A DNA stretch of 34,484 bases, from the NCBI GenBank assembly GCA_004294095.1, contig RDZR01000056.1, positions 1 through 34,484 of the forward strand, read 5' to 3'. Source of the DNA: Verrucomicrobiota bacterium. Its GTDB lineage: Bacteria; Verrucomicrobiota; Verrucomicrobiia; Verrucomicrobiales; Akkermansiaceae. Made by a program: the position numbers and the translations under genes. Below the pieces are notes generated by a model. It was not told where the DNA came from, did not search any database, and saw only the letters and a list, made by a program, of their open reading frames with translations. Below, in pieces: positions 1 through 34,484 of the stretch. The first letter of the stretch is position 1. Each line of letters starts with the position of its first letter.

Positions 1-60
1 ATAGGTCGTGCGGTGATTGAGCAAAAAAGTCGCGATCGCCTGATTTTAGTAAATTACTAA
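1..60 (+). CDS. 3' end of an unidentified gene (partial)
   Basis: Frame 1 is open from the window edge and ends at TAA (58-60), giving 19 residues that finish KSRDRLILVNY. Too little is visible to name the product. It would be convergent with the secreted-protein gene that ends at 127. No clear hairpin terminator is visible in the 66 bases between them. Confidence 0.4.
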   Translation: MGRAVIEQKSRDRLILVNY

Positions 61-126
61 ATTTATAGTATAATCTGGGGTGCTGGGGAAGTCGGGTGCT
101 TTTTCTAGCGCGTCCTTGGCTGTAGG

Positions 127-2628
127 TTAAGGAGTGCTGTTCACACGGGTCCGCAGGAAGATCTTGCTGTTGGTCAGTGACGGTGTTGTGGCGGTGGCGG
201 TGCTGATGCCTGAGTCGAGAGTCGGCGTGAGCGGTAGCCAGCGTATTAAATCGCTGCTTAGCTGCGGGATGACGGTGATGGGGGTGCCAATACCGACACC
301 TGTGAGGTTTTCAGAAAATACACGGTATTGAATTCCGAAATTGGGCGGGTTGAGGAGCTTTGGTGGGAGCGGGTTAGGGCTGAAAATGGGCGGTGGGCTG
401 CGACGATCTTCGCGAACTAAGGGGTGTCCGCCAAAGGCGCATTCTTGGAGATTGTTGAGGCCGTCGTTGTCGGGATCCGCCATTTCATTTCGCTCTGGGG
501 CCATCCAGTCGTAGTTGAGGGCCCAGATTTCGTAAGGATTCCACGATGTCGGTTGGCGACCAATTTGTAAGGCGAAGATTCCACTCGCAGTCGAATATCC
601 AGCCACTCGGATTTTATAGCTCGTTCCCGAAACGGGCGTGAAAGTGAGGGAGCTGGATCGGTTATTGTTAGAGAAATCGTCGTTGGAGGCGACTCCAACG
701 AGATTGTTGAGCGCGGTGCCGGTGAAGACGTGAAGAACGGTATCGTAGGAAGAGCCAAAGGTATTGATGTAGAGCGGTGTGGTGGAATTCGCGGTGTATT
801 CAAACCATGCGGTATGTGCGATGCCCGAAACGTTGGGTTCGAGTTCTCGGGTCATTCCCAGAGAGCTGCCATAGCGCCATCTTGCAATATCACGAGTGTT
901 GGAAATGAATTGGCGATTGGCAAAGTTATCGAAGCTGAGGGGTCTGCCAATGAATAGCCGGAAATTTCCCGTTCTGGAGGCATTTTCGTCATCGACACAA
1001 ATGTTGTAGGTTTCTGAAGCGCTTACGAGGACTCCGGTGTTGCGGAGCTCTTCGTCTGCGCCAAGGTTCGTCAAAGCTCCGAGCGTTGTTCCGGAGGTGA
1101 TGCGGACGTGCAAGGGACGATTCTCTTCATCCAAGGCGATGATGTAGTGGGTGGCATTTGCAAGGGGAGTCCAACGATACCAGACGCTGCGGCTGGCGAT
1201 GTCGCGAGTCACGCTTTCGCCGCTTTCTGAGTAGTCTTCGAGAACTTCTCCACTGGCTCCGATGGTGGTGCCTTGGATGGTGGTGAGGGGCTGGGAACTC
1301 AGGACGGTGGCATTTGCAAACGCATCATTTGCAGGCGCTGTGCTGGCTGAGACCTGCCTCAAAGTCAAGGTGCCAGCGAGTGCGGCAGTGGTGAGTGCAT
1401 TTTCCGGGTAAGCGAGAGCAAGCTCGGCATGGTAGCCCACATTCGGTGCAGGCACGACGAAGCGGGTGACTGATGAAAAGTCATTGGTCGCGACGGGAGC
1501 ATAGTCATTGCCGATCTCACGAAAAACGGTAACGCGAATCACTTTAGGGTCGTAGCCAGCGATTTCCCAAATGCCGGGAGCGAGAAAAGGGTTTGGCGGA
1601 AACGTGGTGAGGAAGCTATATACATTTGGAACATTTGGCGCGTAGGCCGGCGCGCTGGAAAGAATGTCACTTGATGGAGTGGAGCCAGCGAGTTGGTAGG
1701 TGAGAGATTGTGCGAGATCCGGTGGTGAGTAGGTGACTCCCTGATCTCGCGAAGGAGTCGGCGCGAGAATCAGTTGAAAAGAACCGGAGAAAAAATTTCC
1801 GCCAACGTCGCTGATGACTTTGAAGTGATATTGCTGACCGGCCACAGCATCGAAGCCGTTTGGTTTGCGAAGATCATCGTAGAGCAAAAAGCGTGAATCG
1901 GCGGATGAAACAATCTGTGCTTTCAAGTATTTCTGGCCGATCACGTTGATTCCGTATTTGCCCGTTGCCGGGGCTTGCCAGCGATACCACACGGCAGCGG
2001 GCGTATTGGCAGACTTGATGAAAGTGTTATCGGTGTAATACATTTCTCCTTCGTCACTGGTGGCATTTTGAAAACTACCGGTGACGACGACGTTTTGTTG
2101 AGAAGGGAGGACCGTGGCTGTCGATTTTGTATCGTTCACGGGGGTGCTCAGACTGTTGCTTCCCACGAGATTTAGGCTGAAGGTTCCACCGCTGCTGCTG
2201 CCATTTCGATCGGCTATTTTGATGCGGTAGATTTCCCCGGGAGTGGTGCGGATGACGAAGCTGCGATGTCCTGCTTCTTTGACGGCACTGAGATATTGTG
2301 CCATGCCGCCTACGATTTGTTCTGCGAAGCTTCCGTTACGGACCATGCATTCGCCTGGCTCACCATTGAAAGTCACGGTGATTCGCGCGGTAGTGATGCC
2401 AGCGGGAGCCGTCCATTTATACCAGACGGTTCCGGCCGATCCAGGATTTCCGAAGTAGTCGTTGTCACTATCGAACGGCCCGGCCGTCGCCGCGACGGTG
2501 GTGCCGGCCACCGCCGCGGGGGAGGAGCCAACCAGCTCGATGGCGCTGATAAATGCGTCATTTGCGGGCGGTGCGGCGATTGCTGTGCAGCATCCGGCTA
2601 AAAATAGGAGCGAATATTTTAATTTCAT
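127..2628 (-). CDS. Large secreted multi-domain protein with pre-peptidase-like repeats
   Basis: An 833-residue exported protein. Residues 1-18 form a signal peptide ending AIA before APPANDAF. The body holds repeated modules, each opening with a (P/A)xND(A/T)F or similar motif and containing a VWY(K/R)W core: about 19-155, 160-290, 430-560, and a divergent one at 563-690 with WFEYTA and YDTVLHVFTG. This is the look of bacterial pre-peptidase C-terminal-like beta-sandwich modules. Near residue 718 a DPDNDGLNNLQE segment resembles the calcium-binding, thrombospondin type 3-like motif common near the C-terminus of verrucomicrobial secreted proteins, followed by a small beta-rich tail. No catalytic domain is recognised, so a cell-surface or extracellular binding role is inferred. 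An AGGAG lies at 2643-2647, 14 bases before the ATG. The gene is divergent from a LuxR-type regulator. Confidence 0.85.
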   Translation of the reverse strand: MKLKYSLLFLAGCCTAIAAPPANDAFISAIELVGSSPAAVAGTTVAATAGPFDSDNDYFGNPGSAGTVWYKWTAPAGITTARITVTFNGEPGECMVRNGSFAEQIVGGMAQYLSAVKEAGHRSFVIRTTPGEIYRIKIADRNGSSSGGTFSLNLVGSNSLSTPVNDTKSTATVLPSQQNVVVTGSFQNATSDEGEMYYTDNTFIKSANTPAAVWYRWQAPATGKYGINVIGQKYLKAQIVSSADSRFLLYDDLRKPNGFDAVAGQQYHFKVISDVGGNFFSGSFQLILAPTPSRDQGVTYSPPDLAQSLTYQLAGSTPSSDILSSAPAYAPNVPNVYSFLTTFPPNPFLAPGIWEIAGYDPKVIRVTVFREIGNDYAPVATNDFSSVTRFVVPAPNVGYHAELALAYPENALTTAALAGTLTLRQVSASTAPANDAFANATVLSSQPLTTIQGTTIGASGEVLEDYSESGESVTRDIASRSVWYRWTPLANATHYIIALDEENRPLHVRITSGTTLGALTNLGADEELRNTGVLVSASETYNICVDDENASRTGNFRLFIGRPLSFDNFANRQFISNTRDIARWRYGSSLGMTRELEPNVSGIAHTAWFEYTANSTTPLYINTFGSSYDTVLHVFTGTALNNLVGVASNDDFSNNNRSSSLTFTPVSGTSYKIRVAGYSTASGIFALQIGRQPTSWNPYEIWALNYDWMAPERNEMADPDNDGLNNLQECAFGGHPLVREDRRSPPPIFSPNPLPPKLLNPPNFGIQYRVFSENLTGVGIGTPITVIPQLSSDLIRWLPLTPTLDSGISTATATTPSLTNSKIFLRTRVNSTP

Positions 2629-2677
2629 GGATTGGATGCTTACTCCTAAGATTTAGCAAAAATTTATGATCTGTCTA

Positions 2678-2693
2678 TACGTAGAACTACGTA
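2678..2693. promoter_or_regulatory. Perfect 16-bp palindromic operator candidate
   Basis: TACGTAG-AA-CTACGTA is an exact inverted repeat with 7-base arms and a 2-base spacer. It lies in the 165-bp divergent gap between the secreted-protein gene and the LuxR-type gene, 50 bases before the first start and 100 before the second. LuxR-type HTH dimers bind palindromes of about this size, so it may be the binding site of the adjacent regulator. That link is inference. Confidence 0.5.
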
Positions 2694-2734
2694 GTGAGGT
2701 GGGTTGTATGGATTCGCCTAAGAAACGTCACTTC

Positions 2735-2770
2735 ATCTGGCGATCATCATTGACAACAGCCAGATTTTTT
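2735..2770 (+). promoter_or_regulatory. Inverted repeat with T-run around a TTGACA box, upstream of the LuxR gene
   Basis: ATCTGGC (2735-2741) and GCCAGAT (2759-2765) are complementary, separated by 17 bases, and the right arm runs into a T6 tract (2765-2770). A TTGACA (2750-2755) lies in the loop, with only a weak -10 candidate (TAACGA, 2774-2779). It could be a promoter flanked by operator half-sites, or a terminator-like attenuator. Confidence 0.3.
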
Positions 2771-2793
2771 GAATAACGAGATTCTTAGAATTC

Positions 2794-3528
2794 GTGAGCA
2801 AGTTAAGTCATTCGGATTATTCAAGGTTGTTAGATTTTATTGCGGAGTTGCAAGAACCCATCGCGATCAAAGATTTCGGAACGATGATCGTGCGTCAGGT
2901 TAGCAGTCTTTTTCCTGGCGCGACCATTGCTTTTGATCAGATCAACCAACGAAGTGGTGAATACAGCGGTTTTGACCATAACGTGGAGTTGGATGCCGCG
3001 GAACAAGCGAAGATGCAATTACGGTTACAGGAAGTTTATCAACAAAATCCAATTTATGAATTTATTCAATCAGGGGCTAATCGGCAGATTGTGGATCTGG
3101 ACGAGCTGATGGCCAAACGGGATTTCCGGCGGACGGATTTTTACCAAGATATTTTCCGTCCGTATGGCATAAATCACCAAGTAAGTGTGCTGCTTTGCCG
3201 TGAGGGCTGGATCAATACGCTTACCTTGAACCATGCTCGGCCGATTTCTGGAAAAACCAAGGCGATGCTTGCTTTAAGCTCGCGTCATATACAGATTGCG
3301 CACCAGATCGCCTACCAGAAGAGTCAACTTGCGCGCGCGCCGGAGCCGGTCATAGCAAGTCTCACGCCTCGCGAGCAAGAGGTTTTCCATTGGCTGAGCG
3401 GAGGCAAACGCAATTCTGAAATTGCGATCATTCTCGGCATCGCAGTGCGCACGGTGGAGAAGCATGTGGAAAATATTTTGTGCAAAACGGGCACCGAGAA
3501 CCGCTGCAGCGCGGCGGCGCGTTGGTAA
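2794..3528 (+). CDS. LuxR-family transcriptional regulator
   Basis: A 244-residue DNA-binding regulator. Residues 188-244 form a typical LuxR/GerE helix-turn-helix: SLTPREQEVFHWLSGG, NSEIAIILGIAVRTVEKHVENI, then a KTGTENR end. Residues 1-175 form a mixed alpha/beta sensor region. It does not show clear acyl-homoserine-lactone-binding signature residues, and a GAF-like fold is possible. The start is GTG at 2794, with no strong Shine-Dalgarno. The gene stands alone and is divergent from the large secreted protein, with a perfect palindrome between them. Control of that neighbour and autoregulation are likely but inferred. The ligand is unknown. Confidence 0.9.
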   Translation: MSKLSHSDYSRLLDFIAELQEPIAIKDFGTMIVRQVSSLFPGATIAFDQINQRSGEYSGFDHNVELDAAEQAKMQLRLQEVYQQNPIYEFIQSGANRQIVDLDELMAKRDFRRTDFYQDIFRPYGINHQVSVLLCREGWINTLTLNHARPISGKTKAMLALSSRHIQIAHQIAYQKSQLARAPEPVIASLTPREQEVFHWLSGGKRNSEIAIILGIAVRTVEKHVENILCKTGTENRCSAAARW

Positions 3529-3815
3529 ACATGAAAAGCCCGCGTGGTGTCGGCTTCGGCGAGGAAGAGGCTGCTGATGTGGATGGGGGGACCATTGTGG
3601 GTATTGTCGTGGTGAGAGATGGATCACTGGAAGAAGCTCGTTTTCCTCATTGGTCATGCTGAGAATCGGGAATCCAGCTAAACGCCGCCTCGGCCGCATG
3701 GCGCGGTATGGGCTTTGCAGGTTGGAGTGGGTTCATGCTGGCAGAACTAGGTAGATGCCAAGGATGCCCATGGGCAGGACTGGATAGACAATTTTCTCAG
3801 AGGAAAGCACTGACA

Positions 3816-3891
<76 letters not shown>

Positions 3892-4064
3892 TTGTCATGA
3901 AAGACATCGAGATTTTGAAAAAACCAATATCTTGCGCTGGCGGCAGTATCTATGGGTGAGGGGATTGAGCTGGCAAGGTTATTTGCGTGGGTTTGTGAAA
4001 TCGTGAAAATGGGTGGGGAGAAGATGGCTTGCGGGGTGGATTGAGCATCGAGTAAAGTTTCATC

Positions 4065-4937
4065 ATGGTATGCCGCACACGGTTTGCTCCGAGTCCGACA
4101 GGGAGATTGCATCTGGGACATGCGTTGGCCGCGTGGGTTGCGCACGATGTGGCGGCAGCGGCTGGCGGGGAGATGCTGCTGCGTTTTGAGGATCTGGATG
4201 AGTGACGTGTGCGGCCAGAATTTTATACGAAGATTGAAGAGGATTTGAAATGGTTAGGGATCCATTGGTGCGAGAAGCCGATGGTGCAAAGTGAGCGCTT
4301 GATCGATTATCGCCAGGCGTTGGATGCGCTAAAGAAGCTCGATGTGATTTATCCATGTTTTTGCACGAGACGTGAAATTTTGGAGGAATTTGCAAAGATG
4401 GGTGCTGCGCCGCATGGGGGATCGGGGCCGATTTATCCGGGCACTTGTCGAAATCTAACAGATGAGCAGCGGGAAATGCGATTTGCCGAGCGAGGTGGGA
4501 GTCATGTATGGCGGCTTAATTCAGCGGCGGCAGCGAAGCGATGTGGTCCACTTTGGTTTGATGATCTGGTGCACGGGCGGATTCGAGTTCGCCCTGATTT
4601 GTTAGGGGATGTGGTTCTGGCTCGCAAGGAAGGCGGCATTGCTTACCATCTCGCAGTGGTGGTGGATGATGCTTATCAGAAAATTTCCCATGTGACGCGA
4701 GGAGATGATTTACTCGAATCGACTCATGTGCATTGCATGTTGCAAAAATTGTTAGGTTTTTCAACGCCAACGTATCTTCACCATCCATTATGCACGGATT
4801 CCGCAGGCAAGCGGCTGGCCAAGCGCCATGATGCGATGTCTCTTGCGACGTTGCGGAATGAGGGCAAGCGGCCGGAGCAACTGCGTGCCGAGCTTGGGCC
4901 GATCATCCAATCCAGCGTTTCATGCATCACAGGATAA
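4065..4937 (+). pseudogene. gluQ: Glutamyl-Q-tRNA(Asp) synthetase gene interrupted by an in-frame TGA
   Basis: GluQ-RS charges glutamate onto the queuosine base of tRNA-Asp. Reading from ATG 4065, residues 1-46 contain RTRFAPSPTGRLHLGHA (HIGH motif at 16-19) and end LLRFEDLDE. Codon 47 is TGA (4203-4205), and the same frame continues RVRPEFYTKIEEDLKWLG to a TAA at 4935-4937. All later hallmarks are intact: the zinc site C98, C100, Y124 and C128 (YPCFC ... YPGTC), the catalytic-core sequences, and KRLAKR at 249-254 in place of KMSKS. Total length of 290 codons is normal for the family. No frame change is needed, so a single base change such as TCA or CGA to TGA explains the stop. A restart at GTG 4209 would lack the HIGH motif. 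It may be a young pseudogene, a readthrough gene or a sequencing error. xerD starts 4 bases downstream. Confidence 0.88.
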
Positions 4938-4941
4938 TTCG

Positions 4942-5826
4942 ATGGAAAAAGTGATTGAGCAATTTATCCGATTTTTAGCCACCGAGCGCGGTCTTTCCAC
5001 TGCGTATCAGCAATCGGTGCGGCAATCGCTGGATGCATTGACGAAGTGGACTCAGCAAAAAACGTTGGCATGGCAGGACCTTGGCACCGATGAGTTGGCC
5101 AATTTTCTAACGGATAGAAAAGCGAGTGGCTTGAATGCGGCGTCGTTGAGGATCTTGGTCGTTCATCTGAAAATTTTCTTCCGATGGGCGGTGGGACGTG
5201 AACAATTGATGATGGATCCAGCCGAGCCTTTGCTCGCGCCTAAAATGGGGGTGAGCCTGCCGGAAACATTTCGCGTGGAGCAGATTCAACAATTGTTAGA
5301 ATCGATCGAGCCAGTGGGGGAATTGAACTTGCGCGATCGGGCGATTTTAGAGGTTTTTTATGCGGGCGGTTTGCGGCTAAGCGAGCTTTGCCAATTGCGG
5401 TTAGAGATGCTTGATTTTGATGAGGGATTTTTGCGTTTAAAAGGCAAAGGCGGGAAAACAAGAATCGTGCGGATTGGCCAAATGGCACTCACAGCAATGG
5501 AGCAATACTTGCAAAATGCTCGGAAAAAGTTGGTCACTTCAAAAACCTCCTCGCATGTTTTTATCAGCGTGCGGGGTGGGGCGTTGTCTCCGGACCGCGT
5601 GCGGCAAATTGTCAAAGAACGAGCAAAGCAAGCGGGCCTTCAGCAGCGGATTTATCCTCATTTATTGAGGCATTCGTTTGCCACGCATCTCTTACAAGGC
5701 GGAGCTGATTTGCGAATCATTCAAGAGTTGTTAGGTCATGCCGATATCAGCACGACGCAAATTTATACCCACGTGGATCGAGATCATCTCAAGTCTGTGC
5801 ATCAGAAATTTCACCCACGTGGATAG
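4942..5826 (+). CDS. xerD: Tyrosine recombinase XerD/XerC
   Basis: A 294-residue site-specific recombinase that resolves chromosome dimers at dif during FtsK-coupled segregation. The N-terminal core-binding (SAM-like) domain spans about 1-95 and the catalytic domain about 105-290. Active-site residues are visible: R145 (GGLRLSEL), K169 (KGKGGK), H240 and R243 (HLLRHSFATHLL), H266 (LLGHADIST) and the nucleophile Y275 (TQIYTHV). Length is normal (about 300). ATG 4942 was chosen because MEKVIEQFIRFLATERGLS is the family's usual start and an AGGA lies just upstream. A longer reading from 4828 would overlap gluQ. XerD rather than XerC is likely but not certain. Confidence 0.93.
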   Translation: MEKVIEQFIRFLATERGLSTAYQQSVRQSLDALTKWTQQKTLAWQDLGTDELANFLTDRKASGLNAASLRILVVHLKIFFRWAVGREQLMMDPAEPLLAPKMGVSLPETFRVEQIQQLLESIEPVGELNLRDRAILEVFYAGGLRLSELCQLRLEMLDFDEGFLRLKGKGGKTRIVRIGQMALTAMEQYLQNARKKLVTSKTSSHVFISVRGGALSPDRVRQIVKERAKQAGLQQRIYPHLLRHSFATHLLQGGADLRIIQELLGHADISTTQIYTHVDRDHLKSVHQKFHPRG

Positions 5827-5827
5827 T

Positions 5828-7132
5828 TCATGGTGCGGGTTCTTTCCATAACAGATTTTCTTTTTCTAACAAATTTTTTAATGTTGTGTGGCCGGCGGCA
5901 TCTGCCGTGACGATGAGGTATTCTCCATGCGGCGTGACTCGCATGCCGAAGTTCATGGTCACGCCACGATCCTTTAGTATCGACATCAAAGGGCGCTGAT
6001 TTTCGATGGTTTTGCTGGGTTCAAGCATGCGCGCAAGTCCTAACACAGCGCGGTAAGCAACCAGTGACCGCTCTTCGGAATCGAGCGCGGCATCACGCTC
6101 GGTTGGGAGCTCTGTCGGTGCTCTTTCGAGGGGAGCCGCCGTCTGAGGATCTGGACGCAGGCGGCAGTAGAGCAGTTCTCCAGAAGTTGCCCGAAAGCTC
6201 AGCCATGAACCAATTTCACCGAAGACGGCGCCCTCAATCGTGTAGGCACGCACGTTCGCTGCTTCATCTGCGGCGTAAATGTTCATGCTTAAATCAAGAT
6301 CGACAAATTTTTGGTCGAGGGAAAAATTGGTTTTAAAATCTATCTGATAGGTGAGGCTGTTTGAAAATGGTTCGATCTTAAAACTCGGGCTTTTGCTATT
6401 TCCGCTAGAGATGGTTGTGACGTTCTGAGAATTCACGGTGGTGCTGACACGGAATTTGAGAATATCGCTGCGAGTTTCGTATGCAGCAGTGATTTTTTCG
6501 TCGGGCAGCTCTTTGATGTTAGGCCCGAGCTTTGATGCAGCTTCAAATAAAAAGCCCTCCATGATAAATCCCAAGTGCCCAGGACCAGTGCTGTTAGATG
6601 TGGGATCTTCATCCCAACGTCTGAGGACCATGATCTCTCCTAGCGAGATCGCCGCACTATGCACGAGCGCCCATTTCCCAAATCCGTTGATACTCTCACT
6701 GGTGATGGCGAAGTCGTAGATTGATGTTTTACCATCGGCTGACATCAGCGAGACAAAAGTCGATTCATTTAAGACCGCCAGAGGTTGATCACTGTGGCGA
6801 GATGCAGCAAGATCAGCTTCGATGTCCCAATCGGCCTTGGCAGCGGGATAATTTTTTTTGTTAGAATAGGGTTTGGAATCGCTGGATTCGGCATTTGCAG
6901 GTTCAATATTTTTTTGCAAATCATCGACGACGACTACTTGGTTGGAGCTGATAAGTTGATTGAGAGTTTGCTCGAATTGTTCCGCGGAAATTTTTTGTTG
7001 TTCCAAATTATCGCGGATGGCTTTGGCGATGTTAGGTGGGCACAGAAGAATTTTTTGCACCCAAGAAGCCGCAGGAAGGTGGCTCAGGGAGAGCGACCAA
7101 AAGATCAAAGCTAAATGAAAATAACGCACCAT
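5828..7132 (-). CDS. Exported protein of unknown function
   Basis: A 434-residue protein, not recognised. A signal peptide is visible (MVRYFHLALIFWSLSLSHLPAA). Next comes a helical segment QQKISAEQFEQTLNQLI, a low-complexity linker rich in S, N and K, and a long beta-rich region (about 130-330) with regular alternation of polar and hydrophobic residues. The C-terminal part includes MNFGMRVTPHGEYLIVTAD. ATG 7132 is preferred over TTG 7138. The gene is divergent from the Hsp70 paralogue, with about 80 bases between the likely starts, and its stop lies 1 base from the convergent xerD stop. A role in the envelope is the most that can be inferred. Confidence 0.7.
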   Translation of the reverse strand: MVRYFHLALIFWSLSLSHLPAASWVQKILLCPPNIAKAIRDNLEQQKISAEQFEQTLNQLISSNQVVVVDDLQKNIEPANAESSDSKPYSNKKNYPAAKADWDIEADLAASRHSDQPLAVLNESTFVSLMSADGKTSIYDFAITSESINGFGKWALVHSAAISLGEIMVLRRWDEDPTSNSTGPGHLGFIMEGFLFEAASKLGPNIKELPDEKITAAYETRSDILKFRVSTTVNSQNVTTISSGNSKSPSFKIEPFSNSLTYQIDFKTNFSLDQKFVDLDLSMNIYAADEAANVRAYTIEGAVFGEIGSWLSFRATSGELLYCRLRPDPQTAAPLERAPTELPTERDAALDSEERSLVAYRAVLGLARMLEPSKTIENQRPLMSILKDRGVTMNFGMRVTPHGEYLIVTADAAGHTTLKNLLEKENLLWKEPAP

Positions 7133-7212
7133 GAACAATGGATAAAGTTGCAGAGGGTAGTTGGCAACCTCAGATGATTGACCACGATGGACTCTTTTCG
7201 CAGACTTTCCCC

Positions 7213-9006
7213 ATGCAAGAAATTATCTTGGGAATCGACCTTGGGACCACTCACTCAGCGGTGGGAGTCATTGATTCTGGATTCCCGATTTTATTGGCAA
7301 ATGAGGAGGGTAAACGCATCATTCCAAGTGCGGTGTATTGCGCCGCAGACGGCACCTTCGAGGTCGGAGCAAAAGCATGGCGGCGCAGAATGGTTGACCC
7401 GGAGCGGGTGGCATTGAGTGTGAAAAGATGGATTGGCCGCCGCTATCATGAGCTGGATTTGGAGACCGCTGGCAGCTTACAGCAAGGCAACGATGGGTTC
7501 CCCAAATTTCATGGTTATTCCGCAGAACGACTCAGTGCGGAAATTCTTAAAGAGCTTAAGCGGATTGCTGAATGGCGGATGGAAACTTCGATCAAAAAAG
7601 CCATCATCACCGTGCCGGCCTATTTCAACGATGGCCAGCGAGCGGCGACGATCCGTGCCGGAGAACTTGCGGGCCTCGAAGTGGTGAGAATTTTACCGGA
7701 ACCAACCGCGGCTGCCTTGGCATACGGCATGGACCGTCTAGCAGAAAAATCGCGGATCGCCGTTTACGATCTCGGAGGCGGCACATTTGATCTGAGTATT
7801 TTAGAAATGCATGATGGGGTTTTTCAGGTGCTTGCGACGAATGGTGATACTCGTCTCGGCGGAGATGATCTCGATGCGTTATTGCTGGATGTGTTTCTCA
7901 AACATGTGGGTTTGGATGAAATTTCTAACACCCAGCGATCCATTCTTCTAACAGAATCTCAAAGAGTCAAGCAAGCTCTCTCTGAGGTGAATGAAGTCGT
8001 TTTTTCCGCACCATTTATCGAAGGCTTAAAAAGCAGTGAAATGAGGATAACTCGCGAAATGTTAGAATCACTTGCTGCGCCATGGATTGCACGCACGATT
8101 CGTCATTCTCGGCAAGCGATGGCGGATGCCGGTTTGTCTGTGGGTGAGTTGAACGCCGTGGTTTTAGTCGGTGGCAGCACACGCATCCCAGCGGTGCGTG
8201 CGGCAGTGGAGCAATGTTTTGGTCGGGCACCGGATTTGTCTCAGCATCCAGACGAAGCGATCGCACTTGGGGCGTGCATTCAGGCTGGTGTTTTGAGTGG
8301 CAGCTTGCGCCAGGTTGTTTTGTTAGATGTTACGCCGTTGAGTTTAGGAATCGAGACGCTGGGTGGCTTGATGAATGTCATCATTGCGCGCAATACCACG
8401 ATTCCTTGCAAGGCGGGTGAAATGTTTACCAACGCCGTGGACGGGCAAACATCGATGAAGCTTCGGGTGCTTCAAGGTGAACGGGAAATGGCCCGCGATA
8501 ATTGGGAGTTAGGTGAATTTACCATCGCATTTTCTCCAAGTCCAAAAGGGCAAGCGCGCGTAGGTGTGCAATTTTCGATTGATTCAAATGGCATTCTCGA
8601 AGTGCTAGCCCGCGATGTGGCGAGTGGCGTGGATACTCGCGTGACGATCGATCGTGCTGCCGTGCAAGTGGATGACCAAGCGGTGGAAGCCATGGTGAGT
8701 CAATCAGTCGAGCACGCATTTACAGACATGGCAGAGCGGGTATTTACCGAAGCGAAGTTAAAGGCTGAGGAGCTGCTGGCCGCCATTGATCAGATCGAAG
8801 CATCAGGTCTGCTACTCGAGTGCGAGCGCGCGCCGATTGCCGATGCCGTCATCCAAGTGCGCATTGAGCTTGCATCAAATTCGGCCAATCGGCTCAAAGC
8901 TGCGGTGCAAGTGTTAGATCAAGCAACGGAGGCCATGGCGGCCCGCTTAGTCGATCAAGCGATGGAAGAGGCTTTGCAGCGTAAGGATACCATTCATTCT
9001 TCCTGA
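7213..9006 (+). CDS. Hsp70-family chaperone (DnaK/HscA-like paralogue)
   Basis: A 597-residue cytoplasmic ATP-driven chaperone. The nucleotide-binding domain shows GIDLGTTHSAVG (7-18), the interdomain-side motif VYDLGGGTFDLSIL (about 184-197), EPTAAALAYG (163-172) and VLVGGSTRIP. The substrate-binding domain shows LLDVTPLSLGIETLGG and NTTIPCK. The lid is short and the acidic or GGF-type DnaK tail is missing. ATG 7213 fits the usual Hsp70 start, although the frame is open from 7138 with another ATG at 7174. No dnaJ, grpE, hscB or isc genes are nearby, so this is a stand-alone paralogue rather than the housekeeping dnaK locus. The next gene, a zinc-ribbon membrane protein, follows after 57 bases and may be co-transcribed. 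Confidence 0.93.
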   Translation: MQEIILGIDLGTTHSAVGVIDSGFPILLANEEGKRIIPSAVYCAADGTFEVGAKAWRRRMVDPERVALSVKRWIGRRYHELDLETAGSLQQGNDGFPKFHGYSAERLSAEILKELKRIAEWRMETSIKKAIITVPAYFNDGQRAATIRAGELAGLEVVRILPEPTAAALAYGMDRLAEKSRIAVYDLGGGTFDLSILEMHDGVFQVLATNGDTRLGGDDLDALLLDVFLKHVGLDEISNTQRSILLTESQRVKQALSEVNEVVFSAPFIEGLKSSEMRITREMLESLAAPWIARTIRHSRQAMADAGLSVGELNAVVLVGGSTRIPAVRAAVEQCFGRAPDLSQHPDEAIALGACIQAGVLSGSLRQVVLLDVTPLSLGIETLGGLMNVIIARNTTIPCKAGEMFTNAVDGQTSMKLRVLQGEREMARDNWELGEFTIAFSPSPKGQARVGVQFSIDSNGILEVLARDVASGVDTRVTIDRAAVQVDDQAVEAMVSQSVEHAFTDMAERVFTEAKLKAEELLAAIDQIEASGLLLECERAPIADAVIQVRIELASNSANRLKAAVQVLDQATEAMAARLVDQAMEEALQRKDTIHSS

Positions 9007-9063
9007 TCTCACTTGCCATCATGTAATCGATGGCGGACGTTTATATCAGCATTTAAAAAACCC

Positions 9064-10209
9064 ATGACGCATTTAGAAGATCGGCAGAAACAGTCTCACG
9101 CATGGTATTATTGTGAGAAATGTGGGGAACTTTATCAGGCTCCATTTGGCAACCCAGATGCCTCGTTGTGCAATTTTTGCGGAGTCCCGATCGATTCATC
9201 GGATCAAGTATCACCTCAACTGACTTACAAAGAAGCACTTCCCGAAAAAAAAGAATCTTCATCTCATGGGGGTGAACGCAGAAAAAAACGCAAACGTAAA
9301 AAAAGCTACCTCCTCACGAAAATTGTCGTGGGTTGGACGCTGGTGATTGCTGCCATCACTCTTGGTGCCAAATACATGTGGAGAGGCCCAGCGGATGAAC
9401 CTAAAAATGCGATTGCTGTGGTTATGAATCCGTTAGAATTGACTGCGCAAGAAGAACAATTCCTGCAATACAACGTGCAAGGCACCAATGAGTGTTTCAA
9501 TCGTTTCATCAGCTCGATGACTCCAGAACAGAGCAATGGATACACAGCAGATTCTGTGGTCACAGCCGCACGCATGGGGCGTTTTTATAGCCATAATCCA
9601 AGGATTAAAATCGATGCGATTAAACTCAAACGCCTCGAATCCAGTGTCGTAAATTTTCCAGAAAGCCGTGGAATCGTTTCGCTTTGGCAGCCAGAGAATG
9701 GGGAAGTTTTTGACGCTGCATTCGTCAAAGAGGGCGATACTTGGTTGCTCGATTGGGATCATTACGTGCGATACAGTGACTACCCTTTGAACTTTTTTCG
9801 CTTTGCAGAGGGAATGGTCGAGGGCGAGTTTCGTTTGCTAGCACGTGAGCGTTTAGCCGATGAAAACACTCAAAATGATTTGATAAATATTGAATTTTAT
9901 ACGCCCAAACCTAGCACGCTCAATGAAACGACAGGTGATCCGTTAGATTTGGTGATTCAGCGCTCTTCAGCAGAAGGAAAAATTCTAACAGAAGCGTTTG
10001 CTCGCAATAAGCAGCAGCCGATAATTTTCGGTGTGAAGTTAGAAAAAATGCCAGCGAGTGAGATGATTCGTGTGCGCGTCAAATTACAGCGGAGAGAAAA
10101 CGCAGCAGGCGTGAAATCATTCAAATTGGCCAAGGTCATCGCTTGCCATTGGTATTCGATTGATCACCTCGGTTTCGAGCTACCAACAGATCCAGCAGCG
10201 GAAAAGTGA
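9064..10209 (+). CDS. Zinc-ribbon, single-pass membrane protein of unknown function
   Basis: A 381-residue protein. The N-terminus carries a zinc ribbon with two CxxC knuckles (YYCEKCGELY and LCNFCGVPI). A very basic stretch follows (RRKKRKRKKS) and then one transmembrane helix (LLTKIVVGWTLVIAAITLGA), so the zinc ribbon should be cytoplasmic and the 270-residue C-terminal part periplasmic. The C-terminal part has a compact fold of unknown type (VKEGDTWLLDWDHYVRY). ATG 9064 was chosen because the longer reading from TTG 9013 adds an unlikely leader. It follows the Hsp70 paralogue on the same strand. Its last 46 bases overlap the convergent aroE. Confidence 0.78.
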   Translation: MTHLEDRQKQSHAWYYCEKCGELYQAPFGNPDASLCNFCGVPIDSSDQVSPQLTYKEALPEKKESSSHGGERRKKRKRKKSYLLTKIVVGWTLVIAAITLGAKYMWRGPADEPKNAIAVVMNPLELTAQEEQFLQYNVQGTNECFNRFISSMTPEQSNGYTADSVVTAARMGRFYSHNPRIKIDAIKLKRLESSVVNFPESRGIVSLWQPENGEVFDAAFVKEGDTWLLDWDHYVRYSDYPLNFFRFAEGMVEGEFRLLARERLADENTQNDLINIEFYTPKPSTLNETTGDPLDLVIQRSSAEGKILTEAFARNKQQPIIFGVKLEKMPASEMIRVRVKLQRRENAAGVKSFKLAKVIACHWYSIDHLGFELPTDPAAEK

Positions 10210-11099
10210 GCCATTGCTTGTTGCATGGTTGCGAGAGGATCCGTCCCAGCAAACCAATGCTGAAAGGCGAGAGCACCTTGAGCAATGAGCATCGACAAGC
10301 CGTTTGATGTTTTGCATCCAACTGAACATGCCATGGCTAACAGCGGCGTTGGTGAAGGCTGATAGATAATATCGTAAACTAACTGATGAGCACGCAAATC
10401 GGCAGCATGTAAGATGCTTGAGTCTCCAGCACGCAAGCCAACCGATGAGGCGTTGATGATTAAATCACTCGCATGGCAATGCCTTTGGAACGAATCATCC
10501 TCTTGGCATAAGGCATGGACTTCTAACGATGAATTGAGCTTTTTTAGGTGATCGATTAGTGGAGGCAACTTCTCCGTGCTGCGATTGACGAGCACCAAGC
10601 GTTGCACGCCATCGAGCGCCAATTGGCAAGCAATCGCACGTCCTGCACCGCCTGCTGCGCCTAACAAAAGAACGTTCGTTTTTGTATATTTATCGCCAAA
10701 GTCATGGCGCAGCGCCGCTTGTAAACCTGGGCCATCCGTATTGTATCCGATCGTTTTCTCAGAATCGAAAACCAAGGTATTGACTGCGCCAAGCTGCGTC
10801 GCGTGCATGTCTGGAGCACAACACTCCATGGCTTCTAACTTATGTGGCACCGTCACATTACAGCCTCGGAAGCCAAGCTCACGCATGCGAGCCACCGCGT
10901 CAGCGACGCGTCCCGGAGCAACTTCTAACCGAATGTATCGACCGCGAATTTGAGCTGCTTCCAATGCGGCTTGATGCATGATGGGTGATGCGGAATGCGC
11001 AATCGGTTGGCCGATGACTGCTAAAATGGCTGGTAGTTCATGGCCATCATCTAGCACGCTGCGCGAACCTAAATCCTCGATCTGATAGACGCTTTTCAT
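10164..11099 (-). CDS. aroE: Shikimate dehydrogenase (NADP)
   Basis: Reduces 3-dehydroshikimate to shikimate in aromatic amino acid synthesis. The protein has 311 residues. Shikimate-binding SxS (S36, S38 in HSASPIMH), catalytic K87 (NVTVPHK) and D122 (YNTDGPG) are present. The NADP-binding loop LLLGAAGGAGRAIA is followed by NRST, the usual NADP-phosphate-binding motif, and NASSVG and the C-terminal GLSMLIAQGALAF helix match the family. ATG 11099 is supported by a 4-base ATGA overlap with the gltX stop, indicating a gltX-aroE operon. The 20-residue N-terminal extension before AVIGQPIAHS is unusual. The 3' end overlaps the convergent zinc-ribbon gene by 46 bases. Confidence 0.95.
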   Translation of the reverse strand: MKSVYQIEDLGSRSVLDDGHELPAILAVIGQPIAHSASPIMHQAALEAAQIRGRYIRLEVAPGRVADAVARMRELGFRGCNVTVPHKLEAMECCAPDMHATQLGAVNTLVFDSEKTIGYNTDGPGLQAALRHDFGDKYTKTNVLLLGAAGGAGRAIACQLALDGVQRLVLVNRSTEKLPPLIDHLKKLNSSLEVHALCQEDDSFQRHCHASDLIINASSVGLRAGDSSILHAADLRAHQLVYDIIYQPSPTPLLAMACSVGCKTSNGLSMLIAQGALAFQHWFAGTDPLATMQQAMAHFSAAGSVGSSKPR

Positions 11100-12409
11100 G
11101 CTAAATTTTCGATCATTCTTTGCACTCGCTGCACACAACGCGATTTCCCTAACAGCATGAGCAAGTCATTCAGATCTGGGCCGTGGCTTCGCCCAGACAA
11201 GCTGACGCGGAGAGGAAACATGAGCTGGCCAGGTTTGCAGGCCACCATGGTCGCAGCATCTGAAATGCTAATCTTCGCGGTATCCAACGTCCATTCATCG
11301 ACACTCGCGAATCGCTCGGCAATTGCGATCAATCCATCGCGAGCAATCGCAGAGGCAGCAAGTTTTTCCATCGCTTCATGATCGATGCTAAATCCATCAT
11401 CTAACAAAAATTCTACCGCGTGAGGCACTTCCTCTAACAGCCTAACTTTTTCCTTCACCGCAGAAGCCATTGCTTCACTAAATTCTTCCGTCGGCAAACT
11501 CGCTGCTGCGATGAATGGCAGAGCCGCATGATGGAAATCGGCGAGGCTCAGCTTCGCCATGTGCTGCTGATTAAACCACCTGCATTTATCATAATCGAAC
11601 CGAGCGGGTGCGCGATTGATGCCTGCTAAAGAAAAGTTTTCCGCCAGCTCATCGAGCGTGAAAATTTCATTTTCGTTTTTAGGATTCCAGCCTAACAGAG
11701 CGATAAAGTTGGCAACCGCAGCAGCGACGAAACCATGGCGAGGATAGTCGCCCAGCGCCGCGCCTTCATCCCGCTTGGACATCTTTGATCCGTCACCATT
11801 CAAAATCAGCGGTATGTGGCAGTATTGTGGCGCAACACAGCCGAGTGCTTCGATCAACTGCAAATGCTTCGGCGTATTCATCAAGTGGTCTTCCCCGCGA
11901 ATCACGTGCGTGATCTCCATTTCCAAATCATCCACCACATTCACGAAGTGAAAAACATAGCTCCCGTCCGATCGTTTAATGACCATGTCCGGCGTGTTCG
12001 ATTCATCGCGGTAGTCAATCGTCACTTCCCCGCAGACGCCGTCGATCATCGTGATTGGCTTGCGCTCGAAGCGAAATCTCCACGCGCCGTCTAACTGATA
12101 GACTCGATCTGTTTGAACGAGTTTCTCAAACCACGCATCATAAATTTGGCCGCGCTCACTTTGTTGATAAGGCCCAAAGTCGCCACCTTTCATGGGCCCT
12201 TCATCCCAATCCAAACCGAGCCATTCCATGCCATCAAAAATCGCCTTGCGAGCCTCTTCCGTATTCCGAGCGGCATCGGTATCTTCAATGCGTAAAACAA
12301 AAACTCCGCCGTGCTTGCGGGCATACAACCAGTTGAAAAGCGCGGTGCGTGCGCCGCCAATGTGAAGGTAGCCGGTGGGTGATGGGGCAAAGCGAGTGCG
12401 AACGGTCAT
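11096..12409 (-). CDS. gltX: Glutamyl-tRNA synthetase
   Basis: A class I aminoacyl-tRNA synthetase of 437 residues that attaches glutamate to tRNA-Glu. The N-terminal RTRFAPSPTGYLHIGGART carries the HIGH-type site (HIGG, 16-19). RIEDTD follows at 40-45, HVIRGEDHLMNT near 168-179, and the KMSKR loop at 209-213 (GDGSKMSKRDEG). The C-terminal anticodon-binding region is present but the protein is somewhat shorter than the usual 465-490 residues. ATG 12409 was chosen as it lies directly before the conserved start; the reading upstream to 12517 is not family-like. It overlaps aroE by 4 bases and is divergent from bioA across 91 bases. With the broken gluQ at 4065, this is the second GluRS-fold gene here. 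Confidence 0.96.
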   Translation of the reverse strand: MTVRTRFAPSPTGYLHIGGARTALFNWLYARKHGGVFVLRIEDTDAARNTEEARKAIFDGMEWLGLDWDEGPMKGGDFGPYQQSERGQIYDAWFEKLVQTDRVYQLDGAWRFRFERKPITMIDGVCGEVTIDYRDESNTPDMVIKRSDGSYVFHFVNVVDDLEMEITHVIRGEDHLMNTPKHLQLIEALGCVAPQYCHIPLILNGDGSKMSKRDEGAALGDYPRHGFVAAAVANFIALLGWNPKNENEIFTLDELAENFSLAGINRAPARFDYDKCRWFNQQHMAKLSLADFHHAALPFIAAASLPTEEFSEAMASAVKEKVRLLEEVPHAVEFLLDDGFSIDHEAMEKLAASAIARDGLIAIAERFASVDEWTLDTAKISISDAATMVACKPGQLMFPLRVSLSGRSHGPDLNDLLMLLGKSRCVQRVQRMIENLA

Positions 12410-12500
12410 GTGTTTTGAAAATAGGCGGCCATCGCCAGTGCGTCCAGAATGCATGCGATCATTTTTTGAGAAAATTTTTGGTATCATCCGAATTTTTTTC

Positions 12501-13814
12501 ATGACCGATGATCCCAATCGGGACCAATGTCTGGCGATGCGAGACGATACCCGCCGATGGATTCAAGCAGATCAAACGCATGCATGGCATCCATTCACAC
12601 GTCAGCGCGAGTGGTGTACGCCCGGCAGAGAGCCGTTGGTGATGGTGAAAGGCGATGGAGTTTGGCTGTGGGATAGCGAGGGCCGCAAGTATCTCGATGG
12701 CAATTCGTCGATATGGACAAATATCCACGGCCATTCGCATCCGGCATTGGTCGCTGCTGTGCAAAAGCAAGCCGCCGTGCTCGGGCATAGTTCATTTTTG
12801 GGGCTCACCCACCCACTTGCGGCGGATCTAGCAGAAGCACTTTGCGCTCTGTTAGCTCCATCGGCCCTCGAGCGCGTTTTTTTCTCAGATGATGGCTCGA
12901 CGGCGGTTGAATGCGCTTTGAAAATGGCGGTGCAATATCGCATGCAAACAGGTGAGCCCGAGCGTTCGCAGTTTGTTGCCTTCGCCAATGGCTACCATGG
13001 CGATACCTTGGGCGCTGCTTCGTTAGGCGGAGTGGCTCGTTTCTTTGAGCGATTTTCCAATTGCGGATACAACGTCATTTTTGTCTCAAATTTAGATGAA
13101 CTATCCCACCTCGACGCGACGAAAATTGCCGCGGTGATCATTGAGCCACTCATCCAAGGAGTGAATGAAATGCGCCTTTGGCCGACTGGCTTTCTAACAG
13201 ATCTGAAAACATGGTGTGAGCGCCATGTTGTGCACTTGATCGCAGATGAGGTGATGACTGGATTTGGCCGCACGGGGAGCATGTTTGCCTGCCAAAAAGA
13301 AAATGTGACTCCGGATTTCCTATGCCTCGCAAAAGGTTTGACCGGTGGCATGATGCCACTCGCGGCCACTCTAACCACCGGCAGAATTTATGATGCGTTT
13401 TTAGGCGATGCCGAAAAAGCATTCTACTACGGGCATAGTTACACGGCCAATCCACTCGGCTGCGCCGCGGCACTTGCGAACCTCATGATCTTCCGTGACG
13501 AGCAGACGCTATCAACACTGCCTGAGAAAATTTGCCACATCCAAAAATGCCTAACAGCTCTCAAGGCGAGTCATCCGCAGGTCCATGAGGTGCGCCAGTG
13601 CGGGATGATCGCCGGCATCGAATTACGCCGAGCCGACGGCGAAAAATTTCCTGTTAGCGAACGCATGGGTGAGCAGATTTGCCACGCGGCACGGGCGCAT
13701 GGATTGCTGACTCGGCCAATTCTTGACACGATCGTTTTCATGCCGCCGCTGTGCATTTCTCGCGCAGAAATCGACCATGCATTTCACGCGCTGCAACAGG
13801 CGATGAAATGTTAA
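12501..13814 (+). CDS. bioA: Adenosylmethionine-8-amino-7-oxononanoate aminotransferase
   Basis: A PLP enzyme of 437 residues for biotin synthesis (KAPA to DAPA using S-adenosylmethionine as amino donor). Visible features are WHPFTRQREW near the start, typical of BioA, the SDDGSTAVECALKMA PLP-phosphate region, GYHGDTLGA, D249 in IADEVMTGFGRTG, and the Schiff-base lysine K278 in LCLAKGLTGGMMPLAAT. ATG 12501 is taken because the upstream extension to 12375 lies over the gltX start. No other bio genes are near. Its stop overlaps the stop of the convergent Minf_1886-family gene within a shared TTAA. Confidence 0.94.
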   Translation: MTDDPNRDQCLAMRDDTRRWIQADQTHAWHPFTRQREWCTPGREPLVMVKGDGVWLWDSEGRKYLDGNSSIWTNIHGHSHPALVAAVQKQAAVLGHSSFLGLTHPLAADLAEALCALLAPSALERVFFSDDGSTAVECALKMAVQYRMQTGEPERSQFVAFANGYHGDTLGAASLGGVARFFERFSNCGYNVIFVSNLDELSHLDATKIAAVIIEPLIQGVNEMRLWPTGFLTDLKTWCERHVVHLIADEVMTGFGRTGSMFACQKENVTPDFLCLAKGLTGGMMPLAATLTTGRIYDAFLGDAEKAFYYGHSYTANPLGCAAALANLMIFRDEQTLSTLPEKICHIQKCLTALKASHPQVHEVRQCGMIAGIELRRADGEKFPVSERMGEQICHAARAHGLLTRPILDTIVFMPPLCISRAEIDHAFHALQQAMKC

Positions 13815-14305
13815 TTGGAGGAACGCTTGCGAGTGATTTTCGGAGTTTTCCGTTCACTCAAACGCATGGCTTCTAATCGCTTTGAGGAGAGGAACGGGGA
13901 CTCCAAGGATTGGCGGAAATTGAAAATTTCTGAAAAATCGTTTTTGTGATCGGACTCTTGCTTTCCGAATACTTGGTGTTCGATTAAATGGAACACCATA
14001 TCGCCCACATCTTGGCATTGGCTGATTCCCCACTCCTCCATCAGCGTGGAGGCCATCGGACCAAATTGCTCCAGTGCGTGGTCGCGAAATCCGGCTAACA
14101 ATTCCGGCCCACTGACATGGCGCACTTTCCCTTGATTCCCATCAGCCACTTTTTTGAGAGTGAAATCCAAGGCATCTTTGAGGAAAAAATACGCCTGCAT
14201 ATCAAAGCGTTTATCCCGCTTCAAAATTTCCATCACGCATTCTTCAAATTGCATCGCACGCACTGCGCGATCTTGTTCCAAACTGGGCTGGCTGTCAAAG
14301 CGCAT
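13811..14305 (-). CDS. Minf_1886 family protein
   Basis: A 164-residue cytoplasmic protein of a family known mainly from Verrucomicrobia, Planctomycetes and relatives, with no known function. Family-typical segments are FEECVMEILKRDKRFDMQAYFFLKDALDFTL, RHVSGPELLAGFRDHALEQFGPMA, EEWGISQCQDVGDMVFHLIE and VFGKQESDHKNDF. ATG 14305 gives the full frame. ATG 14254 (MQFEECV) matches the usual family start better and may be the true one. The basic C-terminal tail (SERKTPKITRKRSSN) is not conserved in my memory of the family. It helps place the organism in the PVC group. Confidence 0.88.
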   Translation of the reverse strand: MRFDSQPSLEQDRAVRAMQFEECVMEILKRDKRFDMQAYFFLKDALDFTLKKVADGNQGKVRHVSGPELLAGFRDHALEQFGPMASTLMEEWGISQCQDVGDMVFHLIEHQVFGKQESDHKNDFSEIFNFRQSLESPFLSSKRLEAMRLSERKTPKITRKRSSN

Positions 14306-14360
14306 TCAATTGGATTCAAATCTTGCACAGCAGGGCAGACTTCGTTATTAAAAACGCGGA

Positions 14361-17285
14361 TTGTTAATTAGAATCACATGGCTGGTTATTTGCAGCGCGT
14401 TGACTTTCATCAATGCGCAAGCTCAATCACCCCCAGCACAGGCGGCCACTCCAGCCGCTGCAGAGCAGACGGCGAGTGAATTGTTAAGCGCCGGTGAAAA
14501 AGCCTACAACGCTGGCCAATGGGATCTAGCAGCTGATGCCTTCAATACCTTCATCACGCAATACCAAGGCATCGAAGGCACCGCAGAAGCTGTCGCCCGC
14601 GTTAAGAGACTGTTAGCAATTTGTTGGACGCGCCTTGAACAATTTGATGCGGCGATGCCCTTGTTTGAAGAAGTGCTCAAGCAAGAAGGCATCGAAAAAA
14701 AACAACGCGCCGATCTTTTGTTTTTCGCAAGTTTGGCAAAAATTCGTAGCGGAAAAGCCGCGGAAGCTCGCGAACTGTTAGGACAGCTTTTTAACGATCC
14801 AACGGTCGAACGCAGCCGCCGGATGGAGGCATTGGTCCTCGGTGGAAATAGCTACGTAATCGAGCAAAAATGGACGGAGGCGATCGACTTTTTTCAAAAA
14901 TACACGGATGAAATTGTGGCCTTCAGCTCTGAGGCCGGTGCACGCGCTCGCATGATGTGGCTGCACGCCCTCATGCAGGAAAAGCGCCGCAAAGAAGCGA
15001 TCGATCTCGCGCTGAAAATGCATCAAGATGTCGATCAAATGCGGCAGCTCGCTACGTTTTCTCTGCTCCTGATCGAGTTGGGCTCACAAGCGATCGATGC
15101 AGAAGAATACTACGAGGCGATTCGCGTGCTGCGACTGGTGCCGACGGCGGCTGAGATCAAGGAATTGCAGGCATTCCGCATTGCTGAGGCGGAAAGCGAT
15201 TTCACCACGGCGACGAATACGCGCATGCAAGTGAGGGCCTCGCAAATTCAAAGCTCGCTGGCAGAAATGAAGCTGGAGCTAGAGCAATTTGAAAAAATTC
15301 CGCAGTTCGATAGTGCTTCGAGAATGCGCCTGGCGACGGCATATTTTCAGCTCGATCGCACCCGCGAGGCGTGTCTCATTTTGGATCAAATGGTCCGGCA
15401 AATGCCGCCTGATGCGTTGGTAGAAGCTGCTTGCTCGGCACTCATCCGCGGCTGGATGACGCTTGAGCGATACCCACGAGCAGTGCGCACGGCAGATCTC
15501 TATCAGGAGCGACTGATCAACCTAACAGAAAAGCCTAACATGCCGGATGTGTTATTTCTGCGCGCCCAAGCACTCGAAGGTCAATTCTTGCATGCGGATG
15601 CCGCCACTGCATTTCGTGAGGTGGCTGCAAAATTCCCAGCGTTGCCGATCGCGGCAAAAGCGAAGTTCATGGCCGCCTATAACGTGCTCATGCTTGAGGA
15701 TTATCAAGCGGCGGCTAAGGATTTTGATGAGCAACTCAAATCACTCAAGCCAAGCGATGAAATGTGGCCGCATGTGATTTTTTGGCGCGGGATGGCCAGT
15801 TATTTCGATCAACAATGGGAGCCAGCTCGTGAAATTTTCGCGCGTTATCAAGAGCAGGCGAAGTCATCTGAGAACAATCAGGAATACCTAGACGATGCTT
15901 CATTTCGGATAGCATACAGTCATTTTTCTGAAGCCAATTACACGGAAGCTATCAAGTTGTTAGAAAAGTTTGAGAAAGCCTTTCCGGAAAGTGAATGGTT
16001 GAGCGAAGCACTTCTAGCACTCGGCGATTCTTACGGTGCTGAAGGTCTGTTAGATAAAGCCGATCAAGCCTATGCGCGGATCGGAGTCGAGGCACCTGGG
16101 TTTCATGATGAAGGATGGTTCAAGCGCGGAAATATCCTGAAAATGCAAAAGGACACCGCCGGTATGAATGCGCATTATGAGAATTTTCTCTCCAAGCGCA
16201 GAGATAGCCCGCGCGTGCCGGAGGCGATTTATTGGTTAGGATGGGTTGCCAAACAGAAGGGCGATCGCGCCGCTGCTCAGGAAATTTATTGGCAGGCCAT
16301 TCGCCGCTTTGGCAATGACCCACCGCGCCCTGGTGTGGAGGATCTTTTTGTGAGTTTGTTAGATAGCTATCCGGATTCTGATAAAATTCAGTTAGAAGAA
16401 AAACTCAACGACTTGGCCACTCAGGCGAAGACTACTTTGCAGAAACGCCTCGCCGTGCGCTGCCGCTGGGCGCTGGCCATGTTTTATTTGGACCATCCAT
16501 TTTTCCCCGCTGAGTTGCGTGCTAACAAATCGCGCGACATGCTGGCGGACCTCGCGCCCGATGTGGTGCCCGAGGAAACATCGCCGAAAATTTTAGCCGA
16601 TGTAGCAGATGCCATGATGCAGCGTGGAGAACTTCCCGCCGCCCGCACGATGTATGAAAATGTGCGAAAATGGTGGCCTCGTGCGCCGGAGCGGGACCGC
16701 GCGTTTGCGGGGCTTGGATTTCTTGCTCAACGCGCAGGGCAGCCTGAAGTCGCGCTCACCGCGTTTGATCGTTTTGAAAAAATGGCGGTGATGCCAAAAA
16801 GCGCACCGGATGCCAATGGGGTTTCGCTCGTCGAAAGTGAGCTGGGCGCGAAAGTTGCCCTCGCTCGTGCAGACTTGCTTTCTAACAGCTCTCCGGAGAA
16901 GGCTCTTCACGTGTTGCTGGCCTTGCAAAAATCCAAAGCCATGCCTGCGAAAACTCGCGCTCATGCATTGATCGCGGCGGCACGCATGCATGTCTCACGA
17001 TCCAAATTCCGCGACTCGCTGCCTTACTTTGAGCAAATCTATCTGTTATATAATCGTTTTCCAGACCTCGTCGCCGCCGCCTATTTTGAGCGTGGCCAAG
17101 CATTGGAAAAATTGAAGATGAACGATCAAGCGCGCGAGGTGTATTCCGAATTGGCCAATCGCGCAGATTTGCAAGAAATGGCACCAGCCAAGTCCGCCCG
17201 CGCCCGCGCTGAGGCACTCGGTGGAGTGATTCCGCCCGCCGCTCCGGAAGGAGAAATGATTGCACCCACATCGAGCACCCGATGA
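14361..17285 (+). CDS. Large periplasmic TPR-repeat protein
   Basis: A 974-residue exported scaffold protein and first gene of a six-gene ExbB/ExbD operon. A signal peptide is visible (LIRITWLVICSALTFINAQA), then at least ten tetratricopeptide-like repeats along the whole length, for example AGEKAYNAGQWDLAADAFNTFI, ANYTEAIKLLEKFEKAFPESEW and LLDKADQAYARIG. The start is TTG 14361; an in-frame TAA at 14349 excludes anything much longer. The stop overlaps the next start by 4 bases (ATGA at 17282). TPR proteins such as CpoB/YbgF accompany Tol systems and TPR proteins accompany TonB2 systems, so a link between the inner-membrane motor and periplasmic partners is likely. Confidence 0.9.
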   Translation: MLIRITWLVICSALTFINAQAQSPPAQAATPAAAEQTASELLSAGEKAYNAGQWDLAADAFNTFITQYQGIEGTAEAVARVKRLLAICWTRLEQFDAAMPLFEEVLKQEGIEKKQRADLLFFASLAKIRSGKAAEARELLGQLFNDPTVERSRRMEALVLGGNSYVIEQKWTEAIDFFQKYTDEIVAFSSEAGARARMMWLHALMQEKRRKEAIDLALKMHQDVDQMRQLATFSLLLIELGSQAIDAEEYYEAIRVLRLVPTAAEIKELQAFRIAEAESDFTTATNTRMQVRASQIQSSLAEMKLELEQFEKIPQFDSASRMRLATAYFQLDRTREACLILDQMVRQMPPDALVEAACSALIRGWMTLERYPRAVRTADLYQERLINLTEKPNMPDVLFLRAQALEGQFLHADAATAFREVAAKFPALPIAAKAKFMAAYNVLMLEDYQAAAKDFDEQLKSLKPSDEMWPHVIFWRGMASYFDQQWEPAREIFARYQEQAKSSENNQEYLDDASFRIAYSHFSEANYTEAIKLLEKFEKAFPESEWLSEALLALGDSYGAEGLLDKADQAYARIGVEAPGFHDEGWFKRGNILKMQKDTAGMNAHYENFLSKRRDSPRVPEAIYWLGWVAKQKGDRAAAQEIYWQAIRRFGNDPPRPGVEDLFVSLLDSYPDSDKIQLEEKLNDLATQAKTTLQKRLAVRCRWALAMFYLDHPFFPAELRANKSRDMLADLAPDVVPEETSPKILADVADAMMQRGELPAARTMYENVRKWWPRAPERDRAFAGLGFLAQRAGQPEVALTAFDRFEKMAVMPKSAPDANGVSLVESELGAKVALARADLLSNSSPEKALHVLLALQKSKAMPAKTRAHALIAAARMHVSRSKFRDSLPYFEQIYLLYNRFPDLVAAAYFERGQALEKLKMNDQAREVYSELANRADLQEMAPAKSARARAEALGGVIPPAAPEGEMIAPTSSTR

Positions 17286-18370
17286 AGTTATTTGGCATCA
17301 TTTTTTCGGTGTGGGTTGCGCAATTTCTCTCCATCGCGACGGCAGAGGAAATCCTCAATGCGCGGCCAGAAGCGGATGAAATTCGCTGGAAAGACCCGGC
17401 TCGTGGCGCGCCAGTGGAGGTCCGCATCATGAGTGCAGATAAAAGCCAATTGGTCGTTGAAAAAACCATCGGCGTGGGCGTGACGCGGCGCAATGTGCCA
17501 CTCGCCGATCTAGCAGGTGTGCGCTTCACTCTAACACTTGCCGAGAGAAGGTGGCATCGGCGCGCGGATGAATCTGTGCTCAAACCACTGCAAGTGCTGT
17601 GGAAGGCGCGATCTGCGACGTTGGCTCTGAGTGGCTCCAACGCTGGGGAAACTGGCCTCGCTCTCGCCACTGCCCTGCGCCGCAGCGATACCGATGAATC
17701 GTTGAAAGAGGCGGAGGCGATTTTACAACAAATCATCAGCAAGGATTGGGTGCAATCGCGCATCAAAGACGCCATCGCACAGCAATCCCACATCGCATTG
17801 ATCCGCGCGGTGGAAAAAGAAAAATTTGATGAGGCCGATCGTTTGGCATGGGCGATTACGGAAGATCCTCGTGCGGCCGATGGCATGCTCTATGCTGTCA
17901 ATTATTTAGGAGATCGCCATCAAGCGGCGCTCAAAGTCATTGATCATGAAAACCCGCGTTGGTCGGAAGATCCGGAAATCATGCCCGAGCGCATGCGCAC
18001 CTATCATCTCACCGTGGATTTTTATCTCTACCCAAGTCTTTTCCATGGTGATGACGAACTCGCCGCTTCCACTGGTTTACGCAAAGCCGCCGATTTCTAT
18101 CAGATGAACAAACAAGACGACTTGGTCATCCAAACGCTGGAAGATTTGGTGGCGCTTTATCCTGAATCTTCAGCGGCGAAAGACTCCACCGTTCAGCTCG
18201 CCACTCTCAAAGCAAAAGCGGCTGCGCCCCCACCGGTTCCTGCAACCTCAACCACCGAAAGTCCAAAAGAGGAGGCCGCTCAACCGGATGAGAAAATTGA
18301 TAAAAATACTCCGTTAGAAATGGCTGGCCCGCCAGCACCTCCACCTCCATTCAACATCTTTGGTGATTAA
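17282..18370 (+). CDS. Periplasmic protein of ExbBD operon, unknown function
   Basis: A 362-residue protein, not recognised. A signal peptide (MKLFGIIFSVWVAQFLSIATA) is followed by a short beta-rich region (VEVRIMSADKSQLVVEKTIGVGVTRRNVPLADL, about 45-78), then helix-rich repeats resembling degenerate TPRs (about 110-310) and a Pro/Ala/Glu-rich tail ending PPAPPPPFNIFGD. The 4-base overlap with the upstream TPR gene points to translational coupling. The Pro-rich tail may be a flexible spacer across the periplasm or a docking segment. The next gene, exbB, starts 31 bases downstream. Confidence 0.8.
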   Translation: MKLFGIIFSVWVAQFLSIATAEEILNARPEADEIRWKDPARGAPVEVRIMSADKSQLVVEKTIGVGVTRRNVPLADLAGVRFTLTLAERRWHRRADESVLKPLQVLWKARSATLALSGSNAGETGLALATALRRSDTDESLKEAEAILQQIISKDWVQSRIKDAIAQQSHIALIRAVEKEKFDEADRLAWAITEDPRAADGMLYAVNYLGDRHQAALKVIDHENPRWSEDPEIMPERMRTYHLTVDFYLYPSLFHGDDELAASTGLRKAADFYQMNKQDDLVIQTLEDLVALYPESSAAKDSTVQLATLKAKAAAPPPVPATSTTESPKEEAAQPDEKIDKNTPLEMAGPPAPPPPFNIFGD

Positions 18371-18401
18371 ACCAACTCGATAACCTAAACTAACATACGC
18401 C

Positions 18402-19175
18402 GTGAGACCATTCTTCCAAATCATCCGCCCTCTGTGCATTGCTCTCGTGCTCTATGCCATGAGCATGTCGTTTGCGACTCATGTCGCGGCCCAAGATGCC
18501 ACGCCGCAGTCGGCTCCCGCGGCGCAAGTGCAAAAAGAAAGCCTGTTAGATATTTACTTCAAAGGCGGCTGGGTGATGCACTTTATCGCGCTTTCATCAG
18601 TGGCCGTCATCGGCGTGATTGCGGTGTGCGCGATTCGTATCAACCGCAAAAAACTCTTACCCGCAGAGATTGAGAAATCCTTGGCCTTGGCCCTCTCTCG
18701 TCAGGATGTCAGCGAAGCACTCAAGATTTGCGAATCGAACGAAAGCGCACTTTCTCACGTCATCAAAGAAACGTTTACCAAAGCGGCAGCGGGCGTGACT
18801 GTTTACTCCAAGGCGGATCTGGAATCCGTCGCCGCGGAGACCATTTTCCACGAGGAAACCAAGAGCATGCTGTGGGTGAATATGCTCAACGGCCTAGCGG
18901 CAGTGGCACCGATGATGGGCCTGTTAGGAACGGTTTCTGGGATGATCGGTAGCTTTGATCAACTCGCCGCCGGTGCGACCAAACCGTCCGACTTTGCAGG
19001 CGGCATCGGCGAGGCGATGATTACCACCGCCGCCGCTCTGATCGTTGCGATTCCGGCGATGTTTTGTTACTTCATTTTCAAAAATTTACTGCAATCGCTG
19101 GTCACGGAATTGGCCAATGCCTCCTCCAATTTGATCAACGGATTCATCAGTGGCTCATCCGTCCCGGCTGAGTAA
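18402..19175 (+). CDS. exbB: MotA/TolQ/ExbB proton channel protein
   Basis: A 257-residue inner-membrane subunit of a proton-driven motor. Residues 1-30 look like a signal sequence or an extra membrane segment, followed by a short periplasmic Q/A-rich part. The three family helices are at about 56-78, 160-185 and 203-228. The core MLNGLAAVAPMMGLLGTVSGMIGSF and GEAMITTAAALIVAIPAMF are typical of ExbB/TolQ. The start is GTG 18402 with no clear ribosome site. Two exbD genes follow after 33 and 6 bases. It differs strongly from the two ExbB-type proteins at 29.8-31.9 kb, so it is not a recent duplicate of them. Confidence 0.94.
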   Translation: MRPFFQIIRPLCIALVLYAMSMSFATHVAAQDATPQSAPAAQVQKESLLDIYFKGGWVMHFIALSSVAVIGVIAVCAIRINRKKLLPAEIEKSLALALSRQDVSEALKICESNESALSHVIKETFTKAAAGVTVYSKADLESVAAETIFHEETKSMLWVNMLNGLAAVAPMMGLLGTVSGMIGSFDQLAAGATKPSDFAGGIGEAMITTAAALIVAIPAMFCYFIFKNLLQSLVTELANASSNLINGFISGSSVPAE

Positions 19176-19208
19176 AATCTAACAACCATCTAACGATTTT
19201 CGTTTTTC

Positions 19209-19622
19209 ATGAAATTGAGACGCAGGCAAGTGGACGACGTCGGGCTGCAAATTGCGCCGATGGTGGACATCACTTGGATTATGATCATCTTTTTCATGGT
19301 GACCAATGAGATCAATGAAAACCAATACGCGGTGGACATCAATCTGCCGATCGCTACCGCCGCGGTGGTGCCGGAAGATCAGACGGGCCGCGTGATTGTG
19401 AACATCGATGCCGCAGGCACCTATTTTCTCGGGAGTGAAGCCGTGGATCTGCCCACGCTGACGCAGCATCTCAAGCGCCGCATGGCCGAGTTTCCACCGC
19501 TGAAAGTTTACCTGCGGGCGGATGCCGAGACCGCTGCTCTCAAGACCAAAGAAATCTACCGCGCATGTGCGGATGCAGGTGCCGTGGAAATTGTGTTAGG
19601 AACCTTTAACGCAGCCAACTAA
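19209..19622 (+). CDS. exbD: ExbD/TolR biopolymer transport protein, first copy
   Basis: A 137-residue single-pass protein with a cytoplasmic N-terminus. The transmembrane helix follows APMVDITWIMIIFFMVT, where the Asp in MVDI is the proton-carrying residue of ExbD/TolR. A periplasmic domain with the usual beta-alpha pattern follows (VIVNIDAAGTYFLGSEAV, VYLRADAETAALKTKEIYRACADAGAVEIVLGT). The next exbD begins 6 bases after its stop. ExbD acts as a dimer inside the ExbB pentamer, so two paralogues in one operon may form a heterodimer. Confidence 0.94.
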   Translation: MKLRRRQVDDVGLQIAPMVDITWIMIIFFMVTNEINENQYAVDINLPIATAAVVPEDQTGRVIVNIDAAGTYFLGSEAVDLPTLTQHLKRRMAEFPPLKVYLRADAETAALKTKEIYRACADAGAVEIVLGTFNAAN

Positions 19623-19628
19623 CTCACC

Positions 19629-20078
19629 ATGATTTTACGCCGCAGAGAGGAACAATCGATCGAAGTGCAGCTCGCTCCGATGGCGGATATTGGCTTTTTG
19701 CTGATTTGCTTTTTCCTGATTTCCTCGCGCCCGCCACGCAATGAAGCGGACTTGAGCATGACCTTGCCAGGCTCGGTATCCGATGAGCAATCGATCGATA
19801 TTCCGCAGGACATCACGATCAGCATTCAAATGGACGGCAACGTGATCGCCAATGATGAAGTGATTGGGCCCGCGGGAGATCAGGCGTTGCCGAGGCTGGT
19901 GACGCTTTTGAAAAATTTCAAAACGGCGGCCGATTTGAATCAATCGCAATCACTCGTCACGGTGGATGCAGCCAATCAAACGAACCATCAACGGATCATC
20001 GATGTGCTCAACGCCTGCGGCTTGGCGGGCATTCGTGGCGTAACTCTCGCAGATGACATCGAGGAGGATGAACTCTAA
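19629..20078 (+). CDS. exbD: ExbD/TolR biopolymer transport protein, second copy
   Basis: A 149-residue partner of the preceding ExbD. The N-terminus (MILRRREEQSIEVQLAPMAD) leads into the helix IGFLLICFFLISS, again with the key Asp (MADIGF). The periplasmic domain carries SIQMDGNVIANDEVI and an extra insert (LLKNFKTAADLNQSQ) before VTVDAANQTNHQRIIDVLNACGLAGI. It ends in an acidic tail, DDIEEDEL. It clearly differs from the first copy in loops and tail, so the pair are old paralogues rather than a fresh duplication. The VWA gene starts 5 bases after its stop. Confidence 0.94.
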   Translation: MILRRREEQSIEVQLAPMADIGFLLICFFLISSRPPRNEADLSMTLPGSVSDEQSIDIPQDITISIQMDGNVIANDEVIGPAGDQALPRLVTLLKNFKTAADLNQSQSLVTVDAANQTNHQRIIDVLNACGLAGIRGVTLADDIEEDEL

Positions 20079-20083
20079 CTGTT

Positions 20084-21139
20084 ATGGCAAAAACGCTTAA
20101 ACGTGCAGCATTCGATCCTCGCCAACTCGCTCGTAAAACGGCGACGACGGCGATGCTCACCAGCCTCATCATCCATGGGGTGTTAGCGATTTTTGCCGGC
20201 GTATGGGTCGTTGCCACTTACATCCGTAAAGACGCGCCTAAGTTCGTAGCACCGCCCGCACCAGCGATTAAAATTCCACCTCAGACGCGGCAGCATCGGA
20301 TGAATCTTGCGGCCAATGCGGCGCTGGCATCCAAGCCAACTTTCAAAGCGCGGCTCGTTAGTCTGCGGCCGACGGCCTTTGCGCTGCCAGAAGCACCCGC
20401 TATTTCGATGAATGACATGCTCACGCCCGATCCAGCATCGATGGCGACGCAGATGATCACCGGCCTCGCAGGCACTGCTGGCGCGGGCGCAGGCGGCGGA
20501 TTTGGTCTCGCGGGAGCGGGTGGCACCGGTCTCGGGACGGGCATTAATTTCATGGGAATCAAGACTCAGGGCAAGCGTGTGCTCTTGATGTTCGATGTCT
20601 CTGGCTCAGTGGTGAATAAGGCGAATAAATCTGAAATGCCTCTGGCGAAAATCAAAGACGAGACGCTGACGTTGATCAACCAACTTCCTGCGGATTCGCG
20701 CTTTGGGATCATTCAATTTGTCAGAAATTACAAATTTTTTAACGCCGAGTTAGTCCCGTCCACGCAGCCGAATCGGGATCTCGCCAAGCAATGGGTGGAG
20801 ACCGAGTGGAATGAATCTGGCAGCATGCCGCGCAATGGAAAAGGCGTGATCGCACCGGAGCCAAATGGCCTTCCGCCCGTTTTGCGCAGGGCTTTTGAAA
20901 TGAAACCGGACGTGATTTTTCTGATCTCCGATGGCAGCTTCGAGCGCGGCGCGGGCGGCGTGACGGACGACATTCCCGACGAGGAGTTTGAAGATCTTTT
21001 CAAACAACTCACCGGCGGCGCTTCTCAACGGGTGCTGTTCCATTTCATCGGTTTTCAAATGAAACCGGACGATGAAGATTTTTGGAAAAAAATGGCGCGC
21101 CGCAATGGCGGCCAGTTAAGACAGATTAAATCATTCTAA
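20084..21139 (+). CDS. VWA-domain protein with TonB-type membrane anchor
   Basis: A 351-residue protein with an unusual architecture. A basic N-terminus leads into one membrane helix (about 24-46) containing S27-LII-H31-G, which is the SxxxH motif used by TonB to couple to ExbB/ExbD. A Pro-rich spacer (about 51-66), an Ala/Pro linker and a Gly-rich stretch (127-153) follow. The C-terminal half (about 165-351) is a von Willebrand A domain with a metal site DVSGS (D171, S173, S175) and D283 in FLISDGS. There is no TonB C-terminal domain. Its place directly after exbB-exbD-exbD supports the motif: the motor's output protein is probably this VWA protein. Last gene of the operon, with no clear terminator after it on this strand. 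Confidence 0.92.
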   Translation: MAKTLKRAAFDPRQLARKTATTAMLTSLIIHGVLAIFAGVWVVATYIRKDAPKFVAPPAPAIKIPPQTRQHRMNLAANAALASKPTFKARLVSLRPTAFALPEAPAISMNDMLTPDPASMATQMITGLAGTAGAGAGGGFGLAGAGGTGLGTGINFMGIKTQGKRVLLMFDVSGSVVNKANKSEMPLAKIKDETLTLINQLPADSRFGIIQFVRNYKFFNAELVPSTQPNRDLAKQWVETEWNESGSMPRNGKGVIAPEPNGLPPVLRRAFEMKPDVIFLISDGSFERGAGGVTDDIPDEEFEDLFKQLTGGASQRVLFHFIGFQMKPDDEDFWKKMARRNGGQLRQIKSF

Positions 21140-21249
21140 CAGCCCGCTCACCTTGGCGTGGGGAAGTGCAGGCAAGGAGAAATATTGGGCGTGTTGATTT
21201 CCCCATATCATGATTTCCACGGGGACAAAAGATAGAGATTTTCTAGGTC

Positions 21250-21289
21250 AAAAAAAACACCACATGTGTCAAATGACGCATGTAGTGTT
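21250..21289 (-). terminator. Rho-independent terminator of the PEP-CTERM gene
   Basis: Read on the minus strand, the 15-base arm AACACTACATGCGTC pairs through a 4-base loop with GACACATGTGGTGTT (13 Watson-Crick pairs plus 2 G-U), then runs into a T8 tract (A-run at 21250-21257 on the plus strand). It lies 34 bases after the PEP-CTERM stop. The plus strand lacks a T-run after the stem, so it should work in one direction. Confidence 0.85.
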
Positions 21290-21322
21290 TGAATAAAAAA
21301 TTAAATAAGCCAATGAGGAATA

Positions 21323-22198
21323 TCAGCCATCTTTGCGGCGGCGCACGAAGCAACCAAGACCAAGCATCGAAAGCAGCAGAGCAGAAGATGGCTCAGGAAT
21401 CGGACGAATCGTCAAATCAGAAGGCTCAAATGGCAAAGTTGCAATGGGAACTTGAAAACCAGTGTATTCATTAAGAAAGAACAATTGGCCACCAGTTCCA
21501 AATCCTTTGGCCCCGTAAAATTGATTCGTATCAAAATTACGGGCAATTTGTCTCGGATAGTCGGTGGATGTCACCGTGTATGTATTCGATGGGAAGAAAT
21601 CGTAATAAGCCAAGCGAGGGTTTAAGAATGTATCGCCACCGCTAATGAAGAATCTTGGAGCTGTGCCCGTGGAGGCTCCAATGTTGCCAGCAAATTCAAT
21701 ATCGCCAAAGTCCATGGCCTCTGTGTTATTTCTGACACTGGCTTCGATGACAGGCGCTGTGTAAGTATTCGTGACCGTGTTGATAGAAATGCGAGTAAGG
21801 TCATCCGTGCCAACTGGGATATACCAGAAGTTAGTTCCATCGAATGCGCCATCTGCTGCTTGAAAAGTTCTGGTGTTGAGCGATGGGGCACTTAGAAGTG
21901 AATGGGTATTTGTGGCGAAATTGTAGTAGGCCATTCTGACGCGCGTGCCAATACCCGCTTGCGCCAAATCTTCTTGGTAAATCACAATGTCACGCGTGCT
22001 GTCGTAAGCCAACGAATTGACCTGACCAAAAAATGGACTCGCTGTCAAAAATGTGCTGACACCGGTGTTGACGTCAGTTCTCCAAATTTGATTGTTCCCA
22101 ACAGCACCCCAAATAGCTTGCTGAGCAAAGATTGGCTCAGAAAGAAGGATGGTTGAAAAAGTTAGTCCGAAAAGATAACTTAATTTTTTGATTTTCAT
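21323..22198 (-). CDS. PEP-CTERM sorting-signal protein
   Basis: A 291-residue exported protein. A signal peptide (MKIKKLSYLFGLTFSTILLSEPIFA) is followed by a repetitive beta-rich body with propeller-like repeats (NQIWRTDVNTGVSTFL, NPRLAYYDFFPSNTYTVTSTD, GQLFFLNEYTG). It ends with a PEP-CTERM signal: PIPEPSSALLLSMLGLGCF and the basic end VRRRKDG. Such proteins are processed by exosortase and sent to the cell surface or extracellular matrix. No exosortase gene is in the window. Base composition is richer in A+T than its neighbours. It is a single-gene unit with its own terminator. Confidence 0.88.
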   Translation of the reverse strand: MKIKKLSYLFGLTFSTILLSEPIFAQQAIWGAVGNNQIWRTDVNTGVSTFLTASPFFGQVNSLAYDSTRDIVIYQEDLAQAGIGTRVRMAYYNFATNTHSLLSAPSLNTRTFQAADGAFDGTNFWYIPVGTDDLTRISINTVTNTYTAPVIEASVRNNTEAMDFGDIEFAGNIGASTGTAPRFFISGGDTFLNPRLAYYDFFPSNTYTVTSTDYPRQIARNFDTNQFYGAKGFGTGGQLFFLNEYTGFQVPIATLPFEPSDLTIRPIPEPSSALLLSMLGLGCFVRRRKDG

Positions 22199-22761
22199 GG
22201 ATCGTGAAGTAAGGTGAAGAAACTAATTATTTAGGTGGTTTGAGCGACTAACAGAAGTTAGAGAATTCAATTAATTTTATTTCTCGCCCTTTTAATAATA
22301 TGTCATCAGAAACCGGTCAAGTTTTTTTAAACTATTTTTGAACTTTTTTTGATGCTATTTTTTAATGGCTGATATTTTGTAACCGAAACGTGCGTTCATA
22401 GTCGTGAGAATGAAAGATATGAAGGGCTAGGACAATCTACTATGCCGATAGAATCGCTTTACAACTCATTGGTATCGAAAAGTATGAGACTGGTTGATAA
22501 GACCAGCTGTGTAAAAAAGTGCAGTCATTATTTCGCGGCGGAAAAGCACACTTTGCATTAGGATTTTTAAAAATGGCGGAGGTTAGATCGCATCCGTCAG
22601 CGCGATGAAAAATCATGGTTAAATAGATAAAATTTTCTGTGGGATAGCATTGGATCAGTAAAAGCAATGGATGTGAGCCGCGACTACAAGCATGGGATTT
22701 ACGTGCTTTGGCTAAATCACAATTTATCACTTTTATGACATTAGCATGCATGCTTCAGGGC
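22199..22761. other. AT-rich gene-free stretch
   Basis: About 560 bases between the starts of the PEP-CTERM gene and the end of fucI. It has long T-rich runs (22320-22375). Only short frames are open, without recognisable products or upstream ribosome sites. It must hold the PEP-CTERM promoter near 22200-22320, including the hairpin at 22248-22261. I see no RNA gene in the rest. Confidence 0.5.
22248..22261. repeat. Inverted pair of the CTAAC motif
   Basis: CTAAC-AGAA-GTTAG is a perfect short hairpin made from two opposed copies of the core of the window-wide CTAACAG motif. It lies 50 bases upstream of the PEP-CTERM start. Opposed DNA-uptake motifs form similar hairpins in Neisseria. Confidence 0.45.
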
Positions 22762-24537
22762 TCAGACTTTCCCGTAGAGTGGGCCGTAGTTCACGCAGGC
22801 ACGGAAGTCCGCTCCTTCGAGATCTGCGGTGCCGAATGCAGTCCATGCGGATGGACGGAAGACGCGGCTGTCATCAAGATTGTGCATGTAAACTGGAATG
22901 CGCAGCATCGCGGCGAGAGTGAGGTAGAGGTGGCCGACGTGGCCGCAGGTCATCACGCAGTGATTGGCTCCCCAGTGGTTCATCACCTCGTAGGCGCTGG
23001 TGAAGGCGCCTTTGCCGGTGAGGATGGGCGAGAACCAAGTCGTGGGCCATGTGGGGTTGGTGCGTTGGTCGAGTGCGTCATGCACATCGTCCGGTAAATC
23101 CACGGTGTAGCCTTCGGCGATTTGCAGAGCAGGGCCGAGGCCATCGACGAGGTTGAGCCGGATCATCGTTGCAAGCATTCCGCCGCGAGTGCGGTAACGG
23201 GTGCTGAGGCCGCCGCCGGGGAAATACTCAGTCATCGATGGATGCCAGGTGGTGGCTTGGAGGCACTTGTTGACTTCGGCATCGCTGATGTCCCAGAACG
23301 GTTTCATCGTCGGTTTGCCGGAGGCATCGGTTTGCTCGCCGGTGCCATCGAGCGCGGCGGGTCCGGAGTTGATGAGATGGAGGATGCCATCGCCCACGAG
23401 CGGGTGGGTGAACGATTTTCCGCTGGCTTGTTGGATGGCATCGAGGCTCCAGTAGGTGCGTAAATCTGCAAAGATTTGGGCGGAATTGGTCAGCAAATAG
23501 CCGAAGAGCATACCGGCACCATTGAGGGCATCATTCTCGGTGGCGACGATGATGGGAGCTCGTTTTCCATTCCAATCGAATGAGGAGTTTAAGATGGCTT
23601 CGAGGAAATCGCCATTCGGGAAATGATCGGTCCATTGACGTTGGCCTTGGAAGCCGCCGGCGATGGCGTTGTGGCCGTGGGCTTGCTCGCCGTAGCCCAT
23701 TTCTGCGAGTTTCGGATTTCCGATCATCAAATCGCGAGCGATCAACGTCATTTTCACACTATCGTCCCATTCGCTATCGATTTGCTCGCGGCTGCGAGTG
23801 GAGCTTGGCGAATTGTAGTCTTTTCCTTCCGGGCAATGTTCTTTGACCCATGCGAGTGCCTTTTCATACTCTGCTTGATCGAAGATGCCTTTTTTCATGC
23901 GGCCGATGAACTCGCTCATATCGATGGCTTCCACACGCATGCCGAGCCATTTTTCCCACATCGAGGAATCGACGACTGAGCCTGCAATGCCCATCGAGGT
24001 GCCGCCCATCGAGAGGTAGCTTTTGCCGCGCATGAGGGAAACGGCGAGGCCGCAGCGCACGAAGTTGAGGATTTTTTCGCGAACGTCGGCCGGGATCTCG
24101 GTGGCATCCGAGGCTTGCACGTCTTTGCCATAAATGCCGAAGGCTGGGAGTCCCTTCTGCGTGTGACCGGCAAGCACTGCGGCGAGATAGACTGCTCCCG
24201 GACGCTCGGTGCCATTGAAGCCCCAAACGGCTTTCGGCAAATGGGGATCCATATCCATCGTCTCCGAGCCGTAGCACCAGCATGGAGTGACTGTGAGCGA
24301 AACGCCGACGTTGTTGGCCTTAAAAAGCTCAGCGCACGCGGCGGCTTCTTTCACTCCGCCGATGCAGGTCTCAGCGATGATTGATTGCACGGGACTTCCG
24401 TCTGGATAGCAAAGTTCGGAAGCGATCAAGGCTGCGACGGCTTTGGCCTGCTGCATGGTGCGTTCATCGAGTGATTCGCGGACACCGCCGAGGCGGCCAT
24501 CGATCGTGGGGCGGATGCCGATTTTTGGATAATTCAT
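22762..24537 (-). CDS. fucI: L-fucose isomerase
   Basis: Converts L-fucose to L-fuculose (and L-arabinose-type sugars), the first intracellular step of fucose use. The protein has 591 residues, the normal length. The metal-binding and catalytic residues are visible: E334 ([10 protein letters not shown]), D358 (FADLRTYWS) and H526 ([14 protein letters not shown]), matching E337, D361 and H528 of the E. coli enzyme. The N-terminal [21 protein letters not shown]-like start and [13 protein letters not shown] are also typical. It is divergent from an AraC regulator and from fucU. The gene contains no copy of CTAACAG despite its 1.8-kb length. Confidence 0.97.
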
Positions 24538-24717
24538 GGATTGATGATTTGAATGATTAGCAATGCGAGTGCGAGGAAGAACATTTCTTCAATGCACAAC
24601 TTTGTCATTCAAAATCATTTCATCAACGGTGAGTTTTGAAAAAATTAGACGTAAAATTTTTCCTCAGATAGATGATTTTGTCTTTAACTGCTGGGGAAAG
24701 GCTGCTGGAGTCGCGTT
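24538..24717. promoter_or_regulatory. Divergent fucI / araC-type control region
   Basis: A 180-base, A+T-rich gap between the fucI ATG (minus) and the regulator GTG (plus). It should carry both promoters and the regulator's binding sites. No convincing -35/-10 pair or direct-repeat operator could be fixed by eye. A GGAG at about 24707-24710 serves the regulator start. Confidence 0.5.
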
Positions 24718-25596
24718 GTGTCTGATTTTCAAGAAGCGAATACCTTTATTTCCCAGCAGGTTGATTCTGCGCGCTTGTTCTTTTTAGATGCGGATGAAGC
24801 GGATGATTTCGCGGTGGTGTTTGGCGGATTTGAGAGTTGCGGGCGTGATTATCGCATCGATCGAGAGGATTTGCCGTGGTATTGTTTGGAGTTTGTGAGC
24901 CGCGGCCACGGGTCAGTGCGCTTGGGGAAAAACGAGCAAGTCTTGCGGCCGGGGAGTTTTTTTCTCTATGGCCCGGGCATTCCGCATCAGATCAGCACGG
25001 CTGAGGAGGCGCCGATGGGGAAATATTTTGTCGGCTTCTCCGGCGTGCGCGTGCTCGATTTTTTGCAAAGCTTCGGGATGGAGCCGGGTGTCATTTCGCG
25101 CTGCATGAAGATGGATCTCATTCGGCGCACATTCGATGCTCTGATCGATCGAGGAGTGCGTAAATCGCGGCTCGCTTTGCCATTATGCAACTTACTCACC
25201 AAGCAATTATTGATGTTATGCCAAGATGATGCGGCAGACTTGGGCAATACAGAATCGATCGCTTTTTCCACGTTCAGCCGTGTGAAAAAATACATCGAAA
25301 AAAACTACCTTCAGCTCTCAAAGCTCGATTCGATCGCCAAAGCATGTGAAGTAGATGGCCCGTATTTGTGCCGATTATTCTCGCGATTTCACGATGAAAG
25401 TCCCTACCAATTCCTCACGCGGCTGCGTATGGAATACGCATCCAGTCTTTTGTTAGAAAGCGATCTAACAGTCAAGCAGGTCTCCGCGAATTTGGGCTTT
25501 AAAGATGCCTTTCATTTTTCGCGAGTGTTCAAATCCGTGCATCACGCACCGCCATCGCGCTTCCGCCAATCGGTGCACCCGCAGTGGCCCATGTAA
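24718..25596 (+). CDS. AraC-family regulator of the fucose genes
   Basis: A 292-residue regulator. The N-terminal half (about 20-150) is a cupin-like sugar-sensing domain (YCLEFVSRGHGSVRLG, LRPGSFFLYGPGIPHQI). The C-terminal 100 residues form the paired AraC helix-turn-helix (VKKYIEKNYLQLSKLDSIAKA, YLCRLFSRF, PYQFLTRLRMEYASSLLLES, VKQVSANLGFKDAFHFSRVFK). The start is GTG 24718, with a GGAG about 8 bases upstream. Divergence from fucI and the following fucU suggest it senses fucose or fuculose. The coding region holds a hairpin of two opposed CTAACA motifs (25451-25470). Confidence 0.92.
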   Translation: MSDFQEANTFISQQVDSARLFFLDADEADDFAVVFGGFESCGRDYRIDREDLPWYCLEFVSRGHGSVRLGKNEQVLRPGSFFLYGPGIPHQISTAEEAPMGKYFVGFSGVRVLDFLQSFGMEPGVISRCMKMDLIRRTFDALIDRGVRKSRLALPLCNLLTKQLLMLCQDDAADLGNTESIAFSTFSRVKKYIEKNYLQLSKLDSIAKACEVDGPYLCRLFSRFHDESPYQFLTRLRMEYASSLLLESDLTVKQVSANLGFKDAFHFSRVFKSVHHAPPSRFRQSVHPQWPM

Positions 25597-25607
25597 TTTT
25601 TTAATTT

Positions 25608-25997
25608 ATGTTAAAATCCGGCATCCTCAATCCTCACGTGCTCGATCTGTTAGCACGCATTCGTCACACCAACACCTTGGTCATTGCCGACTGGGCGTTT
25701 CCATTTTGGCCAGAAATCGAGACTGTCGATATCTCGCTCACGCATGGGATTCCGACGGTGTTAGATGTTTTTGATTTAATTTCGCCTGTGTTTGAAATTG
25801 GTCGCATTTGGCAAGCGGAGGAATTTCGCACCGTGAATTCGTTAGAGGTTTTGGCACGTTACGATGCATCATTTCGGAAATACTCGGTGGTGCGCGAGGC
25901 GCATGTGGAATTCAAAAAACGGGTGCCGCTGGCGATTGGCTTGATCCGCACAGGCGATGCCACGCCGTATGGAAATTTAATCATCGAATCGGCTTAA
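25608..25997 (+). CDS. fucU: RbsD/FucU-family sugar mutarotase
   Basis: A 129-residue enzyme that speeds anomer exchange of fucose. Family features are MLKSGILNPHVLDLLARIRHTNTLVIADW at the start, the ISLTHGIPTVLDV segment, a conserved HVEFKK motif and the C-terminal IRTGDATPYGNLII strand with the catalytic Tyr region. Context with fucI makes FucU more likely than RbsD. It starts 11 bases after the regulator gene and lies 13 bases before the DUF486 gene, so these are probably one transcript. Confidence 0.88.
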   Translation: MLKSGILNPHVLDLLARIRHTNTLVIADWAFPFWPEIETVDISLTHGIPTVLDVFDLISPVFEIGRIWQAEEFRTVNSLEVLARYDASFRKYSVVREAHVEFKKRVPLAIGLIRTGDATPYGNLIIESA

Positions 25998-26010
25998 AAA
26001 CATTGCGTGC

Positions 26011-26400
26011 ATGACGATTGCCAAAACGGTTTTTCTGTTAGTTGCGTCGAACATATTCATGACCTTCGCATGGTATGCGCATTTGCGAGACATGCGGCAC
26101 AAGCCGTTGTTGTTTGCGATTGTGGTAAGCTGGTCGATCGCGTTTTTCGAGTATGCTCTTCAAGTGCCGGCCAACCGCATCGGGTATGGAGTATTGTCGT
26201 TGCCGCAGCTTAAAATCCTACAAGAGGTCATTACCTTGAGTGTGTTTGTGCCGTTTGCCGTGTTTTATATGCGCACGCCGATGAGTTGGAATTATTTGTA
26301 TGCGGCGATCTGCTTGGCAGGCGCTGTTTACTTTATTTTCAAACCGCAAGATAAGAGTCCGAGCCATCCGCCGCAGCCATCGAGCGAGGTCGGAAGATGA
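26011..26400 (+). CDS. DUF486 family small membrane protein
   Basis: A 129-residue inner-membrane protein with four predicted helices (about 5-22, 33-50, 65-85, 93-110). The segments ASNIFMTFAWYAHLRDM, SIAFFEYALQVPANRIGY and LPQLKILQEVITLSVFVPFAVFYM match the DUF486 family, a drug/metabolite-transporter-like group of unknown function. The tail (PQDKSPSHPPQPSSE) is soluble and rich in Pro. It follows fucU closely, so a link to sugar uptake or efflux is possible, but the family is also common away from sugar genes. Confidence 0.88.
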   Translation: MTIAKTVFLLVASNIFMTFAWYAHLRDMRHKPLLFAIVVSWSIAFFEYALQVPANRIGYGVLSLPQLKILQEVITLSVFVPFAVFYMRTPMSWNYLYAAICLAGAVYFIFKPQDKSPSHPPQPSSEVGR

Positions 26401-26458
26401 AGTGAATTTTTTTCCCTAGCAGGCTTGTCATTGCGATCCATCGAGAATAAAAACCAAC

Positions 26459-27286
26459 ATGCCAGTTAGAGGTGCATTAGAACGATATCGGGTCAAACAA
26501 GGAGAAAAGATCAGTTTCAAATCACTGGATAGTGGAGAGAAGGTGCTTTTTGAAGATGGATCCAAATTGGACTTCGAGCCGCAGTTTGAGATCTTGCAAA
26601 CTCAGCTCCAGCAGTTGCAAAAAATGCTCTACGCGCAGAGCAAGCACCGCGTCTTAGTGGTCATGCAGGCGATGGACACAGGCGGGAAGGACGGCTGCAT
26701 CAAGCATGTTTTTTCCCGCATCGATCCACAAGGGATTCATGTTCATTCTTTCAAGAAGCCCAGCGTGGAAGAACTTGCGCACGATTTTCTGTGGCGGGTG
26801 CATCCCAAAGTTCCAGGAAATGGCGAGATGGTGATTTTTAATCGCAGCCATTATGAGGACATCATCGCCGTGAGGGTGAAAAAATTATTTCCAGATCCAG
26901 TGTGGAAGCGGCGGGTGCGTCACGTCGTTGAATTCGAGCGCATGCTCGCAGAAGAAGGCACCACCATCGTGAAAATTTTTCTGAATATCTCCAAAGAGGA
27001 GCAGAAAAAACGCTTGGAGTCGCGACTTGGAAATCCGGCGAAGCACTGGAAATTCAATCCAGAAGATCTAGCAGATAGAGCACGCTGGAGTGATTTCATG
27101 ACGGCCTACGAAGACGTCATTTGCGATACGTCCACGGATTTAGCGCCATGGTATGTCGTTCCATCCGATCGCAAGTGGTATCGCAATCTGTGCGTGGCCC
27201 GCATCATGTTAGATACCTTAGAAAAGCTCAACATGAACTTTCCAGTCCCCTCATGGGATCCGAAGTCGATTCAGATTAGCGAGTAA
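26459..27286 (+). CDS. ppk2: Polyphosphate kinase 2, class III type
   Basis: A 275-residue enzyme that phosphorylates nucleotides with polyphosphate. Walker A is QAMDTGGKDG (70-79) and the Walker B-type segment is FNRSHYED (about 125-132), with the lid region RLESRLGNPAKHWKF. The pattern LWRVHPKVPGNGEMVIFNRSHYED, ISKEEQKKRLESRL and TSTDLAPWYVVPSDRKWYRN closely resembles class III PPK2, which can use AMP and ADP. Length fits a single-domain PPK2. It lies 58 bases after DUF486 and its stop abuts that of the convergent TPR gene. Confidence 0.94.
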   Translation: MPVRGALERYRVKQGEKISFKSLDSGEKVLFEDGSKLDFEPQFEILQTQLQQLQKMLYAQSKHRVLVVMQAMDTGGKDGCIKHVFSRIDPQGIHVHSFKKPSVEELAHDFLWRVHPKVPGNGEMVIFNRSHYEDIIAVRVKKLFPDPVWKRRVRHVVEFERMLAEEGTTIVKIFLNISKEEQKKRLESRLGNPAKHWKFNPEDLADRARWSDFMTAYEDVICDTSTDLAPWYVVPSDRKWYRNLCVARIMLDTLEKLNMNFPVPSWDPKSIQISE

Positions 27287-28720
27287 TTATTTGTCCGCCG
27301 GTTTTTCGCGGTCCGCAGCGCGTTGCACGCGGCTGACATATTGTTCGAGGCTTTCACTTTTCTTCACGTTGAGTGCTGCTTGCAGAAATGGCATTGCATC
27401 CTCGTAACGTTTTTCGCGGACGAAAAGTTGGCCGAGTGCTAAATTCGCCTTGTATGATGTCTCCTCAAATCTTGTGGCAAGCTGATAGTGGGTGCGAGCT
27501 TCTGCTGAGAATTTTGTGCGAAGTGCTTCGTCTTTCTCGTCACGTGATAAAAGATCCTGATGGCGGCCATATTCTAACAGAACTTCGGGATTAGCGGGAT
27601 TGATTTTGAGCAACTCGGCAAGCAACTCGCCGGTGCGTTGTGGGTTGTTTTGTGCTTGAGCGATGCGCACTTCGGTTAGACGCAGAGCCGTTTCATCTGC
27701 GAGAGAAAGCTTGGTTTTGATTTTGCGACGGACCGCATCGGTGAGTTGCTCCGCTCTTTCTGGTGAGCCGTAATCGTTGAGAATGCGGGCCGATTTCAGC
27801 GAGCGCTCGAGATTGATTTGCGGGCTGCGCTCCATCGCTTCGAGGTAAGCTGCAAGTGCCAGTTGCGGTTGGCCGTTATTCATGTGTAAATTTCCTAACA
27901 GATTAAGATTGGTTTCATCTGCAAGGCCTTTGACGCGCAAGGCTTCTAAATTGATAATGGCATCCTCATTGCGCTCGCTCGCGAGATAGGCCTGCGTTTG
28001 CTGGAGCCAGAGTTGTTTATCATTCGGGTTTGCCTCAATCAGGGTATTAAGCATGCTGGCTGCCTCGATGTGATTTTCCTGAGCGATCAATGCTTGAGCA
28101 AGCCCGAGCTTCCAATCGCGCGATGCGCTATCGAGCAAATTTGCTTGGCGGTAGGCACCTTCCGCAGCAATCGGGTTATTCTTCAATAACAAGCAATAGC
28201 CTAACAGCCCGTAAACTCGCGCAGAATTTTCCCCAAGCTCGATGGCTTTTTGAAGCATCGGCAGCGCTTCGTCCGTTTGGTTTTTGGAAATGTAGAGGTA
28301 AGCCAGATTGGTGTGTGCACGGCGGAATCTTGGGAATTTACGAATCGCTTCCAGAAATGCTTTGCGCGCATCATCCGCGCGATCTGCTTGGAAATAAAGA
28401 TTTCCTAACACAAAGGTCATCGCCGGGCTGATTGTGGCCGGGGCTTTTTTAGGATCGCTCGGAGCTTCCGTTTCGCGAATGAAGAGGGCGAGTTGTTGTT
28501 CCGCTTCGCGAAATTTGGACTGCTCAAACAATTCGCGAATGATCAAGAGCGCCGCTTGTTCATCGCTGGTGACCTTGGGCTCGACATCGCTTAAAAATCC
28601 ATAAGAGCCGACAAAGTCGCGTAGAAACTTGCTGTCTTGAAAAAGATCCGCAGGCGGAATGATCGGCGCGGCGGCGAGCCATCCCGGCAGCATGAAAAAA
28701 AGGAGTGTGCGAGTCATCAT
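27287..28720 (-). CDS. TPR protein of the TonB2-type operon
   Basis: A 477-residue periplasmic TPR protein and last gene of a six-gene operon. A signal peptide (MMTRTLLFFMLPGWLAAAP) and about ten TPR units are visible, for example ALFIRETEAPSDP, TNLAYLYISKNQTDEALPMLQKAI, LLGYCLLLKNNPIAAEGAYRQA and LGQLFVREKRYEDAMPFLQAAL. ATG 28720 was chosen because it opens the signal peptide 22 bases after the tonB stop; the longer frame overlaps tonB. In Vibrio-type TonB2 loci a TPR gene sits in the same last position, where it is reported to assist transport. Confidence 0.9.
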   Translation of the reverse strand: MMTRTLLFFMLPGWLAAAPIIPPADLFQDSKFLRDFVGSYGFLSDVEPKVTSDEQAALLIIRELFEQSKFREAEQQLALFIRETEAPSDPKKAPATISPAMTFVLGNLYFQADRADDARKAFLEAIRKFPRFRRAHTNLAYLYISKNQTDEALPMLQKAIELGENSARVYGLLGYCLLLKNNPIAAEGAYRQANLLDSASRDWKLGLAQALIAQENHIEAASMLNTLIEANPNDKQLWLQQTQAYLASERNEDAIINLEALRVKGLADETNLNLLGNLHMNNGQPQLALAAYLEAMERSPQINLERSLKSARILNDYGSPERAEQLTDAVRRKIKTKLSLADETALRLTEVRIAQAQNNPQRTGELLAELLKINPANPEVLLEYGRHQDLLSRDEKDEALRTKFSAEARTHYQLATRFEETSYKANLALGQLFVREKRYEDAMPFLQAALNVKKSESLEQYVSRVQRAADREKPADK

Positions 28721-28742
28721 GGTGAATTTGATATGGAATCGA

Positions 28743-29393
28743 TCAGTTTTTTTTGACTTCAAAATTGAATGGAACAATGCACTTGGAGGCGATTGCTTTG
28801 CCGCTATTGGAGGCTGGCTTGAATTTCCATTTTCTAACAGCTTTGAGCGCGGCATCATCTAACAGCGGCTGTCCGGATGATTGGTGAATCGTTGCTGCCG
28901 TGATCTGCCCTTTGGCATCCACGCTGCAACTGATGAGCACTCGTCCGCCGACACCTTTTTTGAGCAAGGAATTCGGAAACGTTGGCTGGATTTTAGTGGT
29001 GGGCGTGGCGGGTGAATCGAGTTCCGAGCCCATGGCATCATCGCTGCCTTTGAGTGCGAATTTTGGAATCTCCATGATGAAGCCGCCGCCTGTGCCCGCT
29101 GTGAGAGCACTTAAATCGATGCCGAGGTCTAGCTCGGTCGCTTCCTCGACCATTTCTTCCGGCTCAGGCTCGGGCTCGACTTCTTCCGGTGGTTCTTCCG
29201 TCTCAAAACTCTGATCATCAGGCGGCTCGACGACGATTTCTGGCGGAGGAACCGAGGAGCCATCAATCACTGCGGTGAGTTTTTGGGTGAGGGGAATGGC
29301 GATGAAGACTCCAATAGTGGCCAATAAACCACCGAAAATCGCAAACCAGTGAAGTTTTTGCGAGTTGGGTGGGCGATAAACGTGGCGTTTCAA
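28743..29393 (-). CDS. tonB: Energy transducer TonB
   Basis: A 216-residue protein that carries the energy of the ExbB/ExbD motor to outer-membrane receptors. The membrane helix is at about 15-37 (LHWFAIFGGLLATIGVFIAIPLT), followed by a Pro/Glu-rich periplasmic spacer (48-85, EPEPEPEE) and the TonB C-terminal domain (about 125-216), with IQPTFPNSLLKKGVGGRVLISCSVDAKGQI, LDDAALKAVRKWKFKPA and VPFNFEV. The start is TTG 29393, since no ATG is available before residue 81. The helix lacks the SxxxH motif that the VWA protein at 20.1 kb has, which fits a TonB2-type partner. Confidence 0.93.
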   Translation of the reverse strand: MKRHVYRPPNSQKLHWFAIFGGLLATIGVFIAIPLTQKLTAVIDGSSVPPPEIVVEPPDDQSFETEEPPEEVEPEPEPEEMVEEATELDLGIDLSALTAGTGGGFIMEIPKFALKGSDDAMGSELDSPATPTTKIQPTFPNSLLKKGVGGRVLISCSVDAKGQITAATIHQSSGQPLLDDAALKAVRKWKFKPASNSGKAIASKCIVPFNFEVKKN

Positions 29394-29416
29394 ATGTATA
29401 AATCTGCTAGAACTCG

Positions 29417-29824
29417 TTACTTGGTGGAGATCGAAATTTTCTCCTTCATGGCACCTGCGAGCAGCGCTTGGCCATGGACCTGCTGCACGACGCCATGAGT
29501 CGCTGCCTTATCGCCTTGGATGATGACTGGCATGTCGGGCGTTTCTAACAGGAGTGGTTTGATTTTACTAATCACGCCTTGCACGCCGATGCTTTCGCCG
29601 CCGTAGAATACTTTATCCTCAGACGTCACAGCTAACAGAATCGAATTTTTTTCTAAGGCACTGGCTCCGCTGACATCTGGTTTATTTACGGTCACTCCGG
29701 TTTCCTCGACAAAAACCGTTGAGACGATGAAAAAGATCAGCAGAATGAAAACGCAATCAATCATCGATGATAAATCGATGGTGACTGGTTCGTCAGGTTC
29801 GTCGGAAAAGCTGCGGCCAAACAT
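29417..29824 (-). CDS. exbD: ExbD biopolymer transport protein of the TonB2 operon
   Basis: A 135-residue protein. The N-terminal cytoplasmic part is short and the helix carries the proton-binding Asp (SSMIDCVFILLIFFIVSTVF). A periplasmic ExbD domain follows (ILLAVTSEDKVFYGGESI, PVIIQGDKAATHGVVQQVHGQALLAG). It starts 3 bases after the exbB stop, and the tonB start lies 23 bases after its own stop. Sequence differs widely from both ExbD copies at 19.2-20.1 kb. Confidence 0.94.
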   Translation of the reverse strand: MFGRSFSDEPDEPVTIDLSSMIDCVFILLIFFIVSTVFVEETGVTVNKPDVSGASALEKNSILLAVTSEDKVFYGGESIGVQGVISKIKPLLLETPDMPVIIQGDKAATHGVVQQVHGQALLAGAMKEKISISTK

Positions 29825-29827
29825 AAA

Positions 29828-30448
29828 TTATTGGGGTTGGTTTTGATCAGTGCGGTGAAAGCGGCTGGTGAGAATCAAGCTCTCCAAGCGCACCAGCGCG
29901 GCGTGAATGCGGTTGCGCTTGGCTTGGATGATTAAGGCGATGAAGAGTCCGGGCAGGGCAATCGTCAGTCCCGTTTGAGTGGTGATGAGTGCTTCTTGCA
30001 TGCCATCGGCCACGCGCTGCATGCCTGCTGGGCCTTTGCCGTGCGAGAGCCCAGAAAACATGGCTAACATGCCCATCACCGTTCCTAACAGACCCGCAAG
30101 TGGCGCTGCGGCGACGAGCGTGTTAAGCACTAACAAGCGGCGATCGATTCCTGATAGAGCGATGATTTTAATTTCATCAAAGCGGCGGTTGACGGTTTTG
30201 ATGCTAAGCTTTGGGCCGTGCAGCGCGTAGCTCAACGCTTCGCCTAAGCGGCCTTTGGCCAGATCTGGCTGAGCGATGAATTGTTCCCACTTCTCCTGTT
30301 CCTTCTCATTGAGGTTGCCCTGATTGACGTGGATCAACGCGGAAATCGCCGATGCGTAAAGAATGCAAGCCACCGCACCGAGCATATACATGATCGGGCC
30401 ACCTTCGAGAAATAGTTGCCAGCCATCTGTTAGGAATTGAGGGATCAT
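29828..30448 (-). CDS. exbB: ExbB2-type proton channel protein
   Basis: A 206-residue MotA/TolQ/ExbB-family channel subunit. Three membrane helices are visible: PIMYMLGAVACILYASAISAL, VLNTLVAAAPLAGLLGTVMGMLAMF and ALITTQTGLTIALPGLFIALI. ATG 30448 is preferred over TTG 30451. It begins 5 bases after the TtpC-like gene stop. The small size and position between a large ExbB-like gene and exbD fit ExbB2 of TonB2-type loci. Confidence 0.93.
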   Translation of the reverse strand: MIPQFLTDGWQLFLEGGPIMYMLGAVACILYASAISALIHVNQGNLNEKEQEKWEQFIAQPDLAKGRLGEALSYALHGPKLSIKTVNRRFDEIKIIALSGIDRRLLVLNTLVAAAPLAGLLGTVMGMLAMFSGLSHGKGPAGMQRVADGMQEALITTQTGLTIALPGLFIALIIQAKRNRIHAALVRLESLILTSRFHRTDQNQPQ

Positions 30449-30453
30449 CAAAT

Positions 30454-31908
30454 TTACGCAAGTGTCGGTTTGAGTTCGATGTCGTCATCCCCATCATCGG
30501 AAGCATCCACCACCTTGCTTGGTTGGGCTTTTTCATTGCGCCGTTCGCGTTCCGTGGTGCCGTTGATCATGGCGATGCCGATGCCTTCCAACTCGGAGAA
30601 GCGGCCTTTGATGTGGCTTTTAAGCAAGCCATGAATCACCAGCACTGGAATGGCGACAATCAATCCTTCCGCCGTGGTGATGAGTGCTTCAGAAATACCT
30701 GCGGAAAAGTTTTTTGCATTGCCGGTTCCATAAAGCGCCATGGCTTGGAACGTTTTGATGATGCCGAGCACGGTGCCTAACAGCCCCATCAATGGACCTG
30801 CGGCGGCGGTGAGGGCGAGAAATGGGATGAAGCGATCCATCCTTGGTTTGATCGCCACCAATTTTTCAAATAACGCCTCTTCTAACACGCGGCGTTTTTC
30901 AAAGAACATGCGAGTGCCCGTTTGCACGATGGCGCCGGCAGGGCCGGAAATGGCTTCTGCCTTGCGAATCGCCTGGTCTTGTTTTCCAACTAACAGGTCA
31001 TCTAAAATTTCATTGATAAGGTTGCGAGATGGAACGCGGATGCGTGAAATTTCCCAAACTTTGAAGATGGCGATCGAAAAGGATATGGCACCTAACAGAA
31101 GAATCGCGTGGCCGACGATGCCGCCTTTTTTGATCGTATCGAGCAGCGATTCTTCGGCTGCCGCCACTTCAATCGCTTTGCCCATCGTGCCATCGAGGGG
31201 CAATAATCCGTAGCCATTTTTAACGGATTCTTTGATCGCATGGCTATCATCCTCAAGTGCCACGACGGTTGGCAGCGCGGTGCCTGTTTCAGCAAAGGTC
31301 GCCACTCCATCAAACGAGCCGTCTGTCGCGGAAAAGAAAACCGCTGGACCGGCAAGGAGGATGTTGCCTTTGATCGCCTCACTGCCGTTGCGCAGGACGG
31401 TTCCTTCAAAACGATGGCCGCCAGCCACTTTTTCTAACCGATCGAGGCCCAAGGTAACTGCCTCCAAGCGTTGGGTGATTTCTTGGGTTGGATCGTCGGT
31501 CGCCGCGTTGGCGCGCTGCTCGGATTGTTCGATGGATTGCTGATAGAGTTGAGTTTCCGCTGGGTGGAGGCGGGTGAGCAGAGCTTTGGCGTATTGGGTC
31601 AGAATGCCAGACGAGTAATTGAAGTCCACTTTGCGGGCTTCCACTTCGCGCTCGAGTGTTTTTTGGGTCGCGGTGCGGCGTTCTTCTTCACGCTGGAGTT
31701 CCCGCAGTTCGGTGCCGAGCTTGAGTGCCTCATCATCTAACAGATTTATTTCGCGGTAAAGATTTCTGCGTAAATCGGATGTCTCCCGTTGTTTTTCAGT
31801 GAGCTGAGCGACGGCCTTTTTCAGATCGGCATCAGCGGTTAGACTCGGCGTTTGCGCGATCGCAGATGAGCAAAGTGCAAGAATGATAAAAAGTGAACGA
31901 GGGCTCAT
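30454..31908 (-). CDS. ttpC: TtpC-like ExbB protein with large periplasmic extension
   Basis: A 484-residue protein of the MotA/TolQ/ExbB family. A signal peptide (1-18) leads to a long coiled coil (about 22-130), a beta-rich middle part (165-235) and then three ExbB-type helices at about 263-283, 360-388 and 406-428 with PLMGLLGTVLGIIKTF and ALITTAEGLIVAIPVLV. The tail is acidic (DASDDGDDDIE). In Vibrio TonB2 systems, TtpC has this layout and is needed along with ExbB2, ExbD2 and TonB2. The start overlaps the DUF3450 stop by 4 bases, so the two proteins are probably coupled. Confidence 0.9.
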   Translation of the reverse strand: MSPRSLFIILALCSSAIAQTPSLTADADLKKAVAQLTEKQRETSDLRRNLYREINLLDDEALKLGTELRELQREEERRTATQKTLEREVEARKVDFNYSSGILTQYAKALLTRLHPAETQLYQQSIEQSEQRANAATDDPTQEITQRLEAVTLGLDRLEKVAGGHRFEGTVLRNGSEAIKGNILLAGPAVFFSATDGSFDGVATFAETGTALPTVVALEDDSHAIKESVKNGYGLLPLDGTMGKAIEVAAAEESLLDTIKKGGIVGHAILLLGAISFSIAIFKVWEISRIRVPSRNLINEILDDLLVGKQDQAIRKAEAISGPAGAIVQTGTRMFFEKRRVLEEALFEKLVAIKPRMDRFIPFLALTAAAGPLMGLLGTVLGIIKTFQAMALYGTGNAKNFSAGISEALITTAEGLIVAIPVLVIHGLLKSHIKGRFSELEGIGIAMINGTTERERRNEKAQPSKVVDASDDGDDDIELKPTLA

Positions 31909-32687
31909 GGTTTCGGAAATGGAAGTTGCACGAATGCGGCGCTGGTATCGCCCGTGGTGGAAGAGATGAGTGCTTGGATGTCGGTGGCGAGGTTTTTGCT
32001 TTCCTCAAATTTCCAGCCGGCATCTGTCGGCTTACCAACGAATGCGACGCTAGCGTCATCATTGACGGCGTAGGCGCAGGACAGTCCAAAGTAGATCACC
32101 TGCATGTTGTATTCTTTGCCCGATGCGTCCTTCATGAGTTGCGGACGCAGGCTGACGGTTTGTTGGAATTTTTCTGCCTCGTTGAGCAGATTGATTAGAT
32201 TGAGCAAGCGCTTCGAGGCACCTTCTTCTTTTTTCTCCGTCGGAAGTTTGAGGTCTTTATTCAATTCCTCGATGGCTTGGGAAACTTTGGGTTCAGCGGT
32301 AAGTGGCTGAGGAAAATGCGCGAGCTGCTTGCTCATTTTTTGCTCAAGCTCGCGCAAAGTGGTGGCGAGTTGGGTCTTGGCCGCAGCGTATTGATCGCGC
32401 TGTTTGGATTGTGTTAGGGATTCTGAGGTGGCTCCAGCTTGGCGAGTTTTCGCGTCGGTAATTTGTTGTTTTAAGTCGGCAATTTCCTTTTGCAGCCCCT
32501 CCTTGTAATTGGCGAGCACCTCTTGGTCGCGCTTCCAGTCATTATCTTCTTGTTGGATTCGATGCATGGTTTCCACCCATTGCCGCACGGAATTGCGCAG
32601 CGTTTCAGTCGGGCTCACAGGTTGCTCTTGGCCGAAAACTGGGATGGCGGTGGAAATGGTTAATAAGAAAAGTAAACGTCGCGTCAT
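31905..32687 (-). CDS. DUF3450 family periplasmic protein
   Basis: A 260-residue protein and first gene of the TonB2-type operon. A signal peptide (MTRRLLFLLTISTAIPVFG) is followed by a long coiled coil (about 40-120, LKQQITDAKTRQAG) and a DUF3450 C-terminal part (QVIYFGLSCAYAVNDDASVAFVG, PTDAGWKF). DUF3450 genes are regularly found ahead of ttpC-exbB-exbD-tonB loci. ATG 32687 was chosen because it opens the signal peptide; earlier starts add an unlikely leader. The coiled coils of this protein and of the TtpC-like protein may pair. Confidence 0.88.
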   Translation of the reverse strand: MTRRLLFLLTISTAIPVFGQEQPVSPTETLRNSVRQWVETMHRIQQEDNDWKRDQEVLANYKEGLQKEIADLKQQITDAKTRQAGATSESLTQSKQRDQYAAAKTQLATTLRELEQKMSKQLAHFPQPLTAEPKVSQAIEELNKDLKLPTEKKEEGASKRLLNLINLLNEAEKFQQTVSLRPQLMKDASGKEYNMQVIYFGLSCAYAVNDDASVAFVGKPTDAGWKFEESKNLATDIQALISSTTGDTSAAFVQLPFPKP

Positions 32688-32892
32688 GTCGGATGCACTG
32701 AATGAAAGGGGCATCGCCGACTGTTGCCGACGATCCCCGTGTGACAATTTTGTCATATAGATCGCCTTTGATCATCAATGAGTGATCCACTACTTGGCTG
32801 ATTGAGGATGAGGTGCACTGCCGAGAATGATTTTCATCTGAAATAATCAGAGGCTGGAAGCTGCGGCACCATGGGTGGATCGTTAGATGACA

Positions 32893-33321
32893 CTAACTGA
32901 TCGGATTTTTCCACTTCAGGCCCGGAAAACGGGTAAAATCCGCATCGGTGGTGTGGAGGACGAAGCCGTGCTCGATGGCAAGTGCTGCCAAGTGGGCATC
33001 GGTCGTCAAATTTCCGGCGGTGCCCAAATGATTCAGTTGAGTGGACACGGTCTGAAAATGAGATTGAAGCGGATGGACCACCTGCACCTGCGGCAGGGTG
33101 AGCCATTCTTCGACCCGTGCCAGTGCCTCTGCGACGGGTAAGGGATTTTGGAAAATCCTCGGGTGAGTGGTGATGCGCACGAAGCCGAGAATGACAACCC
33201 ATGCAAGGGCGACACCCTCATGGCCCTGAAGACAGCCATTCCACCAAGCTAAGGCCTTGGGGTGTTGAGGCACGCGCAGATTATGGGCATAAACGAGGAG
33301 ATTAACGTCGGGCAGAATCAT
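32893..33321 (-). CDS. vapC: VapC-type PIN-domain toxin
   Basis: A 142-residue PIN-domain ribonuclease toxin. The acidic active-site residues are visible: D5 (ILPDVNLLVYA), D108 (NLTTDAHLAALAIEHG) and D126 (HTTDADFTRFPGL). The WVVILGFVRITTHPRIF segment is typical of this VapC subgroup, which has a Gly where other PIN proteins have Glu. The gene overlaps the antitoxin gene by 20 bases. VapC toxins cut tRNA or rRNA; the target here is unknown. A short inverted repeat GTTAG-ATGACA-CTAAC (32882-32897) covers the stop. Confidence 0.93.
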   Translation of the reverse strand: MILPDVNLLVYAHNLRVPQHPKALAWWNGCLQGHEGVALAWVVILGFVRITTHPRIFQNPLPVAEALARVEEWLTLPQVQVVHPLQSHFQTVSTQLNHLGTAGNLTTDAHLAALAIEHGFVLHTTDADFTRFPGLKWKNPIS

Positions 33322-33580
33322 CGTTTGTGGCCTTTCTTAGGTAGTCTTCCACTTCGAGTTCATCCACGATCTGATTCAAGCGGCCTAAATCCAATCCGGT
33401 TTGGCTGGCCCCAAAATCATGTGGACGCACCACCACGGCTGATGGATGATCCGTTAAGTTTTCCGCGAGACCTCGCCTCAGCGCAGTGTTGACGAGTTCC
33501 TTGAACGGTTTGTCCATTTCACGGGCTTTTCGCTTCAGAATGCCCGCAAGATCGTCGTCGATGGTTAAAGTAGTTCTCAT
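33302..33580 (-). CDS. vapB: VapB-type ribbon-helix-helix antitoxin
   Basis: A 92-residue antitoxin and repressor. The N-terminal ribbon-helix-helix (MRTTLTIDDDLAGILKRKA, then FKELVNTALRRGLAEN) binds DNA as a dimer. The C-terminal half is a flexible segment (PHDFGASQTGLDLGRLNQIVDELEVEDYLRKA) that would wrap the toxin. Two exact palindromes sit directly upstream (33583-33598 and 33603-33624) and are probably its operators. Autoregulation is inferred from this layout. Confidence 0.92.
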   Translation of the reverse strand: MRTTLTIDDDLAGILKRKAREMDKPFKELVNTALRRGLAENLTDHPSAVVVRPHDFGASQTGLDLGRLNQIVDELEVEDYLRKATNDDSARR

Positions 33581-33582
33581 AG

Positions 33583-33598
33583 AAACATCATGATGTTT
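33583..33598. promoter_or_regulatory. VapBC operator palindrome, proximal
   Basis: AAACATCATGATGTTT is a perfect 16-base palindrome ending 2 bases before the vapB ATG. Its core half-site ACATC/GATGT recurs in the second palindrome. The position overlaps where the ribosome or polymerase would sit, fitting tight repression. Confidence 0.7.
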
Positions 33599-33782
33599 TC
33601 ATTTTTGATGTCAAGACATCAAAATACATGTCGGCGTGAGTGCTAGAGCGTTTGGTTTGAATCATGGAGTCTTCTTCATCATTGAGCGAGGAAAAGTCTT
33701 CCCGCTCGACCAGCGCCAGCGAGCCGCCATCGGCTTGAATGTGCACAGCATAAAGATCGTCCTCCTGCGCGCCATTGTCCAA
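33588..33782 (-). pseudogene. Remnant or small acidic ORF, unidentified
   Basis: A 64-codon frame from TTG 33782 to a stop at 33588; the same frame is open further upstream without an ATG. It reads LALVEREDFSSL and DSMIQTKRSST near the end. The E/ED spacing before QTK faintly recalls the active-site region of the DUF4297/Cap4-type dsDNA nuclease domain, but this is weak and unproven. The frame ends inside the vapB operator, so it may be a truncated gene left by an insertion. Confidence 0.25.
33603..33624. promoter_or_regulatory. VapBC operator palindrome, distal
   Basis: Arms TTTTGATGTC and GACATCAAAA, 10 bases each, match exactly across a 2-base spacer. The shared GATGT/ACATC half-sites lie 4 bases from the first palindrome, suggesting cooperative binding of two VapB dimers or VapBC complexes. 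Confidence 0.68.
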
Positions 33783-33871
33783 AAAGGCAGCGTTTCCCTT
33801 GTCGGGAAATAGATGTCTTTTCTCAAGGGCTCGATGACTGGCGCGCGTGAGGATTGGTGAAATTCCGTATG

Positions 33872-33950
33872 GAGAAGGGGTTTGAAACCCCTTTCGCTGG
33901 CCAGAATTTTTCCAGAATATGGGTAAAAGGGGTTGAAAACCCCTTCTCTA
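33872..33950. repeat. Pair of REP-like palindromes in opposite orientation
   Basis: Two hairpins lie 33 bases apart: AAGGGGTTT-G-AAACCCCTT (33875-33893) and AAGGGGTT-GAA-AACCCCTT (33927-33945). Outer sequence is also mirrored: GAGAAGGGG opens the first and CCCCTTCTC closes the second, so the whole block is an imperfect larger inverted repeat. This is the form of REP/BIME elements. No T-run follows, so a terminator role is unlikely. Confidence 0.7.
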
Positions 33951-34093
33951 TATTTGACCAGAATCACAAATTTTAATGCACCCCAGTCAACCCACTTATA
34001 TCCAATTAGATGAGTTACATGCGTGATTGGGTTGAAGAAAATTGACTTGAGGGTTTCTCATAAGTTTGAAATACATGCCAGTGAATTTGATGG

Positions 34094-34484
34094 ATGATGT
34101 TTCAATCTAACAATCTATCAGATTTTTCGCGTGATATTACTCAAACGGTCATGGCAATTTTACTCTTTGGATTCGGTGATTCTCTTGCAGCTAGTTGGGG
34201 CAGAGAGAGTAGTAGCCTCCCGGCGAAAGCACTGTCAAACGTAGTGGCCCATAGTCAAGCAACCGTTCATTTGACCAACTCTGTTCTCTGGGGGCAATCA
34301 CCTCGAATCACTGCCACTTTGAATAGTCCCGCGATTCCACAGATTAGATCTATCGCAATTGCTAATTTCACAGGCTCAACATTTCATGGGAACTTCCAAA
34401 AACTCACGACGCATTGATTTTCAACAGATTATGGCACGGTAAATGCTTTTGATATAGTCGATGAAAGTGCAAAAAAGATATGTC
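34094..34484 (+). pseudogene. Decayed or partial gene, possibly from a secreted repeat protein
   Basis: The frame opens at ATG 34094 and reads to TGA 34415-34417 (107 residues). The same frame continues past the TGA (FSTDYGTVNAFDIV) to the window end. The early part has a hydrophobic stretch (TVMAILLFGFGDSLAA). The segment VHLTNSVLWGQSPRI resembles beta-helix repeats of secreted proteins. It is not recognised with confidence. A stop in the middle of a continuing frame suggests decay. Confidence 0.3.

Follow-up and report, generated by a model that had tools for sequence, protein, structure and literature searches.

We found that the six-gene operon described here quite probably encodes a Ton/Tol-type force machine, in which an ExbB-ExbD-ExbD motor would pull or release, in the periplasm, a VWA protein docked to it by its helix. 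The motor-driven VWA reading is itself not new; it is well supported and was published in 2025 (PMC12204202, in its treatment of the vWA family). Among the relatives analyzed here, this motor carries several exchangeable end domains, of which VWA is one, and in the literature searched we found no report of such an exchange.

Six packed genes and an anchored VWA protein

The window, which is the whole analyzed stretch of 34,484 nucleotides, carries six tightly packed ORFs on the plus strand, encoding in this order a TPR protein, a small TPR-like secreted protein, ExbB, two ExbDs and the VWA protein. An overlap of 4 bases followed by gaps of 31, 33, 6 and 5 bases had been described in the original prediction, and the ORF coordinates agree. 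The TPR protein (974 aa, 14361..17285, +) has an N-terminal signal-like stretch and YbgF/CpoB-type repeats and matches TIGR02795 with 115 bits (cut-off 90.1). The second gene (17282..18370, +) encodes P2, a helical-repeat, TPR-like protein of 362 aa with a signal-like start and a Pro-rich tail. Its AF2 model, built from 2 sequences, reached pLDDT 71 and gave the YbgF TPR domain as top PDB match (prob 1.00, with an E value of only 3e-3). Then follow the ExbB/TolQ-type motor subunit (18402..19175, +), ExbD 1 (19209..19622, +) and ExbD 2 (19629..20078, +). The Pfam matches to TPR repeats, MotA_ExbB (83.0 bits) and ExbD (68.8 and 60.1 bits) all lie above cut-off. The same arrangement of all six genes is found in nine further genomes (L033-L040 and L042; in L037 the TPR gene is truncated at the contig end) and is thus not due to chance. 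A scan of genome contigs returned a single relative, L032 Luteolibacter pohnpeiensis, apparently the same contig as G028:C179. L032 carries the operon in full, and its VWA protein is 67% identical to that of the window. Most genes flanking the operon are unlike those of its two nearest relatives; a mobile island was considered and is not claimed.

The VWA output protein (351 aa, 20084..21139, +) begins with a TonB-type anchor, a hydrophobic stretch of residues ~23-45 (20150..20218, +) that contains the docking motif S27-LII-H31 (20162..20176, +). A linker, first Pro- and then Gly-rich, follows (residues ~48-155, 20225..20548, +) and leads to the VWA domain, delimited by a profile of relatives (residues ~160-350, 20561..21133, +). 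The metal-site motif D171-V-S173-G-S175 (20594..20608, +) was assigned from the sequence and an alignment of 18 relatives, and the metal-site residues D171-x-S173-x-S175 and D283 are present in the window protein. In this alignment H31, D171 and D283 are invariant and S27 is not. Of the full S-x3-H-x6-L-x3-S motif, the window protein lacks the L and the last S (A38 and V42). The single VWA sequence gave no VWA match in Pfam and no match in the PDB; the profile of the 18 relatives matched the VWA domain of inter-alpha-inhibitor H4 with E 9e-11, and the best Pfam VWA model was matched by 12/18 members of the set (E 0.1). AF2, run on the VWA protein together with one relative, gave a poor model (mean pLDDT 44.6) with low confidence across the linker, and Foldseek found nothing under E 0.001; its weak matches included chains of VWA type, for instance Rpn10 and factor B. 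Because of these values we do not take AF2 and Foldseek as proof of the VWA fold. The two structural claims made earlier from the bare sequence, a TonB-like anchor and a C-terminal VWA domain with intact metal site in place of TonB, are nevertheless borne out by the residues present, by the profile match and by the lack of a TonB_C match.

Indeed, Pfam and TIGR-type profile searches gave no match to TonB_C, TolB or Pal among the six operon proteins. With Ton (ExbB-ExbD-TonB) the operon shares the motor subunits, the SxxxH anchor and the linker, but it has VWA in place of TonB_C, two unlike ExbDs and TPR partners. With Tol-Pal (TolQ-TolR-TolA, CpoB/YbgF) it shares the motor, the anchor and the YbgF-like TPR protein, but TolB, Pal and the TolA end domain are absent. 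Canonical Ton is rejected because the operon gave no match to the TonB C-terminal domain, and canonical Tol-Pal because none of the six proteins matched TolB or Pal. Very improbable, and already disfavored, is the idea that the operon is what the organism uses as Tol-Pal or Ton, with an unusual TolA or TonB: the ExbB/TolQ and ExbD/TolR homology and the YbgF-like TPR protein would fit, yet beside the missing matches the host genome encodes, apart from the operon, two TonB_C proteins, of which one lies within this window, so that the VWA operon is not the genome's sole candidate Ton output. Its five OmpA-domain genes, moreover, all sit on other contigs. By description only, the operon can also be likened to the AglRQS motor of Myxococcus gliding, which combines one TolQ-type with two TolR-type subunits.

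Conservation of the docking and pore residues

The fetched stretches, 80 hand-picked from the stronger matches and 20 from a further search, represent part of all matches and part of the strong ones. Within L033-L152, 102 ExbD2 genes scored above 100 bits, 68 with an output passing the first filter and 34 without. Two of the latter are outputs that lack the His (L041 and L086); for the rest, the rule used gave no ORF of 250 aa within range, or the next ORF had no anchor. Many of these anchorless ORFs exceed 900 aa and are cut at the stretch end; they perhaps belong to another ExbBD subfamily. L110, one of the 68 passing, was dropped as spurious, and from the 67 loci plus the window we obtained 63/68 motor tree rows, five having no ExbB or ExbD1 in the fetched stretch.

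ExbB Thr177, Thr209, Pro218 and Ser66 of TM1 are invariant in 63/63 rows, window included, the T, T and P being the equivalents of E. coli T148, T181 and P190. The transmembrane Asp (D20 in both window ExbDs) is likewise kept in both ExbDs of all 63 rows, so the defining residues of 5:2 ion-driven motors, the ExbB pore Thr and the ExbD TM Asp, are present throughout. The equivalent of ExbB E176 is E in only 51/63 rows. The TM1 Trp of E. coli ExbB has no conserved counterpart at its own position; one residue on, Trp occurs in 25/63. In the match to the TolQ chain 9avi (E 1e-18), the invariant TM1 Ser falls on Ser33 (S-x3-W there), and E. coli TolQ Ser28 aligns likewise, but within a stretch scoring -3 bits. 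In the E. coli cryo-EM structures, as the relevant part of PMC12215075 describes them, TonB Ser16/His20 lie against ExbB Ser34/Trp38, and TolA Ser18/His22 against TolQ Ser28/Trp32.

On the output side, the TM His is present in 80/82 motor-adjacent outputs across four end-domain classes, which were assigned from the C-terminal domain alone with profiles trained on His-filtered outputs, so that the count is not fully independent of that selection. The two exceptions are L041, a VWA output encoded next to ExbD2, and the toroid output L086. The Ser position is not kept in the same 82 outputs (S 45, A 32). Of the expected pair S27/H31, only the His therefore behaves as a conserved residue, and the Ser is often Ala. 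As a control, 85/366 other ORFs that begin with a hydrophobic segment also contain xxxxH in the corresponding residue range; since the pattern alone is not rare, the weight rests on the 80/82 together with the conserved ExbB side.

Anchored VWA-type genes also occur without motor genes recognized in the fetched stretch (L044-L046, L063, L064 and L066-L068), and two of these loci, L044 and L045, have TPR, P2 and VWA without exbBD. Together with the loss of the His in L041, they would suit a hitchhiker, a VWA protein whose anchor is a relic and which shares a transcript with a Tol-like motor for some other load. We consider this improbable, as the His persists in nearly all motor-adjacent outputs over four end-domain classes and in 12/16 VWA genes that do not adjoin ExbD2. 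The free genes had been named beforehand as an argument against a driven VWA protein; they do exist, but L044 and L045 still have the His, and such genes may use a motor in trans rather than refute the driven VWA protein.

Exchange of the end domain

Directly after ExbD2 we found 41 VWA outputs (L114, L124, L126 and L134 by clustering only, with no Pfam VWA match, and L131 by clustering with a Pfam VWA match under the cut-off), 30 squalene-hopene-cyclase-like toroids, 7 DUF4159 and 4 PA14-like outputs. The host genome itself has a sister operon with a toroid output. A linker profile made from VWA outputs also matches 9/30 toroid and 3/4 PA14-like outputs, and 0/7 DUF4159 outputs. Placing all VWA rows in one clade of the motor tree is rejected at p-AU 0.0002, with the group labels fixed before the trees and the clade test run after the first tree had been seen. 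The repeat tree, which left out the doubtful rows L114, L124, L126, L131, L132, L134 and L135 and the long-branched L105, gave the same answer (p-AU 5e-6); both trees were quick ones, and the repeat carries a warning for L127 and L138, long branches that meet. D-x-D-D is the motif of squalene cyclases, and we do not claim catalysis by the toroid, as only 1/29 toroid outputs contain it.

On balance we favor TPR/P2/ExbB/ExbD/ExbD as an all-purpose envelope motor that takes interchangeable tools (VWA, toroid, PA14-like, DUF4159) on one anchor-and-linker format, sometimes in tandem and sometimes without a neighboring motor, in trans; the host genome would then run two such motors with different tools. 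Ligand engagement by the metal site, as proposed, fares poorly as a general rule: D-x-S-x-[ST] is found in 29/41 motor-adjacent VWA outputs, and other relatives have no VWA domain.

Proposed mechanism and relation to published systems

In the force machine that we propose, an ExbB pentamer and two ExbDs, probably as one heterodimer, would form a proton-driven inner-membrane motor. The single helix of the VWA protein would dock outside ExbB via H31 (and S27), near ExbB Ser66, and the ~110-residue Pro/Gly linker would take the VWA domain into the periplasm. There the domain may grip a partner while the motor pulls or releases it. Because the operon's two secreted TPR-type proteins accompany the VWA gene even where, at two loci, motor genes are lacking, they would be its likeliest partners. 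Operon membership is by itself no proof of interaction.

An anchored vWA force-transducer family of this architecture and gene order was described from sequence by Williams-Jones et al. 2025 (PMC12204202). According to its vWA section, the family groups with force transducers and often follows, in PVC, a TPR gene, a tolQ-like gene and two tolR-like genes that differ from each other, and AF3 docks the helix at the conserved His, along the rim of the ExbB pentamer. The window protein shares the Ser/His anchor helix, the ~100-residue Pro-rich linker, the vWA end domain and this gene neighborhood, but it differs by the absent L and S of SHLS, and the account of the vWA family does not mention P2, the conserved second secreted gene here. 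Our AF2 model, too poor (mean pLDDT 44.6) to bear on the point, shows no strand in the linker, where a beta-strand 'motor box' is predicted for the published family. The words squalene, PA14, DUF, toroid and prenyltransferase are absent from the main text of PMC12204202. TPH-vWA, the second family described there (no tolR/exbD neighbors, an Asp-bearing pore helix, no SHLS), is rejected, given the two adjacent ExbDs and the S and H of the anchor. The original prediction, a proton motive force acting on an anchored VWA domain, is thus partly supported: most residue-level tests and the published in-silico model agree, but S27 is not conserved. Its statement that no experimental description is known agrees with the vWA section, according to which a deletion phenotype has yet to be reported for these transducers, but the arrangement itself had already been published.

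It is rather unlikely, though the most serious alternative, that the VWA protein exerts no force and is a regulator or assembly factor on the motor, such as a plug that would switch the ExbBD channel upon sensing a wall ligand or load in the periplasm. The docking residues would be equally conserved, unrelated folds in the same end-domain slot could be alternative sensors, and PMC12215075 discusses a path for signals into ExbB by way of Ser-His. The long Pro/Gly linker, as in TonB and TolA, argues for the force machine instead, as does the placement of the vWA family among force transducers in PMC12204202.

Our residue counts and swap test add to a VWA family that, in the literature found, has so far been published from sequence and models only. 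Ton and Tol motors are generally known to pull one end-domain type each. A motor family in which evolution has swapped the end domain provides natural experiments that separate the role of the motor from that of the tool, and the swapped end domains may offer a route to those envelope targets in Verrucomicrobiota that need proton-driven force.

The operon and its neighbourhood

For the operon at window positions 14361-21139 (+), the six ORFs, their strand and all gaps between them proved to be as originally predicted. Pfam and NCBIfam named TPR/YbgF-like repeats, MotA_ExbB and two ExbDs in the operon proteins, and neither gave a family above cut-off for the second protein, P2. The AF2 model of P2, built from two sequences, is a helical repeat (pLDDT 71) whose top match in the PDB is the YbgF TPR domain (E 3e-3). 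Searched as a single sequence, the VWA protein gave no VWA match in Pfam or the PDB. With a profile of 18 of its relatives, the VWA domain of inter-alpha-inhibitor H4 was matched at E 9e-11 and BatB, weakly, at E 0.14; 12 of the 18 profile members, the window's protein not being among them, match Pfam VWA_3 at E 0.1, and D171, D283 and H31 do not vary across the 18 relatives.

The VWA protein is matched at E 1e-5 in 24 of 59 genomes (the window's own and 58 relatives). The strong matches come from one genome of the same genus (G028, 69%) and from other families of the order, so that, together with the window's own, 2 of the 37 genomes of the genus carry the VWA gene. The six-gene order recurs in nine other genomes (loci L033-L040 and L042), L037 being counted although a contig end cuts its TPR gene. 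Among the window's ORFs of 150 codons or more, those outside the operon had no match within the stretch fetched from G028, an ExbB paralogue excepted.

On the minus strand, opposite to the operon, lies a Ton-type cluster (27287-32756) encoding a DUF3450 protein (31905-32756), a long ExbB (30454-31908), a short ExbB (29828-30451), a TonB_C protein (28743-29393) and a TPR protein (27287-28858); the window itself thus holds a true TonB. In genome G045, a Ton-type cluster matching this one at 25-31% starts about 230 bases past the VWA gene. A PEP-CTERM protein is encoded at 21323-22198 on the minus strand, convergent with the operon.

Motor residues and the anchor

Residues were counted over 63 rows (62 loci and the window), each with all three motor genes and an anchored output, that is, a protein with a TonB-type anchor helix, a linker and an end domain. 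The equivalents of E. coli ExbB residues were located through alignment: those of T148, T181 and P190 are invariant, as are Ser66 in ExbB TM1 and an Asp in each of the two ExbDs, and the equivalent of E176 is E in 51 rows. TolQ chain 9avi has its Ser33 at the position of Ser66 in the alignment and shows the same S-x3-W spacing as Ser28/Trp32 of E. coli TolQ. In E. coli structures described in PMC12215075, Ser and Trp of this site touch the Ser-His of the anchor; across the 63 rows, Trp at the equivalent place of ExbB TM1 is not kept.

The 82 outputs encoded directly after ExbD2 were classified from their C-terminal domain alone. Of the S27/H31 pair in the original prediction, the His stood: xxxxH is found within the anchor helix of 80 outputs, the exceptions being L041 (VWA) and L086 (toroid). 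The Ser did not, the residue four before His being S in 45, A in 32, T in 2 and V in 1. The His is therefore the constant anchor residue, and the Ser is not.

Exchangeable end domains

The window's genome holds a sister operon (L053 6940-14206, contig C95) for TPR, P2-like, ExbB and two ExbD proteins, followed by an anchored protein of 548 aa. The end domain of this last protein matches SQHop_cyclase_C with 33.9 bits (cut-off 26.1); in place of a VWA domain, the output thus ends in a squalene-hopene-cyclase-like toroid. The profile of 11 toroid-type proteins matched squalene-hopene cyclase at E 3e-12, a match made up of short repeats of which none passes singly, and all 11 proteins match SQHop_cyclase_C at E 0.001.

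With an ExbD2 profile (A1) built from several operon kinds, we surveyed 84 class genomes, 59 relatives and 79 phylum genomes, sets that overlap. The outputs directly after ExbD2 were 41 VWA, 30 toroid, 7 DUF4159 and 4 PA14-like. DUF4159 scored 73.6-94.8 bits in Pfam for the five scanned out of seven; 'PA14-like' is a weaker label, because PA14 exceeds the Pfam cut-off in only one of the four (L122). In two PA14-like outputs (L050 6355-7929 and L083 2430-4037) the anchor is preceded by a SAM domain, which is predicted to lie on the cytoplasmic side. The toroid type occurs in at least 21 of the 37 genomes of the genus, among them G018, where it is without His. Outside the class, the output was classifiable in 13 of 20 fetched loci and was VWA in all 13. 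A linker profile made from VWA outputs matches 9/30 toroid, 3/4 PA14-like and 0/7 DUF4159 outputs; the linker is partly common to the classes.

On a quick motor-gene tree, which gives label changes and not which end domain was first, the end-domain label changes at least seven times, the least possible being three. A single VWA clade was rejected (p-AU 0.0002). Removal of eight doubtful or long-branched rows left five changes and a p-AU of 5e-6 for the single VWA clade.

Outputs away from the motor and the published family

Two successive VWA outputs are found in L127 and in L138, and a VWA output followed by a PA14-like protein in L155. At L063 (5358-9709), PA14-like, VWA and PA14-like anchored outputs stand in a row, each with SLLIH, and no motor genes were recognised within the fetched stretch. 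In L072, the sister motor operon of G028, ExbD2 is not followed by an output; a PA14-like anchored gene (11810-13201) stands ahead of the TPR gene. The original prediction had tied the VWA gene to exbBD. Genes free of such neighbours do occur, in TPR-P2-VWA loci (L044, L045), but their anchors keep S-H. No output was found after the motor in the motor operon (L059) of G058, the genome that is also the source of L045. A further 16 VWA-class genes stand elsewhere than directly after ExbD2, and 12 of them have the His; of the other four, L043 is a fragment and L047-L049 represent a VWA subfamily without the His. As far as the sequences tell, the kept His and the motor-less loci would suit a motor used in trans.

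A VWA fragment in G047 (L043 6030-6614), with neither anchor nor motor, may be what is left of a lost operon. Lower-scoring ExbD2-type genes (L104, L106, L107, L109, L111, L112, L141, L143-L147, L152) are followed by long ORFs without an anchor, most of them above 900 aa and running past the stretch end; these loci may form a further ExbBD subfamily whose secreted partner is large.

The VWA arrangement is described in Williams-Jones et al. 2025 (PMC12204202), and the operon is therefore a member of an already published family, whose function its authors give as unknown. In line with the published view, the VWA protein is probably a motor-driven transducer. The TPR and P2 proteins would be its likeliest partners, because both stay with the VWA gene at loci without a motor. 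The predicted engagement of a ligand by the metal site fails as a general rule: the D-x-S-x-[ST] word is kept in only 29 of the 41 VWA outputs directly after ExbD2, and metal-dependent ligand binding therefore cannot be general. In the open-licence PMC literature we found no experimental study of the VWA arrangement, nor any mention of end domains other than VWA on such a motor; 'squalene', 'PA14', 'DUF', 'toroid' and 'prenyltransferase' are absent from the main text of PMC12204202. The VWA arrangement is thus ordinary, because it is already published; the unreported part, within the literature searched, is the exchange of end domains, which is testable.
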